Assembly: GCF_018919395.1 (NCBI RefSeq)
Contig: NZ_JAHLME010000003.1
Location: forward strand, 806,001 to 870,000
Source: Geomonas azotofigens
GTDB taxonomy: Bacteria; Desulfobacterota; Desulfuromonadia; Geobacterales; Geobacteraceae
Reading direction: 5' to 3'
DNA: 64,000 nt
The stretch's first letter is position 1. Every line of letters begins with the position of its first letter. The translations under genes and the position numbers were made by a program. The notes under the pieces are model-generated. The model was not told where the DNA came from and ran no database searches. It saw only the letters and a list, made by a program, of their open reading frames with translations. Positions 1 to 64,000 of the stretch are shown here, piece after piece.

Positions 1-2
1 AT

Positions 3-431
3 GCTCCGAATGCCAAGGTGAACTGGGCCGCCAATCCGCCCCTGTTCCCCACCACACCTGGCAGTTTGGTGCAATTGCAGGCAACGCTTATGCAGATCGC
101 CAAAAAACTGGAGAAACTGCCGCTGAACGAGGTCGTCGATGACGTGCGTCACACGGTGCAGACCCTGGATATTACCCTTAAAGATGCTGGCGCAATGATC
201 CGGAAGGTGGACAAGGATCTCATGCCCGAGATGCAAACGACACTGGAGGAGGCGCGCAAGACCCTCGGCGCTGCGAAGCAGACCCTGTCGGCCGATGCGC
301 CGCTTCAACAGGACCTGCGGGTGACACTGAGGGAACTGGGCCGTACCGCCCAGTCGTTGCGGGTCCTGACCGATTATCTTGAGCGTCACCCCGAATCGCT
401 GATCCGCGGCAAACAGGAGGACAAACCATGA
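3..431 (+). CDS. PqiB/MlaD-family intermembrane transport protein, C-terminal part (5' end outside window)
   Basis: The reading frame is open from the first bases of the window to a stop at 429-431, so only the C-terminal ~142 residues are visible. They are rich in amphipathic helix with repeated Leu/Lys heptads and contain no MCE beta-domain, as expected for the helical tail of PqiB/YebT-type proteins that bridge the periplasm and carry lipids between membranes. The assignment rests mainly on the next gene, which overlaps by 4 bp (ATGA) and is a clear PqiC-type lipoprotein; pqiA-pqiB-pqiC is the known order. A GTG at 18 is an internal codon rather than the start. The family call is inferred from context and coil pattern, not from a visible MCE motif. 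Confidence 0.75.
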   Translation, partial: APNAKVNWAANPPLFPTTPGSLVQLQATLMQIAKKLEKLPLNEVVDDVRHTVQTLDITLKDAGAMIRKVDKDLMPEMQTTLEEARKTLGAAKQTLSADAPLQQDLRVTLRELGRTAQSLRVLTDYLERHPESLIRGKQEDKP

Positions 432-1036
432 CCCTGCAGTGCTCCATAACCGGCTTTACAACTCTGTGCCTCGCAGTTGCCCTCCTGGCCGGCTGCAGCA
501 GTTCGCCGAGGGTGTCATTTTATACCCTGAACGTCGCCGCGACGGACGTGACAGCGGCCCCGCCCTTTAACTCGGTGGACATCGGTCCCATCACCCTTCC
601 GGATCTGCTGGATCGGCCCCAGCTCGTCGTGCGTACCTCTGCCACCAGGGTGGAGATCCTGGAGACCCACCGCTGGGCCGAGTCTCCTAAGAGTGAGATC
701 CCGCGCATCATAGCGGCGGACCTGGGCGTTTTGCTCAAGCCGGTACGTGTGTCGTTCTACCCGCAGAACGCGGGCCTGGAGGCTGACTATCGGGTTCTGC
801 TCGACATCCAGCGCTTCGAGATGGCCAATGGGGAAGGGGTCGGCCTGGAGGTCCTCTGGTCCGTCCGCAGAAGCGACGGCGGAGTTGCGAAGACGGGCCG
901 CACGGTGGTCGACGAGCGGGTCAGCGCTGCCGGTTATGACGCACTGGTGGCTGCGCAGAGTCGGGCGCTGGCTGCCGTCAGCCGCGATCTGGCCCAGGCG
1001 TTATGCGAAGCGGCGCGGACCGCGCGGTCGCGATGA
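428..1036 (+). CDS. pqiC: PqiC-type ABC transport auxiliary lipoprotein
   Basis: 202-residue lipoprotein. The N-terminus is a hydrophobic signal ending in a lipobox LLAGC with the lipidated Cys at residue 23, followed by a Ser-rich linker and the typical start of this family (FYTLN near residues 37-41). PqiC proteins anchor in the outer membrane and form the ring that receives the PqiB tunnel. The start ATG overlaps the pqiB-like stop, so the two are translationally coupled. The gene is followed, 12 bp after its stop, by a convergent aaeA-like gene. Length and order match the family; a gene of the aae set rather than pqi is unlikely. Confidence 0.88.
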   Translation: MTLQCSITGFTTLCLAVALLAGCSSSPRVSFYTLNVAATDVTAAPPFNSVDIGPITLPDLLDRPQLVVRTSATRVEILETHRWAESPKSEIPRIIAADLGVLLKPVRVSFYPQNAGLEADYRVLLDIQRFEMANGEGVGLEVLWSVRRSDGGVAKTGRTVVDERVSAAGYDALVAAQSRALAAVSRDLAQALCEAARTARSR

Positions 1037-1047
1037 GCCGGACCTGG

Positions 1048-1941
1048 TCACATCGTTGCTTGCCGGTAAGGAGGGGAGGGCCGAGGTTTGGCGATGACCG
1101 TGCAGGTCGTCCCTGCCACCAGTTGGACGCTCTTCGGCACATTGTCTATCGCGATCCGCACCGGAACCCTTTGCGCGAGCCGTACCCAGTTGAATATCGG
1201 GTTGACGTCGGAGAGGAGCTCCCGCCCGACCGGGTTGTCGTGGTCGGAAATCCCTCTGGCAAGGCTCTCGACGTGCCCCTTCAGAGGCCGATCGCTCGCG
1301 AGAAGCCTGATTTCGACAGGGGCGCCGACGTGGAGCAATCGGATTTTCGTCTCCTCGAAATAGCCGTAGACCCAGAACGAATTCTTGTCGACTATCGCCA
1401 GTTTCGCCGCTCCCGCAGATGCGAAATCCCCCCTGTGCACGTTCAGGTTGGCAATGTACCCGTCCACGGGTGACCGCACCTCGGTGCGCTTGAGGTTGAG
1501 CTCGGCGGTTTCTACCGCAACCGCGGCTTCCTGGCAGGCCGCCTCCGCGGCATCGGCCTGGGATCTGGCGTTCTCGCGATTTTCCACGGATACGACGGCC
1601 ACGTCCACCCGGGCGCGGCGCTCCGCCTCTTGCTGCTTCATTCCCATCTGGGCCCTGCTGGCCGACAGCCGCGCTTTCGCCTGGGACAGGGCCAGGGCGT
1701 AGCGCTCTCGGTCGATCACGAACAGCAGGTCGCCCTTGTGCACCAACTGGTTGTCCTTCACCGCCACCCGGTCGACAAGACCGGATACATCGGCGGCCAC
1801 GTTGACGACGTCGGCGCGGACCTTGGCGTCACGGGTCCAGGGCGAATCCATGTATCGATCCCAAAGTTTCTTGCCGGTAAAGATCGCGGTAGCGAAAATG
1901 GCTATCGTGAAAACGAATCTGACAACGACCTGGAGTTTCAT
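1048..1941 (-). CDS. aaeA: AaeA-like membrane fusion protein (HlyD family)
   Basis: 297 residues: an N-terminal membrane anchor (about residues 7-27), the conserved SPWTRDAKV block (33-41), a lipoyl-like half-motif with DVSGLVDRV and DNQLVHKGD, a coiled-coil hairpin (about 80-150), the second lipoyl half with RSPVDGYIANLNV (about 156-168) and a beta-barrel. The pattern is that of E. coli AaeA, the periplasmic adaptor of the p-hydroxybenzoate efflux pump, which joins the inner membrane AaeB to an outer-membrane channel. A strong AGAAGGAAGG ribosome site precedes the ATG. It is the last gene of the minus-strand operon azoR-OMF-aaeB-aaeX-aaeA. The actual substrate here is unknown. Confidence 0.9.
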   Translation of the reverse strand: MKLQVVVRFVFTIAIFATAIFTGKKLWDRYMDSPWTRDAKVRADVVNVAADVSGLVDRVAVKDNQLVHKGDLLFVIDRERYALALSQAKARLSASRAQMGMKQQEAERRARVDVAVVSVENRENARSQADAAEAACQEAAVAVETAELNLKRTEVRSPVDGYIANLNVHRGDFASAGAAKLAIVDKNSFWVYGYFEETKIRLLHVGAPVEIRLLASDRPLKGHVESLARGISDHDNPVGRELLSDVNPIFNWVRLAQRVPVRIAIDNVPKSVQLVAGTTCTVIAKPRPSPPYRQATM

Positions 1942-1984
1942 GCAAAGCCTTCCTTCTGGATAAGGTGTTGTATCGATGCGGCGC

Positions 1985-2185
1985 TTAGCGGAGCACCAGC
2001 AGGCCGCACGCGCTGAACATGCAGACGAAGCAACTCAGCCTGAAGAGCGGCGGATGCCAGACATGCCGGTATACGCCACACCACGCCATGACTCTGTCCA
2101 AAACCACATGGACCACGACGCTGGCCAGAAAAACCGGCAGCAGATTCGGGACCAGTGCGTCTAATATCGCTATTTCACGTGGCAT
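1985..2185 (-). CDS. aaeX: AaeX-like DUF1656 small membrane protein
   Basis: 66 residues with two hydrophobic helices and the family block GVYRHVWHPPLF, the counterpart of GIYDFVWHPALF in E. coli AaeX. The start at 2185 is chosen because AGGAGAAACGTC precedes it; a longer in-frame extension to 2251 lies inside aaeB and has no ribosome site. The start overlaps the end of aaeB by 11 bp. DUF1656 proteins always accompany FUSC/AaeB pumps, but their role is unknown. It sits between aaeB and aaeA here, whereas E. coli has the order aaeX-aaeA-aaeB. Confidence 0.88.
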   Translation of the reverse strand: MPREIAILDALVPNLLPVFLASVVVHVVLDRVMAWCGVYRHVWHPPLFRLSCFVCMFSACGLLVLR

Positions 2186-4331
2186 ATGACGTTTCTCCTG
2201 GGATAATTCCCCGCGGCCGGGAGGTCGTGGCCGCAAGGATGGATTCCTCATCGAGCAGCGAGGAACGGATCAGGTGCAGTGAGGTCAGCATCCGGCGCAT
2301 GGCATCCACAGTCTCTTCGCCGACTCCTTCCCCGGCTGATGCTGAAAGGATCGCGTCGATGGTTTCCTCGACAGTGACAAGGGCGGCGTTGTGGTTGTGC
2401 TGGTTCGGCCGCCCGAAAAAGCGCGCGATCTGCCGCGGCGTGTTGATGGCGCCGGCGGATACTCGCTGCGGCAGGAGAACGGATGCCGCGTCCTGGCGCA
2501 GGTGAATAACGGCCCGTCCGATCTCCAGTGCCACGAAGGTCCAGCCGACAATCTCCCGGTCATGGACATCCTGCAGGTTCGGCTTGGCCGCGACCCTCTG
2601 CAAAAGGTCCCGGGTGCCGCTCTCGTACCTGGAGCCGAGGTGCGGGAGCGTGCACGAACAGGCCATCTCCACCTGCCCGCGCAGCATGCGGGCGGTCCGT
2701 CGTTTCATCCATCCGCCTGTCACCGGGGCAAATGTCGCGAATATAAGGGCCGCCGCTGCTACGCCGAGAATGAGCGCGGTGCCGAAGTTTATGGATATGA
2801 TCGGATCATAAAGCATCCTGTTGGCTGGAGAGACCATGAAGCAGAACATGGTGCTGTAGCCCAGCCCGACCATGGCCAGTTTCGGATTCAGGGCCAGGTA
2901 CGACCCCACCAGCAGGAAAGGAGCCATGCCCATGACGAGGAAACCGATGCCGTTCAGGGAGGTTAGGATGAAAAACTTGCACGCCAATGCCGCCCCGAAA
3001 CCTATCAAGGTGCCGACAAGTGCGGTTTTTATGGCAAGTGTGGGGTCCGGCGCTGGAGCGAATAAGGCTGTGCCGATAGCCGCCATCATTACCGCACTGG
3101 CGCCGTATGGCCATGCCGAAGCGATCCAGAACGCCGACACCAATAGGATTGCGGTTGCGGTACGCACTCCGGTTACAAGCGCCACCAAAAGATCGGTGCG
3201 GGAAGCGAAAGAGACCTCATTGAGCTTCTCGGGACCCGCTTTCTCCATCAGAGAGGCATACGTCCTCATGTAGTGGTGGATCTCATGGACGAAGCGTCTG
3301 ACGAGGTCGAGGGCGGTCTCGATGTCTAGTCGCGCCTCGTGACCTGCGTGATCGAGGCACTCACGCAGGATCGCCGACTCCCGCTCCGGAAGATCCACGC
3401 GAAACTCGGCGAGCCGGCGCGCGGTCAGGCGCGCGCACTCCGCACCGCTGGCCGGCTCGCATTCCGGCGCAAGCGCCTCGGCAAGCAATGCGCCGAGCGA
3501 CGCCAAGGCAGGGGCCGCCGGGGCATCGGGGTCCGTCAACCGGCTGAGGATTTGACACAGGGAGTGGAACGTGGTGGACATCTCCATGAAATCCATGTTC
3601 AGCCGGCGCAGCCGCAGGTCGCGTGAGCGGATATCCGAGGCCTCCATGAACAGGGAGCTCCGCAGCGACTCCAGAGCCACGACGTTGCTCGCCACGTGCA
3701 GATGCATCCGGTCGATTTCCCGGGGCGTCATGCTTTTCGACAGAAGACCTGTGACGAATCCCATGAACCGGGCGTATCGCTCCTCCATGGTCTTGATGAT
3801 GCCGTCGCCGAGGCTGCGCGGAAAAACCACCTCGCTGACGACGCCGGCGCAGATGATGCCGACTACCACCTCTGTCGCGCGGTTCACCGCATAGTTGAAG
3901 AAACCGGTCGGTTGCATGACCAGGGGGAGGCCGATCATGGCGGCGGTATATCCGGCCAGGGTGAAGCCGTAGGACTTGAAGTTGCGGTAAACGGCCGCTC
4001 CTGCCGCGCACAGCCCGACCCACAGCGCCAGTCCGACCAGAAAAAGCACGCGCTCCTGGGCAAAGAGGCCCAGAAGCGCGAGGCTCGCCAGGGTGCCCGC
4101 CAGGGTGCCGCACACGCGGTAGAGGCTCTTGGTCAACACCATGCCGGTCTGGGGATGCATGACGATGTAGACCGTGACCATGGCGGTGACGGGCTGACCC
4201 AGCTCCAGGCGCATGGAAACGGCCAAAGCCAGCAAAACGGCGACGGTGGTCTTGAAGGCGAAGATCCATCTCGGCCCCTCCGCTTTGCTCCAGGCAACGA
4301 TCTCCCGCCGCAAGCCGTCGAGGAAATTCAT
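2175..4331 (-). CDS. aaeB: FUSC-family aromatic acid efflux transporter (AaeB-like)
   Basis: 718 residues with the two-repeat architecture of the FUSC/AaeB family: a hydrophobic N-terminal block (about residues 20-170, including VYIVMHPQTGMVLTKSLYR), a cytoplasmic helical domain (about 180-370), a second membrane block (about 385-540, with ILLVSAFWIASAWPYGA), then a C-terminal soluble tail. AaeB proteins export hydroxylated aromatic carboxylates and related compounds at the inner membrane, working with AaeA. Somewhat longer than E. coli AaeB (655 residues). The ATG overlaps the stop of the upstream outer membrane factor by 4 bp, so the genes are coupled. A ribosome site GGGAGCAGACAA precedes the start. 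Confidence 0.9.
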   Translation of the reverse strand: MNFLDGLRREIVAWSKAEGPRWIFAFKTTVAVLLALAVSMRLELGQPVTAMVTVYIVMHPQTGMVLTKSLYRVCGTLAGTLASLALLGLFAQERVLFLVGLALWVGLCAAGAAVYRNFKSYGFTLAGYTAAMIGLPLVMQPTGFFNYAVNRATEVVVGIICAGVVSEVVFPRSLGDGIIKTMEERYARFMGFVTGLLSKSMTPREIDRMHLHVASNVVALESLRSSLFMEASDIRSRDLRLRRLNMDFMEMSTTFHSLCQILSRLTDPDAPAAPALASLGALLAEALAPECEPASGAECARLTARRLAEFRVDLPERESAILRECLDHAGHEARLDIETALDLVRRFVHEIHHYMRTYASLMEKAGPEKLNEVSFASRTDLLVALVTGVRTATAILLVSAFWIASAWPYGASAVMMAAIGTALFAPAPDPTLAIKTALVGTLIGFGAALACKFFILTSLNGIGFLVMGMAPFLLVGSYLALNPKLAMVGLGYSTMFCFMVSPANRMLYDPIISINFGTALILGVAAAALIFATFAPVTGGWMKRRTARMLRGQVEMACSCTLPHLGSRYESGTRDLLQRVAAKPNLQDVHDREIVGWTFVALEIGRAVIHLRQDAASVLLPQRVSAGAINTPRQIARFFGRPNQHNHNAALVTVEETIDAILSASAGEGVGEETVDAMRRMLTSLHLIRSSLLDEESILAATTSRPRGIIPGETSYAT

Positions 4332-5800
4332 TTGTCTGCTCCCGGGGTTCCCGGTGGGGCATTCACGGGGACTCCCCCGCCGATCGCCCGCATCAGTGCG
4401 GCGTAGGCATCAAGAAAGTGCGCCTCGACCTGCGCTTTGCGCTGGGATTCCACGAGGGTCTGGCTCTGGGCGTTCAGCACCGTCAGGTAATCGCTCAGTC
4501 CCGCCTTGAAGCCGGCGAGGGCGATGTCGTAGGCGCGGCCGGCCAAGGAATACGATAGATACGTCTCGGTTCGCTGTTTTTCCAGTGATCGCAGGGTGAC
4601 GACCTCGTTGGCGACTTCCTCCAGGGCATGGATCAGGGTGTTGTTGTAGGCATCCACCGCCAGGTCGTATTGCGCGGTCGAGACACGCAGCTGCTCCCGC
4701 AACCGTCCCCCTTCGAAGATCGGGAGCGAAATAGCAGGGGTGAAACCCTTTATCACGGATTGGGATGACAGGAACTTGTCGAAGCCGAGGGATTGCCACC
4801 CCGCAAAAGCCGTGAGGTTTATGTTGGGATAAAAGGATGCTTTGGCGACGTTGATCCCCTTGCCGGAAGCTTCCACGCGCCAACGCTGGGCCACCACATC
4901 CGGCCTTCGCCCAAGGAGGTCCGCCGGGATGGAAGACGGCAACCCGATCGGCAGCGCGAAAGACATGGTCGGCCGGCGAATCCCCTCGCCGTACCCGGGC
5001 CCCTTGCCGGCGAGGGCGCTCAACCGGTTGCGCAGAATCTCGATCGACTCGGAGATCCTCTCGATGTCAGCCCGTGCGGCAGGCACCACCGTTTCGGCCT
5101 GGCGCAGCTCGATTTCCGTCCCGAGCCCGGCTGAACGGCGCTTCTCCAGGATGTCCCGGATCTGCTCGCGCTGATGAAGGGTCTCCCTGGCCACATCGAG
5201 CAGGCTGTACTGAAGCGACAACTGCACGTACAGGCGGATTACCGCTGTTTCAAGGGAAAGCCGGACTTCCTGCGCCTCGGCCGTGACCATCTGTATCTGG
5301 TCAAGGGCGGCGGCAAGGGCGCTGCGGTTCTTCCCCCACAGGTCGAGGTCGTAAAAAAGGGCCGTGGTCCACTCGTTGTACCACGCCCAGTTACCCGCGT
5401 AAGAGTGCGGAACGAAATATCGCTCAGAAAATTGCTCCCGCGTGAAGGACGCCTCCGTCTGTACCGTGGGCATCAGGCCCGATCTCGCGATTCCACCGAC
5501 GGACTTGGAGATGGTAATGCGGGACCGTGCCATGTGCATGCTGGGGTTACCCGCAGTCGCATCTGCGATCAACCGGTCGAGCTGCGGGTCAGCGTACACC
5601 TTCCACCACTGCTGCGACGGCCATGTTACTGAATGCTTCTTCTCGCCATCGATTGCGTTGCCGGCATCCAGACTGGCCGGCTCGACAACCCGTGCCTCCG
5701 GTTTGACCCCGACGGGAAGCCGGGCGCATCCCCCCAGCGCCATTGCGGCGACGATGGCGACGCAGCTGATATTCGAGATCCTGACCATTCCATTTTCCAT
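4328..5800 (-). CDS. NodT-family outer membrane efflux lipoprotein
   Basis: 490-residue TolC-like outer membrane factor of the NodT/OprM class. The signal peptide ends in a lipobox LGGC (Cys at residue 25), and the two OEP repeats are visible (about residues 65-260 and 270-470), including the family motif SIPADLLGRRPDVVAQRW and AKASFYPNINLTAFAG. It forms the outer membrane exit of the AaeA/AaeB pump encoded just downstream, with which it overlaps by 4 bp. E. coli AaeAB borrows the common TolC; here a dedicated channel is in the operon. An AAAGGATG ribosome site lies upstream of the chosen ATG; a second Met at residue 5 is a possible start. Confidence 0.9.
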   Translation of the reverse strand: MENGMVRISNISCVAIVAAMALGGCARLPVGVKPEARVVEPASLDAGNAIDGEKKHSVTWPSQQWWKVYADPQLDRLIADATAGNPSMHMARSRITISKSVGGIARSGLMPTVQTEASFTREQFSERYFVPHSYAGNWAWYNEWTTALFYDLDLWGKNRSALAAALDQIQMVTAEAQEVRLSLETAVIRLYVQLSLQYSLLDVARETLHQREQIRDILEKRRSAGLGTEIELRQAETVVPAARADIERISESIEILRNRLSALAGKGPGYGEGIRRPTMSFALPIGLPSSIPADLLGRRPDVVAQRWRVEASGKGINVAKASFYPNINLTAFAGWQSLGFDKFLSSQSVIKGFTPAISLPIFEGGRLREQLRVSTAQYDLAVDAYNNTLIHALEEVANEVVTLRSLEKQRTETYLSYSLAGRAYDIALAGFKAGLSDYLTVLNAQSQTLVESQRKAQVEAHFLDAYAALMRAIGGGVPVNAPPGTPGADK

Positions 5801-5951
5801 GTACTGACATCCTTTCTACTTCAAACGTGTCCCCGCTCCATGCGCTGTTCACCGTTTCTTACAGAAGGCGATCAGGGCTACGCAGAGCCAGACGACCATG
5901 GCGAAGAAAACGATGAAGCCCGTATCTTCCTGGGGCGAATGGAGAGTTTCG

Positions 5952-6596
5952 TCAGAATGTGAGAGCCGCTTCCGCGACTCTCCCTAGTTCTTTCCTGATC
6001 AAGGCCGCATTCTCGTCCGAGGCTGGACCGACGCCATAGATAAGGATGCTGCTGAATTCGGCGACGCCCAGAAATTTCATGGTCTGCCTGATGCTGGAAA
6101 CGCAGTGCAACTCCTTCTTCCTGTAAACGAATCCCTCGGTCGAATGGATCATGAGGCATTTTCTTTCCTGGTCTTTCAATAGACCTTCGGGGCCGCTGGA
6201 AGTATTTCGGTAGGTCGTTCCGGCGACCAGTACGGTGTCGAGATATTCCAACATCTGCGGAGGGAATCCAGGTTTCCACATCGGCGTAACGAACACGTAT
6301 TTGTCGGCAGCGGCGAACTGCATGGCGAGAGTAGAAATGCGGACCATTTTTTGCTGCTCAGCCTTGGTCAAGGTCGCGAAATGGTGCCCACGAGCGGTTT
6401 TATCCCATGCGCTGAGCACATCGAGGTCGGCTGGCTGAAGAGGGTCGCGGTAGAGGTCAAGCATATGAATTTCGTCGCGCGGGTTCGCTTTCTGGTACGC
6501 GTCCAGAAATGCCAGACCAGCCGTGAGGCAGCAGGATTGTTCCTGCTGTCTCAGGTCGCAGGTGATGTACAGTAGTATCGACATAAGGATCAACAT
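5952..6596 (-). CDS. azoR: FMN-dependent NADH-azoreductase-like flavoprotein
   Basis: 214 residues with the flavodoxin-like fold of AzoR: an N-terminal beta strand and phosphate-binding region (SILLYITCDLRQQEQS), MLDLYRDPLQPADLD near 46-60, and the flavin-contact segment YVFVTPMWKPGFPPQMLEYLD (about 100-120; AzoR has P-MYNF-P here). Members reduce azo dyes and quinones with NAD(P)H. A ggag site precedes the chosen ATG; Met5 is an alternative start. It is the first gene of the minus-strand efflux set, 151 bp ahead of the outer membrane factor, and lies behind a good sigma-54 promoter. This suggests co-induction of aromatic/quinone reduction and export. Substrate unknown. Confidence 0.85.
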   Translation of the reverse strand: MLILMSILLYITCDLRQQEQSCCLTAGLAFLDAYQKANPRDEIHMLDLYRDPLQPADLDVLSAWDKTARGHHFATLTKAEQQKMVRISTLAMQFAAADKYVFVTPMWKPGFPPQMLEYLDTVLVAGTTYRNTSSGPEGLLKDQERKCLMIHSTEGFVYRKKELHCVSSIRQTMKFLGVAEFSSILIYGVGPASDENAALIRKELGRVAEAALTF

Positions 6597-6648
6597 TGGC
6601 AGGACTCCAAAAGGAAGCCTGCGTTTCCGCCTTGCTTTACCTTTATGT

Positions 6649-6665
6649 AGCCATTACTGTGCCAA
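6649..6665 (-). promoter_or_regulatory. Sigma-54 (-24/-12) promoter of the azoR-aae operon
   Basis: Read on the minus strand this is TTGGCACAGTAATGGCT: TGGCAC at -24, GC at -12, with the exact 12-bp GG-to-GC register of RpoN promoters. It ends about 50 bp upstream of the azoR start codon and faces it. The divergent gene encodes a sigma-54 activator, which fits. Confidence 0.75.
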
Positions 6666-6719
6666 CTTTATAGCCTCGCAAAATCGCTGTGTTATGCCTG
6701 CGGTTCTCGTGACTGTTAC

Positions 6720-6777
6720 AATATTTGGTGAAAAAGTTAAAATATTTGGTATATTTCGGGTGCGATTACCAAATATT
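6720..6777. promoter_or_regulatory. Upstream activator sites: three AATATTTGGT boxes
   Basis: AATATTTGGT occurs at 6720-6729 and 6741-6750 (exactly 21 bp apart, two helical turns), and its inverse ACCAAATATT at 6768-6777. All three copies are perfect. They lie 55-112 bp upstream of the azoR sigma-54 promoter, the normal place for enhancer binding, and just ahead of the divergent activator gene, so they are probably its binding sites and may also mediate autoregulation. Confidence 0.75.
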
Positions 6778-6820
6778 TGAGTTTTGCGAGGGGTGGGTGG
6801 GGATTTACGGAGATATCGGC

Positions 6821-8362
6821 GTGATTGACAGGAACACCTTCTTCAAGGAGGTTACGATTAAAATTTGCAGCAGCCTGAAGATAAAAACCGCTTTGAAGGG
6901 CGCGTTCGACTATTTGAGGCAGAACATCCCCCTCGACAGTCTCGCATTGACCATTCGCGATACCAATCTTGCCGCCTTGAGGAGAGTCGCCCAAGTGGCG
7001 ACCAACCGGGTGGAGCTTGCCGATGAAGTCTTCGTGCTTCCGGAGGAACTCTGGTCCAAAGTGCAGGCATGGGAAGTTCGAGCTCCAACTATCATGAGTG
7101 CCGACCATGACGAAGTAATTCGTGCTATAGCACCCTACATTAAGCTCGAAGGAAACTCGGCCATCCTCATACCGCTGTGGGTCGAGAACGAATGGCTCGG
7201 AGGGCTGATACTCCGCGTCCGCGGAGAGGGAGTCTATGATTCATCACATGTCGAGCTCTTAGCTACTGTGACAGAGCCATTCTCTATCGCACTGGCCAAT
7301 GCATTGGCGCACGAAAGGCTTCTTAGGTACCGAGACACTCTGCTAGACGACAACAGCTTTCTGAACAGGGAGCTTTTATCCCACACCTCAGACGAGATCA
7401 TTGGCGGCAATACCGGGCTTCGAAACGTGATGGAGATGGTGCGACAAGTGGCACCGCTGAATAATTCCGTACTGCTGTTGGGGGAAACTGGGACGGGCAA
7501 GGAAGTGATCGCCAATGTCATTCATTTTGGTTCTCCACGCAGAGATGGACCTTTCATCAAAGTGAACTGTGGGGCGATTCCGGAAAGTCTCATCGACAGC
7601 GAACTGTTCGGTCACGAAAAGGGGGCTTTTACCGGAGCTGTTGCTGAGAAGCGCGGACGATTCGAGCGGGCTGGCGGCGGGACTATATTTCTGGACGAGA
7701 TTGGGGAGTTGCCCCTCCAGGCCCAGGTTCGTCTGCTGCGCGTGCTCCAGAATCGTGAGATCGAGCGAGTCGGCGGCAGTAGACCGATTCCTTTGGATAT
7801 CAGGGTAATCGCGGCCAGTCATCGCAATCTGGAAACCATGGTGTCCGAAAATCGGTTTCGCGAAGACCTCTGGTTCCGGTTGAACGTGTTCCCTGTCATC
7901 ATTCCACCTCTACGGCAGCGAAAGGAAGACATCCCAGCTCTCACCCGATATTTTGTTATGCGGAAAAGCAAGGAGTTGGGAATTTCCGGTTCGCCCGCCA
8001 TTGTGCCAGGCGCCCTGCAACGTCTTACGGACTATTCTTGGCCGGGGAACGTCCGTGAACTAGAGAATATTGTGGAACGGGAGATGATAAGGTACCGGGG
8101 CGAACAGCTGTTGTTCGACTCGCTGCTTCCAGCAGAAGACGGCAGGTGGAAAAAGGAACCTCCAGAGGACAGCCGCCGGCAAGCACCACTGAAACTTGAC
8201 GCTATTTTATTCCAACACATCAGCAAGGTGCTGAAAATGACCAACGGTAAAATCCATGGACGTGACGGTGCAGCGGCGTTGCTTGGTGTGGAGCCGAATA
8301 CCTTGAGGGCTCGTATGGACAAACTCGGCATCGATTACCGTCGTAAACGGAATGCGAGTTAG
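6821..8362 (+). CDS. GAF-domain sigma-54-dependent transcriptional activator
   Basis: About 513 residues: an N-terminal GAF-type sensor (about 10-175), an AAA+ domain with Walker A GETGTGKE (about 220-227), the sigma-54 contact loop GAFTGA (about 268-273), Walker B IFLDEIGE, and a C-terminal Fis-type helix-turn-helix (about 465-505). It has no receiver domain, so it belongs to the NorR/FhlA/AcoR type that senses a small molecule. The start is set at GTG 6821 with GGAG at 6809-6812. The frame opens further to 6725, but that would place the 10-bp activator boxes inside the gene and has no ribosome site. It most likely controls the divergent azoR-efflux operon; the ligand is probably an aromatic or electrophilic compound (inference). 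Confidence 0.9.
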   Translation: MIDRNTFFKEVTIKICSSLKIKTALKGAFDYLRQNIPLDSLALTIRDTNLAALRRVAQVATNRVELADEVFVLPEELWSKVQAWEVRAPTIMSADHDEVIRAIAPYIKLEGNSAILIPLWVENEWLGGLILRVRGEGVYDSSHVELLATVTEPFSIALANALAHERLLRYRDTLLDDNSFLNRELLSHTSDEIIGGNTGLRNVMEMVRQVAPLNNSVLLLGETGTGKEVIANVIHFGSPRRDGPFIKVNCGAIPESLIDSELFGHEKGAFTGAVAEKRGRFERAGGGTIFLDEIGELPLQAQVRLLRVLQNREIERVGGSRPIPLDIRVIAASHRNLETMVSENRFREDLWFRLNVFPVIIPPLRQRKEDIPALTRYFVMRKSKELGISGSPAIVPGALQRLTDYSWPGNVRELENIVEREMIRYRGEQLLFDSLLPAEDGRWKKEPPEDSRRQAPLKLDAILFQHISKVLKMTNGKIHGRDGAAALLGVEPNTLRARMDKLGIDYRRKRNAS

Positions 8363-8761
8363 GGCAGGGGCAAAGGCTTATTCCTGCAGTTGTCGATGAT
8401 GCTGCTGTCCACCATGGGGGGAGAGGGAGCTTGGTACCGGCGACCTTGGGTCCGACGCTTACGCCCCCTCGACGTCGTAAAGGAGTCGTAAGCGTGCTGT
8501 AGCAGTATCGATCCCGCTACCCTCATTATTGGAAAACGTTCCGGAATTGTGTAACAGATGGTGGTCCACGGGGCAGTGCGGCGGGGCGTGAAGTTTAGGG
8601 TGTTCAATGCGGCCATTTACAACATGTCACGCATGGCTAAAAAAGATAGAAGCCTTGGAGGCATCTATTCCCCGTTCAGGTTCTTTTGCTCGCCAGACTG
8701 CTCCGGTGTACATTGAAAAGATGCGAAGCTTTTGTAGGGAGCAACGAAGGGGCTCCACCAA
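8363..8761. other. Non-coding gap at the left edge of the accessory island
   Basis: No convincing gene. The only structure seen is a perfect 9-bp inverted repeat, ACGCTTACG at 8455-8463 and CGTAAGCGT at 8487-8495, separated by 23 bp and without a T-run. Frames through here have no ribosome sites or recognisable domains. This is where composition changes from core-like to AT-richer. Confidence 0.5.
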
Positions 8762-9109
8762 TTATGGATTGTGTAAATCTTTGAAATTTGTGAGACAACT
8801 GCAGACGAACGCACGTATTTCGGGGCTTGGTAGGCTCCTAAATCCATTGATTACTTTATGCTCTTCTTCAGAGAGAGTAGCTAGGTAGAATCCGCTATCC
8901 TCAAAAAAAGCAGCGACAGGAACAGATAGGGCTATGGCGATAGCTTGCAATTTGTCGGTGTTTAGGCGGCTGGCGCCAGTTTCGTAGTTTTGTATCTGCT
9001 GGAATGTCACGTCAATTTTTCCTGCCAATTGTAGCTGTGTTAGCCCTTTACACTTACGAAACTCCTTGAGCTTCTCGCCAATTTCTTCGCTGGTTAAGAT
9101 CCTTCTCAT
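8762..9109 (-). CDS. Xre-family helix-turn-helix regulator
   Basis: 115 residues. Residues about 10-65 form a classical Cro/CI helix-turn-helix (GLTQLQLAGKIDVTFQQIQNYE, recognition helix about FQQIQNYE), followed by SEEEHKVINGFRSLPSPEIR, a C-terminal segment seen in small Xre regulators of integrated elements. The start is the ATG at 9109 after GAGAGGTGCCC; a GTG two codons earlier is also in frame. It is the first identifiable gene of the accessory island and is probably its repressor. Base composition is lower in GC than the flanking genes. The function as an element repressor is inferred from position. Confidence 0.85.
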   Translation of the reverse strand: MRRILTSEEIGEKLKEFRKCKGLTQLQLAGKIDVTFQQIQNYETGASRLNTDKLQAIAIALSVPVAAFFEDSGFYLATLSEEEHKVINGFRSLPSPEIRAFVCSCLTNFKDLHNP

Positions 9110-9313
9110 GGGCACCTCTCTAGCCTCTACATCCCAGTATCCTAGGAACGTCGGTGTTGCTCAACTGAAATTTGATAATTAGCTTGACAAAACAAATGCT
9201 GATTGTATTTTTAACGGAAAGGGTTCCGGACTTCGACCACAATCCGCATTTGGCAGGAACTGGATATGTCGGGATAGGCGTTGCCCCCGGCTCCTAGCTC
9301 GTGAGGCGTGAAG

Positions 9314-9841
9314 ATGCCATACTCCGACAAGGAAAAGCAGCGGGCGTACCAGCGTGAGTTCATGCGGAAAAAGAAGCAACACAACCCACACTGGCATGCT
9401 GAGCTATCAAGGCGAAGAAAGCGAGAGCGTCAAGTAGCCAGAGACATTATTGCCCAAATTAAAAGGAGTTTTGGCTGCTTATTATGTAATGAAAATAATC
9501 CCGACAACCTACATTTTCATCATGTTTTACCAAACACCAAAACTGCATCTGTATCTGATTTGCTGTCCGATCGCACTAAACTGATATCCGTACTGAAAGA
9601 GATTGATAAATGTGTTTGTGTGTGTACGGTATGCCACAAACATTTTCAAAGAACGGTGGACTACGTCATAATGAACATGAAAAAGGAACGATGGTACTCA
9701 GACTGGGGGCTAAATGACGCCTTAGAATGGGCTACGGTACATCCTCAGCGCCGGCTTAACAAAAATAATTTCATTGAGATAATTAACGCTGTTGCTAAGA
9801 ATTGTCAATTTCAGGATCTAAAGCAGTTTTATGATCAGTAA
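9314..9841 (+). CDS. HNH-type zinc nuclease-like protein
   Basis: About 175 residues. A strongly basic N-terminus (residues 6-52, SDKEKQRAYQREFMRKKK and RRRKRERQ) precedes a zinc-bound HNH-like module: C55-x2-C58, H69-H70 in the segment LHFHHVLP, and C104-x2-C107-H108. This is the beta-beta-alpha metal fold arrangement of small HNH endonucleases. The start is ATG 9314 after GTGAGG. The gene is notably AT-richer than core genes and sits between the Xre regulator and an unknown gene. It may be a nicking or homing-type nuclease or a DNA-binding protein of the island; catalysis is not proved by the sequence. Confidence 0.65.
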   Translation: MPYSDKEKQRAYQREFMRKKKQHNPHWHAELSRRRKRERQVARDIIAQIKRSFGCLLCNENNPDNLHFHHVLPNTKTASVSDLLSDRTKLISVLKEIDKCVCVCTVCHKHFQRTVDYVIMNMKKERWYSDWGLNDALEWATVHPQRRLNKNNFIEIINAVAKNCQFQDLKQFYDQ

Positions 9842-9880
9842 TAGCTGACCATACTAGTGCGACTGCAGAGGACTTCTACT

Positions 9881-10171
9881 ATGGACGATCGAGATGAAAG
9901 GATGTTCAATAAACGCTTAAAAGTAGTAGCCAGTAAAGGTATCGAAACCCATTTTGGCCGCTTGGGGATAGTCACCCTTCATCAAGTCGCTGAAATGATG
10001 ATTAATTTGGCTTTGCCAATAACGAATTTCACCAGTAGTCCTGAGAAATACTGCGAACTCTGGCACGAGGAGATAGGCAGCGATATTAAAGGCCTTAAAT
10101 CGATGCTGGAGATTTTAGAGCGCACCTACGCCAAAGTTGATGTAGCGTTACAAAGTGACAAATTGAGGTGA
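9881..10171 (+). CDS. Hypothetical protein
   Basis: 96 residues starting at an ATG preceded by AGAGGA (9870-9875). I do not recognise the family. It appears alpha-helical, with a central VAEMMINLALPITNF segment and an acidic C-terminal helix, and no membrane span or zinc motif. It follows the HNH protein by 39 bp on the same strand and shares its low GC, so it may be its partner. The coding call rests on the ribosome site, a clean start and stop, and amino-acid-like composition. Confidence 0.6.
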   Translation: MDDRDERMFNKRLKVVASKGIETHFGRLGIVTLHQVAEMMINLALPITNFTSSPEKYCELWHEEIGSDIKGLKSMLEILERTYAKVDVALQSDKLR

Positions 10172-10300
10172 TCTTCTCTGATGTGACACCCAAAACCGCC
10201 CTCCCCACTACTCTCCTGCAATGTAGCTCAATAAATTTATCCACACAAGTCAAATCCCCTTCGCGTTTGCTCTATGAGAATCTCAGGTAGGTCGAAGGTA

Positions 10301-10432
10301 CAAGTGCCAGCACCAAATGCCCAGTACCAGTACCAACACCTAGTACCGGTACCAACACCCAGTACCAGTACCAACACCCAGTACCAGTACCAACACCCAG
10401 TACCAGTACCAGTACCAGTACCTAATAGATCC
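10301..10432. repeat. Tandem repeat array of CCAGTA/CCAACAC units
   Basis: Four near-identical 18-19 bp units, each CCAGTACCAGTACCAACA with small changes, run from 10321, then the array ends in a pure CAGTAC hexamer run to about 10432; a degenerate unit starts near 10301. The hexamer is the sub-unit of the larger repeat, which points to slippage. There are no spacers, so it is not a CRISPR. Confidence 0.9.
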
Positions 10433-10800
10433 CAGGAACTCGTGGCCTGAGCCTGCCGAATAAGGCTCTTCACAGCCTTGCAGTTCACTCCATAAGAGAT
10501 GGGCCTGTTGGCGTCTGGTCCGCCTGGCACAACAGCAAGGACGCCTCTTCAGGAGATGTGGCACAGTCCCTCCCGGGGCTGCGTCTCCGGCAGCAATTTT
10601 GGGGGAGGCTCGTGGAGCCGTGGACCTGGTATGGGCCGACAGGTTCCGGTCAGACAAATGACGGTGGATCTGGTTGAACCGGGGGCTTTTTCAACTCGTG
10701 GACAAGTTAGTGAAGTTGCCCGGCCATGCTGGTATAGCCCATTTACCCACGGCAGTGAGGGACATAATGTCCTGCCTTAAAAAATTGCCGTAAAAGTAAT

Positions 10801-10872
10801 TTTATGCCGCATAAATAAAATTTATGCAATGGATGTGGGTCAGTATTTAATGGCATAAATAAAATTGTTATG
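10801..10872. promoter_or_regulatory. Clustered TTTATGC/GCATAAA boxes upstream of the kfrA-like gene
   Basis: TTTATGC at 10801-10807, GCATAAA at 10809-10815, TTTATGC at 10821-10827 and GCATAAA at 10853-10859. Neighbouring boxes form perfect palindromes, for example GCATAAATAAAATTTATGC at 10809-10827, and the 10853 copy repeats GCATAAATAAAATT. They look like an operator cluster. A TTGACA (10960-10965) with a weak TACCGT 17 bp later could be the promoter. Confidence 0.5.
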
Positions 10873-11106
10873 ACAAACATATTGTATAAAGATTACCAGC
10901 ATAATTTTTTGACATAAAAATATTGAAAATGTTCTTTCAAAAAAAATAAATAAGTGTGCTTGACAAAACTAAAAGCCTTCGATACCGTTTTTAAGAAAGT
11001 GATATAGTTTCAGAATACGGTTCGTACTGTTTAACCTAGATGCTGATACAGCCTTGAGAGATGGTAATAATGCTTAGGAAGGACTATCGACATTCGGGGG
11101 ATGGCA

Positions 11107-12114
11107 ATGGACGCAGAAATAGAAACAACAGTAGTTGACGCGAGAAAAGTCGGGCCAGAATTGGTTTGGGAGGCGACACAAGCTGCTCTCGATGACGCAA
11201 GGACGAAGGCACCCGAAGCTACACTCGAGAACTTGCTCCATGGCATCAGTCCGCACGTTATCTACAACTACTGGATGCCCCGCAAATTTAACAAGAAAGG
11301 CTGTTATCAACAGGTTGCTGGGCTTTTCAAGCAGGTAAGAGAGCAAATATTGAGTGCTGAGCAGCTGGAGCAGACAGGACGAATTCCCATCAAGACGTTA
11401 TCACTTGAACTCACCACTGAGCTTAACCGCGTCACCCAGCAGCTTACGGAGGGGGTAAACCGATCTGTAGCCTCTCTTGAGATCACCATCGCCGCAAATA
11501 ATGAGACCATACGAGACGAAGTACTTCGATATGCCGACGCAAAACAGCAAGCAGAAGATGCAAAGCATCAGCGTATGATAAGGATCATTGAAAAAGAGAG
11601 CATGGATCATTTGGCGGCGGCTGCCGTTTTCGAAAGAGAGCGGGACGTAGCAATCGGCAAGGTTGAGGAACTTACAAATAGAGTAGAGGAACTCACTGCA
11701 CAGATGGCTGCAGCAGACGAGAAATGTCATTCCTTTGAGCGTGTGGTGAATAGCTTAAGCGACCAGCTTCGGGACGGGTGCCAAAGAGCAGACTCCGCTT
11801 TTACCAAAATGGACGAGGCAAGCCTGGTTATAGCAGATCTTCGTGAGCAGCTCACGATAACCAGCCGTAGGGTCTTTGAGGCAGAGGCTGAAACAGGTGT
11901 GGCCAGAAATGAGGCTGCACGTTTAACCGGATTGCTCACAGAAATAAAGGACCAATTGGCGGCTGCACACGGTCAGGTCGACATTCTAACCCAGCAACTT
12001 CACATACAGTCAGCACGGGCTGACAGGGAGCTTGCTAAAGGCGGGCGCCAACACTGCCATTCCTACCCTTCGAGGGCAGTTTACGTCAGCCGCCGCAAAA
12101 GCAGATCAGATTGA
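11107..12114 (+). CDS. KfrA-like DNA-binding coiled-coil protein
   Basis: 335 residues. The N-terminal ~100 residues fit the KfrA N-domain pattern (VWEATQAALDDARTKAPEATLENLLHG then a Y-x2-W helix); residues about 100-315 are almost entirely charged heptad helix (repeated E-x2-A/L, Q and R), a long coiled coil. KfrA proteins are plasmid-borne autoregulators with an alpha-helical tail. GGGGG at 11096-11100 fits the ATG at 11107; an ATG at 11101 is too close to it. The last ~28 residues (after LAKGG) look unlike a coil and may reflect a late frameshift. Plasmid-type regulators on an integrated island suggest plasmid ancestry. Confidence 0.6.
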   Translation: MDAEIETTVVDARKVGPELVWEATQAALDDARTKAPEATLENLLHGISPHVIYNYWMPRKFNKKGCYQQVAGLFKQVREQILSAEQLEQTGRIPIKTLSLELTTELNRVTQQLTEGVNRSVASLEITIAANNETIRDEVLRYADAKQQAEDAKHQRMIRIIEKESMDHLAAAAVFERERDVAIGKVEELTNRVEELTAQMAAADEKCHSFERVVNSLSDQLRDGCQRADSAFTKMDEASLVIADLREQLTITSRRVFEAEAETGVARNEAARLTGLLTEIKDQLAAAHGQVDILTQQLHIQSARADRELAKGGRQHCHSYPSRAVYVSRRKSRSD

Positions 12115-12199
12115 AGATACGAACAATAGTCCTAATGATTTGCCAGCGTTTTGCGGAATTACAACCACGCACGGGTCGCTTCCCGTAAAGGAGGGGCAA

Positions 12200-12397
12200 A
12201 TGTCAGAGCGGTTATTAAGGTTAAAAAAAGTTCTGTCTATGGTGCCTGTAAGCCGGACTACTTGGTACGCGGGGATCAAATCCCGCAAGTTTCCGCCCGG
12301 CCGGCTGCTTACCGAGAGGACAAGAGTTTGGGACGAGTCGTCCATCATTGCCGTTGTCAACGGAACTTGGACCCCTGAGGGAGACTCAACTTCTTAG
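12200..12397 (+). CDS. AlpA-family regulator/excisionase-like protein
   Basis: 65 residues matching the AlpA (CP4-57 regulator) pattern: LLRLKKVLSMVPVSRTTWYAGI, a winged helix-turn-helix with SRTTWY in the recognition helix, then KFPPGR and a W-x-ESSI ending. A strong ribosome site, AAGGAGGGG (12188-12196), lies 3 bases from the ATG. The frame stays open upstream to 12032, but that part lacks a start signal and overlaps the kfrA-like gene. AlpA proteins activate or assist excision of P4-type elements by acting on the integrase. Here it lies directly upstream of two integrase genes, which supports that role. Confidence 0.85.
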   Translation: MSERLLRLKKVLSMVPVSRTTWYAGIKSRKFPPGRLLTERTRVWDESSIIAVVNGTWTPEGDSTS

Positions 12398-12553
12398 TGA
12401 GACGCTTAAAGGCGACCAAAACATGGCCATTGCAAAACCCACTGATCTCGCAGTCGAAAAAGGAAATAAAACACTCGACGATCCACATCAACCAAGCAGA
12501 GCAGTCTCGGAGTATAGCCAGAAATCTGGCTTGCGACCACAACGGAGAATTCT

Positions 12554-13186
12554 ATGCCCAAGCGTATTCCGCAACCACCGTCCAAACATAAACGTTTCAA
12601 GGCCCTCTCGGATCCCCAGGAGATCGCCTCTCTGCTCAGCGCCATAGATGGCTACAAGGGGGCGTTTGTTGTGAAGTGCGCCATGAAGCTGGGCACTCTT
12701 CTGATGGTCAGGCCAAATGAACTCCGCCATGCCGAATGGGCAGAAATCGACTTTGTAGAGGAAAATTGGATCATTCCAGCCCACAAGATGAAGGCGAGAG
12801 GGCCACACATTGTCCCGCTGTCGCATCAGGCCATCGCGATCCTGCGGGAACTCCGCGCCATTACCGGACATAGCAGGTATCTATTTGCCAGTCCAAAGTC
12901 AGCGGATCGCTGTATCGGGGCAGGCGCAATTAATTTCGCCTTGAATCGCATGGGGATGGAAATTACAGCTTACGGTCTCCGGCACATGGCGGCAGGAATC
13001 CTTTACGAAGTATTGAGCTTCAGTGCTGAGGTAATAAGGTGCCAGCTCGGGTATGCGACTGGCCGCCAGATGAAATACTTAGGGGGCTGGCCGAAGTATT
13101 TTGACGAACGGCGCGAAATGATGCAGAAACTAGGAGACTATTTGGACGTTGTGAAGGAGACGGCAAATAGGCCTATGGAGATTTGA
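12554..13186 (+). pseudogene. Truncated tyrosine integrase (catalytic domain only, key residues lost)
   Basis: 210 residues. The first seven (MPKRIPQ) and about 25 bp upstream are nearly identical to the start of the intact integrase at 13331, but the next ~190 residues of the arm-binding and core-binding domains are missing; the frame jumps to the catalytic domain (from about LSDPQEIASLLSAIDGYKG). The catalytic Arg (RPNELR) and hairpin Lys are kept, but the HxxR His is Tyr (YGLRHMA), the second His of the EHQLAHA block is lost (RCQLGYA), and the nucleophile Tyr region is altered (MKYLGGW instead of AYNRTTF). It is therefore unlikely to recombine DNA. It could be decayed, or a regulatory remnant that still binds. 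Confidence 0.75.
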
Positions 13187-13209
13187 GTCTCTGGTTGTGG
13201 GGCAGGCGG

Positions 13210-13293
13210 TACCATCAAAAAGGAGAAGCTGTCATACCACCAAGGGCTAACAGATACCATCAAAACCTGAAGCCGTCGGAAATATACCACCAA
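13210..13293. repeat. Four TACCAYCAA direct repeats ahead of the integrase
   Basis: TACCATCAAAA at 13210-13220 and 13255-13265 alternate with TACCACCAA at 13235-13243 and 13285-13293. The shared core is TACCAYCAA, all on the same strand, within 84 bp between the truncated and intact integrase genes. The arrangement resembles arm-type integrase or excisionase sites next to att. Confidence 0.6.
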
Positions 13294-13330
13294 CGGCAGA
13301 AAAAGTGACTGCGACCACAGGGAGAATCCC

Positions 13331-14614
13331 ATGCCTAAGCGCATTCCGCAACTGTCGGTTCTCAAGATAGACAACGCCAAGGCCAGAGATAAAGCGTACA
13401 AATTGGCAGACGGATACGGCCTGTACCTTTTGGTCACGCCCTCTGGTGGTAAATTATGGCAGATGCAGTATCGGTTCGATGGGAAGCAAAAGGTTTTGTC
13501 CTTCAGGGCTTATCCTGCAGTTTCCTTGAAGGCTGCGCGGGAGAAGAGGGATGAAGCCAAGAAGCTGCTTGCTGTTGGCCTAGATCCCGGTCAGGTAAAG
13601 AAGGAGAAGAAGAAGAAGAAACTGGAAGCTTATACCAACACCTTTGAGGCAGTGGCACGAGAATGGTTTGAACGCTTCAAATCGAAGTGGACACCGACTC
13701 ACGGTGCTCGGAAACTTGCAGGTCTTGAAAAAGATGTTTTCCCTTCGCTAGGCCAGCGCCCTATCGGTGAAATCAAACCTCCTGAATTGCTGAAGGTCTT
13801 GTGCCAAATCGAAACGAGGTCTTTGGAGATAATGCACAAGGCAAAGTGCACCTGTGGGCAAGTCTTCCGCTATGCCGTTTCTACAGGGCGCGCCGAGCGG
13901 AACCCGGTGCCCGAACTGCGTGACGCGCTTCCTCCTGTCAAGAATGGACATTTCGCGGCCCCTACCGATCCAAAGAAGGTCGCACCTCTTATGCGGACGA
14001 TATACGGTTATCAAGGTTCTTTTGTCGTCAAATGCGCCCTAAAGCTTGCCCCCCTTTTCTTTATCAGGCCGGGAGAACTGCGGAAGGCGGAATGGACAGA
14101 GATAGACTTTGTCGAGGAACAGTGGAACGTCCCAGCCGAAAAGATGAAGATGAAGGTGGCACATACAGTTCCCTTGTCGCGTCAGGCCATTGCGATCCTT
14201 CATGAGCTTCACACTTTGACAGGGCATGGCAAGTATGTTTTTGCAGGTAGGCGTTCATCGCTTAACTGCATGAGTGATAATGCTGTTAATGCAGCACTAC
14301 GAAGCATGGGCTACACGAAGGACGATATTGTCGGTCATGGGTTCCGTGCCATGGCGCGGACGATCCTAGCTGAAGTCTTGTTATTTAGGGTTGACATCAT
14401 TGAACACCAGCTTGCACATGCAGTGAAAGACCCCAACGGGGTCGCGTACAACCGGACGACGTTTCTCCCGCAGCGGCGCCATATGATGCAGGTATGGGCG
14501 GACTATTTAGACGCATTAAAAAAATGCACAACGCAAGACGAGATCAGCAGTGTAAATAAAAAGTATTCAACTATTGCCTTAAACGCGTATAGTACTATGA
14601 TGATGGAGGCTTAG
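13331..14614 (+). CDS. P4-type tyrosine integrase
   Basis: 427 residues, full length for the P4/DUF4102 integrase family. Order: an arm-type DNA-binding domain (about 1-90, with LADGYGLYLLVTPSGGKLWQ), a core-binding domain (about 95-200), and a catalytic domain with Arg in RPGELR (about 242), Lys in KMKMK, HGFR (about 336-339), His in EHQLAH (about 358) and the nucleophile Tyr in AYNRT (about 376). All catalytic residues are present. It integrates or excises the island by recombination at att sites, often in tRNA genes, although no tRNA is visible at the right side here. TACCAYCAA repeats lie upstream. Confidence 0.93.
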   Translation: MPKRIPQLSVLKIDNAKARDKAYKLADGYGLYLLVTPSGGKLWQMQYRFDGKQKVLSFRAYPAVSLKAAREKRDEAKKLLAVGLDPGQVKKEKKKKKLEAYTNTFEAVAREWFERFKSKWTPTHGARKLAGLEKDVFPSLGQRPIGEIKPPELLKVLCQIETRSLEIMHKAKCTCGQVFRYAVSTGRAERNPVPELRDALPPVKNGHFAAPTDPKKVAPLMRTIYGYQGSFVVKCALKLAPLFFIRPGELRKAEWTEIDFVEEQWNVPAEKMKMKVAHTVPLSRQAIAILHELHTLTGHGKYVFAGRRSSLNCMSDNAVNAALRSMGYTKDDIVGHGFRAMARTILAEVLLFRVDIIEHQLAHAVKDPNGVAYNRTTFLPQRRHMMQVWADYLDALKKCTTQDEISSVNKKYSTIALNAYSTMMMEA

Positions 14615-15421
14615 TGAGCGAAGAGGTAGAACGCTTTAATGGTATTATTGGTGGAGTTTTGACGACGTGAGAGCTTTTATTACGTATTACCTAGTAGTTG
14701 CATGCATGCCCGGTTCCCGCTTTCGGGTTCGAAAAACTGAAAGTGGGTGAAACTCTATAAGGTATTATTTGCGGTATCTGGCCGGAGTGGCTGGTGAAAG
14801 GGTTATGTTTACAGCAGCTTGGCTGGATTTCAGTGGCCGGCCTCCGGTACCATAACAAGATTCAAAAGGCTTAGCTCTTAAAGGGCTAAGCCTTTTGTTT
14901 TTTCCATGCCGCGAGCACGATCATTGCTTCGCTTGGTGATGGCGCTCTGTGGGCTCCTGGTCTCCAGTGCTGCCATCTTGTAGCGCCGGACTGGCCCCCC
15001 GGCCAAGAACTCCTCCACTTGCCACTTCTCCGCCTGGCTGTCGATCTGCTTCCGCTGGTGGAGAAGCCCAAGACTGCGGCATACCATTGGACAGCCTGCT
15101 CTGCGAGACGGATCCTCGGTTTCTCCCCTTGTTTTCAGCTCTTCACAGGTTATTGCAGGAGGCCTATATCTCAACGAGGAATATTACATTGATCGAAGCT
15201 AACCTGCGTGATAATCTCGCGGAGCGACTGTTCGACTTGTCCCATAGGACGCCTTCGTGGTCAGGAACATGAAGACGCGGACCATCGATGAAGAGTTGCT
15301 GGACGAGGATTGAACGAGTTTCTGGAGTCGAGGACATGACACCTGGCTGGACACATCTCCGTGAAGCTCAGTCGGTCAGCCAATAGCCGGTGGGCGCAGT
15401 CATGAAGAGAGGGATAACCCA
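14615..15421. other. Non-coding right edge of the island
   Basis: 807 bp with no recognisable gene. It contains an imperfect hairpin at 14716-14747 (CCCGCTTTC pairing with GAAAGTGGG), a strong bidirectional terminator at 14866-14898, and fragments of open frame on both strands between 14900 and 15310 (for example a minus-strand frame with GGPVRRYKMAALETR) that have no ribosome site and look like degraded coding DNA. One att site of the island probably lies here, but no target repeat could be defined. Confidence 0.5.
14866..14898. terminator. Bidirectional rho-independent terminator
   Basis: AAAAGGCTTAGC, a short loop, then the complementary GCTAAGCCTTTT followed by more T residues. A-run and T-run on opposite sides would let it work on both strands. 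Confidence 0.85.
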
Positions 15422-16018
15422 ATGAGCACAGAGGTCCCCGCTGTTACAAAAACTGCCGAGGGCGCGACGGTAGTTATCACTCATAGGTTGCGCGAAAACA
15501 AGCAGACAGAATACGAAAGGTGGCTTGAGGAGATTGCGCCTCTTTGCAAGGCTTCGCCAGGTTATTTGGACTGGCATATCGTTCGACCAATACCAGGCTT
15601 GACGGAAACCTATACCGTCATAATCCGATTCGATACCGAGGTGCACTTGCGGGAGTGGATGGAATCACCGACTCGCGCCCGTCTTATTAAACAGGTTCGG
15701 CCTCTCTTTGTGACCGACGATGATTTTTTTATCAGTAGCGGGCTGGATTTCTGGTTTACACCAATGGGGGCGAAAGCCAAGATACCGGTGCGCTGGAAAC
15801 AGTTTCTGGTTACATGGTCAGCTATCTATCCTCTAGCGTTGGGTATGCCGCTGGTCGTTTATCCAGTTATGCATTACCTTCACGTTCCTGATAACCGGTT
15901 ATTCGCAACATTGGCAGTAACTGGACTGGTTGTTTTTCTTATGGTGTACGTGGTAATGCCTCGCTACACAAGACTAGTGCAACGATGGCTATTTTCTGCC
16001 AAGGGAGAAGAGTCATGA
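15422..16018 (+). CDS. ABM-domain membrane protein
   Basis: 198 residues. Residues about 15-110 form an antibiotic-biosynthesis-monooxygenase (ABM) ferredoxin-like domain (VVITHRLRENKQTEYERWL, GYLDWHIVRP, and FDTEVHLREWMESPTR), followed by two C-terminal membrane helices (about 128-150 and 160-182). This soluble-domain-plus-two-helix layout is that of the COG3224 group; its reaction is not established. A GAGAGGGATAACCC ribosome site precedes the ATG. It is the first gene of a same-strand cluster that ends with a multiheme cytochrome, and it overlaps the next gene by 4 bp. Confidence 0.85.
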   Translation: MSTEVPAVTKTAEGATVVITHRLRENKQTEYERWLEEIAPLCKASPGYLDWHIVRPIPGLTETYTVIIRFDTEVHLREWMESPTRARLIKQVRPLFVTDDDFFISSGLDFWFTPMGAKAKIPVRWKQFLVTWSAIYPLALGMPLVVYPVMHYLHVPDNRLFATLAVTGLVVFLMVYVVMPRYTRLVQRWLFSAKGEES

Positions 16019-16743
16019 CGTCATCAGAGGCAAGCACGGCACAGACGGTTTGCCCTAAGTGTTCCGCACCGCGACCGCTTGGTAGTGACAGCTGCCCGAG
16101 GTGCGGGGTCATCTTCGCCAAGGTGCGGCAGCATTCCAACCAAACGTCAGCGCAGCCTGAAGTCGCCCGGTCCGTGCCCGCCGCTGTCGCAGGCGGGCCT
16201 GCCGCCTCTGGCGTTGTCGTGGCGCGATATGCATTCCTCGCTCTCATCGCGTTCTATGGTTTTCGCATACTGATACATCCCATTGCCTCCAATTACGTCG
16301 GCGAAACGTTCCTGCACCTCGTCAATCTCCCCTTTCATGAGGCGGGGCATATCCTTTTTTCACCTTTCGGTCGCTTTCTCCAGGTCGCCGGCGGCACGAT
16401 CATGCAGCTTCTGGTTCCGGCGGTGGTGGCGATCTCCTTTTACAGGCGCTGCGACCGCTACGCCGCAGCGGTGGGCGTGTGGTGGCTCGGAGAGAGCATG
16501 GCGGATGTCGCTCCCTATGCGGACGACGCCCGTGCCGGAGAGCTCCCGCTCCTTGGGGGCGTGACGGGGAGCGAGGTGGAGGATTATCACGACTGGGAGG
16601 TGATGCTGGGGAAGCTTGGAATGCTTACCTGGGACCATTCTATCGGCAGATTCTTCTTCGTCGCCGGGGGTGCCGTGATGGCAGCAGCCATCATCTGGGG
16701 AGTCATCGTATCTTCTCGTCACACAGAAACGGAGTCCGGCTAA
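16015..16743 (+). CDS. Zinc-ribbon membrane protein with HEAGH metallopeptidase-like motif
   Basis: 242 residues. A zinc ribbon at the N-terminus (C13-x2-C16 and C27-x2-C30), a flexible Ala/Pro linker, then several membrane helices (about 70-88, 125-150, 215-235). Between the first two lies HEAGH (108-112), a zinc-protease-type motif, in the context NLPFHEAGHILF, as in membrane site-2-like peptidases. The start is chosen at 16015 because it couples by ATGA to the upstream gene. A third metal ligand is not certain; WWLGESMADVAPYADD could supply acid residues. The function is unknown, and a non-peptidase metal site is possible. Confidence 0.75.
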   Translation: MTSSEASTAQTVCPKCSAPRPLGSDSCPRCGVIFAKVRQHSNQTSAQPEVARSVPAAVAGGPAASGVVVARYAFLALIAFYGFRILIHPIASNYVGETFLHLVNLPFHEAGHILFSPFGRFLQVAGGTIMQLLVPAVVAISFYRRCDRYAAAVGVWWLGESMADVAPYADDARAGELPLLGGVTGSEVEDYHDWEVMLGKLGMLTWDHSIGRFFFVAGGAVMAAAIIWGVIVSSRHTETESG

Positions 16744-16792
16744 GCTGTCGGCACTGTCAAAGACCTTGAAGCTGTACCCGGAGGGAGGCGGC

Positions 16793-17308
16793 GTGAAAAA
16801 ATTATCGTTGTGGTTGACGCTTTTGTTGTCAGGGTGCATGGGGATACCTGAGCGGGTCAAGCCGGTCGATAACTTCGACGTGCGGAAGTACCTGGGGAAA
16901 TGGTACGAAGTCGCCCGTCTCGATCACTCTTTTGAACGGGGCTTGAGCTGGGTATCTGCGGAATACAGCCTGCGGGAGGATGGAGGCCTCAAGGTAATCA
17001 ACCGCGGCTACCTGGCGAAAGAAGACAGGTGGAAGGAAGCAACCGGCAAGGCATATTTCGCAGACGGTGCTGACAAAGGATACCTTAAGGTTTCCTTCTT
17101 CGGCCCCTTTTACGGTTCGTATGTTATATTTGACCTCGACCAGGAGAACTATCAATACTCTCTGGTCTGCGGGCCGAACACGAACTACCTGTGGATCCTG
17201 TCACGAACCCCTGAGATGGAAGCTTCGGTCAAAGATCGTCTCGTTGCAAAGGCTGCTTCACTTGGCTTCGATACGAGCAAGCTGATCTATGTTACCCACA
17301 ACCGGTGA
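16793..17308 (+). CDS. blc: Outer membrane lipocalin (Blc family)
   Basis: 171 residues starting at GTG 16793 after a strong GGAGGGAGG site. The lipobox LLLSGC gives a lipidated Cys at residue 15. The lipocalin signature GKWYEVARLDHSFERG begins at residue 35, and the barrel ends with the typical YLWILSRTP (about 142-150) and YVTHN. Bacterial lipocalins bind fatty acids or lysophospholipids at the outer membrane and are induced under envelope stress. It sits between the membrane metalloprotein and the multiheme cytochrome, 25 bp upstream of the latter. Confidence 0.93.
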   Translation: MKKLSLWLTLLLSGCMGIPERVKPVDNFDVRKYLGKWYEVARLDHSFERGLSWVSAEYSLREDGGLKVINRGYLAKEDRWKEATGKAYFADGADKGYLKVSFFGPFYGSYVIFDLDQENYQYSLVCGPNTNYLWILSRTPEMEASVKDRLVAKAASLGFDTSKLIYVTHNR

Positions 17309-17333
17309 GTGATCTAGCAAGGAGGAGGGGGAG

Positions 17334-19133
17334 ATGGAGAAACATGTTCCTGGCCGGAAGAGTGCTGTAACCCTGCTGCGCCGCTGCCGCTGCTTTCTTT
17401 CCCTGCTGCTGCCAGCTCTTTTGCTCCTTTTCACCCTCGTTGTCCCGGCCCGGGCAACGGACTCCTGTACGGACTGTCACGGCAATCGCGCCAAGATGAC
17501 GTCTCTCGGTTTTCCGCACATGGCGGTCACGGTAGAGGAGGTCACACGGCAGTCGGGGATGAGCGCGGGGTGTGTCGATTGCCATCTCGGTGACCCTGCC
17601 AGCCCGGAGCGTAACGCCGCCCATCTCGGCATGGGACGACTGCAGCTGGTACACAAGAAGGGACTGCTGGCCCAGACGGCCGAGCGGGTGGCTCCCCTGG
17701 AACTGACCGGCAATCCGATGACCCGCATCAAGAACCAGGTTGTCAAGAACGGGAAGACCGTCATCGACCCGGATGTGGCCCTGGTGCTCTACCAGGACAA
17801 GCGCCGGGACACCCTTTCCCAGGATTTCGTCACCATCGAGAAGACCTGCGGTTCCTGCCACGCCAAGGAGTTTTCGGAGTTCACCCGGAGCACGATGGGG
17901 CAAAACGGCAAGCAGAGCCGCTACCAGAGCTGGACCGACCCGCAGCGCGGCCCGCATAACTGCGGCGCGTGGTTTGACGGCAACTACGAGAAAATCGCCC
18001 CCAGCACGGCCGTTTCTTTTTCCAGGGAGCAAAGCGCTCTCAATCAGCGCAGCTGCAACACCTGCCACGTCGGGTGTCTCGATTGCCATTACGATCCGCA
18101 GCCGCGGCATGCGGCCAACCCCAGGGCAGGGATGCACACCTTCAACCGGGTGCCGAAGCCGGAGAGCTGCTATGGTGGCGGCCGCGGCCAGATCTGCCAT
18201 GCCGGTCCCGAGGAGCGCCGCCGCGGCGCCGGCTATTTCGGTGGGAGCTACGCCAACCCTGAGGGGATGGAGCCGGACATCCACCAGGTGAAGAAGGTCG
18301 GCTGCCTGGACTGCCACGAGAACAGCGGATCCAACCGTGAATTGGGGCACGCCATGATCAAGCGGCAGGGGCGCTGCGACAAGTGTCACGAGCGGCAACT
18401 CGCCAGCCACCAGAGGTCGCTGCACAAGTCGCTCGCCTGCGAGGCATGCCACATCCAGAACGTCTCGGGATACCAGGGGACCTACTGGGGGCCGGGAAAG
18501 CTTGCGGGCACGGAGACCCCGTACTTCAAGTACAAGGAATATTACGGGATCATGAAGGAGCCGATCCTGATCCGCGACCAGAAAGGGCGCTGGATTCCGG
18601 TGAAACCGTTTCCGATGGCGGTCCTGAACCAGAAGGAGTCCTCGCTGAAGCCCGGCTTGCACTGGCGATGGCCCGCCGACCTGCCCGACCTGCAGCGCAC
18701 CGATGATGCGTTTGGCTATGTCGGTCTCTTCGGCGGCCTCCCCGAGAACAACCGGGCCTTGCTCTGGATCCAGATGGACAAGGTGTCCCACAAGTACGGG
18801 AAAAGCCGCCCCTGCGCCTCTTGCCATGACTTGGCCGATGGCGAACAGCGCCAGGTGGTGCAATGGGATTTCAGCGACGCCGGCGCCTTGCCCTTCAGCG
18901 GCAGCCACACCGTGACCGCTGGCAAGAAGGGGTTGTCGATAGGTGATCTTACATCCGAAAAGATCGAGGTCTCTGCCGGTTACCGGCTTTCCAGCCTGGC
19001 GCCGTGGTTCTACCTGAAGGACCGCTGGCACATCGACGGCGACTTCTCGTTGCCGGTGCTCAAGGACCGGGAGTTGTACACCAGTGTCCGGGGAGATGTC
19101 GGCAAGGCACGCTCGGTAAAGGTAATTCATTGA
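17334..19133 (+). CDS. Multiheme c-type cytochrome (nine CXXCH motifs)
   Basis: 599 residues. A long N-terminal signal/anchor (about 20-41, ending PARA) is followed by nine CXXCH sites: CTDCH (45-49), CVDCH, CGSCH, CNTCH, CLDCH, CLDCH, CDKCH, CEACH and CASCH. A further unusual C-x9-C-H (CYGGGRGQICH) may bind a tenth heme or be structural. The protein is exported, so it acts in the periplasm or at the cell surface in electron transfer. An AAGGAGGAGGGGGAG site precedes the ATG. The cluster neighbours (lipocalin, ABM, HEAGH protein) do not show its electron acceptor. I cannot assign it to a named reductase family. Confidence 0.92.
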   Translation: MEKHVPGRKSAVTLLRRCRCFLSLLLPALLLLFTLVVPARATDSCTDCHGNRAKMTSLGFPHMAVTVEEVTRQSGMSAGCVDCHLGDPASPERNAAHLGMGRLQLVHKKGLLAQTAERVAPLELTGNPMTRIKNQVVKNGKTVIDPDVALVLYQDKRRDTLSQDFVTIEKTCGSCHAKEFSEFTRSTMGQNGKQSRYQSWTDPQRGPHNCGAWFDGNYEKIAPSTAVSFSREQSALNQRSCNTCHVGCLDCHYDPQPRHAANPRAGMHTFNRVPKPESCYGGGRGQICHAGPEERRRGAGYFGGSYANPEGMEPDIHQVKKVGCLDCHENSGSNRELGHAMIKRQGRCDKCHERQLASHQRSLHKSLACEACHIQNVSGYQGTYWGPGKLAGTETPYFKYKEYYGIMKEPILIRDQKGRWIPVKPFPMAVLNQKESSLKPGLHWRWPADLPDLQRTDDAFGYVGLFGGLPENNRALLWIQMDKVSHKYGKSRPCASCHDLADGEQRQVVQWDFSDAGALPFSGSHTVTAGKKGLSIGDLTSEKIEVSAGYRLSSLAPWFYLKDRWHIDGDFSLPVLKDRELYTSVRGDVGKARSVKVIH

Positions 19134-19151
19134 AAGGGAATAGGGGATAGC

Positions 19152-19319
19152 ATGTTCGAGATGCAGTACAACGAGGAGATGGAAGCGGAGGTAAGGCGGT
19201 TGGAGGCGAAGAAACGGGCGGCGGAGGCGGGGCATCCGGAATGGGACAACGCCTGTGCTTCCTGCGGTTGCCAACTAGCCGGCACCGATGATCGGTTCTG
19301 CGCGGCCTGCCACCGCTAG
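19152..19319 (+). CDS. Very small zinc-ribbon protein
   Basis: 55 residues, easily missed. The first ~35 residues form an acidic/basic amphipathic helix (MEAEVRRLEAKKRAAEAG), then a compact zinc ribbon with CASC and CAAC pairs 16 residues apart. It starts at an ATG with GGGGA just upstream, 18 bp after the cytochrome stop, and ends before a strong terminator region. Probably the last gene of the cytochrome cluster; its function is unknown. Cytochrome and small Cys pairs are otherwise unrelated, so a regulatory or chaperone role would be a guess. Confidence 0.7.
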   Translation: MFEMQYNEEMEAEVRRLEAKKRAAEAGHPEWDNACASCGCQLAGTDDRFCAACHR

Positions 19320-19349
19320 CGCAGCTCTCAACCGCCTAAATGCAAAACA

Positions 19350-19400
19350 GGCATACCACTTTGCTTGATCCGGTATGCCGATCTAACGAACCGGCATACC
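19350..19400. repeat. GGCATACC repeats, two direct and one inverted
   Basis: GGCATACC at 19350-19357 and 19393-19400 flank the inverse GGTATGCC at 19372-19379, spaced 21-22 bp apart. The second and third copies form a 9-bp hairpin stem. The copies lie in the gap between the cytochrome cluster and the terminator. Confidence 0.6.
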
Positions 19401-19475
19401 ACTTCACGCCGCTTTGGTCTTGTTTCATAAGGCAAGGGTATCGGGGATTTCACGAAATTGGCATTTACTTGAATA

Positions 19476-19511
19476 GAAAAGGGCCCCCTGCTCCGGAGGG
19501 GGCCCTTTTCT
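19476..19511. terminator. Bidirectional terminator between the cytochrome cluster and sodB
   Basis: AGAAAAGGGCCCCCT and its complement AGGGGGCCCTTTTCT enclose a short loop. The A-run and T-run allow use from both converging transcripts. Confidence 0.92.
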
Positions 19512-19536
19512 ATTGCGCGCTCTGCAGCAGGCGCAA

Positions 19537-20121
19537 CTAGATCTGCATCCGCTCCTCTGCCTTGGTCCACTCGATATTCTGGAAGAAGGAGTTGATGTAG
19601 TCGGCGCGCTTGAGCCCGTAATCGGTCATGAAGGCGTGCTCGAAGACGTCCATCACCAGGATCGGCACGCAGCAGGCGGGATGACCGACATCGTGCTCGT
19701 TGATCCAGCAGTTCATCAGCCTGCCGCTGTGGACGTCCTGGTAAAGGATGGCCCAGCCGATGCCGCGCATTGCCCCCACCGATTTGAAGTCCTGGACCCA
19801 CTCGTCATAGCTTCCGAAGTCCTGATGCAACCGGGCCGCCAACCTGCCATCCTGGTTGATCGGGTGGTTTCCACCCAGGTTCTCGAAGTAGAGTTCGTGC
19901 AGCCTCATGCCGTTGAACTCCCACCCGAAACGTCTTTTCAGCTCGGCAAAGGTCGGGTCGGAACCCTTGCCGTCCTTGCGCAGCTGCATGAGCTGCTCGT
20001 CGAGGGCGTTACTGTTTTTCACGTACCCCTGGTACAGGGTGAAATGGTTGTTGAGGAGCGCTTCGCTGAAACCGGGCATGCCGATCAGCTGGGAGTAGTC
20101 TTTTGCCGTGAACGCGGTCAT
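19537..20121 (-). CDS. sodB: Fe/Mn-family superoxide dismutase
   Basis: 194 residues from an ATG after AAGGAGAGACAA; the frame extends 18 codons further without a ribosome site. The metal ligands are H26, H74 (RLHELYFENLGG), D157 and H161 (MDVFEHAF), so dismutation of superoxide is expected. Odd points: the N-terminal block reads NHFTLYQGYVKN, lacking the usual HH pair and with one residue fewer between the ligand His and the gateway Tyr than in E. coli SodB. A divergent or special-purpose member is therefore possible. No signal peptide is visible, so it is cytoplasmic. Monocistronic. Confidence 0.85.
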   Translation of the reverse strand: MTAFTAKDYSQLIGMPGFSEALLNNHFTLYQGYVKNSNALDEQLMQLRKDGKGSDPTFAELKRRFGWEFNGMRLHELYFENLGGNHPINQDGRLAARLHQDFGSYDEWVQDFKSVGAMRGIGWAILYQDVHSGRLMNCWINEHDVGHPACCVPILVMDVFEHAFMTDYGLKRADYINSFFQNIEWTKAEERMQI

Positions 20122-20428
20122 TTGTCTCTCCTTTTTCATGTAGTGTTGATCATTTGCAGCTGTTCCGCAAAACACTGATCAATTGTACAGGGGTGATTAG
20201 TGGTGTCAAATGTGATATGAGATCGGCGAGGCTTTTGCGCGTAGTTGCCATAGATAATTTTCATTGACCGCTGGTCCATCCATGGTTAAAGTGACGATTT
20301 GCCATTGTGTTGCACAAATGTTACCCGTTTCATCTTTCTTGCACATTTAGCAGGTACCCTGCCACAAGACTGCTGCCCTCAATAGGCTGTGCAAGGACAG
20401 TCTCAAGAATCAACCAAGAGGTGTACTC
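20122..20428. other. Divergent intergenic region sodB / macA-like
   Basis: 307 bp carrying promoters for both directions. A small palindrome GCAGGTACCCTGC lies at 20350-20362. I do not see a confident -10/-35 pair or a riboswitch. Confidence 0.4.
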
Positions 20429-21676
20429 GTGAAAAGAATTGTAGGCGCCGTCATACTATTGTCCGTTCTGGGAGTGGCCGGCTACTTCTACTTCAAAGAA
20501 CCCCCGAAAGCGCAGTACAAGACCCAGAAGGTCGAGCGCGGCGCCATCACCTCCACGGTCTCCGCCACCGGCACCCTGAACGCGGTGGTCACCGTCCAGG
20601 TCGGTACGCAGGTCTCGGGGACCATCGCGAAACTCTACGTCGACTTCAACTCCCCTGTGAAGAAGGGGCAGCCGATCGCGCAGATCGACCCGGCGCTGTT
20701 CAACTCCGCGGTGCAGCAGTCGCGAGGCAATGCCTTAAACGCCGAGGCGAGTCTCGCCAAGGCCAAGGTGACCCTGGCCGACGCCAAGAGGACGCTCGGG
20801 CGCAACAGGGAACTCTTGAAGGAAGGGATCATCGCACAGAGCGACCTCGACGCGGCCCAGACCGCCTATGACTCGGCGCTCACCGGCGTGAAGGCGGCCG
20901 AGGCGGCCGTGATGCAGACCCGCGGCGCCCTAAAGCAGGCCGAAACCAACCTAAACTATTCCACCATCAGGTCGCCGGTGGACGGCACCGTCGTCTCCCG
21001 CAACGTGGACGTTGGGCAGACCGTCGCCGCCTCCTTCCAGACGCCGACCCTCTTCACCATCGCCCAGGACCTCACCAAGATGCAGATTGACACCAGCGTG
21101 GACGAATCGGACATCAGCAAGCTGAAGGTCGGTCAGAAAGCGACCTTCACGGTGGACGCCTATTCGGATCGCCAGTTCGAGGGGACCGTGGTGCAGATCA
21201 GGAACGCACCGGTGGTGACCCAGAACGTGGTCACCTACGTCACGGTCATCGCGGTGGACAACAAGGAGCTGAAACTAAAGCCGGGGATGACGGCCAACGT
21301 CATCGTTGAGACTCTGAGAAAGGACAACCTCCTCAAGGTCCCGGCCGCCGCGCTCCGCTTCAAGCCGCGTTCCGACAAGGAGAAGAGCGCATCCGCGAAG
21401 GGCGGCCCCGGCAGCATGACCGGCAGCGGGGGTGGACACGGCGCCGGTACCGGCCCCAAGGGGAGGCCCGGAGGCAAGGACGGCGGCCAGAAGGTCTATA
21501 CCCTCAACGCCGAGGGGAAACCGGTGCCGGTCGCCATCACCACCGGCATCAGCGACGGCAGCTTCGTCGAAGTGCTCTCCGGCAACCTGAAGGAAGGCGA
21601 TGACGTCATCGTGGAGCAGGTGAGCCAGGATAAGAAGAAAAACGGCATGGGGTCCCCCATGGGGCCGAGGTTCTAA
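20429..21676 (+). CDS. macA: MacA-like periplasmic adaptor
   Basis: 415 residues with an N-terminal membrane anchor (about 5-22), biotinyl-lipoyl half-motif, a coiled-coil hairpin (about 95-170), and the second half with TIRSPVDGTVVSRNVDVGQTVAAS. Then comes a beta-barrel with VTVIAVDNKELKLKPGMTANV, as in MacA adaptors of ABC exporters. A Gly/Lys-rich insert (about residues 310-350) is unusual. The start is GTG 20429 with AGAGGTG upstream. It heads the operon macA-macB(ATPase)-macB(permease)-tolC-like. It bridges the inner membrane MacB-type ABC exporter and the outer membrane channel. Confidence 0.9.
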   Translation: MKRIVGAVILLSVLGVAGYFYFKEPPKAQYKTQKVERGAITSTVSATGTLNAVVTVQVGTQVSGTIAKLYVDFNSPVKKGQPIAQIDPALFNSAVQQSRGNALNAEASLAKAKVTLADAKRTLGRNRELLKEGIIAQSDLDAAQTAYDSALTGVKAAEAAVMQTRGALKQAETNLNYSTIRSPVDGTVVSRNVDVGQTVAASFQTPTLFTIAQDLTKMQIDTSVDESDISKLKVGQKATFTVDAYSDRQFEGTVVQIRNAPVVTQNVVTYVTVIAVDNKELKLKPGMTANVIVETLRKDNLLKVPAAALRFKPRSDKEKSASAKGGPGSMTGSGGGHGAGTGPKGRPGGKDGGQKVYTLNAEGKPVPVAITTGISDGSFVEVLSGNLKEGDDVIVEQVSQDKKKNGMGSPMGPRF

Positions 21677-22402
21677 ATGGACGAGGTAGTTCGGCTCAGC
21701 GACGTCGTCAAGATCTACACCATGGGAGAGGAGCGCGTCGAGGCGATGAAGGGGGTCTCCTTCACCGTCAAGCGCGGCGAGTTCGTTTCCATCATGGGCG
21801 CCTCCGGCAGCGGCAAGTCCACCTGCATGAACATCCTGGGGTGCCTGGACGTTCCGACGCGGGGCAGCTATTTCCTCGACGGGGTCGATGTCGGGAGGCT
21901 TTCAGCCGACGCCCTGGCCGAGGTGCGCAACAAGAAGCTCGGCTTCGTCTTCCAGGGGTTCAACCTGCTGGCGCGCACCACGGCGCGGCAGAACGTCGAG
22001 CTGCCGCTGGTCTACGCCCAGATTCCCGCGACCGAGCGCCGGACGCGCGCGCTGGAAGCGCTCGAGCGGGTGGGGCTGGCCGGCAGGGAGGGGCACTACT
22101 CGAACCAGCTCTCGGGCGGCCAGCAGCAGCGCGTCGCCATCGCCCGGGCCCTGGTGAATCGCCCCTCCATCATCCTGGCCGACGAGCCCACCGGTAACCT
22201 CGATTCCAGGACCACCATCGAGATCATGTCCATCTTCCAGGAACTGAACCGGCAGGGAATCACCATCATCATGGTCACCCACGAACCCGACGTCGCCGAG
22301 TTCACCAGCCGGCATATCATCTTTCGCGACGGCGAGGTCATCTCAGACCAACCCCACCAGGCGAAGAGCGCCGCTCTCCCCGCGGAGGTGGCGCACCCAT
22401 GA
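21677..22402 (+). CDS. MacB-type ABC exporter ATP-binding protein
   Basis: 241 residues of an ABC ATPase: Walker A GASGSGKST (about 40-48), the Q-loop FVFQGFNLLARTTARQNV, signature LSGGQQQR, and Walker B ILADEPTGNLD followed by the H-loop THEPD. The MacB/LolD subfamily is indicated by these sequences and by the adjacent permease, with which it overlaps by 4 bp. The ATG follows the macA stop codon immediately. It powers the mechanotransmission exporter in which permease and ATPase are separate chains. Confidence 0.95.
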   Translation: MDEVVRLSDVVKIYTMGEERVEAMKGVSFTVKRGEFVSIMGASGSGKSTCMNILGCLDVPTRGSYFLDGVDVGRLSADALAEVRNKKLGFVFQGFNLLARTTARQNVELPLVYAQIPATERRTRALEALERVGLAGREGHYSNQLSGGQQQRVAIARALVNRPSIILADEPTGNLDSRTTIEIMSIFQELNRQGITIIMVTHEPDVAEFTSRHIIFRDGEVISDQPHQAKSAALPAEVAHP

Positions 22403-23628
22403 CGACGCTTTACCAAAGCCTGCTCATAGCCCTGCGCGCCCTGCGCGTCAACAAGATGCGCGCGCTGCTCACCATGCTCGGCATCATCATCGGCATCGCC
22501 GCGGTCATCGCCATGGTCGCCATCGGCTCCGGCGCCAGCAAGATGATCTCGGACCAGATCTCCAGCATCGGTTCGAACCTGCTCCTGGTGCTCCCCGGGT
22601 CGGTCACCTCCGGCGGCATGCGTTCCGGCTCCGGCGGCACCCAGACGCTCACCTACGACGACGCCCGGGCCATCAAGGCCGAATGTCCGTCGGTCGCGGC
22701 GGTCGCCCCCAACGTGCGCGGCTCCGGCCAGGTCGTGTATGGCAACCAGAACTGGTCCACCGTGGTCTACGGTGTGACGCCGGAGATGGTCGACGTGCGC
22801 GACTGGACCATCGTCGCCGGCCGCAACATAACCCAGTCCGATGTCGACGGCGCCACCAAGAATTGCTTGATCGGCCAGACCGTCGCTGATAACCTCTTCG
22901 GCGGCACCGATCCGGTCGGCAAGATCATCAGGATCAAGAAGATACCCTTCACCGTCGTCGGGCTCCTGGGCAAGAAAGGGCAGTCGCCGCAGGGGCAGGA
23001 CCAGGACGACGTGATCTACGTGCCGCTCAGGACCGCGCAGAGGAAGCTTTTGGGAAGCCAGTTTCCCAACGTGGTCGGCTCGATCATGGTGCAGGCCAAG
23101 GATGCCGAGGTGCTGGACAAGGCCCAGGACGAGGTGACCGAGCTGTTGAACCAGCGCCACCGGATCGGTCCCAACCGCGAGGTCGACTACACCATCAGGA
23201 ACCTCTCCGAGCTCCTCGCGGTCACCGAGCAGTCCTCCAGGGTCATGTCCATCCTGCTCGGCGCGGTGGCCTCGATATCGCTGGTGGTCGGCGGCATCGG
23301 CATCATGAACATCATGCTGGTCTCGGTCACCGAGAGAACCCGCGAGATCGGCATCCGCATCGCCATCGGCGCCAAGAAGCGCGACATTTTGCTGCAGTTT
23401 CTGACCGAGGCCGTGCTCCTTACCACCTGCGGCGGGGTGATCGGCATGCTGCTGGGGGTGGCGGGGGCGAAGCTCGTGGCGAGCTTCATCGGCTGGCCCA
23501 CCCTGATCTCGGTCAACACCATCATCATCGCCTTTGCCTTCTCGGCCGGGGTCGGGGTCTTCTTCGGCTTTTACCCGGCGCGCAAGGCGGCGTCGCTCAA
23601 CCCGATCGACGCACTGAGATACGAGTAA
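22399..23628 (+). CDS. MacB-type ABC exporter permease
   Basis: 409 residues with FtsX/MacB topology: TM1 (about 20-42), a large periplasmic domain (about 45-270), then three more helices near the C-terminus including the conserved ILVSVTERTREIGIRIAIGAK-like segment (VTERTREIGIRIA) and an ending PARKAASLNPIDALRYE that is standard for MacB. It works with the preceding ATPase and macA-like adaptor. Possible cargo is antibiotics, peptides or lipids, which cannot be decided here. Confidence 0.93.
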   Translation: MTTLYQSLLIALRALRVNKMRALLTMLGIIIGIAAVIAMVAIGSGASKMISDQISSIGSNLLLVLPGSVTSGGMRSGSGGTQTLTYDDARAIKAECPSVAAVAPNVRGSGQVVYGNQNWSTVVYGVTPEMVDVRDWTIVAGRNITQSDVDGATKNCLIGQTVADNLFGGTDPVGKIIRIKKIPFTVVGLLGKKGQSPQGQDQDDVIYVPLRTAQRKLLGSQFPNVVGSIMVQAKDAEVLDKAQDEVTELLNQRHRIGPNREVDYTIRNLSELLAVTEQSSRVMSILLGAVASISLVVGGIGIMNIMLVSVTERTREIGIRIAIGAKKRDILLQFLTEAVLLTTCGGVIGMLLGVAGAKLVASFIGWPTLISVNTIIIAFAFSAGVGVFFGFYPARKAASLNPIDALRYE

Positions 23629-23657
23629 CGTTCAACTAGCAGTCGAAAGGATCGCCC

Positions 23658-25139
23658 ATGAAGAGAAACAAGAACACCGCGCTGGCCCTCTCCCTTGGCC
23701 TGGTGCTCGGCGCCGCCACCTCGGCTTTCGCGCAGACCACCATCAACCTGACGGTCAAGGACGCCATCAAGATGGCCCTGGAGAAAAACCTCGACCTCAA
23801 GGTGGAGCTCTACAACCCCGCCATGGCCGAAGCCGACGTCCGGCGCAACCTTGGGATCTACGATCCGCTGCTTACCCTCGGGATCAACTATGAGCGCAAC
23901 AACAGCAACAACGTCCTGACCTTCAGGCCGCAGGCGGTCGACCAGGTCACCGCGAGCGCCGGGATAAGCCAGCTCCTGCCCACCGGCACCGTGGTCGGCG
24001 CGACCGCCCAGAGCGGCTGGATCAGCAATTCGGCCAAATACTACTCCAACGCCATCGACCTTTCCCTGCAGCAGCCGCTGCTCAGGGGATTCGGGCAGGA
24101 GAACACCGACCTGGCCATCAACGTCTCCCGGTTCACCAAGGGGGAGACCATGAACGTCTTCAGGACCCGGCTGAGCGACACCGTCGCCAAGGTGCGCAAC
24201 GACTACTTCCAGCTCTACAACCTGATCGAGGTGCTCGAGGTGCGCCGCACCTCGCTCGCGCTGGCCAAGCGCATCCTGCAGGACGACCAGGGACGCGTGA
24301 AGGCCGGGGTGCTCCCGGCGTACGAGCTCTTGAACTCCGAGTTCCAGGTCGCTACCCGGGAGAAGCAGGTCATCGACGCGGAGCGGGCGGTGCGGGACCA
24401 GTCCGACGTGCTGCGCGTGGAACTGCAGATCCCCGCCGCTGCCGATGTCGTTCTGGCCGACGAGCCGTTCCGCGGAACCTACAACCTCTCCGAGGAACAG
24501 GCGCTGGACGATGCGCTCGGCAACCGGCCGGAGCTTGCCGCGCAGCGCGATGCCATCAAGATCAACGACCTGCAGCAGCGGGTGGCCAAGAACCAGACCC
24601 TGCCCAACCTGACGCTCAACGCGAGCGTCGGCACCGGCGGCTTCGACCGCCGCTTCCTGAGCGGACTCGAGAAAACGGCGACCATCGATGAACCGAGCTG
24701 GGGAGTGGGGCTTCAATTCAGCTACCCGCTGGGCAACCGTGCCGCCGAGAATGACTACATCAGGAAGAAGCTCGCCCTGGAGCAGGCCCAGACCCAGCTG
24801 CAAAGCCTCGAATCAGGTGTGATCAGGGACGTGAAGGCCGCCTTGCGCCTGGTAGCCGCTAGCTATGCGCAGCTCGACGTGACCGCGCGCGGCAAAGCCT
24901 ACGCCGAGGACCGGCTGCGCGCCTTCCAGAAGCGCCACGATGTCGGCCTTGCCACGACCAAGGACGTCTTCGACGTGGAGAACGACCTGGTGGCCGCCAA
25001 GGGGAACCAGATCCAGGCCGTGGTCGACTACAACAACTCCATCACGCAACTCTGGCGGATGACGGGTGAGATCCTCGATCAGGCGGGAATCAACATAACG
25101 GACACCGATGCCGATCACCTGTACCAGAAGATGCAGTAG
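23658..25139 (+). CDS. TolC-family outer membrane channel
   Basis: 493 residues with a signal peptide (about 1-26, ending AFA) and two outer-membrane-efflux repeats, each beginning with a helical segment (VKDAIKMALEKNLDLKVELYNP; VTARGKAYAEDRLRAFQKRH). GLATTKDVFDVENDLV near the end matches the family. It is the outer membrane exit for the MacAB-type exporter, separated from the permease by 29 bp with GAAAGGA before the start. Nearby genes give no clue to the cargo. Confidence 0.92.
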   Translation: MKRNKNTALALSLGLVLGAATSAFAQTTINLTVKDAIKMALEKNLDLKVELYNPAMAEADVRRNLGIYDPLLTLGINYERNNSNNVLTFRPQAVDQVTASAGISQLLPTGTVVGATAQSGWISNSAKYYSNAIDLSLQQPLLRGFGQENTDLAINVSRFTKGETMNVFRTRLSDTVAKVRNDYFQLYNLIEVLEVRRTSLALAKRILQDDQGRVKAGVLPAYELLNSEFQVATREKQVIDAERAVRDQSDVLRVELQIPAAADVVLADEPFRGTYNLSEEQALDDALGNRPELAAQRDAIKINDLQQRVAKNQTLPNLTLNASVGTGGFDRRFLSGLEKTATIDEPSWGVGLQFSYPLGNRAAENDYIRKKLALEQAQTQLQSLESGVIRDVKAALRLVAASYAQLDVTARGKAYAEDRLRAFQKRHDVGLATTKDVFDVENDLVAAKGNQIQAVVDYNNSITQLWRMTGEILDQAGINITDTDADHLYQKMQ

Positions 25140-25214
25140 CGCCATACCCCAATTGCCAGCCGCGTGATCCACGCTACAATTTGCGGGTGCTAATGCGGCG
25201 GGGTGGAGGTGGCT

Positions 25215-25471
25215 ATGCAAAGGGTGCGCTACGAGCATGTTCATCAGATCAAGTTCACCGCGGTCGGTGCGAAGACCATCACGACCTGATCCGCAATTTC
25301 GAGGAGAGCCTGGAGCTCTTCAAGCAGTGGGAAGAAAAGGGAATACAGCTGGACCCGCATGGCGTAGGGAGCACCTACGCCATTTTTTATACCTACGATG
25401 AAGAAGTCGCCCGGCAGGAAGGGTTCGAACGGATACGGACCGAGTCGGGAAACCCGCTGCCCCGCCGCTGA
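25215..25471 (+). pseudogene. Small conserved-looking protein, apparently frameshifted
   Basis: A GGAGG site precedes ATG 25215, which begins MQRVRYEHVHQIKFTAVGAK but stops after 24 codons. From about 25280 the sequence continues in another frame with FEESLELFKQWEEKGIQLD and GVGSTYAIFYTYDEEVA, which reads like real protein, to a stop at 25469-25471. The two parts look like halves of one ~85-residue protein joined by a shift near 25275-25290. It is either a true frameshift mutation, a sequencing error, or programmed shifting. The family is not recognised. Alternatively the second frame alone could start at 25193. Confidence 0.5.
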
Positions 25472-25506
25472 TAGTCGGCAGGGGGAAGTGATAAAGAGCA
25501 AAAGTT

Positions 25507-25545
25507 AAAAAGGGGACAGGCACCTTCGGAGCCAGTCCCCTTTTC
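25507..25545. terminator. Rho-independent terminator
   Basis: AAAAGGGGACAGGC, a loop with CTTCGG, then GCCAGTCCCCTTTT: a near-perfect stem with flanking A/T runs. Confidence 0.85.
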
Positions 25546-25620
25546 GCTTCCAAGATACGCCCCATCTATGAGATACTTTGCCGTCACCATCCCCGCAAAA
25601 GCGTCAAAGGCAAAGGAAAC

Positions 25621-26397
25621 ATGTCCCATCTGCACCGTTTTTCCCGTACCGAACTCCTCATTGGACCTGCTGGACTCGACAAACTCAAAAACTCCACCGT
25701 CGCCATCTTCGGCCTGGGCGGGGTAGGGAGCTACGCCGCCGAAGCCCTGGCTCGTGCCGGGATCGGGCGCCTGGTCATCGTCGACTTCGACGAGATCTGC
25801 TTGACCAACGTGAACCGTCAGCTGCACGCGATGGACGGCACCGTGGGCAAGGCCAAGGCCATGGTCATGGCCGAACGCATGCGCCTGATCAATCCGCAGG
25901 CGGAGATCGTACCCTATCACGATTTCTATTCCGCCGAGAACAGCGACTTCCTGCTGCACGATCACTACGACTACGTGGTCGACGCCATCGACCACATCAC
26001 CAGCAAGCTGCACCTGATCCGCACCTGCCGCGAAAAGGACATCCCTATCATCTCCAGCATGGGTGCCGCGGCGAAGCTCGACCCGACTAAGATCGGGGTG
26101 GCCGATATCTCGCAGACGCACAAGTGCCGCATGGCGCGTTCGGTGCGCAAGCTTTTGAAAAAGCAGGGGATAGAGAGCGGGGTGAAGGTTGTCTTCTCGA
26201 CTGAGGAGTACCGCGAGCAGGCGGGGAAGGACGGCGGCTGCAAGGGAAACTGCATCTGTCCCAACAAGGACGATCAGAAGTTCTCCTGCGAGCACCGCCG
26301 CGTGATCCTCGGCAGCGTTTCCTTCATCCCCTCCATCTTCGGGCTGACCATGGCGGGGGTGGTGGTGAACGATCTGCTGGGGGCGCGGGCCGAATAG
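25621..26397 (+). CDS. tcdA: tRNA threonylcarbamoyladenosine dehydratase (TcdA/CsdL)
   Basis: 258 residues of the ThiF/MoeB/E1-like fold. The ATP-binding loop GLGGVGSYAAEALARAG is at about 31-47, VIVDFDEICLTNVNRQ at about 55-70, and the catalytic-type arrangement DAIDHITSK at about 122-130. The C-terminal half has GGCKGNCICPNKD and the FIPSIFGLTMAG end typical of TcdA. It cyclises t6A to ct6A at position 37 of tRNAs, using ATP, in the cytoplasm. AAAGGAAAC precedes the ATG. Confidence 0.9.
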   Translation: MSHLHRFSRTELLIGPAGLDKLKNSTVAIFGLGGVGSYAAEALARAGIGRLVIVDFDEICLTNVNRQLHAMDGTVGKAKAMVMAERMRLINPQAEIVPYHDFYSAENSDFLLHDHYDYVVDAIDHITSKLHLIRTCREKDIPIISSMGAAAKLDPTKIGVADISQTHKCRMARSVRKLLKKQGIESGVKVVFSTEEYREQAGKDGGCKGNCICPNKDDQKFSCEHRRVILGSVSFIPSIFGLTMAGVVVNDLLGARAE

Positions 26398-26425
26398 AGG
26401 CGCCGCAGAAGTAGGGGGAAGATAG

Positions 26426-26462
26426 ATGCCCGGGGGCGCTCTTCGGGCATTTTTCTTTTTTC
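26426..26462 (+). terminator. Terminator after tcdA
   Basis: ATGCCCG stem (26426-26432), an 11-base loop, CGGGCAT (26444-26450), then a run of T residues to about 26462. Confidence 0.7.
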
Positions 26463-26518
26463 CGCCCGTGGGAAGTTTCAGCATCCGTCTTGGCGAGGGG
26501 CGTGCTGCCTTGGGTATG

Positions 26519-26592
26519 GGGGGGCGAATATTTATTCACCCCTACCGTGGACGGGAAGGCTCGGTCTTGTAGGGGCGAATAATCATTCGCCC
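26519..26592. repeat. Two REP-like palindromes (GGGGCGAATAATYATTCGCCCC family)
   Basis: Imperfect GGGGCGAATATTTATTCACCCC at about 26519-26544 and a clean copy, TAGGGGCGAATAATCATTCG plus CCC, at 26569-26592. Further copies of the same element lie at 47782-47807, 47899-47922 and 51389-51414 in this window. Confidence 0.8.
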
Positions 26593-27512
26593 GATTTTTC
26601 CGCCCCGGCGCCGACGTCGAACTTCGTCGCCTGACAATACCGGCGCATCTCCAGTGCGTTTTGTGCCGCATAGCCGCAGCGGCAGTTGTTGAACATGATG
26701 AACGTGGTTCGCGCGCTCTCGCTCAGGCGCAAAGCGTGCGCCGCGATCTCCTTCAGCTCCGCTTCCGGGTAGAGGTACTCGTCAGCGGGGACTTCGCTGT
26801 GCCAGCTGTCGCCGTTTCTGCCGTGCAGCCTGAGATAGGCGATGCCGGTGGTGGCGGCGGGATGGAAGGGGGCGGTGGAGAGGTTGCCGAACTGCGGCTC
26901 GTCGCAGGTGATGTAGGTGATCTTGTGCTCCTTGAGGAAGGCAAACACTTCGTCCCGGTGCTGGGCGGTGAACCAGCTGCCGTGGCGAAACTCGACGGCG
27001 ATGGGGACTCCCGCCATCAGCTCCTTGCAGTAGCGCAGGTAATCCAGGTTCGCCTTCTTGTACCCGAACCAGGGTGGGAACTGGAAGATGATGAACCCCA
27101 TCTTGCGCGCCTGTCTAAGCGGCTCCAGGGCTGTCAGCAGCGCCTGGGCCATGGCCCTGAGTATGGCCGGCTCGGCCACGTGCAGGTCCTCCCGGGCCAG
27201 ATCCCCGGGCGCCAGCATGGCGCGCAGCTCCTCCGGCAACCGGCGCGGGTCGATATTGTGACCGGTGAGGGCGCCGAAGGCTTTCACATGGAACAGGAAC
27301 CCAGGCGGCGTGCGCTCGGCCCAGGCCTGCGCCATCTCCAGTGACGGGATCTGGTAGTAGGAACTTTCGATCTCGACGGTGTCGAACCGGCGGGCGTAGA
27401 ATTTCAGGCGGGCCTTGGGAGTAGCGGCGCCGTGGGGATAGAAGGCGCCGCTTTCGATGAGGCTGCTTTCAGTCCAGGAGCAGGTGCCGACGCGGATCCT
27501 GCCAACTCCCAT
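26583..27512 (-). CDS. DUF72 (YecE-like) TIM-barrel protein
   Basis: 309 residues with the DUF72 hallmarks: RVGTCSWTESSLIESGAFYP at the start, YARRFDTVEIESSYYQIPS, FLFHVKAFGALTGH, FIIFQFPPWFGY and AVEFRHGSWF, then RLHGRNG near the end. The function is unknown; the fold is a TIM barrel possibly linked to nucleic acid or sugar-phosphate chemistry. The ATG begins MGVGRIRVGTCSW. It runs opposite to tcdA and its 3' end overlaps the REP-like palindrome. Confidence 0.9.
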   Translation of the reverse strand: MGVGRIRVGTCSWTESSLIESGAFYPHGAATPKARLKFYARRFDTVEIESSYYQIPSLEMAQAWAERTPPGFLFHVKAFGALTGHNIDPRRLPEELRAMLAPGDLAREDLHVAEPAILRAMAQALLTALEPLRQARKMGFIIFQFPPWFGYKKANLDYLRYCKELMAGVPIAVEFRHGSWFTAQHRDEVFAFLKEHKITYITCDEPQFGNLSTAPFHPAATTGIAYLRLHGRNGDSWHSEVPADEYLYPEAELKEIAAHALRLSESARTTFIMFNNCRCGYAAQNALEMRRYCQATKFDVGAGAEKSGE

Positions 27513-27642
27513 GGATGCCTCCGAGATTTAGTACCCTCTCTTCCTGGGAAAGGGTGCCCGAAAGGCGGGTGAGGCGATGGTGCCGCGCCCTCACCCCCGC
27601 CCCCTCTCCCGGTGGGGGAGGAGAGCGGAAGGAACTTCAGAT

Positions 27643-28299
27643 ATGGATCGATCCTCCAAAAACCGACTGACCACCCACCTGTTGCCGCACTTTCCCGGCA
27701 ACACCCTCTTTGACCGCATCGCCTGCGCCGTATGCCGGGCGGGATGCCTGCCGCGCAAGGAACTTTACGAGGCGTGGGAGGTGGCGCGCCGGGTGCACCG
27801 CCGCTTTCGCGGTGGCCGGGTGGTGGACCTGGCGGCGGGACACGGTTTGCTGGCGCAGGTGCTGCTCGTCCTGGACCGCGAGCTTCATGAAGGGATCGGC
27901 GTCGATCTGCGCATCCCGCAAAGCGCCGCCCGGCTTGCTTCCGAGATCCGGGCGGAATGGCCCGCCGCAGCCGAGCGGTTCTCCCTCCTGGAGCAGGACC
28001 TGAACCTGGTCGAACTGCGCCCGGATGACATCGTCGTTTCCGCACACGCCTGCGGCTCACTCACCGACCTCATCCTGGCTAAAGCTGCCGCCGCCCGCTG
28101 CCGGGTGGCGGTGCTCCCCTGCTGCCATGACCTGCGCAGTTGCGACGACGGCGGCGTTTCCGGCTGGGTGGACGGCCCCCTGGCGGTTGACGTCACCCGG
28201 GCCGCCTGGCTGCGCTCGCAAGGGTACCGGGTCTACACCCAGACCATCCCGCTCGACATCACGCCCAAGAATCGCCTGCTGATGGGCGAACCGCTCTAG
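27643..28299 (+). CDS. SAM-dependent methyltransferase-like protein
   Basis: 218 residues from an ATG preceded by GGAAGGAACTTCAG; the frame extends upstream through a GC-rich repeat with no start signal. A Rossmann motif, VVDLAAGHGLLAQVLL (about 56-71), resembles SAM-binding motif I; GIGVDLRI (about 81-88) would be motif II, then SAHACGSLTDLILA and LPCCHDLR. This is the METTL25-like/DUF methyltransferase layout; the substrate is unknown. Its end overlaps the convergent membrane gene by 4 bp. Confidence 0.8.
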   Translation: MDRSSKNRLTTHLLPHFPGNTLFDRIACAVCRAGCLPRKELYEAWEVARRVHRRFRGGRVVDLAAGHGLLAQVLLVLDRELHEGIGVDLRIPQSAARLASEIRAEWPAAAERFSLLEQDLNLVELRPDDIVVSAHACGSLTDLILAKAAAARCRVAVLPCCHDLRSCDDGGVSGWVDGPLAVDVTRAAWLRSQGYRVYTQTIPLDITPKNRLLMGEPL

Positions 28300-28628
28300 A
28301 AGATCGCATTCAAAAGGAAGTTGACCACCGACAGCACCAGGCTGAACAAAAGCGCCCACAAGAACCCGTCCACCGTGAAGCCGCGTACCAGGGCGCTGGT
28401 CAGCATGATGAGCAGCGCGTTGATCACGAAGGTGAGCAGCCCCAGGGTCAGTATGTTGATCGGCAGGGTGAGCAGCATCAACAGCGGCCTGATGAAGGTG
28501 TTGATGAGGCCGAGCACCAGCGCCGTGATCAGCGCCGCGCCGAACCCGGACAGGCGCACCCCCGGCAAGAGATAGGCGGTTATGACGATCGCAACTGCAT
28601 GTACCAGCCACTTCACTATGAAACCCAC
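28296..28628 (-). CDS. YvlD-like 4-TM membrane protein (phage holin superfamily IV)
   Basis: 110 residues with four hydrophobic helices (about 4-22, 28-48, 52-75, 85-108) and the family signature LINTFIRPLLMLLTLPINILTLGLLTFVINALLI, split between helices 2 and 3. Start is the GTG at 28628, since AAGGAGG is spaced 6 bases upstream; the frame extends to 28670 with no signal. The name holin is historical; in most bacteria the members are chromosomal membrane proteins of unknown function linked to envelope stress. Confidence 0.88.
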   Translation of the reverse strand: MGFIVKWLVHAVAIVITAYLLPGVRLSGFGAALITALVLGLINTFIRPLLMLLTLPINILTLGLLTFVINALLIMLTSALVRGFTVDGFLWALLFSLVLSVVNFLLNAIF

Positions 28629-28972
28629 GTTGAACCTCCTTGGTCTGTAGCCCGAAAAACAACCCGCCAATTATACCTGATTCTCCACCACGACAAAGCT
28701 CTCTTTGATCTCCCGGCCCGGACAACTATGGCCCCGTGTCTGGTCGTTGTTTCGGCTTGTCAAAACGATGTTCAAGCTGGCAGTAAACATGACCTCCGTC
28801 GCCTCTTCGAAAACTGTCACCGGCGCCCGGCTCCATCGCGTCATCACCTGCTAAACCTGCATAAATACTGGTTATAGCGATTAACTTGCTCCTATAAACA
28901 AGTTGACAGCGCGGGCAATACTCGGGTATATTTCGCCGACTCTCACATTAATACACAGAGGACACGCAACCC
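28629..28972. other. Intergenic region upstream of iorA
   Basis: 344 bp with no gene. Its 3' part carries the iorA promoter (28903-28932). The rest has no motif that I can defend. Confidence 0.5.
28903..28932 (+). promoter_or_regulatory. Sigma-70-type promoter of iorAB
   Basis: TTGACA at 28903-28908 and TATATT at 28927-28932 with an 18-bp spacer, about 40 bp upstream of the iorA ATG. Both hexamers are close to consensus. Confidence 0.7.
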
Positions 28973-30727
28973 ATGAAGGAAATACTTTCCGGCAACGAAG
29001 CCATTGCCAGAGGCGCGTACGAGGCAGGCGTCAAAGTTGCCTGTGCCTATCCCGGCACCCCTTCCACGGAGATCCTGGAAAACACCATCCGCTATCGGGA
29101 GATCGACTCCTCCTGGGCCACCAACGAGAAGGTCGCCCTCGAAGTGGGGATCGGCGCCTCCTTCGTCGGCGCCAGGAGCCTGGTCACCATGAAGCATGTC
29201 GGCGTCAACGTCGCCGCGGACCCTCTCTTTACGCTCTCTTACACCGGCGTCAACGGCGGCCTGGTGCTGGTCTGCGCCGACGATCCCGAGCTGCATTCAT
29301 CCCAGAACGAGCAGGACAGCCGCAACTACGCGAAGTTCGCCAAGGTTCCGATGCTCGAGCCCGGCGACTCGCAGGAGTGCCTGGAGTTCACCAAGCTGGC
29401 CTACGAGATTTCCGAGAAGTACGACACGCCGGTCCTGCTGCGCACGACGACCCGCATCTCGCACAGCAAGTCGGTGGTGAACCTTGGCGAGCGCACCGAC
29501 CAGGTCCGCGAGGCGAAGATCGAGAAAAACGCCGCCAAGTTCGTCATGCTGCCCGGCAACGCGCGCGTGCGCCACGTTGTGGTCGAGGACCGCACCGTCC
29601 AGCTCTCCAAGGACGGCTGCAACATGCCCATCAACCGCGTCGAGATGCGCGATGCCAAGGTCGGCGTGATCACCGCCGGCATCAGTTACCAGCATGTGCG
29701 CGAGGCGCTGCCGGAGGCTTCCGTCTTGAAGCTCGGCATGGTGCACCCGCTTCCCTTCGACCTGATCCGCGAATTCGCCGCCAAGGTGGAGAAGCTTTAC
29801 GTGGTCGAGGAGCTGGACCCGTTCATCGAGGAGCAGGTGAAGGCGATCGGCATCCCGGTCATCGGCAAGGAGATCATCTCGATCTGCGGTGAGCTCACCC
29901 CGGGGCGGGTCAGGAAGGCGTTCGGGCTCCCCGAAAACGCCCAGGCCGCCGTGGAGAAGCTCCCGGGGCGTCCCCCCAACATGTGCCCGGGCTGCCCGCA
30001 CCGTGGCGTGTTCTACACCCTGAACCAGCTGAAAGCCTACGTTTCCGGCGACATCGGCTGCTACACCCTGGGCTTCATGCCGCCGCTTTCCGCCATGGAC
30101 ACCTGCGTCTGCATGGGCGCCTCCATCGGCATGGCCACCGGTGCGGCGAAGGTGCTGTCGCCGGAGGAGAGGAAGAAAGTGGTCGCGGTTATCGGCGACT
30201 CCACCTTCCTGCACACCGGCATCAACGGCCTGATGGACATGGTCTACAACAAGGGCGCCGCCACCGTCATCATCCTGGACAACAGGATCACCGCCATGAC
30301 CGGCCGGCAGGAAAACCCCGGCTCCGGCCACACCCTGATGAACGATCCGACCAACGCGGTCGATTTCGAACTGCTGTGCAAGGCGATCGGCGTCAAGAAC
30401 GTGCGCACCATCAACCCCCTTGACCTGGACGAGTGCCGCACGGTGATCTCCGAGGAGATGGAGCGTCCCGAGACGTCGGTCATCATCACCGACAAGCCCT
30501 GCGTCCTCATCAAGAGGGAAGGGATCTTCAAGGCGGGCGCTCCGCTGCAGGTGGTTGATGAATCCTGCACCGGCTGCCGTGCCTGTTTGAAGATCGGTTG
30601 CCCGGCCATCGAGTGGGTGCCGGCCAGCGGCAAGAAGGGCAAGGCGCACATCGATCCGCTGTTATGCAACGGTTGCGACGTCTGCAGCCAGCTGTGCAAG
30701 TTCTCTGCGATCCAGGAGGCAAAATGA
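28973..30727 (+). CDS. iorA: Indolepyruvate:ferredoxin oxidoreductase alpha subunit
   Basis: 584 residues. The N-terminal part has GNEAIARGAYEAGVKVACAYPGTPSTEI, the pyrimidine-binding side of the TPP site; the middle has GDIGCYTLGFMPPLSAMDTC and VIGDSTFLHTGINGL (TPP/Mg binding), and the C-terminus carries two [4Fe-4S] ferredoxin motifs, CTGCRACLKIGCPA (about 530) and CNGCDVCSQLC (about 565). It oxidises indolepyruvate, phenylpyruvate or similar 2-oxo acids with CoA to aryl-acetyl-CoA, CO2 and reduced ferredoxin. The stop overlaps iorB by 4 bp. Full length. Confidence 0.96.
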   Translation: MKEILSGNEAIARGAYEAGVKVACAYPGTPSTEILENTIRYREIDSSWATNEKVALEVGIGASFVGARSLVTMKHVGVNVAADPLFTLSYTGVNGGLVLVCADDPELHSSQNEQDSRNYAKFAKVPMLEPGDSQECLEFTKLAYEISEKYDTPVLLRTTTRISHSKSVVNLGERTDQVREAKIEKNAAKFVMLPGNARVRHVVVEDRTVQLSKDGCNMPINRVEMRDAKVGVITAGISYQHVREALPEASVLKLGMVHPLPFDLIREFAAKVEKLYVVEELDPFIEEQVKAIGIPVIGKEIISICGELTPGRVRKAFGLPENAQAAVEKLPGRPPNMCPGCPHRGVFYTLNQLKAYVSGDIGCYTLGFMPPLSAMDTCVCMGASIGMATGAAKVLSPEERKKVVAVIGDSTFLHTGINGLMDMVYNKGAATVIILDNRITAMTGRQENPGSGHTLMNDPTNAVDFELLCKAIGVKNVRTINPLDLDECRTVISEEMERPETSVIITDKPCVLIKREGIFKAGAPLQVVDESCTGCRACLKIGCPAIEWVPASGKKGKAHIDPLLCNGCDVCSQLCKFSAIQEAK

Positions 30728-31305
30728 GCGACAAGGTAACCAACATCGTCCTGGTAGGCGTGGGTGGCCAGGGGATCCTGCTTGCCGCCGAGATCCTTTC
30801 CGAGACCTTCATGCTGGCCGGCTTCGACGTCAAGAAGAGCGAGATCCACGGCATGTCCCAACGTGGCGGCTCCGTCGTGTCCCACGTCCGTTACGGCAAG
30901 GAAGTCTTCTCCCCGATGGTTCCCGAAGGTGAGGGTGACATCCTGTTCGGCTTCGAGTTGATGGAGAGCTACCGCTACCTTTCGCTTCTGAAGCCGGGCG
31001 GCACCGTGGTGGTGAACGACCTCTGCATCGCGCCCCCGTCCGTCCTTGTCGGCCAGGAGACCTACCCGGCCGACATGGCGCTGAAGATCCAGGAGTTCTG
31101 CCCGGACTGCCTGCTGGTGGACGGCCAGAACCTTGCCATCGAGGCGGGCAACGCCCGTGCGGCCAACACCGTGCTCCTCGGGGCCGTTTCCAAGCGTCTG
31201 GACATCGAGGAGAAGTACTGGATCGAGGCCATCGAGAAGATGGTGCCCAAGAAGGCGCTGGAAGTGAACCTAAAGGCCTTCCAGATGGGGCGCGGGCTTA
31301 AATAA
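30724..31305 (+). CDS. iorB: Indolepyruvate:ferredoxin oxidoreductase beta subunit
   Basis: 193 residues of the pyruvate/ketoisovalerate oxidoreductase gamma-like domain: NIVLVGVGGQGILLAAEILSE at the N-terminus, then VKKSEIHGMSQRGGSVVSHVRYG, a classical family stretch. It partners IorA. The ATG overlaps the iorA stop. It is followed by an imperfect inverted repeat and then paaK, so the set runs iorAB-paaK-ACT. The start codon is chosen to give ATGA coupling. Confidence 0.96.
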   Translation: MSDKVTNIVLVGVGGQGILLAAEILSETFMLAGFDVKKSEIHGMSQRGGSVVSHVRYGKEVFSPMVPEGEGDILFGFELMESYRYLSLLKPGGTVVVNDLCIAPPSVLVGQETYPADMALKIQEFCPDCLLVDGQNLAIEAGNARAANTVLLGAVSKRLDIEEKYWIEAIEKMVPKKALEVNLKAFQMGRGLK

Positions 31306-31317
31306 CAGAACCTGATA

Positions 31318-31423
31318 TTTAACGCAAAGACGCAAAGGCGCCAAGACACCAAGGAAAGGCAAAAGCATTTTGGGTGTAACCCGTCTATAGGTTTTCTTTG
31401 CGCCTCTGCGGCTTTGCGTTAAA
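31318..31423. repeat. Long imperfect inverted repeat with TTTAACGCAAAG ends
   Basis: TTTAACGCAAAG (31318-31329) and CTTTGCGTTAAA (31412-31423) are perfect 12-bp inverted ends; inner CGCAAAGGCGC and GCGCCTCTGCGG segments also pair partly. It lies between iorB and paaK. The sequence type AACGCAAAGACGCAAAGG is widespread in intergenic DNA of many bacteria. Confidence 0.75.
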
Positions 31424-31469
31424 TAAGCCTTTGGCTGCCTTTGAGGGTTTATCAGTTAAGGAGTGAGTC

Positions 31470-32774
31470 ATGTTTTTCAACGAGGAGTTCGAGACACTGC
31501 CGAGGGAGGCGCTGGAAGCGCTGCAGCTCAAGAGGCTGAAGGCCATGGTGGCCCGGGTCGAGAAAAGCGTTCCCTTCTACAAGGACGCGCTCGCCAAGGC
31601 CGGCGTCACTTCCGATTCCATCAAGACGCTCGCGGACCTGCAACGACTCCCGTTCACCTACAAGCAGGACATGCGGGACTCCTACCCGTACAACCTCTTC
31701 GCGGTGCCGATGGAGGACATCGTCCGCATCCACGCCTCCTCCGGCACCACCGGCAAACCGACCGTGGTCGGCTACACCCGGAAGGACATCGAGACCTGGA
31801 GCGAGCTCATGGCGCGCTCCTTCGTCGCGGCCGGGGTGCACAAGGGCGATATCATCCACAACTCCTACGGCTACGGCCTCTTCACCGGCGGCCTGGGCGC
31901 GCACTACGGCGCCGAGCGGCTGGGGGCGTCGGTCATCCCGATGTCGGGCGGCAACACCAAGAAGCAGATCATGATCATGCAGGACTTCGGCTCCACCGTG
32001 CTCACCTGCACCCCGTCCTACTCGCTGTTCATGGCCGAGGCCGCCAGGGAAGAGGGGATCGATTTCCGCGACCTGAAGCTGCGCGTCGGTATCTTCGGCG
32101 CCGAACCCTGGTCCGAGGAAATGCGCCGCGACATCGAGGGGAAGCTGAACCTTTCCGCCGTCGATATCTACGGCCTCTCCGAGATCATGGGACCGGGGGT
32201 CGCCATCGAGTGCTGCGAGGCGAAGAAGGGGCTCCATGTCTGGGAGGACCACTTCATTCCGGAGATCATCAACCCGGAGACCTGCGAAGTGCTCCCCGAG
32301 GGGCAGATGGGCGAGCTGGTCATCACCACCATCACCAAGGAAGGGATCCCGCTGATCCGCTACCGGACCCGAGACATCACTTCCATCACCTACGAGCCGT
32401 GCGTCTGCGGCCGCACCCACGCCCGCATCGCCCGCATGAGCGGCAGAAGCGATGACATGCTCATCATCCGCGGCGTCAACGTCTTCCCGTCCCAGATCGA
32501 GGCCATCCTCATGGGGGTCGAGGGAGTCGAGCCGCATTACGTGCTCATCGTGGAAAGAAAAGACAACCTCGACACGCTCGAGGTCCAGGTCGAGGTCGGC
32601 GAGAACCTCTTCTCCGACGAGATCAAGCACCTCCAGGCGCTGTCGGCCAAGATCGAGAAGCAGATCAAGGAGATGCTTGGCGTCACCTGCCGCGTCAGAC
32701 TGGTGGAACCGAAAAGCATCACCCGCAGCGAAGGGAAGGCGAAACGCGTCATCGACAACAGGAACAAGGCCTAA
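31470..32774 (+). CDS. paaK: Phenylacetate-CoA ligase (copy 1)
   Basis: 434 residues of the adenylate-forming PaaK type: [14 protein letters not shown], the P-loop, at about residues 90-103; the [17 protein letters not shown] segment; [10 protein letters not shown] (about 235); and the C-terminal [23 protein letters not shown]. It activates phenylacetate and related aryl-acetates to CoA thioesters in the cytoplasm. AAGGAGTGAGTC precedes the ATG. Placed right after iorAB, it would recycle free aryl-acetates. A second, similar copy is at 39175. Confidence 0.95.
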
Positions 32775-32786
32775 GGGGGGAACGTC

Positions 32787-33218
32787 ATGCACGTAGAACA
32801 GATCTCCATATTCATCGAAAACAAGTTCGGACGTCTGGCCGAGGTGACCCGCATCCTGGGCGATGCCGGGGTGAACATCCGCACCCTGTCCCTGGCGGAC
32901 ACCTCCGACTTCGGCATCCTGCGCCTGATCGTGAACGACACCGAGAAGGCGAGGACCGTGCTCAAGGAGCGCGGCTTCACGGTGAGCAAGACCGAGGTGG
33001 TCGCGGTCGAGATCCCGGACCGTCCCGGCGGGCTCGCCGACATCCTCCAGGTGCTGGACGCCGACGGGATCAACGTCGAGTACATGTACGCCTTCGTGGA
33101 GCGCTGCGGCGAGAACGCGGTGATGATCTTCCGCTTCGACGAGACCCAGAAAGCGATCGCCACCCTGACCGGAAAGAGCTTCAACGTGCTGCCGGGGGAG
33201 AGGCTGTACAGCATGTAG
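32787..33218 (+). CDS. Tandem ACT-domain protein
   Basis: 143 residues made of two ACT domains: [36 protein letters not shown] (first) and [34 protein letters not shown] (second). ACT domains bind amino acids. The gene lies 12 bp after paaK, so it may regulate the aryl-acid pathway by sensing aromatic amino acids. GGGGGGAACGTC precedes the ATG. An enzyme domain is absent. Confidence 0.9.
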
Positions 33219-33237
33219 TTTGGCCCGAGAGGGTAGC

Positions 33238-33330
33238 TCCCTCCCCCGGAGGGGGAGGGTTGGGGAGGGGGAACCTTCGGCGACCGTTTCCCCCCTCCCG
33301 GCCTCCCCCCTCCGGGGGGAGGAGAAGGAC
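33238..33330. repeat. GC-rich inverted repeats between the ACT gene and liv genes
   Basis: CCCTCCCCCGGAGGGGGAGG and a second inverted set with CCCCCCTCCGGGGGGAGG form strong hairpins. Similar runs occur near 27590 and 41500, so this appears to be a dispersed intergenic repeat. It could terminate or attenuate transcription. Confidence 0.6.
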
Positions 33331-33415
33331 GCGCCTGCCGTGAACCGTTTCTTTAACGGCAGTCGTACAACCTGTTCATATTCAATGCGGTTAACCAGGA
33401 AGAGGGGGGCAACAG

Positions 33416-34558
33416 ATGAGAAAGATGTTCGCTGTAATCGGTATCACCATGCTGCTTCTGTGTAGCGCCAGCGCGGCTTTCGCCGCAGCTTCGATCAAGA
33501 TCGGAGGACTTTTCGCCGTTACCGGACCTGCTTCCTTCCTTGGCGAACCGGAAAAAAACACCCTTGAACTGCTGGTCAAAGAGGCCAACGCCAAGGGGGG
33601 CATCAACGGCTCCAAGATCGAGCTCTTCATCTACGACACCGGCGGGGACGCCACCAAGGCGGTCCAGCTCGCCAACAAGCTGATCAAGAATGACAAGGTG
33701 GTCGCCATCGTCGGCCCCAGCACCACCGGCGAATCGATGGCCGTCATCCCGGTCGTCGAGAAAGAGCAGATCCCGCTCATCTCCTGCGCCGCCGGCATCA
33801 AGATCACCGACCCCGTCAAGAAGTGGGTCTTCAAGACCCCGGCCAACGACCACGTCGCCGCCGAGAAGATCCTGATCCAGGCCGAGAAGCTCAAACAGAA
33901 GAACATCGCCCTCATCACCGTTTCCGATTCCTTCGGCTCTTCCGGGCGCGAACAGTTGAAGCAGATGGCCGCCAAGCGCGGCTTCAAGATCGTTGCCGAC
34001 GAGGTGTACTCGCCGAAAGACTCCGACATGACCCCGCAGCTCACCAAGATCAAGGCGGCCAAGCCGGACGCCATCATCTGCTGGGGCACCAACCCGGGTC
34101 CCGCCATCATCACCCGGAACCTTCAGCAGCTCGGCATCAAGACCCAGGTCTACCAGAGCCACGGCGTCGCCTCCAAGAAGTACATCGAACTCGCCACCCC
34201 CCAGGCGGCCGAGGGGATTATGCTTCCCGCGGGCAAGCTGGCCGTGTTCGACCTGCTGAAGCCGACTGACCCGCAGGCGAAGCTGCTCAAGGACTACAAC
34301 ACCGACTACAAGAAGAGCTACGGCGTCGAGGCCTCCACGTTCGGCGGCTACGCCTACGACGGCTTCCAGTTGATCGCGGCCGCCATCAAGAAAGGGGCCG
34401 TCACCCCGGCCCAGATCCGCGACGGCATCGAGAAAAACGGCCGCATGGTCGGCGTGTCCGGCATCTTCAAGATGTCGCCGACCGACCACAACGGCCTTGA
34501 CCTGGGCGCCTTCGAGATGGTGCGCATCGTCAAGGGCGACTGGGTCATCGTCAAATAA
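33416..34558 (+). CDS. livK: Branched-chain amino acid ABC transporter substrate-binding protein 1
   Basis: 380 residues, periplasmic binding protein type I. A signal peptide (about 1-24, ending AFA) is followed by IKIGGLFAVTGPASFLGEPE, then YDTGGDATKAVQLANKLI and IVGPSTTGESMAVIPV. It catches the substrate for the Liv importer encoded downstream. The family transports branched-chain and aromatic amino acids, and in this locus aryl compounds would fit. It is a tandem paralogue of the next gene. GAGGGGGGCAACAG precedes the start. Confidence 0.94.
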   Translation: MRKMFAVIGITMLLLCSASAAFAAASIKIGGLFAVTGPASFLGEPEKNTLELLVKEANAKGGINGSKIELFIYDTGGDATKAVQLANKLIKNDKVVAIVGPSTTGESMAVIPVVEKEQIPLISCAAGIKITDPVKKWVFKTPANDHVAAEKILIQAEKLKQKNIALITVSDSFGSSGREQLKQMAAKRGFKIVADEVYSPKDSDMTPQLTKIKAAKPDAIICWGTNPGPAIITRNLQQLGIKTQVYQSHGVASKKYIELATPQAAEGIMLPAGKLAVFDLLKPTDPQAKLLKDYNTDYKKSYGVEASTFGGYAYDGFQLIAAAIKKGAVTPAQIRDGIEKNGRMVGVSGIFKMSPTDHNGLDLGAFEMVRIVKGDWVIVK

Positions 34559-34600
34559 AAGGACCGCGGCCAAGATGCCGCTCAAAAGGGGAGGGAAACC

Positions 34601-35740
34601 GTGAAAAAACTTGTCTCGACTGCTTTTGCTTCGTTCGCATTGCTGTGCCTGTCCACCGCCGCGCTGGCGGCTCCGCCCATCAAGATCGGCGCGCTCTTCG
34701 CCGTGACCGGCCCCGCGTCGTTCCTTGGCGAGCCCGAGCGCAACACGGCGCAGATGGTGGTCGACGAGATCAACAAGGCCGGCGGCGTCAAGGGGCGCAA
34801 GCTGGAGCTGATCACCTACGATACCGGCGGGGACGCTACCAAGGCGGTCCAGCTCGCCAACAAGCTGGTCAAGAACGACCAGGTGGTTGCCATCATCGGC
34901 CCGAGCACCACGGGGGACAGCATGGCCATCATCCCGGTGGTCGAGAAGGCCCAGGTCCCGCTCATCTCCTGCGCGGCAGGCAGCAAGATCACCGAGCCGG
35001 TGAAGAAATGGGTCTTCAAGACCGCCCAGAACGACGGGCTGGCGGTCGCCAGGATCTACGAACAGTTGAAGAGGGAGAAGAAGACCAAGGTGGCGATCCT
35101 GACCGTCTCCGACGGCTTCGGCGCCTCCGGCCGCGAGCAGCTGAAGGCGCAGGCAGCCCACTACGGCATCCAGATCCTGTCCGACGACACCTACGGCCCT
35201 AAAGATACCGACATGACGGCGCAGCTCGCCAAGATCCGCGGTTCCCAGGCCCAGGCCCTCATCTGCTGGGGCACCAACCCGGGCCCGGCTGTCATCGCGA
35301 GAAACGCGAAGCAGCTCGGCCTCTCCATCCCGGTCTACATGAGCCACGGCGTCTCCTCCAAGAAGTTCATCGAACTGGCCGGCGACGCCGCCGAGGGGAT
35401 CAGGCTGCCGTCGGGCAAGGTGCTGGTCGCCGACCTGCTCCCGAAAAACGACAAGCAGAGAAACTCCCTGCTCGCCTTCATCAAGGACTACCAGAACCAT
35501 TTCAAGGCCGAGGGTGACCACTTCGGCGGCCACGCCTGGGATGCGGTCATGCTCCTGAAAGGCGCCATCGAGAGGGGGGGCGACACCCCTGCCGGCATCC
35601 GCAACGCGCTGGAAAACACCCGCAACTTCCCGGGTATCGGCGGCGTTTTCAGCTACTCCGCCAAAGACCACGCCGGTCTGACCAAGGACGCCTTCACCCT
35701 GGTCGAAGTGCGCAAAAAAGACTGGGTGCTGGTCAAGTAG
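34601..35740 (+). CDS. livK: Branched-chain amino acid ABC transporter substrate-binding protein 2
   Basis: 379 residues, about the same length and motifs as the preceding gene (IKIGALFAVTGPASFLGEPE; YDTGGDATKAVQLANKLV; IIGPSTTGDSMAIIPV), with a signal peptide ending ALA. The two are tandem duplicates that have diverged mainly in the second half, so they may recognise different ligands while sharing one permease. GGGGAGGGAAACC precedes the start. Confidence 0.94.
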   Translation: MKKLVSTAFASFALLCLSTAALAAPPIKIGALFAVTGPASFLGEPERNTAQMVVDEINKAGGVKGRKLELITYDTGGDATKAVQLANKLVKNDQVVAIIGPSTTGDSMAIIPVVEKAQVPLISCAAGSKITEPVKKWVFKTAQNDGLAVARIYEQLKREKKTKVAILTVSDGFGASGREQLKAQAAHYGIQILSDDTYGPKDTDMTAQLAKIRGSQAQALICWGTNPGPAVIARNAKQLGLSIPVYMSHGVSSKKFIELAGDAAEGIRLPSGKVLVADLLPKNDKQRNSLLAFIKDYQNHFKAEGDHFGGHAWDAVMLLKGAIERGGDTPAGIRNALENTRNFPGIGGVFSYSAKDHAGLTKDAFTLVEVRKKDWVLVK

Positions 35741-35753
35741 GTAAAGAGGATTC

Positions 35754-36638
35754 ATGGAGCTTTTAAACCAGGTTACGCAGTTCGTCATATCGGGGCTCGC
35801 CACAGGTTCCATCTACGCCCTTATTGGCCTCAGCTTCGCCATCATCTTCAATTCGACAGGGATCATCAACTTCGCCCAGGGTGAGTTCGTCATGCTGGGC
35901 GGAGTGTTGACCATCTTCTCGCTGAACGTGCTGCATCTGCCGCTGCTGGCCGCCATCGTCGTCGCGGTGGCGGTAACGACCATCATTGGCCTTCTTTTCG
36001 AGCGGCTGGCCATCCGGCCGCTTAAAAACGCCACCCCGCTCATGCTCATCATCATCACCATCGGCGCCAGCATCTTGATTCGCGGCCTGGTGATGCTCTT
36101 GTGGGGCAAGGACACCCAGGCGCTGCCGGCCTTCTCCGGGACCGATCCCATCAGCATCGCCGGCGCGACCCTGTTGCCGCAGCACCTCTGGATCTTCGGT
36201 GTCACCGTGCTGGTCATCATCGGCTGCCGGCTCTTCTTCAACCACACCATCAGCGGCAAGGCCATGCGCGCCTGCTCCTTCAATCGCCGCGCCGCCAACC
36301 TGGTCGGCATCAGCGTGGGGCGCATGGTCCTCTTCTCCTTCGTGATATCCGCCGCCGTCGGCTCGCTGGCGGGGGTGATCATCGCCCCGCTCACCATGAC
36401 CGCCTACGACGTCGGCGTCATGCTGGGGTTGAAGGGGTTTTGCGCCGCCATCATGGGGGGGATGGGGAGCGGTCTCGGCACCGTATTGGGCGGCCTGATC
36501 CTGGGGACCCTCGAGTCACTCGGGGCCGGGCTCATCTCCTCCGGTTACAAGGACGCCATCGCGTTTTTCATCCTGCTCCTGATCCTTTTCATCAGGCCGC
36601 AGGGACTTTTCAAGAAGGGCGAGACGGAGCGGGTCTGA
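35754..36638 (+). CDS. livH: Liv ABC transporter permease LivH
   Basis: 294 residues and about eight membrane helices, with SGLATGSIYALIGLSFAIIFNSTGIINFAQGEFVMLG, the family signature, near the N-terminus, and GSLAGVIIAPLT near 205-216. It is one half of the membrane channel of the importer. It starts 14 bp after the second binding protein, so it is in the same operon. Confidence 0.95.
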   Translation: MELLNQVTQFVISGLATGSIYALIGLSFAIIFNSTGIINFAQGEFVMLGGVLTIFSLNVLHLPLLAAIVVAVAVTTIIGLLFERLAIRPLKNATPLMLIIITIGASILIRGLVMLLWGKDTQALPAFSGTDPISIAGATLLPQHLWIFGVTVLVIIGCRLFFNHTISGKAMRACSFNRRAANLVGISVGRMVLFSFVISAAVGSLAGVIIAPLTMTAYDVGVMLGLKGFCAAIMGGMGSGLGTVLGGLILGTLESLGAGLISSGYKDAIAFFILLLILFIRPQGLFKKGETERV

Positions 36639-36704
36639 TACCCTCTCCCAGAGGGCAGTTTGGCAGTATCTAGTGCATGAATCACGCGGAAGGATGATCT
36701 TGTT

Positions 36705-37662
36705 TTGAAATCGGACAGAATTAAATTTCTCGTTTTTGCCCTCGTGGTGCTGCTCGTCCCGCTGCCGCTTTCCGGGGGGTACCTCACCAACGTCCTCATC
36801 TTCGTCGGGATCAACAGCGTGCTCGCCTTGGGGTTGAACCTCCTTCTGGGCTACGCGGGACAGATTTCGCTCGGGCAGGCAGCCTTCTTCGGTCTGGGCG
36901 CCTACGGCTCCGGCGTGCTTACCACCGCTTACGGCGTCAACCCCTGGCTGGCCATGGTCGCGGTCGCGCTCTGCGTCGCCCTGTTTGCTTTCGCCATCGG
37001 TTTCCCGGTGCTGCGCCTGAAGGGGCACTACCTGGCCATGGCGACCCTCGGCGTCGGCGTCATCGTCAACATCGCCCTCAACGAGACCGTGGAACTTACC
37101 GGCGGCCCCTCCGGGCTCTCCGGCATCCCCAACCTCACTATCGGCAGCCTCACCTTCGACTCCGACCTGAAGAACTACTACCTGGTCTGGGTGTTCGCGC
37201 TGGGGATGATCCTGCTGTCGCTGAACCTGGTGAACTCCCGCTTCGGCCGGGGTCTTCGGGCCATCCACGATTCCGAGGTGGCCGCCCGCGTCATGGGGGT
37301 CAACGCGAGGCTCATGAAGGTGCAGGTGTTCACCCTGTCGGCATTCATGTCCGCCATCATGGGGAGCCTGTACTGCCACGTGATGACCTTCATCTCGCCC
37401 AACTCCTTCGGCTTTCACTTCTCGGTGGAACTCCTCACCATGATCGTCATCGGCGGCCTGGGGAGCGTGTACGGCTCCATCCTGGGGGCGCTGCTATTGA
37501 CCCTGCTTCCCGAGATGCTGCGCACCTTCCAGGACTACGACATCATCGTGTACGGGCTCTTGCTGATCACCATGACCATCTATCTCCCCGGCGGCCTGGT
37601 GGAGGGGATCCCGGCGCTGTTGCGGCGCCTGGTGCCGGCCAGGAAGGTAACGGAGGGGAGCG

Positions 37663-37670
<8 letters not shown>
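36705..37670 (+). CDS. livM: Liv ABC transporter permease LivM
   Basis: 321 residues, multi-span, with LALGLNLLLGYAGQISLGQAAFFGLGAYG and RLKGHYLAMATLG, typical LivM motifs. The start is a TTG at 36705 with GGAAGG about 12 bases upstream; no ATG or GTG is in frame close by. Its end overlaps livG by 8 bp. It pairs with LivH. Confidence 0.95.
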
Positions 37671-38415
<745 letters not shown>

Positions 38416-38428
38416 GCAAAGGAAACCG

Positions 38429-39172
38429 ATGCTAAAGATCAAGAACATCAACGCCTATTACGGCAAGGTGCACGCGCTCAAGAACGTCTCGCTGCACCTG
38501 AAGGCCGGCGAGATAGTGACCCTCATCGGCGCCAACGGCGCGGGAAAAACCACGCTGCTCAACACGCTCTCGGGCATCATCCCGACGGCAAGCGGGGAGA
38601 TCCTGCTGGAGGGGAGGGACATCGTTGGTCAGGCGGCCGATCGCGTGGTCTCGCTGGGGCTTTCCCAGGTGCCGGAAGGGCGCCAGGTCTTCAACCCGCT
38701 CACCGTCGAGGAGAACCTGGAACTGGGCGCTTACCTGCGCTACCGGTCCGGCGGGCAGAGAAGCGAGATCGGCGCCGACCTGGAGCGCATGTTCCAGATG
38801 TTTCCGAGGTTGAAGGAACGTCGACGCCAGGCGGCGGGAACCCTTTCCGGCGGCGAACAGCAGATGCTGGCCATCGGCCGCGCGCTCATGGCGCGTCCCA
38901 AGCTGTTGCTTCTGGACGAGCCGTCCATGGGGCTCGCCCCGCTGGTGGTGCAGGACATCTTCAAGGTGATCGAGCGCCTGCGCGGCGAGGAGGGGACCAC
39001 GATCCTTCTGGTGGAGCAGAACGCGCGCGCCGCCCTGAAGGTCGCCGACCGCGGTTACGTCCTTGAGACCGGTAAAGTGATACTTGAAGGAAAGGCGTCC
39101 GAGTTGCTGGAAAACAAGGATGTGCAGCGCGCCTATCTGGGGCGCGACAAGAAAGAAATTTGGGAGAGGTAG
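38429..39172 (+). CDS. livF: Liv ABC transporter ATP-binding protein LivF
   Basis: 247 residues, ABC ATPase with Walker [10 protein letters not shown] (about 32-40), the motif [34 protein letters not shown] and [21 protein letters not shown], as in LivF. It follows livG by 13 bp and is followed by the second paaK 2 bp after its stop. Confidence 0.95.
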
Positions 39173-39174
39173 CT

Positions 39175-40476
39175 ATGCAGATTTGGGAGCCCGAATACGA
39201 GTGCATGCCGCGGGAGGAGATCGAGCAGCTCCAGTTGGAGCGGCTCCAGGCTACTCTGAACCGCGTTTACAAGAACGTCACCTGCTACCGCACCAGGTTC
39301 AAGGAGATGGGGATCGTCCCCGAGGACGTCCGGTCCCTGGCCGACCTCGCCAAGCTCCCGTTCACCACCAAGGAGGACCTGCGCCTCAACTACCCGTATG
39401 GCATGTTCGCGGTGCCGCTGCGCGAGGTGGTCCGCATCCACTCCTCCTCCGGCACTACCGGCAAGCCGACCGTCGTCGGCTACACCAAGCACGACCTGAA
39501 GGTCTGGTCGAGTCTGGTGGCCCGGTTCATGACCGCGGCGGGCGTCAACAGCGATGACGTCGTCCAGATCGCCTTCGGCTACGGTCTCTTCACCGGCGCC
39601 TTCGGTCTGCACTACGGCTCGGAAATGATCGGTGCCTCCGTCATCCCGATGGGCGCGGGCAACACCGAGAAGCAGATCATGATCATGCAGGACTACCGCA
39701 CCACCGCGCTGGTCTCCACCCCGAGTTACGCGGTCACCATCGCGGAGCGGATGGAGAAGATGGGGATCGATCCCAAGGGGCTCACCCTGAAGGTCGGCCT
39801 CTTCGGCGGCGAGCCCTGGTCCGAAGCGATGCGGCGCGAGATCGAGGAGCGTCTCGGCATCACCGCCACCGACAACTACGGTCTCTCCGAGGTCATCGGC
39901 CCGGGCGTCGCCGGGGAGTGTCTGTGCAAGCGCGGCATGCATATCTCGGAGGACCACTTCATCGCCGAGATCATCGACCCGGATACCGGCGCCGTGCTTC
40001 CTCCCGGCAGCGTGGGCGAACTGGTGCTCACCTCGCTCACCAAGGAAGCCTTCCCGATGGTGCGGTACCGGACCCGCGACATCACCTCGCTCGACTACGA
40101 GAAGTGCGATTGCGGCAGGACCATGGTGCGCATGAAGAAGACCATGGGGCGCTCCGATGACATGCTGATCATCAAGGGGGTGAACGTCTACCCGTCGCAG
40201 ATCGAGGACGTGCTCTTCGCCATCGAGGGGTGCCAGCCGCACTACCAGTTGGTCGTGGACCGCAAGGGGGCGCTCGATACCCTCGAGATTCGCATCGAAG
40301 TGACCGAGAACATCTTCTTCGACGAGATGAAGAAGCAAAAGGCCTTCCTGGACAAGGTGGAGAAGAAGATCGACTCCGTGCTCGGCGTCGGCGCCGTGGT
40401 GAAGTTGGTGGAGCCCAACAGCATTCCGAGGGCTGAAGGCAAAGCGTGCCGCGTCATTGACAACAGGAAAATCTAG
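39175..40476 (+). CDS. paaK: Phenylacetate-CoA ligase (copy 2)
   Basis: 433 residues, similar to the copy at 31470: [20 protein letters not shown] (about 93-112), [17 protein letters not shown], and [19 protein letters not shown] near the C-terminus. It starts at ATG 39175 after GGGAGAGG and is directly coupled to livF, so transport and activation of aryl-acids are in one transcript. Two copies in one locus suggest different acid preferences. Confidence 0.95.
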
Positions 40477-40578
40477 ACTAGCATTGATTCCGCTTTTGCT
40501 TTCAAGCCGGGTGTTATTAGGCTGCAAGCGATACTCAACTGGGGCACGCCCCCCCGATACTACCAAGGAGGAATCAAC

Positions 40579-40911
40579 ATGAAAAAAGTTGTCATTGCTA
40601 CTGCTGCTGTGCTGTCTATGTCGGTAATCGCGGTTCCCGCCTTCGCTGACGTCAAGAAGGGCGAGAAGATCGATGCCAAGGCCGAGTTCGATAAGCACTG
40701 TGTCGCCTGCCACCCGAAAGGGGGCAACATTATCAACCCCAAGAAGGGCCTGGGCAAGAAGGACCTCGCCGCCAACGGGGTAAAGACCGAGAAGGATATC
40801 GTCGCCAAGATGCGCAACCCGGGTCCCGGGATGACCAAGTTCGACGCCAAGGCCGTGCCCGATGCCGAGGCCCACGCCATCGCGAAGTACATCCTGGCGA
40901 CCTACAAGTAA
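40579..40911 (+). CDS. Small periplasmic monoheme c-type cytochrome
   Basis: 110 residues: a signal peptide (about 1-23, ending AFA), then one CVACH site (41-45) and a Met-containing MRNPGPGM loop near 78-85 for the axial ligand. The c-type class I/c553 layout indicates a soluble electron carrier. AAGGAGGAATCAAC precedes the ATG. It stands alone with a terminator behind it. Confidence 0.93.
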   Translation: MKKVVIATAAVLSMSVIAVPAFADVKKGEKIDAKAEFDKHCVACHPKGGNIINPKKGLGKKDLAANGVKTEKDIVAKMRNPGPGMTKFDAKAVPDAEAHAIAKYILATYK

Positions 40912-40930
40912 TTCCCGTTTTCAGAAAAGC

Positions 40931-40970
40931 AAAAAGCACCTGCCGGCCCTGCGCCTGCAGGTGCTTTTTT
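40931..40970 (+). terminator. Terminator of the monoheme cytochrome gene
   Basis: AAAAAGCACCTGC, 14-base loop region, GCAGGTGCTTTTTT: a perfect stem and T-run. Confidence 0.92.
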
Positions 40971-41107
40971 ATTCATACAGGGCATCTGTGAGCCAGGGCA
41001 CGGATGCCTTGCAGGACATCCACGCCCTCACATTGGCGTTTGACTTTGCCTTCATTACTGTTAAACCGATCTAATGCTTTTTAACCCGTTTGAGCAAGGA
41101 GCAGGCG

Positions 41108-41382
41108 ATGGCAAAGAATAATTGGCTCTTCAAATGGCCGGCCCTGCGCCAGCTGGCCAGCAGCGACACGGCAGGACTGGGTGAGGCCGCCATGACCGAA
41201 CGGACCCGTACCCTGAAACCGCGCATCGCGGATGCGGACAAGGTGGTGGGGTCGATCTGCCCGGAGCCCTCACCACCATCGGCGCCATCTGCCTGCGCTT
41301 CGCGCTGCTGGAGTCGGGAAAGGCGGCGGCACGGGAGCCGCAAACGACCATCAATGTGCAGCGCAGCAGGATGAACCGCTAG
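41108..41382 (+). pseudogene. Deletion scar joining a formate dehydrogenase N-terminus to an NrfD C-terminus
   Basis: An intact ribosome site AAGGAG (41097-41102) and ATG 41108 begin a formate-dehydrogenase-alpha-like start (MAKNNWLFKWPALRQL, then ERTRTLKPR, DKVVGSICP) that would normally continue into the Cys cluster YCAVGCG. At about 41262 it breaks off. In another frame the next residues read PGALTTIGAICLRFALLESG, which resembles the C-terminal helix of NrfD/polysulfide-reductase membrane subunits, and stops at 41380-41382. The simplest reading is that one large deletion removed most of an fdh-nrfD operon. The NrfD match is weaker than the FDH match. Confidence 0.65.
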
Positions 41383-41436
41383 CGGGCACGGCGGGGGGGG
41401 CGGTGGCGGGAACAAGGCACGACACGGCAACCATAT

Positions 41437-41480
41437 AAAGAAAGAGCGCCGCGGGAAAATCCAGCGGCGCTCTTTCTTTA
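41437..41480. terminator. Bidirectional terminator
   Basis: AAAGAAAGAGCGCCGC, an 11-base loop and GCGGCGCTCTTTCTTT; the A and T runs permit both directions. Confidence 0.92.
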
Positions 41481-41533
41481 TTCTGTCTGGTCCATTCCCA
41501 TTTCCTCTCCCAAGGGGCGAGGGGGGGACGCCA

Positions 41534-41911
41534 CTACAGCGTCTGCTTGGCGGCGGACACCTTGATCTCAAGTACCGCCCGGGCCCAGGGGAAGGTGGCC
41601 TTGGTGGATTCGAAGGTGGGGCCGGAATCGAGGATGGTTCCGGTTCCTTCCACGAAGAACCCGGTGCCGGGGCCGTGACTACCTTCAACCTCACGGGTGC
41701 CGAGCGTGATCAGGACCCTCGGGTTCTGGGCCAGGTTGTTCTCGGTCACGTGCATGTAGCCGACCGGCACCAGCAGTTTCCCGTCCGGGCTGATCCTCAG
41801 GTAGCTGTTCCAGGTATTGACCATGTGCGGCCCTTCAATCCCCTGGGTCACTATGGCCACCACGCCCTCATGCGCCATCACTTCTTTCATCTTTTCAGGA
41901 ATCGCTATCAT
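41534..41911 (-). CDS. FMN-binding protein (Desulfovibrio FMN-bp type)
   Basis: 125 residues of the pyridoxamine-5'-phosphate-oxidase-like split-barrel fold, with GVVAIVTQGIEGPHMVNTWNS near the start, VPVGYMHVTENNLAQNPRV, TLGTREV, and GPGTGFF. The same blocks, and the ending, are in the FMN-binding protein of Desulfovibrio vulgaris, a small flavoprotein that may carry electrons. It is not a PdxH enzyme. AGGAGG lies upstream of the ATG. Confidence 0.9.
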   Translation of the reverse strand: MIAIPEKMKEVMAHEGVVAIVTQGIEGPHMVNTWNSYLRISPDGKLLVPVGYMHVTENNLAQNPRVLITLGTREVEGSHGPGTGFFVEGTGTILDSGPTFESTKATFPWARAVLEIKVSAAKQTL

Positions 41912-41994
41912 ACGGAACCTCCTTTGTGGCAGTTGTCATGCCTGATGGCGTACTTGTGTATCTACTTACCGCTTTACTTGTGTCGATGTTTGTT

Positions 41995-43194
41995 TCAGGT
42001 TTCGGCTATGAGTGCGGCAGTAGGTGCTTTTTCAGGTACCCGCATCCACTGTGCCGCGATCAGCGAGATGACACCAAGCACGGTGCCGCCAATGAACGGT
42101 ATGCGGTAATCCATCATCCAGAAGTATCCGCCGAGCGCGGGCAGGAACACGGCCGCTATGTGATTGATGGTGAACCCGACAGACATCGAGGACGCGATAT
42201 CTGCGGGGTCGGCCACCTTCTGGAAGTAGGTCCTGATGGCGACTTCGAAATTGTAGAGGATGTTGTCAAGTATGTACATCAGCATGACCAGATTTTTCGA
42301 GGTGGTGAAGGCGTAGACCAGGAAGATGACGATGACGCCGGAGTACTCGATGGAGGAGATGGTGCGTTCGCCGAAGTGGTTGATCGCCTTGCCGATCAGC
42401 GAGTTGAGGATGTAGGCGACCACGTTGTTCACGATGAAGAGGATGGTCATCTCGCGCACCGTGAAATGAAACACCTGGACCAGGAGCAGGATGGAGAAGA
42501 CCACGAAGATCTGGCGCCTGGCGCCGGAGAGGAGCGTGAGGAGGTAAAAGAGCGAGTAGCGGCGGCGCAGGATCATCTTCTTGCGCTGCGGCACGATCCC
42601 GGCGTGGGTGGGGTTCTGGAACAGCCCCCAGACGCCCGCTGCCAGCACCAGGGCGCCGATGGCCAGGTACATCTCGCGGTACTGCGCTACCCCGCTCAGG
42701 CAGTACACGATGACGCCGGCGACGACGCTGGAAACCGCCGCCAAGGCCCGCAGGCGGCCGAAGATGAGCGGCGACAGCGCGGTGGAGAAGTACTGCAGCG
42801 TAAGGGACTGGTTGGTGCTTTCGTAGTAGTGGAAGCCGAAGCTCATCACCACGGTGGTGAAGATGACCCAGCCGTAGGACGGGAACAGCGCCGTGATGCC
42901 GGTGCCGAGCCCCAGGAGCACGACGGAGAGCGCCGCCAACTTGTGTTCCCGGACCAGCAGCAGCACGAACACGACCAGCAGGGACAGCAGCCCCGGGATC
43001 TCGCGCACCGACTGGGTCACGCCCACCTGGCTGCCGTTAAGGTGCACCATCTCGGCGGCGAAGTTGTTGAAGAGTATGGTATAGCCCTGCAGGCCGATGG
43101 TCGAGGCGGCGGTCAGCACCACCAGAAAGCGCAGCATCGGGCGCTGCTCCGAGGCCAGAAGCCCCGTATCGAATTTTCCCAGTACACCTTTCAT
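41995..43194 (-). CDS. Major facilitator superfamily transporter
   Basis: 399 residues with about twelve membrane helices and MFS-like features: an N-terminal half with GYTILFNNFAAEMVHL and a charged loop REHKLAAL, then a central basic loop (about 205-225, QRKKMILRRRYS) and a second half. I do not recognise a substrate class. It is on the minus strand and follows the FMN-binding gene's strand but has a separate spacing of 83 bp, so co-transcription is possible: the order is MFS then FMN-bp. Confidence 0.82.
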   Translation of the reverse strand: MKGVLGKFDTGLLASEQRPMLRFLVVLTAASTIGLQGYTILFNNFAAEMVHLNGSQVGVTQSVREIPGLLSLLVVFVLLLVREHKLAALSVVLLGLGTGITALFPSYGWVIFTTVVMSFGFHYYESTNQSLTLQYFSTALSPLIFGRLRALAAVSSVVAGVIVYCLSGVAQYREMYLAIGALVLAAGVWGLFQNPTHAGIVPQRKKMILRRRYSLFYLLTLLSGARRQIFVVFSILLLVQVFHFTVREMTILFIVNNVVAYILNSLIGKAINHFGERTISSIEYSGVIVIFLVYAFTTSKNLVMLMYILDNILYNFEVAIRTYFQKVADPADIASSMSVGFTINHIAAVFLPALGGYFWMMDYRIPFIGGTVLGVISLIAAQWMRVPEKAPTAALIAET

Positions 43195-43418
43195 GCATTC
43201 TCCAGTCGTCTTCTCGCGGGTCCCGCGCCGGCTCCAGCCGCGCGAAGGGCTATCTTTAGCACCGATGACGTCCGCTTGTATATACCGCTCTCTCTAATGA
43301 TCGAGCCGTGGCTTGACATTAATGGGGCTCCAGCTACTTTTTATGAATGTTTTTGGGCGCGGGGTCTCCTCATGATAGGAAGAGCACCGTGTCAATCCCG
43401 TTGGCAAAGGAGGAAGTC

Positions 43419-43577
43419 ATGCAGAAATACCGTTGTACGGTCTGTGGTTATGTCTATGATCCCGAGGTCGGCGATATCGACAGCGGCGTGGCCCCGGGGA
43501 CGGCGTTCGAGGATATCCCCGAGGACTGGGTCTGCCCGGTATGCGGCGTCGACAAGAGCATGTTCGAGCCTGAATAA
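43419..43577 (+). CDS. rub: Rubredoxin
   Basis: 52 residues with the two rubredoxin knuckles, [10 protein letters not shown] (residues 6-15) and CPVCGVDKS (39-47), for a single Fe(Cys)4 centre. A small redox carrier in the cytoplasm. The start is the ATG after AAAGGAGGAAGTC. It is followed 17 bp later by a pyridine-nucleotide flavoprotein, a probable partner. Confidence 0.97.
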
Positions 43578-43594
43578 CCTTCCGGGAGATCCTC

Positions 43595-44929
43595 ATGAAG
43601 TGCGTGATTATCGGCGGCATCGCCGCCGGGCTTTCCGCCGCGAGCCAGATCAAGAGGCAGTCCCCCGAGGCCGAGGTCACCGTCCTCGAGAAGAGCGGCG
43701 ACGTCTCCTATGCCGCCTGCGGCATGCCTTACAACCTGTTCTTCAAGGACCGGCCGGTGGAGAAGCTGTACGCCATGCCGTTGGAGACCATCCGCGGCGA
43801 GCGCGGCGTCGACTATCGGCTGCACCAGGAGGTGACCCGCATCGATGCGGACGCAAAGAAGGTCGAGGTCACCGATCTGCGCAGCGGCAAAAGCTACAGT
43901 GAATCCTACGATTTCCTGGTCTACGCCACCGGGAACAAGGCGATCCGCCTCGAGTACCCCGGCTTCGACGACAGCGATGTCTTCTATTTCCGTACCCTGG
44001 AGGACACCCGCCGGGCCAAGGACTTCCTCTACCGCACTCCCCCCGCCAAGGTGCTCCTGATCGGAGCGGGCTATACCAACCTCGAAGTCGCCGACGTCCT
44101 CACCAACCTGAAGCTCGCCCCGGTGATCGTCGAGAAGGCGCCGGTGATACTCCCCTCGTTTTGTGAGGAGGTGCGCGAGAAGGTTGTGGCCAAAGCGAAG
44201 GAAAAGGGGCTCGAACTCCTGACCGGCGTCGACATCGAGGAAAAGGATGGGCGCCGGGTGAGGACCTCGGCCGGCACCTTCGAGGCGGACATGGTGGTGG
44301 TGGCCGCGGGAGCACGCCCCAACACGGCCCTGTTCGCCGCGGCGGGAGGCGAGCTTGGCGTGGCCGGCGCGGTGAAGGTGGACCGGTACCTGCGCACCAA
44401 CCTGGACGACGTCTTCTCCGGCGGCGACTGCGCCGAGCACTACGTCCGGCAGTTGGGGCTCAACTCGTACTTCCCTCTGGGGCCGGCGGCGAACAAGCAG
44501 GGGCGGGTGATCGGCAACAACATCTGCAATCCCGACAGGATGACCGAGTTCTGGGGGATCGACCAGACCGCCGTCTTCAAGTTCTTCGACTACACCGTGG
44601 CCACCACCGGGCTGAGCGAGCGGCAATTGCAGACGCTCAACAAGGACGTGGTCAAGGTGGTGGTGGACGGGCCGACCCGGGGCGAGTTCCCCGGCGGCGG
44701 CGTCATCCGCATCGTGCTCTTGTGCGAGAAGGGGAGCGGACTCCTCCTGGGCTGCCAGATGGTCGGCGAGGACGTGGTGGCCAAGCGTCTCGACATCCTT
44801 GCCACCGCCCTCTACAAGAAGATGACCGTCTTCGAAATAGCGGAGTTGGACCTGAGCTATTCCCCGCCGTACGCGCCGGTCTGGGACCCGGTCCTGGTCG
44901 CGGCCAACGTCGCAGTAAAAAAAGTCTGA
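43595..44929 (+). CDS. FAD-dependent pyridine-nucleotide oxidoreductase (CoA-disulfide reductase / NADH oxidase group)
   Basis: 444 residues: an N-terminal FAD motif GGIAAGLSAA (about 7-16), the redox-active Cys in SYAACGMPYN (about 42), a second NAD(P) motif VLLIGAGYTNLEVADVL (about 150-166), FSGGDCAEHYV (about 272) and a C-terminal dimerisation domain. The single Cys in SxxxCG places it with Nox/CoADR. With the adjacent rubredoxin it could act as an NAD(P)H:rubredoxin oxidoreductase or in oxidative-stress defence. It is 10 bp upstream of acnA. Confidence 0.92.
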   Translation: MKCVIIGGIAAGLSAASQIKRQSPEAEVTVLEKSGDVSYAACGMPYNLFFKDRPVEKLYAMPLETIRGERGVDYRLHQEVTRIDADAKKVEVTDLRSGKSYSESYDFLVYATGNKAIRLEYPGFDDSDVFYFRTLEDTRRAKDFLYRTPPAKVLLIGAGYTNLEVADVLTNLKLAPVIVEKAPVILPSFCEEVREKVVAKAKEKGLELLTGVDIEEKDGRRVRTSAGTFEADMVVVAAGARPNTALFAAAGGELGVAGAVKVDRYLRTNLDDVFSGGDCAEHYVRQLGLNSYFPLGPAANKQGRVIGNNICNPDRMTEFWGIDQTAVFKFFDYTVATTGLSERQLQTLNKDVVKVVVDGPTRGEFPGGGVIRIVLLCEKGSGLLLGCQMVGEDVVAKRLDILATALYKKMTVFEIAELDLSYSPPYAPVWDPVLVAANVAVKKV

Positions 44930-44939
44930 GGAGAAAAGC

Positions 44940-47753
<2,814 letters not shown>

Positions 47754-47781
47754 GTGCACCGATTGGCTACCTCATCAACCT

Positions 47782-47922
47782 GTAGGGGCGAATAATTATT
47801 CGCCCCTTTTTCTTTGCGATCTCCGCGAGGGGGACCCTCGGCGTATGATTCTGTCCCCGCCGCTTCTTCCGCCTACCCGCACCCCGTTCGGCAAAGGCGG
47901 GCGAATGATTATTCGCCCCTAC
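47782..47922. repeat. Two REP-like GGGGCGAATAATNATTCGCCCC palindromes
   Basis: Copies at 47782-47807 and 47899-47922 in opposite orientation, same element as at 26519-26592 and 51389-51414. Adjacent T-runs at 47807 may let the first act as the acnA terminator. Confidence 0.8.
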
Positions 47923-47941
47923 AATTCTCGCTTGACCTGTA

Positions 47942-47990
47942 ATACCCCCTGGGGGTATTGTTTCTGTAACGTGATACCCCGGTGGGGTAT
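47942..47990 (+). promoter_or_regulatory. Two CsoR-type operators
   Basis: ATACCCCCTGGGGGTAT (47942-47958) and ATACCCCGGTGGGGTAT (47974-47990), both near-perfect palindromes 32 bp apart centre to centre, sit just before csoR. GC-tract palindromes of this type with AT ends are the known CsoR/RcnR-family sites. Confidence 0.85.
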
Positions 47991-48010
47991 CTAGAAGACC
48001 GGAGGGAGCC

Positions 48011-48301
48011 ATGAGCGACTCGTCAAAGAACAAGCTGAATACCCGCGTGAAAAGGATCGCCGGACAGGTAGCCGGTATCGAGCGGATGCTGGAGGAGAAG
48101 CGCTACTGCGTTGATATCCTGAACCAGATTTCCGCCGTGCGCTCCGCGCTCGATGCGTTGGGCGTCGAACTGCTGACCCGTCACCTCGAGAACTGCGTCT
48201 TGGGGCAGGGGGGTGACAAGCAACACGACCAGGCCAAGCCGATGAGCCAGCAGCAGTTGCTGGACGAGGTCAAGACGGCATTGTCACGGTTTCTCAAGTA
48301 G
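48011..48301 (+). CDS. csoR: CsoR-family copper-sensing repressor
   Basis: 96 residues, four-helix DUF156 fold. The Cu(I)-binding triad is C33 (RYCVDIL), H58 (THRHLEN region, LTRHLENC) and C62. The first residues with NTRVKRIAGQVAGIERMLEE are the family signature. It should repress its own operon, which includes copA and the small HMBD gene, and release on Cu(I). GGAGGGAGCC precedes the ATG. Cys-His-Cys rather than the frmR pattern supports copper over formaldehyde. Confidence 0.93.
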   Translation: MSDSSKNKLNTRVKRIAGQVAGIERMLEEKRYCVDILNQISAVRSALDALGVELLTRHLENCVLGQGGDKQHDQAKPMSQQQLLDEVKTALSRFLK

Positions 48302-48322
48302 CCGGCAAGGGAGGAGAGAATC

Positions 48323-50809
48323 ATGTCTGAAACAGTTTTGACACGCGACCCGGTCTGCGGCATGGAGGTCCCGGAATCGGCGCCGCTTTCCACGGTGCAT
48401 GGCGGCGTCACCTATAAATTTTGCTCCGCGAGTTGCCTGGAGAAGTTCCTGGCCTCGCCCGAGACCTATCTCGAGGAAGGCACCGCGTCAGCACCGGTCG
48501 CGGCGCCCGCACCGGAGCGGGTGGAACAGTGCGAGCTGCCCCTCCTGGGCATGAGCTGCGCCGGGTGCGCCGGCCGCATCGAGAAGACGCTGAACGCGAC
48601 GCCGGGAGTCGTCACCGCCGCGGTAAACTTCGCCACGACCCGCGCCACCATCAAGTACGACCCCAGGGGCACGACACCTGACGGGCTGAAGCGGGTGGTG
48701 CGCGACATGGGCTATGACGTACTGGAGTCCGGCGGCGAGGGGGAGGCGGACGAGGCCGGGATGCTGGAAGCGCAGACCCAGGTGCACGAGGCGCAGTACC
48801 GGAAGAACCGGACCAAGTTCGTGCTGGCGCTGGCCCTGACCCTGCCGGTTGCCGTGTTGGCCATGGGTGGCCACGTGGTGCCGGCCCTGGCGGACGCCTT
48901 CAACTTCCCCGGACGCTCCTGGGTAGAGCTCGCCCTCACAACTCCGGTGCTGTTCTGGGCCGGCCGCGAGTTCTTCACCGGCGCCTGGACCGCCGCCAAA
49001 CACCGCGTGGCGGACATGAACACCCTGGTTGCCCTGGGCACCCTGTCCGCATACCTCTTCAGCCTGGTCGCGACCATCACTCCCGAATGGCTCATGGCCG
49101 GGGCTGGCGCGGCGGGCGCACACGGCCACGCCATGGCCTCGCCGGTCGGCGTCTACTACGAGGTGGCGGCCATCATCGTCACCCTGATCCTGATGGGGCG
49201 ACTCCTGGAGGCGCGCGCCCGCAGCAAGACCAGCGGCGCCATTCACGCGCTGATCGGTCTGCAGCCCAAGCTGGCCCGCGTGATTCGCGACGGCAGGGAG
49301 GAGGATATCCCCATCACCGAGGTGCAACTGGGCGAGGTGATCGTGGTGCGTCCCGGCGAGAAGGTCCCGGTCGACGGCGAGGTGGTCGAGGGAACCTCCT
49401 CGGTCGACGAGAGCATGCTGACCGGCGAACCGCTGCCGGTGCACAAGAAGACGGGCGACACGGTGATCGGCGCCACCCTGAACAAGACCGGCTCGTTCCG
49501 GATGCGTGCCACCAGGATCGGCAAGGACACCGTGCTGCAGCAGATCGTACGCCTGGTGCAGCAGGCCCAGGGGAGCAAGGCTCCCATCCAGCGTCTCGCC
49601 GACCTGATCGCGAGCTACTTCGTTCCCGTCGTCATCAGTCTCGCCATCGCCACCTTCGTGATCTGGTTTGACGTCTCGCCGCCCGAGACGCGTCTCAACA
49701 TGGCGGTACTCACCTTCGTCTCCGTTTTGATCATCGCCTGCCCCTGCGCCCTCGGTCTTGCCACCCCGACCGCCATCATGGTCGGCACCGGGCGCGGCGC
49801 CCAGAGCGGCATCCTGATCAAGGGGGGTGAGGCGCTGGAAACCGCCCACAAGCTGACCACCGTGGTGCTGGACAAAACCGGCACCATCACCCGCGGCGTC
49901 CCGGTCGTTACCGACGTCGAGACCGAGGGGCCGGACCGGCAGACCTTGCTGCGGTTGGCTGCCTCCGCTGAAGCGGGGAGCGAGCACCCACTCGGCGAGG
50001 CGATTGTGCGCTCGGCGGAAGAGCAGGGGCTTGACCGGCTGCCGGTGAGCGGTTTCAACGCCATACCCGGTCACGGCATCGAGGCAGAGGTCGGCGGGAA
50101 AAAGATACTGATCGGCACCGAACTGCTCCTCACCAACCACGGCATCGCCGTCGATCCGTCGAAGGCGCACCGGCTCGCCGACGCGGGAAAAACGCCGGTG
50201 CTGGTAGCCATCGACGGGAGTTTCGCAGGCGTCATCGCTGTCGCCGACCCGATCAAGGAGACGTCCGCCGCCGCCGTTAAGCGCCTGCACGACCTCGGGC
50301 TCGAGGTGATCATGCTGACCGGCGACAATCGTCGCACCGCAGATTCCATCGCCCGTCAGGTAGGCGTGGACCGGGTGGTCGCCGAGGTGCTGCCGGACGG
50401 CAAGGGGGAAGAGGTCAAGAAACTGCAGGCGCAGGGCAAGGTGGTGGCCATGGTTGGGGATGGCATCAACGACGCCCCGGCGCTGGCGCAGGCCGACGTC
50501 GGCATCGCCATGGGGAGCGGCACCGACGTCGCCATCGAGGCGGCCGACATCACGCTGGTACGCGGCGACCTAAACGGCGTCATCTCCAGCATCGCGCTCT
50601 CCCGCGCCACCATCGCCAACATCAAGCAGAACCTGTTCTTCGCCTTCATTTACAACATCCTCGGCATACCGATCGCGGCGGGGATCCTGTACCCGTTCAC
50701 CGGGTGGCTCCTAAGCCCGATCATCGCTTCGCTCACCATGGCGCTCTCGTCCGTGAGCGTGGTCAGTAACGCGCTGCGTTTGCGCGGGTTTACCGTAGAG
50801 AGGGGATAA
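48323..50809 (+). CDS. copA: Cu+/Ag+ exporting P1B-type ATPase with YHS and HMA domains
   Basis: 828 residues. A YHS metal domain (about 9-50, DPVCGMEVP), one HMA domain with CAGC (C79-x2-C82), six to eight helices, TGEP actuator (about 370), CPC in [13 protein letters not shown] (about 473-475), DKTGT with Asp about 517, SEHP (about 553) and GDGINDAP. This is the CopA-type exporter that pumps Cu(I) or Ag(I) from the cytoplasm to the periplasm. It follows csoR by 21 bp with GGAGGAGAGAATC before the ATG. Confidence 0.96.
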
Positions 50810-50811
50810 CC

Positions 50812-51030
50812 ATGGACACGGCTCAAATACTCGTAACGTTGGGCGGAGTGGCGCTCATCGCCGGCAACCTCTGGTTCTTTTTCGGGAAAAAGGCTACCAT
50901 CAAGCCTGTCGCCGCGAAGGGAGCCCTGTATGCCTGCCCGATGCACCCCTGGATCACCAGCGATGATCCGTCCGCGGATTGTTCGATCTGCGGGATGAAG
51001 CTGGTCAGAAGTGACGAGGCGGGCAAGTAA
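50812..51030 (+). CDS. Small membrane-anchored heavy-metal-binding domain protein
   Basis: 72 residues: one N-terminal membrane helix (about 7-25) and then a compact HMBD (residues 39-65) with ACPMHP (C42, H45) and CSICGM (C57-x2-C60). The same domain is at the N-terminus of CusB-like proteins in this window. The start is 2 bp after the copA stop, so it is in the csoR-copA operon. It probably takes metal from CopA in the periplasm and hands it to the Cus system (inference). Confidence 0.85.
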   Translation: MDTAQILVTLGGVALIAGNLWFFFGKKATIKPVAAKGALYACPMHPWITSDDPSADCSICGMKLVRSDEAGK

Positions 51031-51049
51031 CGGCACCACGGCCGTGTGT

Positions 51050-51079
51050 GGAATATTCTGCTGAGTACGTGGAATATTC
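51050..51079 (+). promoter_or_regulatory. Paired GGAATATTC boxes (candidate activator site 1)
   Basis: GGAATATTC at 51050-51058 and again at 51071-51079, 21 bp apart, the second extending to the perfect palindrome GGAATATTCC. The pair lies 79 bp upstream of the sigma-54-like element. The same pairing occurs upstream of cusC and 59597. Confidence 0.65.
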
Positions 51080-51157
51080 CCCCGCGGCCGTTGCCGTGTC
51101 TTGACGTCGGCACTGTGCTGAAACGGGAATACGGGGAGTTAGCCCCTGTATCGTCCT

Positions 51158-51174
51158 TTGGCATGACACTTGAT
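51158..51174 (+). promoter_or_regulatory. Sigma-54-like promoter of the ABC exporter operon
   Basis: TTGGCATGACACTTGAT fits the YTGGCACGNNNNTTGCW consensus except T for C in the -24 block and A for C at the -12 GC. The register is right. It lies 79 bp after the GAATATTC pair, with a long leader before the ATG at 51449. Confidence 0.45.
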
Positions 51175-51265
51175 TAAACGTTATCCGGTCGTCGTTGAAA
51201 AAGGCTGTCGCGGGGCTCCTCCTCCTCGGTCCCGCGGCAGCTTTCAATGCCGGCGACCTCCCTTT

Positions 51266-51381
51266 ACCCGGCCTTCGGCCACCCTTTCCCGGAGGGCGAG
51301 GGTATGGTCAGCGACGGACAACCACCCGGCCTTCGGCCACCCTCTCCCAGGGGGCGAGGGTATGGTCAGCAACGAACACAC
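51266..51381. repeat. 58-bp tandem repeat, two copies
   Basis: ACCCGGCCTTCGGCCACCCT begins both copies (51266 and 51324). Each continues with a C-rich/G-rich hairpin, then GGCGAGGGTATGGTCAGC. The repeats form strong inverted structures and lie in the leader of the ABC exporter operon. Confidence 0.8.
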
Positions 51382-51388
51382 GTCCACT

Positions 51389-51414
51389 GTAGGGGCGAAT
51401 AATCATTCGCCCTT
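51389..51414. repeat. REP-like palindrome copy 5
   Basis: TAGGGGCGAATAATCATTCG followed by CCC, the element described at 26519-26592 and 47782-47922. It ends 35 bp before the ABC permease start. Confidence 0.8.
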
Positions 51415-51448
51415 ACTTGCACCGATCGACACGCATCTCGGAGACAAG

Positions 51449-52609
51449 ATGAAACTGCACACCATCTCGATCAACAACCTGAAACGCCGCAAGGCCAAGA
51501 TGGCGTTTTTGACCATCGGCCTCATGGTCGGCATCGCCACCATCGTGACCCTGGTCACCCTGACCCGCTCCATGTCCAACGACATCGAGCGGAAGATGGA
51601 CGAGTTCGGCGCCAACATCCTGATCACCCCGCAGAGCAACGGCCTGTCCATGAACTATGGCGGCATCAACCTCGGGGGTGTCACCTTCGATCAGCGCGAG
51701 ATCAAGCAGGAGGACCTGGACAAGGTCCGCAAGATCAAGAACAACAAGAACATCTCCTCCATCTCGCCCAAGGTACTGGGCGGCGTCAAGGTGGGGACGC
51801 ACGACGTGCTGCTGGTCGGCGTCGACTTCGCGGCCGAACTGAAGATGAAGCAGTGGTGGCAGATCTTCGGCAGCGAGCCCAAGGGCGACAACGAGGTCCT
51901 CTTGGGGAGCGACGCCTCCAACACCCTCAACGCGACGTCGGGCGACAGCTTCGAGATCAAGGGCGAGAAGTTCAAGGTCGCCGGCGTCCTGAACCAGACC
52001 GGTTCGCAGGACGATTCCCTGGTCTTCATCGCGCTGCCCAAGGCGCAGAAGATCCTCGGCAAGGAAGGGAAGATCACCATGGCCGAGGTCGCGGCTCTCT
52101 GCTCTGGTTGCCCGATCTCCGACATGGTCAACCAGATCGCTGAGCTGCTCCCGGACAGCAAGGTTTCCGCGATCCAGCAGGTGGTGGCCGGACGTCTCAA
52201 GGCCCTGGACCAGTTCAAACGCTTCTCCTATGCCATGGCCAGCGTCGTCGTCTTCATCGGCTCCCTCATCGTCTTCGTGACCATGATGGGGAGCGTCAAC
52301 GAGCGCACCACCGAAATCGGTGTCTTTCGTGCCATCGGCTTCAGAAAGAGCCACATCATGCGCATCATCCTGCTGGAGGCCGCGTTGGTGAGCCTTCTGG
52401 CCGGCGTGCTCGGCTACGCGGCGGGTATGGGGGGCGCCAAGCTCGCGCTTCCGTTCATGGCCGAAACCAAGAATGCCCACCTGGTCTGGGACACCACGAT
52501 TGCCTTTGGCTCGATAGCGCTGGCGCTGCTGCTCGGCATCCTGGCGAGTCTCTACCCGGCGCTGCACGCGAGCAAGATGGACCCGACCGAGGCCCTTCGG
52601 GCACTTTAG
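51449..52609 (+). CDS. MacB-like ABC transporter permease in the metal region
   Basis: 386 residues with FtsX/MacB topology: TM1 (about 18-40), a periplasmic domain (about 45-260), then three C-terminal helices with RTTEIGVFRAIGFRKSHIM and an ending KMDPTEALRAL. The start is ATG 51449, with GGAGACAAG before it; the frame is open much further upstream through repeat DNA. It overlaps nothing but is 10 bp before its ATPase. Its place between copA and cusCBA, behind a shared activator box, points to metal-related export or envelope repair. Confidence 0.88.
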   Translation: MKLHTISINNLKRRKAKMAFLTIGLMVGIATIVTLVTLTRSMSNDIERKMDEFGANILITPQSNGLSMNYGGINLGGVTFDQREIKQEDLDKVRKIKNNKNISSISPKVLGGVKVGTHDVLLVGVDFAAELKMKQWWQIFGSEPKGDNEVLLGSDASNTLNATSGDSFEIKGEKFKVAGVLNQTGSQDDSLVFIALPKAQKILGKEGKITMAEVAALCSGCPISDMVNQIAELLPDSKVSAIQQVVAGRLKALDQFKRFSYAMASVVVFIGSLIVFVTMMGSVNERTTEIGVFRAIGFRKSHIMRIILLEAALVSLLAGVLGYAAGMGGAKLALPFMAETKNAHLVWDTTIAFGSIALALLLGILASLYPALHASKMDPTEALRAL

Positions 52610-52619
52610 AGAGGACGAC

Positions 52620-53288
52620 ATGGCGATCATACAGATGAAGAACGTGAAGAAGCAGTACCAGACCGGCTCCGACCTGGTCGAGGCGCTGCGCGGCGTGGAC
52701 ATAACCATCGAGGCGGGCGAGTTCATCACCATCATGGGGCAGTCCGGCTCGGGCAAGAGCACGCTCCTCTCGGTCCTGGGCGGGATGAACCATCCCACCA
52801 GCGGCGAGGTCGAGATGGCAGGGGTTAAGCTGTACCAGTTGAAAAGCGAGGAGTTGGCCGACTTCAGGGCGCAGAACCTTGGTTTCGTGTTCCAGTCGTT
52901 CCACCTGATCCAGTACCTGACCGCCCTGGAGAACGTCATGCTGCCGCTGGCCATCGTGAAGATGAGCACGGCCGCCAAGAAAGAGGCGGCCCGCCAGGCG
53001 CTGGAGCGGGTTGGGCTTGGTTCCAAGACCGACCGGCTCCCCAATCAGCTCTCCGGGGGCGAGCAGGAACGCGTCGCGATCGCCCGCGCCATCGTCAACA
53101 ACCCGCACATCCTGCTCGCGGACGAACCGACGGGTAACCTCGATTCCAAAACCAGCGAGGAAGTCATGGCGCTGTTCAGGCAACTGAATGAAGCGGGACA
53201 GACGGTGGTGATGGTCACTCATAACCCGGAAAACGGCGCTTATTCGGATCGAACCATCCATTTGAAAGACGGCTTGATCAGCGCGTAG
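52620..53288 (+). CDS. ABC transporter ATP-binding protein (LolD/MacB type)
   Basis: 222 residues: Walker A GQSGSGKST (about 41-49), Q-loop FVFQSFHLIQYLTALENV, signature LSGGEQERVAIARA, and Walker B ILLADEPTGNLD with the H-loop THNPENG. This is the partner of the preceding permease. It is followed by a possible terminator at 53320-53370. It closely resembles the second ATPase of MacB-type exporters without a built-in permease. Confidence 0.93.
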   Translation: MAIIQMKNVKKQYQTGSDLVEALRGVDITIEAGEFITIMGQSGSGKSTLLSVLGGMNHPTSGEVEMAGVKLYQLKSEELADFRAQNLGFVFQSFHLIQYLTALENVMLPLAIVKMSTAAKKEAARQALERVGLGSKTDRLPNQLSGGEQERVAIARAIVNNPHILLADEPTGNLDSKTSEEVMALFRQLNEAGQTVVMVTHNPENGAYSDRTIHLKDGLISA

Positions 53289-53319
53289 AAGGCAGAAACC
53301 TGTCGGTACATAGAAAGAT

Positions 53320-53370
53320 CTGGAGGACCACACACTATTTCAAGAGGGTGTCCTTCAGATTTTTCTTTTT
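53320..53370 (+). terminator. Probable terminator of the ABC exporter operon
   Basis: An imperfect stem pairs CTGGAGGACCACAC with GGTGTCCTTCAG, followed by a T-rich run (53360-53370). The pairing has mismatches. Confidence 0.55.
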
Positions 53371-53413
53371 GAGCCGAAGGATCAATGATAAGACAAGCCC
53401 GTTCTGTTGTGTA

Positions 53414-53442
53414 TAATATTCCACGATAACTGCCGAATATCC
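53414..53442 (+). promoter_or_regulatory. Paired AATATTCC boxes (candidate activator site 2)
   Basis: TAATATTCC (53414-53422) and CGAATATCC (53434-53442) are 20 bp apart, matching the GAATAT half-sites of site 1. They sit 57 bp upstream of the sigma-54-like element for cusCBA. Confidence 0.55.
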
Positions 53443-53498
53443 TTCGCATTGTGGAGAGTCCGCACTGCGTGATGCTATGGAAAACAGGCATTTAGAAG

Positions 53499-53515
53499 TG
53501 GGCACGGATCGTGTA
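53499..53515 (+). promoter_or_regulatory. Weak sigma-54-like promoter of cusCBA
   Basis: TGGGCACGGATCGTGTA keeps GG-N10 register and GGCACG, but has T for C at -12. About 40 bp upstream of the cusC ATG. On its own this match is weak; position relative to the boxes supports it. Confidence 0.4.
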
Positions 53516-53555
53516 GATCCATTGTGAACGCTACCGCCACGTTTCTGGAGTCGCC

Positions 53556-54833
53556 ATGAAATACCGGCTTTTCCCGCTGTACCTGTTGTTGTCCATCCTG
53601 ATGACCGCCCCTGCGGTTCTCGCCGAAGAGGCAAAACCCGCCACGGAAAACCTCGACCAACTGGTTCAGACGGCTTTGACCAACAATCCCGAACTCAAGT
53701 CGTCCTCTGCGCGTTGGGAGATGTATAAGAGCCGCATCAAGCAGGCGGGGGCCCTCGAAGATCCCATGCTGATGCTGAAGCTGCAAAACATGATCGTCAC
53801 CGATCCGCTTAGCTTCAACAAGGACTCCATGACCCAGAAGGTGGTCGGCATCAGCCAGTTGATCCCGTTTGCCGGCAAGAGGAAGCTGAAGGAAGACATA
53901 GCTTCCGCCGAGGCGGAGACCTACCGCTGGACCGTCGAGGAGCGCAAGCTCGAACTGACCCGGATGGTGCGCGAGGCCTACTACCAGGTCTACTTCACCG
54001 ACAAGTCCCTGGCGATCATCGACAAGAACATCAAGATTCTCGACGACTTCATCACCCTGGCGCAGACCAAGTACTCGGTCGGGCAGGGGGCGCAGCAGGA
54101 TATCTACAAGGCCCTCCTGGAACGTTCCAAGATGCTCGACATGAAGATCTCGCTGGAGCAGCAGCGCCGCAGCCTCGAGGTGAGCCTGAACTCGTTGCTG
54201 AACCGCCCCCAGAGCACCAAGGTCGGCGCTGTCGCGGACTTCAAACTGTCGCCCTTCACCTACACCCCGGAGCAGTTGGTCGACCTCGCCGAGGAGAACC
54301 GGCCGCAGCTCAAGTCGGTCAAGGCGCAGATCGAGAAGGGGAGGGCGGGGCACCTGCTGGCGCAGAAGGAATCCTACCCCGACTTCAACGTCTCATTCGA
54401 GTACATGCAGCGCCAGAAGGCCATGGGGAGCGACGGTTCCGACATGTACTCGCTGGGCGTCACCTTCAACCTCCCCATCCAGAAGGAGCGGCGCGCCGCC
54501 ATGCGGGCCGAGTCCTCCTCCGAGATCAACATGGCCAGCGAGGAACTGAACGGAGCGCGCAACACCATCTCTTCGGGAGTGAACGACCTCCTGGCGCAGA
54601 TGGAGCGGCGCAGGAAGCTGATCGACCTGTACCTCACCGGCATCATCCCGCAGGCGGAGCAGTCGCTGGAGTCGGCGGTCATCGGCTACCGGGTCAACAA
54701 GGTGGACTTCCTGACCCTCTTGGACAACCGGGTCACCCTGTTCAATTACGAGCGCGAATATTACGATTCGATGGCTGATTACCAGATGAAGCTGGCCCAG
54801 CTCGAAGCGTTGGTGGGCAAGGACCTGCAGTAA
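53556..54833 (+). CDS. cusC: CusC-like outer membrane metal efflux channel
   Basis: 425 residues, TolC family, with a signal peptide (about 1-23, ending VLA) and two efflux repeats (DQLVQTALTNNPELKSSSAR; EQLVDLAEENRPQLKSVKAQ). It is the outer membrane part of a Cus-type RND pump, upstream of cusB and cusA in the same operon (42 bp gap to cusB). Shorter than CusC of E. coli (457 residues), with no lipobox Cys at the signal end. A second TolC in the window (23658) belongs to the MacAB-like operon. Confidence 0.88.
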   Translation: MKYRLFPLYLLLSILMTAPAVLAEEAKPATENLDQLVQTALTNNPELKSSSARWEMYKSRIKQAGALEDPMLMLKLQNMIVTDPLSFNKDSMTQKVVGISQLIPFAGKRKLKEDIASAEAETYRWTVEERKLELTRMVREAYYQVYFTDKSLAIIDKNIKILDDFITLAQTKYSVGQGAQQDIYKALLERSKMLDMKISLEQQRRSLEVSLNSLLNRPQSTKVGAVADFKLSPFTYTPEQLVDLAEENRPQLKSVKAQIEKGRAGHLLAQKESYPDFNVSFEYMQRQKAMGSDGSDMYSLGVTFNLPIQKERRAAMRAESSSEINMASEELNGARNTISSGVNDLLAQMERRRKLIDLYLTGIIPQAEQSLESAVIGYRVNKVDFLTLLDNRVTLFNYEREYYDSMADYQMKLAQLEALVGKDLQ

Positions 54834-54875
54834 TCCCTGCAAAGTGAAATTTATTACCCCGCGAGGTACTTATTC

Positions 54876-56279
54876 ATGAACAAAAGCGTCAAGGTCGCAA
54901 TTCCCATCGTTCTCGTCCTGGTAGTGGCTGCAGCCGGCGGCGGATACTACCTGTGGCACCAGAAGCACCAGGCGCCGGCCGGGAAGGAAAAGGCGGCCCA
55001 GGGACAGGTGCTCTACACCTGCGCCATGCACCCCTTCATCATCAAGGACAAGCCGGGAACCTGCCCCATCTGCGGCATGCAGCTGATCAAGAAGGTTGAG
55101 GGGACCCAGGCCAGCGCCGAGGAGCAGAAGATGCTCGGGCACGTCTCGCTGTCGCCGACCCAGTCGGTCATGGCCAACGTAGCCACGGTGCCGGCCGATT
55201 ACGCACCGCTATCCAAGGAGATCAACGCCGTCGGCATCGTCCAGTACGACCAGTCCAGGCAGGCGAAGGTGACCGCGTGGGTGGCGGGCCGCATCGACAA
55301 GCTGAACGTGAACACGGTGGGCGCCTTCGTCTCCAAGGGAAGGCCGGTCGCCGAGATCTACTCGCCGGACCTGGTCGCCGCGCAGCAGGAATATCTGCTG
55401 GCCCTGAGAAGCCGCGAGCAGTTCAAGAAGTCGAGCATCGACGCCATTTCCCAGGGCGGTGAGGGGCTGGTGGCCTCCGCGCGCCAGCGACTGAAACTCC
55501 TCGGGGTGAAGGACGAGCAGATCGCCGGCCTGGAGAAGGCGGGACACCCCAACATCAAGCTCCCCATCTACACGCCGCTCTCGGGCGTCGTGATCGAGAA
55601 GGTGGTCCAGGAAGGGCAGTACGTCAACATGGGCGACCCGCTCTTCAACATCGCCGACCTCTCCACCGTCTGGGTGGACGTCGAGGTGTACGAGAACGAG
55701 TTCAGCTTCGTGAAGATGGGGCAGCGGGTGGAAATCCTCTCCCAATCGTACCCGGGCAAGACCTTCTCCGGGCGCGTCTCCTTCATCTACCCCTTCCTCG
55801 ATCCCAAGACCCGGACCGTGAAGGTGAGGGTGGAACTCGCCAACCCCGGGCTCAAGCTGAAACCCGACATGTTCGTCAACGCCTCCATTAAGGCGCCGCT
55901 GGGGAACGCGCTGGTGGTTCCGGCCACCGCGCTCATGGACACCGGCAAGCGCCAGGTGGTCTGGGTCGAGTCCCAGCCCGGCATGTTCGAACCGCATGAC
56001 GTGCAGGTTGGCGCACGCGTCGGCGACAAGGTGCAGATCCTTTCCGGCCTGAAGCAGGGTGACAAGGTGGCGGCTTCCGGAGGCTACCTGATCGATTCCG
56101 AGTCGCAGCTCGCCGGCGGCAGCGGTGGCGGCGGTCACGAAGGGCATACCGGCGGGGCCGCAACTCCGGCCGCACCGGCCGCACCGGGAGCGGGCGATCA
56201 CCAGGGTCACGGTGCCCCGGCCGCACCGGCCGCGCCCAAAAAAGGCGGCAGCATGGATATGGGCGACATGAAGATGTAG
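54876..56279 (+). CDS. cusB: CusB-like periplasmic adaptor with heavy-metal-binding domain
   Basis: 467 residues: an N-terminal membrane anchor (about 6-26), HMBD (C49, H52, C63-x2-C66; YTCAMHP then CPICGM), hairpin (about 160-235), the membrane-fusion barrel with YTPLSGVVIEKVVQEGQYV and PGKTFSGRVSFIYPFLD, and a C-terminal Ala/Pro/Gly- and His/Met-rich tail (HEGH, HQGHG, MDMGDMKM). The Cys/His site and Met-rich tail indicate Cu(I)/Ag(I) handling. It passes metal to CusA. A GCGAGG site precedes the ATG. Confidence 0.93.
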   Translation: MNKSVKVAIPIVLVLVVAAAGGGYYLWHQKHQAPAGKEKAAQGQVLYTCAMHPFIIKDKPGTCPICGMQLIKKVEGTQASAEEQKMLGHVSLSPTQSVMANVATVPADYAPLSKEINAVGIVQYDQSRQAKVTAWVAGRIDKLNVNTVGAFVSKGRPVAEIYSPDLVAAQQEYLLALRSREQFKKSSIDAISQGGEGLVASARQRLKLLGVKDEQIAGLEKAGHPNIKLPIYTPLSGVVIEKVVQEGQYVNMGDPLFNIADLSTVWVDVEVYENEFSFVKMGQRVEILSQSYPGKTFSGRVSFIYPFLDPKTRTVKVRVELANPGLKLKPDMFVNASIKAPLGNALVVPATALMDTGKRQVVWVESQPGMFEPHDVQVGARVGDKVQILSGLKQGDKVAASGGYLIDSESQLAGGSGGGGHEGHTGGAATPAAPAAPGAGDHQGHGAPAAPAAPKKGGSMDMGDMKM

Positions 56280-56312
56280 TTGTTGGAATTACTATGAGCA
56301 CTGAGGTTTTAC

Positions 56313-59300
56313 ATGATTGAAAAGATCATCGAATATTCCGCCCGCAACCGGGTGATAGTGCTGATGCTGTTCGCCCTGCTGATCGCCTGGGGGGTCTGGG
56401 CGGTCTACAAGACGCCGGTGGACGCGATACCTGATCTCTCCGACAACCAGGTCATCGTCTTCACCGATTACCCAGGCCGCTCGCCTCAGGTGGTCGAGGA
56501 CCAGGTCACTTATCCGCTGGCGGTGAACCTGCAGGGGCTGCCGCAGGTCCGCGCCGTGCGCGCCTCCTCCGCCTTCGGCTTCTCCATGATCTACGTGATT
56601 TTCGAGGACAAGGCGGACATCTACTGGGCCAGGACCCGCGTCCTCGAGCGCCTGAACTACGCCGCCAGCCTGCTGCCGCAGGGCGTCGTGCCGACGCTCG
56701 GCCCCGACGGCACCGGTGTCGGTCACGTCTTCTGGTACACGCTGGAAGGGAAGGGGTACGACCTCGAGCAGTTGCGGACCCTGCAGGACTGGTTCGTGCG
56801 CTACCAGCTGAACACCGTCCCCGGCGTGGCCGAGGTCGCCTCCATCGGCGGCTTCGTGCGCGAGTACCAGGTCGACCTCGACCCCAACCGTCTCTTCGCC
56901 TACAACATCAAGGTCGGCCAGGTAGCCGACGCGATCAAGAAGTCCAACAACGACGTGGGCGGCAGGCTCCTGGAACAGGCCGACGCGGAGTACCTGATCC
57001 GCGGCCGCGGCTACGTGAAATCGACGGCGGACCTTGAAAACATCGTGGTCGGCGCCGACATGCGAGGCACCCCCATCTACGTCAAGAACTTGGGCACGGT
57101 GCAGCTGGGCGGCGCCATCCGGCGCGGCATGCTGGACATGAACGGGCAGGGCGAGGCGGTGGGCGGCATCGTGGTCATGCGCTACGGCGAGAACGCGAAG
57201 GACGTCATCGACCGGGTCAAGGAGAAGATCGTCTCCCTGGAAAAGGGGCTCCCTCCCGGCGTCAAGATCATGGTCTCCTACGACCGCAGCGACCTGATCG
57301 AGCGCGCCATCCACACGCTGAAATCCTCTCTCATGGAGGAGTCCATCGTGGTGTCGCTGGTGATACTCGTGTTCCTGCTCCACTTCCAGAGCGCCCTGGT
57401 CATCGTGCTGACGCTTCCCATCGCGGTGCTGATCTCGTTCATCACCATGAAGCTCATGGGGGTGACCTCCAACATCATGTCCTTGGGCGGGATCGCCATC
57501 GCCATCGGCGTCCTGGTCGACGCCGGCGTCATCATGGTGGAGAACTGCTACCGCCACCTCTCCGAGATGCCTCCCGAAGAGCGGCGCGAGAGGCGCCTCG
57601 ACGTGATCATCGCCTCGGCCAAGCAGGTCGGGCGCGCCATCTTCTTCTCGCTGGCCATCATCATCCTCTCCTTCGTGCCGGTGTTCCTGCTCGAAGGGCA
57701 GGAAGGAAAGATGTTCCACCCGCTCGCCTTCACCAAGACCTTCTCCATGATGGGGTCCGCCTTCATCGCCATCACCCTGGTGCCGGTATTGATGTACTAC
57801 CTGATGCGGGGCAAGATGCCGCCGGAGAGTTCGAACCCGGTATCGAGCTTCTTCATCAAGCTGTACTCGCCGGTGATCCGCTGGGTGCTCAAGTGGAAGA
57901 AGACCACCATCGCGCTGAACGTTATTGCGCTCGCCGTCGCCATCCCGATGTTCATGAGTATCGGCAGCGAGTTCATGCCCCCCTTGGACGAGGGATCGCT
58001 CCTCTACATGCCGGTGACGCTCCCCAACATCTCCATCAATGAGGCGAAGCGCCTGATCCAGGTCCAGGACACGGTGATCAAGAGCGTCCCCGAGGTGGAG
58101 CACGTGCTCGGCAAGGTCGGGCGCGCCGAAACCTCGACCGATCCCGCGCCGGTCTCCATGTTCGAGAGCATCATCATCCTGAAGCCCAAGGACAAGTGGC
58201 GCCCCGGCGTGACCAAGGCCGACATCGTCTCAGAACTGGACGGCAAGCTGCAGCAGATCGGGGTCAGAAACGGCTGGACCCAGCCCATCATCAACCGCAT
58301 CAACATGCTCTCCACCGGGGTGCGCACCGACTTGGGCGTCAAGATCTTCGGCTCCGACCTCAACGTCCTGAAGGACTTGGCGGTTGAGGCCGAGGGGATC
58401 CTGAAGACCGTGCCGGGTGCGGCCGACGTGGTCGCGGAACGGGTGACCGGTGGCAACTACATCGACATCGACATCGACCGCGAGGCCGCCGCTCGTTACG
58501 GGGTCTCGGTGGGCGACATCCAGGAGGTCATCTCCACGGCCCTGGGGGGCGAGATGCTCTCCACCTCGGTGGAAGGGCGCAACCGCTTCCCGATCCGCCT
58601 GCGTTACATGCGCGAGATGCGCAGCGACATCCCGTCCATCCAGCGCATCCTCGTTTCGGGGATGGAAGGGGCCCAGGTGCCGCTGTCGCTGGTGACCAAG
58701 CTGAAGGTCTCCACCGGCGCGCCGGAGATCAACAGCGAAGGCGGTCTCTTGCGCTCCATCGTCTTCCTGAACGTGCGCGGCCGCGACATGGGCGGCTTCG
58801 TCAACGAGGCGAAGACCGTGCTCGAGAAGCAGATGAAGCTCCCCCCGGGCTACTACGTTGCCTGGTCCGGCCAATGGGAGAACCAGGTGCGCGCCAAGGC
58901 GCGGCTGCAGATGCTCGTTCCCGCCGGCATCCTGATTATCTTCATCCTGCTCTACTTCACCTTCCACTCGGCGCTGGAGGCGAGCATGGTCATGCTCTCG
59001 GTCCCGTTCGCGCTGGTCGGCGGGGTCTACCTGGTGAAGCTCCTTGGCTACAACATGTCGGTCGCCGTCTGGGTCGGTTTCATCGCGCTGTACGGGATCG
59101 CCGTCGAGACCGGCGTGGTCATGGTCATCTACCTGCACGAGGCGCTGGACAAGAAGCTATTGAAGGGGCCGGTCACCGAGCAGGACATCTACGACGCCAC
59201 CTTCGAGGGAGCCGTGCTCAGGTTGCGTCCCAAACTGATGACCGTCGCCGTCGCCCTGATCGGCTTGGTCCCCATCATGTGGTCCTCGGGGACCGGCGCC

Positions 59301-59450
59301 GACGTGATGAAACCGATCGCGGCACCCATGATCGGCGGGATGATATCGTCCGCGGTGCACGTGCTCATCATGACCCCGGTGATCTTCGTGTTGATGAAGA
59401 AGCATGATCTCAAGAAAGGGAAACTGAAGTACTCGGGGATGAAGCATTAG
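56313..59450 (+). CDS. cusA: CusA-like RND heavy-metal efflux pump
   Basis: 1045 residues with twelve helices and RND features. The N-terminus has VDAIPDLSDNQVIVFTDYPGRS, typical of HME-RND pumps; TM4 has the proton-relay region GVLVDAGVIMVEN (about 400-412), and the second periplasmic loop contains NRINMLSTGVRTDLGVK (about 660-676), where CusA carries a Met of the copper path. Full length. The combination with CusB Met/His tail supports Cu(I)/Ag(I) specificity rather than Co/Zn/Cd. It pumps metal from the periplasm or cytoplasm to the outside through CusC. Confidence 0.94.
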   Translation: MIEKIIEYSARNRVIVLMLFALLIAWGVWAVYKTPVDAIPDLSDNQVIVFTDYPGRSPQVVEDQVTYPLAVNLQGLPQVRAVRASSAFGFSMIYVIFEDKADIYWARTRVLERLNYAASLLPQGVVPTLGPDGTGVGHVFWYTLEGKGYDLEQLRTLQDWFVRYQLNTVPGVAEVASIGGFVREYQVDLDPNRLFAYNIKVGQVADAIKKSNNDVGGRLLEQADAEYLIRGRGYVKSTADLENIVVGADMRGTPIYVKNLGTVQLGGAIRRGMLDMNGQGEAVGGIVVMRYGENAKDVIDRVKEKIVSLEKGLPPGVKIMVSYDRSDLIERAIHTLKSSLMEESIVVSLVILVFLLHFQSALVIVLTLPIAVLISFITMKLMGVTSNIMSLGGIAIAIGVLVDAGVIMVENCYRHLSEMPPEERRERRLDVIIASAKQVGRAIFFSLAIIILSFVPVFLLEGQEGKMFHPLAFTKTFSMMGSAFIAITLVPVLMYYLMRGKMPPESSNPVSSFFIKLYSPVIRWVLKWKKTTIALNVIALAVAIPMFMSIGSEFMPPLDEGSLLYMPVTLPNISINEAKRLIQVQDTVIKSVPEVEHVLGKVGRAETSTDPAPVSMFESIIILKPKDKWRPGVTKADIVSELDGKLQQIGVRNGWTQPIINRINMLSTGVRTDLGVKIFGSDLNVLKDLAVEAEGILKTVPGAADVVAERVTGGNYIDIDIDREAAARYGVSVGDIQEVISTALGGEMLSTSVEGRNRFPIRLRYMREMRSDIPSIQRILVSGMEGAQVPLSLVTKLKVSTGAPEINSEGGLLRSIVFLNVRGRDMGGFVNEAKTVLEKQMKLPPGYYVAWSGQWENQVRAKARLQMLVPAGILIIFILLYFTFHSALEASMVMLSVPFALVGGVYLVKLLGYNMSVAVWVGFIALYGIAVETGVVMVIYLHEALDKKLLKGPVTEQDIYDATFEGAVLRLRPKLMTVAVALIGLVPIMWSSGTGADVMKPIAAPMIGGMISSAVHVLIMTPVIFVLMKKHDLKKGKLKYSGMKH

Positions 59451-59452
59451 AC

Positions 59453-59482
59453 GAATATGCTACTGCCGCAGTGGAATATTCC
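59453..59482 (+). promoter_or_regulatory. Paired GAATAT boxes (candidate activator site 3)
   Basis: GAATATGC (59453-59460) and the perfect palindrome GGAATATTCC (59473-59482), 21 bp apart, repeat the pattern at 51050 and 53414. The following sigma-54 promoter begins 56 bp downstream. Confidence 0.65.
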
Positions 59483-59537
59483 TCAAACCACTTGTGGCAC
59501 GACGCGGTGACGCCGCGTAGCAATGGCACTTTAGCTC

Positions 59538-59555
59538 TTGGCACACCACGTGCTT
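59538..59555 (+). promoter_or_regulatory. Sigma-54 promoter of the Met/His-rich protein gene
   Basis: TTGGCACACCACGTGCTT: TGGCAC at -24, GC at -12 in exact register, close to consensus. It lies about 40 bp upstream of the ATG at 59597 and 56 bp after the GAATAT pair. Confidence 0.75.
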
Positions 59556-59596
59556 AGTCAATAACAGATTATTTTTCACGCAAAAGGAGAATCATC

Positions 59597-60076
59597 ATGA
59601 AGAAACTCGTCGTTCTGGTTGCCGCCGCTCTCGCTTTGACCGCTCCTGTAGCTTCTTTCGCCATGGACCACGGTTCCATGGATATGGGGCACGGCGACAT
59701 GAAGATGGACCACGATATGGGCGCCGTCGCTCACCAGGAAGTCGTCAACGGCGTGAAGGCCACCTTCAAGGTCATGAGCATGAAGGAGCACATGGCCGCC
59801 ATGAAGATGGAACTCCCCAAGGGAATGAAAGAAACCCACCACATCGCCGTCGAGTTCAAGGACGCCAAGACCGGCAAGCCGCTCACCGAAGGCCAGGTGA
59901 CGGCGAAGGTCCAGGGCCCGGACAAGTCCGAGCAGACCAAGGACCTGATGGGGATGCAGGGGCACTTCGGCGCTGACTTCGATCTCTCCAAGAAGGGCAA
60001 GTACGGCGTGATGTGCAAGTTCAAGCTGAAAGACGGCCAGGTGCGCAACACCAAGTTCTGGTACACCGTCAAGTAG
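59597..60076 (+). CDS. Met/His-rich periplasmic metal-binding protein
   Basis: 159 residues: a signal peptide (about 1-22), then a Met/His cluster (HGSMDMGHGDMKMDHDMG, about 25-42) and more Met in KVMSMKEHMAAMKMELPKGMK (about 53-73), then a beta-rich domain ending WYTVK. The Met/His clusters resemble Cu(I)/Ag(I)-binding segments in CopC/CusF-like carriers, but the fold is not one I recognise with certainty. Its own sigma-54 promoter and place between cusA and the two-component genes suggest a metal chaperone or sponge. It is followed by a terminator. Confidence 0.8.
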   Translation: MKKLVVLVAAALALTAPVASFAMDHGSMDMGHGDMKMDHDMGAVAHQEVVNGVKATFKVMSMKEHMAAMKMELPKGMKETHHIAVEFKDAKTGKPLTEGQVTAKVQGPDKSEQTKDLMGMQGHFGADFDLSKKGKYGVMCKFKLKDGQVRNTKFWYTVK

Positions 60077-60085
60077 TTACGGCCG

Positions 60086-60122
60086 GGGCGGCTCCTCACC
60101 CGGAGCCGCCCTTCGTTTTTCC
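60086..60122 (+). terminator. Terminator after the Met/His-rich protein
   Basis: GGGCGGCTCC, TCACC loop, GGAGCCGCCC, then T-run (60116-60122). A perfect stem. Confidence 0.92.
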
Positions 60123-60255
60123 CTTTCCCCCCTGCGTTCTCCCGTCCTCTTCAGCCGCTGTAGTATCGCATGGTTCGCCCTGTAAGCATAAGTTGTCGAA
60201 CTATAAGAATTATCGACTGGCGTTTTTCTCTAAAATACCTTAGAGGATACTTACC

Positions 60256-61146
60256 ATGACCACCGTTGCCCTTGCCCGAAACGTACGCACCGTGTCCCTC
60301 TTTCTTCTCCTCTCCCTGTTTGTCGGGTGTACTTCCCGTCAGGAGCCGCCTCCTGAAGCGAAGGGGAGGGTGAACGCCACCGCTTCCTTCGTGAAGTACT
60401 TCGGCCAGGTGCCGCCCGTGGACAAGGGGACCTGCTACGGCTTCGTCATCTATTTCCCCTCCGCCCGGGAGGCCGGCAAGGTGCTTCCGTTACCGTTCTT
60501 CAGCTTCGATGAGGCGAGCCTCAAGAAGGTTGCGCTGGGCAAACTCATCGCTGGCATGGGGGATCAGAAGTCGTACCAGGGTGAACTGGCGCAGCCGTTT
60601 CCGGTGGGGAGCCGCGTCCTCGATATCTCCGAGTCCGCCGGTACGACGACCGTGAACTTCAGCAAGGAGCTGAACGCCGTCAAGGACGACCAGCAACTGC
60701 GGCAGGGGCTGGTAAACGCGGTGGTGCTGACCTTGCGCCAGTTTGGCGCTGTGGCCAAGGTGGTCATCAAGGTCGAGGGGGCGGAAGGTCCGCTTGAGAA
60801 ACTGGTTGCCAGGGCCGATGAGAGTGCGGTCTTGCCACTTGCCGCGCCGCGGCTCATGGGTGTCGTTGGCATGAAGGAGAAAGGGGCCGCCAATGTCGAG
60901 GAGATCGACGCCTTTTTCGACCGTCCCGTGGAGATCAAGGAATTAACCCTGTCGGGCGCCGATGGCGGCAGGATCGAGGGGGACGTTTATCAATCCGTCT
61001 TCGACATGGCGGGGGTGCTCAAGACCAGGAAGCCGCAGCCGTACCAGCCCGGCACGCCGATAAAGGTGCACTGGAAGATAACCGACAAACTCGGGCGCAG
61101 CGCCTCTGGGGACACCGACGTCGCCCTGGAGATAAAGGAGCACTGA
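60256..61146 (+). CDS. GerMN-domain lipoprotein
   Basis: 296 residues. A lipobox LFVGC gives the lipidated Cys at about residue 25. The middle (about 55-190) follows the GerMN pattern: Y-F, GKLIAGMGDQ, SRVLDISESAGTTTVNFSKEL and AVVLTLRQFGAVAKVVIKV. The second domain ends with the Ig-like VHWKITDKLGRSASGDTDV. The role outside spores is unknown, perhaps envelope. An imperfect palindrome at 60195-60217 is in its leader. It is 39 bp upstream of the histidine kinase gene and may be in the same operon. Confidence 0.75.
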   Translation: MTTVALARNVRTVSLFLLLSLFVGCTSRQEPPPEAKGRVNATASFVKYFGQVPPVDKGTCYGFVIYFPSAREAGKVLPLPFFSFDEASLKKVALGKLIAGMGDQKSYQGELAQPFPVGSRVLDISESAGTTTVNFSKELNAVKDDQQLRQGLVNAVVLTLRQFGAVAKVVIKVEGAEGPLEKLVARADESAVLPLAAPRLMGVVGMKEKGAANVEEIDAFFDRPVEIKELTLSGADGGRIEGDVYQSVFDMAGVLKTRKPQPYQPGTPIKVHWKITDKLGRSASGDTDVALEIKEH

Positions 61147-61185
61147 CCGGGGTGATGCCGCTACGGAACGGGGCGTAGGACGCAC

Positions 61186-62406
61186 ATGTTCAAGAAAGCC
61201 ATACTGCTGCTGGGCGTCTCCGTTACCTGCTGCTTGCTCTGGTTCGCCGTCTACGACTACCGGGAGGCGGGCCCCATAGCGCGGGAAAACCTGCGGGGGG
61301 TCGCGCTTTCGCTCACCACGGCCATCGAGCATCTCGCCGTGAACGATCCCTCTTTGAAAACGCTCCACGCCTTCCACCCTCCCGATGTTGCGTATTTCGC
61401 CCTGATCGACGGGGGTGGCGTCTATCGCTTCCATTCCAACCCCGATCTCGTCGGCACCGCCGTCGAGCGCGGCTCCGCCGGCAACCTCCCGCTGTTCAGC
61501 AGGTCTGAGACCCGCGTCGCGCTTGGCACCGGTGAACGCGCCTACCAGTTCGCCTCGCCGGTCAACGTGGGGGGAGAGCCGCTGGACCTGGTGCTTACCC
61601 TGCACACCTACCGCGCCGATGCCGTGGTCCGGCGCGCCAGGCTGAACATGACCATCGTGCTGGCCCTCGTGGGCGTTGGATGGCTGCTGAGCATCGGCCT
61701 GGCGCGTTATGCCGTTCGCGAGGAGCGCCACCGCGATGAGCTCGCACGCAGGGAGGCGTTGGCCAAGCTTGGTGAAATGGGCGCGGTGCTTGCCCACGAG
61801 ATTCGCAACCCGCTGGCGGGGATCAAGGGGTTCGCCCAGGTGATCGCCGCCAGGCCCCAGGAATCGCGCAACGCCGCCTTCGCCCGCAGCATCGTCGCCG
61901 AGGCGGTGCGCCTGGAGAGCCTGGTGAACGACCTCCTGGCGTACGCGACCGACGAGCCGCAGGCCCCTGACCACTTCCCCCTTGCCCCCCTGGTCGAGGA
62001 CACGGTCGCCCTGTTACGACCGGACGCCGAGGCCCATCATGTAGCGGTGACCTGGAGCTGTCCCGATGGGCTACTGGTTCGCGGCAACCGGGACCGGATC
62101 GAACAGGCGCTGCTGAACCTTTTGCACAACGCGGTTCAGGCCATGGAGCACGGGGGCGAGCTCCGCATCGACGCCGAAAGTTCCGGCGCGGAGGCCTCCC
62201 TTTCGGTCCGGGACAACGGGCCCGGCATAGCGGAAGAGCACCAACCGCTCGTCTTCGAGCCGTTCTTCACCACGAAGCCCCGGGGAACCGGGCTGGGGTT
62301 GGCGCTGTGCAAGAAGATCGTCGAGGCGAATGGTGGCCGGATATCGCTTAAGAGCGGGGTGGGGGAGGGGACCACGGTCACGCTGACCCTTCCCCGCACA
62401 CGTTGA
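61186..62406 (+). CDS. NtrB/ZraS-type sensor histidine kinase
   Basis: 406 residues: TM1 (about 5-22), a periplasmic sensor (about 25-150), TM2 (about 152-175), a DHp domain with H204 in [14 protein letters not shown], and an HATPase domain with [19 protein letters not shown] and [13 protein letters not shown]. It likely senses a periplasmic or membrane signal, such as metal, and phosphorylates the response regulator encoded 19 bp later. It has no HAMP domain, like ZraS. Confidence 0.93.
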
Positions 62407-62425
62407 GGACATTGAGGAGCCGCAG

Positions 62426-63772
<1,347 letters not shown>

Positions 63773-63774
63773 GG

Positions 63775-63903
63775 TGTGCAAGGCCGCTCGGTTATGGTGC
63801 AAATCCTTGCACTCAATGCGTTAGTGCCGGCCCGGCTTGAATCTCAGGACAGACGCTTTTTCAGCAAGTTGCGCTGTCGCCCCTATCTGGCACGGACCGT
63901 GAA
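63775..63903 (+). promoter_or_regulatory. TGCAA palindromes and sigma-54-like promoter upstream of the right-edge gene
   Basis: TGTGCAAGG (63775-63783) and the palindrome GTGCAAATCCTTGCAC (63797-63812) precede CTGGCACGGACCGTGAA (63887-63903), which has the -24 block TGGCACG and GA in place of GC at -12. The palindrome is 75 bp upstream, as enhancers are. Confidence 0.5.
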
Positions 63904-63944
63904 ACTCCCTTCGCGTCGGAATAACGAAAAAGGAGGTTCAGGTC

Positions 63945-64000
63945 GTGGACACAGATGCGCAGTTCAGAGATGGCGGTAGCCGGAAAGCTGGGGGAGTGAT
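63945..64000 (+). CDS. Start of an unidentified gene (3' end outside window)
   Basis: GTG 63945 lies 8 bases after a strong AAGGAGG (63930-63936) and the frame stays open to the edge: 18 visible residues beginning MDTDAQFRDGGSRKAGGV. Too little is visible for a family call. The sigma-54-like promoter about 40 bp upstream suggests it belongs to the response regulator's targets. Confidence 0.6.
   Translation, partial: MDTDAQFRDGGSRKAGGV

Follow-up and report, generated by a model that had tools for sequence, protein, structure and literature searches.

Non-catalytic relatives of integrases are known from several mobile elements, and GinC, Tfp and MrpR may serve by analogy as precedents for the dead integrases considered here. 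The GInts carry three integrase-family proteins and a small regulator (ginABCD), and the available part of their description states that all four genes are needed for excision and integration (PMC5385486). GinC is said, in the accessible text of two reports, to lack catalytic residues, the first arginine among them, and to be needed for excision (PMC5385486, PMC10214605). In strand-biased circularizing elements (SE), which are organized as intA-tfp-intB-srap, the accessible sections describe Tfp as lying between two integrases and lacking the catalytic RHRY motif, and no deletion mutant of its gene could be made (PMC10214605). MrpR (YopR), the master repressor of SPbeta, is presented in the available text as a DNA-binding regulator with a tyrosine-recombinase fold that lacks recombinase activity (PMC10516654). 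Finally, the available account of the IntS/attL region of the KplE1 (CPS-53) prophage places the int promoter across attL, where it is repressed by the integrase (PMC2951348).

In this study, we examined a window of 64,000 nucleotides (the whole stretch of DNA that was analysed) and the element whose right end it contains. The element carries an intact integrase (IntR1), a short dead copy beside it (IntS1) and a full-length dead paralogue at its other end (IntL1). The reading that we favor, at a probability of roughly one half, is that the short copy is the arm-less dead member of a three-paralogue recombination module residing on a tRNA-targeted island. Recombinase-in-trio (RIT) elements consist of three adjacent recombinase genes, whereas in the two islands described below, once integrated, ~140 or 40 kb separate the third paralogue from the other two. 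GInts have three contiguous integrase genes in one operon at one end, and were first described, in the part of the report available, in an ABC transporter gene with imperfect repeats of 10–11 nt (PMC5385486); the module described here is split over both ends of the island, with only two integrase genes adjacent, its target is a tRNA gene, and its integrases are arm-binding and P4/KplE1-like, two of them dead. Because integrases occur at both ends and the target is a tRNA gene, the element is neither a GInt nor an RIT. SE elements also differ, as the accessible sections describe one operon at one end, copy-out-like movement, and the catalytic motif in both IntA and IntB (PMC10214605). The KplE1 integrase is of the same type as IntR1, but in the available account one live integrase does both jobs and there is no dead paralogue (PMC2951348). 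MrpR differs in being a phage lysogeny repressor, and excision of its phage proceeds through a serine recombinase, according to the accessible text (PMC10516654).

The boundaries of the island were established from its attachment sites and from relatives. A 16-bp core at 14837–14852 (forward strand) matches the 3′ end of tRNA-Leu(caa) base for base, and within one mismatch the genome contains exactly two copies of it, one in the tRNA gene (C12:680397-680412) and one in the window (C12:820837-820852). No tRNA gene is found within the window, and none precedes IntR1. All five same-genus stretches chosen for the site (G028, G040, G045, G029 and G038) are without the island; in these relatives tRNA-Leu(caa) with the left flank of our genome is followed within 0.1–4 kb by the right-flank sequence of the window. 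A sixth same-genus stretch that was compared is a different integrase region and stands outside this count. The two core copies and the empty sites together indicate that a ~140.4-kb island has its right end in the window, which belongs to it up to 14852; the island thus has both a tRNA 3′-end repeat at its ends and an empty site in relatives. IntS1 and IntR1 stand at the attR end of this island in tRNA-Leu(caa). A terminator at 14863–14897 (forward strand) follows tRNA-Leu(caa) in G045, G029 and G038; it is native to the tRNA-Leu gene and has been displaced by the island. To the right of the island, conserved host genes resume with 15985–16743 (forward strand), whose homologue lies downstream of tRNA-Leu(caa) in G045. 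Between attR and this gene, at 14932–15283, are stretches that are probably worn remnants of host or island DNA; they are 75–78% identical to sites in G039 and G034 that lie some kb away from integrases.

Reading outward, the attR end is arranged as a coiled-coil gene, alpA, the dead IntS1, IntR1 with intact residues, and attR, with all genes on the forward strand. The first gene upstream of alpA (11101–12114) encodes a 337-residue protein with weak coiled-coil matches, none above the cut-off. The AlpA-type excisionase/regulator (12200–12397, 65 residues), whose start codon was picked from the ribosome site and a homologue, belongs to the AlpA family with 28.6 bits for PF05930 against a gathering score of 21, in a scan made on the open reading frame 12032–12394. 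Further from attR, simple repeats at ~10237–10657, upstream of the coiled-coil gene, give GTGTG, WYWYW and VLVLV runs in overlapping frames. Read from translations only, the cargo at 18–8362 includes an efflux-like cluster (HlyD-, FUSC- and NodT-like ORFs), an azoreductase-like ORF and a sigma-54-type regulator.

IntS1 (12554–13186, forward strand, 210 residues) lies upstream of IntR1 (13331–14614, forward strand, 427 residues) in the same orientation. IntR1 is an arm-binding P4/KplE1-type tyrosine integrase, with Arm-DNA-bind_3, Phage_int_M and Phage_integrase domains and the complete set of catalytic residues (R, K, H, R, H and Y), and the solved CPS-53 integrase domain 2kj8 matches its residues 102–202 (E 1e-19). 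IntS1 falls outside this class, since its arm and core-binding domains are gone and its sole domain match is to Phage_integrase (PF00589). In IntR1 numbering, it retains R246, K271 and R339, but His 336 and His 363 are both replaced by tyrosine, and no tyrosine is in register with Y373, the nearest being two residues away as counted along the sequence. A preliminary description of this DNA had stated that the short copy jumps straight to the catalytic domain, lacks the HxxR histidine, the second histidine and a well-placed tyrosine, and keeps an open frame of 210 codons behind a ribosome site. The domain scan, the alignment to IntR1, and the frame at 12554–13186 with its retained GGAG agree with this account throughout. 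Alignment of the two proteins, which the same description had proposed as a check, places them in one integrase family, with catalytic domains ~48% identical; descent of IntS1 from another integrase family is ruled out by the domain match and this comparison. The predicted fold of IntS1 has a mean pLDDT of 79, with values below 50 at residues 1–6, 171–178 (the tyrosine region) and 208–210. Its nearest solved folds are ordinary recombinases, which is uninformative on function.

The preliminary description spoke of a true integrase and one short copy, and this holds at attR; a third, dead paralogue is located at the opposite end of the island, beyond the reach of that description. IntL1 (C12:680590-681798, 403 residues) is full-length and free of stops, and begins 178 bp past the tRNA at attL, outside the window. 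Among 50 loci picked by likeness to the proteins of the window, seven with partial integrases were left out, and of the remaining 43 full-length relatives, 39 carry the integrase 146–303 bp downstream of a tRNA or tmRNA gene in the same orientation. By this distance, it is IntL1 that occupies the canonical integrase position. At the positions of R, K/R, H, R and H in live members, IntL1 carries E, S, N, W and L, while the tyrosine is kept. We looked for a consensus promoter before IntL1 and saw none. Adjoining IntL1 just inside attL is a kdp-like potassium-transport operon with a sensor and a regulator (L064 5936–13830; G000 C12 ~681.9–689.8 kb), an unusual island cargo whose ORFs were named from translations alone.

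The short-long integrase pair, for which the preliminary description had suggested a search in other elements, recurs in a second island at another tRNA in another genus of the same family (G055). This 42.4-kb island in tRNA-Thr(cgt) carries on one strand a coiled-coil ORF, AlpA, an arm-less IntS2 and an intact IntR2, followed by attR. Its attR, next to IntR2, is a 28-base stretch, 96% identical, that ends in the 3′ end of tRNA-Thr(cgt), and this direct repeat is the single feature by which the element is classed as a tRNA-targeted island. A shorter second copy of the tRNA-Thr 3′ end, ~0.7 kb beyond this attR (L062 3441–3426, reverse strand), is perhaps an older or tandem attachment site. IntL2 is full-length and lies 231 bp from tRNA-Thr. 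It has L at R246, E at H336 and E at H363, with R at 271, a replacement for lysine that also occurs in 27 of 107 catalytic domains, and it keeps R339 and the tyrosine. The catalytic set is thus incomplete in both IntL1 (E S N W L Y) and IntL2 (L R E R E Y), while in both the arm domain can be aligned and is kept. IntS2 has phenylalanine at both H336 and Y373. It possesses a core-binding domain, which is absent from IntS1, and the two IntS proteins thus differ in architecture; the IntS2 and IntR2 genes overlap rather than being separated by a gap as in the first island. The AlpA proteins of the two islands are 69% identical. In contrast, blastp finds no similarity between their coiled-coil proteins, and this gene therefore counts only as a positional likeness, homology not being shown. 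Beyond integrases and AlpA, a comparison of ~24 of the 140 kb of the first island (window 1–14852 and 9.6 kb at attL) with stretches of the second revealed no shared cargo except weak histidine-kinase-type matches at 25–28% identity.

The occurrence of the same dead, arm-less integrase layout in another genus suggests that IntS1 is an old part of the module and not a fresh duplicate. A tree restricted to the arm and core-binding domains places IntL1 and IntL2 in one clade (99/89). The catalytic-domain tree groups IntR1, IntR2 and IntL1 (95/83) and joins IntS1 and IntS2 more weakly (84/85), on long branches. With the other dead copies omitted, IntS2 falls within the IntR1/IntR2 group (68 and 87). 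A clade of the four attR-end integrases is not rejected (p 0.33). Losses at 41 near-invariant columns of the catalytic domain were compared in six combinations, for which P values are nominal. IntS1 has lost 11 and IntS2 12 of these, with seven in common against 3.2 expected (P 0.007), and IntL1 has lost 10 and IntL2 15, with seven in common against 3.7 expected (P 0.017), whereas the lowest P for losses shared across classes is 0.14. When the five catalytic columns are removed, the IntS pair still shares five losses against 2.2 expected (P 0.024), but the IntL value rises to P 0.08, and the IntL signal therefore leans on the active site. Identical replacements also occur within each class, W389L in both IntS proteins and E254K and G337R in both IntL proteins. 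Among 107 distinct catalytic domains, a set that predates IntL2, only five are deviant, and three of these come from the two islands. Single catalytic changes are seen in two integrases elsewhere (L016 4305–5633, His to Gln, and L035 4359–5582, Tyr to Cys). From these comparisons we conclude with moderate assurance that the likeness of the two modules is inherited rather than convergent, and it is quite probable that the three-integrase module is real and has been inherited as such.

Whether the dead copies are maintained is a separate question. In IntL, the arm-DNA-binding domain is better conserved than the catalytic one, whereas live integrases show the opposite. IntL1 and IntL2 are 66.7% identical in the arm domain and 41.5% in the catalytic domain, and none of the 2,278 pairs that can be formed from 68 live integrases reaches this difference of +0.25 (their mean is −0.12 and their maximum 0.18). 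All 11 near-invariant arm columns carry the live consensus residue in both IntL proteins. In a simulation of neutral decay, which was tuned to changes in near-invariant columns, took IntR1 as ancestor, ignores indels and is rough, the probability of a frame without stops is 0.14 for IntS1, 0.035 for IntS2, 0.11 for IntL1 and 0.0075 for IntL2. Neutral decay alone is thus compatible with the lack of stops in IntS1 and in IntL1; IntS1 by itself is indecisive, and the case rests on the whole set.

The value for IntS1 also agrees with the strongest competing explanation, which is possible although clearly less probable than the reading we favor, namely that IntS1 is a functionless, decaying remnant of an old integrase, with a frame left open by chance or by the recency of the loss. 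It fits such a relic that both DNA-binding domains of IntS1 are gone, that its branch is long (1.81), and that broken integrases are common, several relatives being split into overlapping frames or bearing stops. However, IntS1 has kept residues in order of column conservation (28/36, 28/45, 27/53 and 15/53, beginning with the most conserved grade), although part of this gradient predates the loss of activity. The losses common to IntS1 and IntS2, the GGAG retained before the gene and the maintenance of gene order across deep divergence also argue against simple decay. IntS1 keeps its frame open and bears some marks of constraint, and the regulatory role that the preliminary description proposed for the short copy is plausible, even though the stop-free frame of IntS1 alone does not decide the matter.

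The preliminary description attributed IntS1 to duplication, and the common family and the loss of domains and catalytic residues agree with this, but a recent, one-off tandem event does not fit the dead arm-less counterpart in the second island. As it had reported, the leader and the MPKRIPQ start are present twice, at 12519–12574 and, before and within IntR1, at 13297–13351 (both forward strand, each with codons 1–7, by repeat alignment). Chance is ruled out as the source of this repeat by its local alignment score of 31, the maximum in 5,000 single-base shuffles being 16. Identity is 25/35 in the non-coding part and 19/21 in codons 1–7; the non-coding leader alone is weaker, with a score of 14 that 4 of 5,000 shuffles attain. 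Among 220 sequences, the motif GCGACCACA-GGAGAAT is confined to the window and five loci that are repeats of this place. These shared ends would be expected if IntR1 had recently been duplicated in tandem with an internal deletion, yielding a competitor peculiar to this island, and an AU test does not reject IntS1 and IntR1 as a sister pair (p 0.22). Nevertheless, such an event is improbable. The catalytic domains are only 48% identical, compared with 66–71% for the eight nearest relatives of IntR1, and differ at 53% of third codon positions, near saturation. With the other dead copies omitted, IntS1 branches beside IntR1 and IntR2 and outside them, at low support (SH-aLRT 22). The leaders of IntS2 and IntR2 are not alike (score 10), so the second island is without the shared leader. 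Since this leader seems younger than the catalytic domains and is missing from the second island, the 5′ end of IntS1 was probably copied later from IntR1. The simplest account, on this evidence, would be an old dead paralogue whose 5′ end was replaced by the leader and first codons of IntR1 and whose core-binding domain was lost.

Tandem islands at tRNA genes are common, and a second tRNA-Thr 3′ fragment lies past attR of the second island, but it is equally doubtful that two unrelated elements are stacked in one tRNA, the older IntL having died and the likeness of the two genomes being coincidental or a frozen ancestral composite without common function, because the first genome has no third 16-bp core within one mismatch, IntL1 and IntL2 form one clade, and their arm domain is kept while the catalytic domain drifts.

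If IntS1 does belong to a three-paralogue module, the arrangement of the island offers a possible division of labor. In the excised circle, attP would fall between IntR and IntL, so that AlpA, IntS, IntR and IntL would lie side by side in one orientation, as a module that is split by integration. IntR would be the catalyst that does the cutting, with AlpA setting direction. Of an ordinary integrase, IntL would retain the half that binds arm sites and represses its own gene; by sitting on attL and on its own promoter, it would stabilize the island. Its position at attL, conserved arm domain and incomplete catalytic set are what one would expect of a protein that holds and represses attL, as in KplE1, and by this analogy IntL could well have that role. 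IntS, made together with AlpA and IntR, might pair with IntR via the catalytic-domain fold and so limit or shape the recombining tetramer, although the suggestion that IntS tunes IntR through such contacts is tentative. It is rather unlikely that the dead paralogues have gone further and become obligate specialized parts, with catalysis assigned to IntR, arm occupancy and repression to IntL, and tetramer control to IntS, all split by integration. The complementary residues of IntS (Arg-Lys-Arg without an in-register tyrosine) and IntL (tyrosine without the first arginine) are seen in both islands, but a composite active site assembled in trans is most improbable.

Candidate binding sites for these proteins are present. 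The gap before IntR1 contains four copies of TACCAYCAA (at 13210, 13235, 13255 and 13285, spanning 13210–13293, forward strand), and with a fifth at 50895 the window holds five against 0.29 expected, a number reached in none of 100 shuffles. Three copies precede IntL2, where 0.07 are expected; the single copy before IntL1 is within chance, as 18 of 200 shuffles also have one. None is found before IntS1 or IntS2, and only the first island has the repeats in the gap between IntS and IntR. Their place and repetition suggest that they are putative arm sites of the integrases.

If this division of labor is correct, then catalysis, site recognition and self-repression, normally jobs of one integrase, reside on separate paralogues, each of which could be removed alone. 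This would permit a direct test of how large islands are stabilized yet movable when needed. It would also mean that "broken" integrases beside live ones, which are easily taken for debris, can be machine parts, as has been reported for GinC of the GInts.

The known examples of the module are the two islands. In 141 genomes of the order, their AlpA proteins score 149 and 136 bits, well clear of the next match at 63, and in the class the module is found in 2 of 277 genomes, the next AlpA match again having 63 bits. With AlpA, a phylum sample of 395 yielded only the window's own genome, all others scoring at most 65 bits. Searches with IntL recovered the two islands in the 141 genomes (857 and 815 bits, next 519) and no further island in the phylum sample, which included the genome of the window and in which G055 was not among the matches listed. 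In open-licence PMC literature, none of the titles and abstract openings listed describes a tRNA island with a dead integrase paralogue at either end. Among the ~150 matches listed from the 141 genomes, there is no other short intact integrase copy, and the possibility that the short copy represents a stand-alone family was rejected on this basis. The intermediate-length copies whose sequences were examined are split into overlapping frames, bear a stop or reach a contig edge; a further one, of 349 residues, is listed in G084. Neither plasmids (702 matching records) nor phages (261) have a match at ≥60% identity, or any match to AlpA of the second island at E 1e-5, and the loci returned from viral contigs include no further module. 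One of these contigs carries two tandem integrase ORFs (L069 1–2346), of which the second matches residues 21–142 of IntR1 only.
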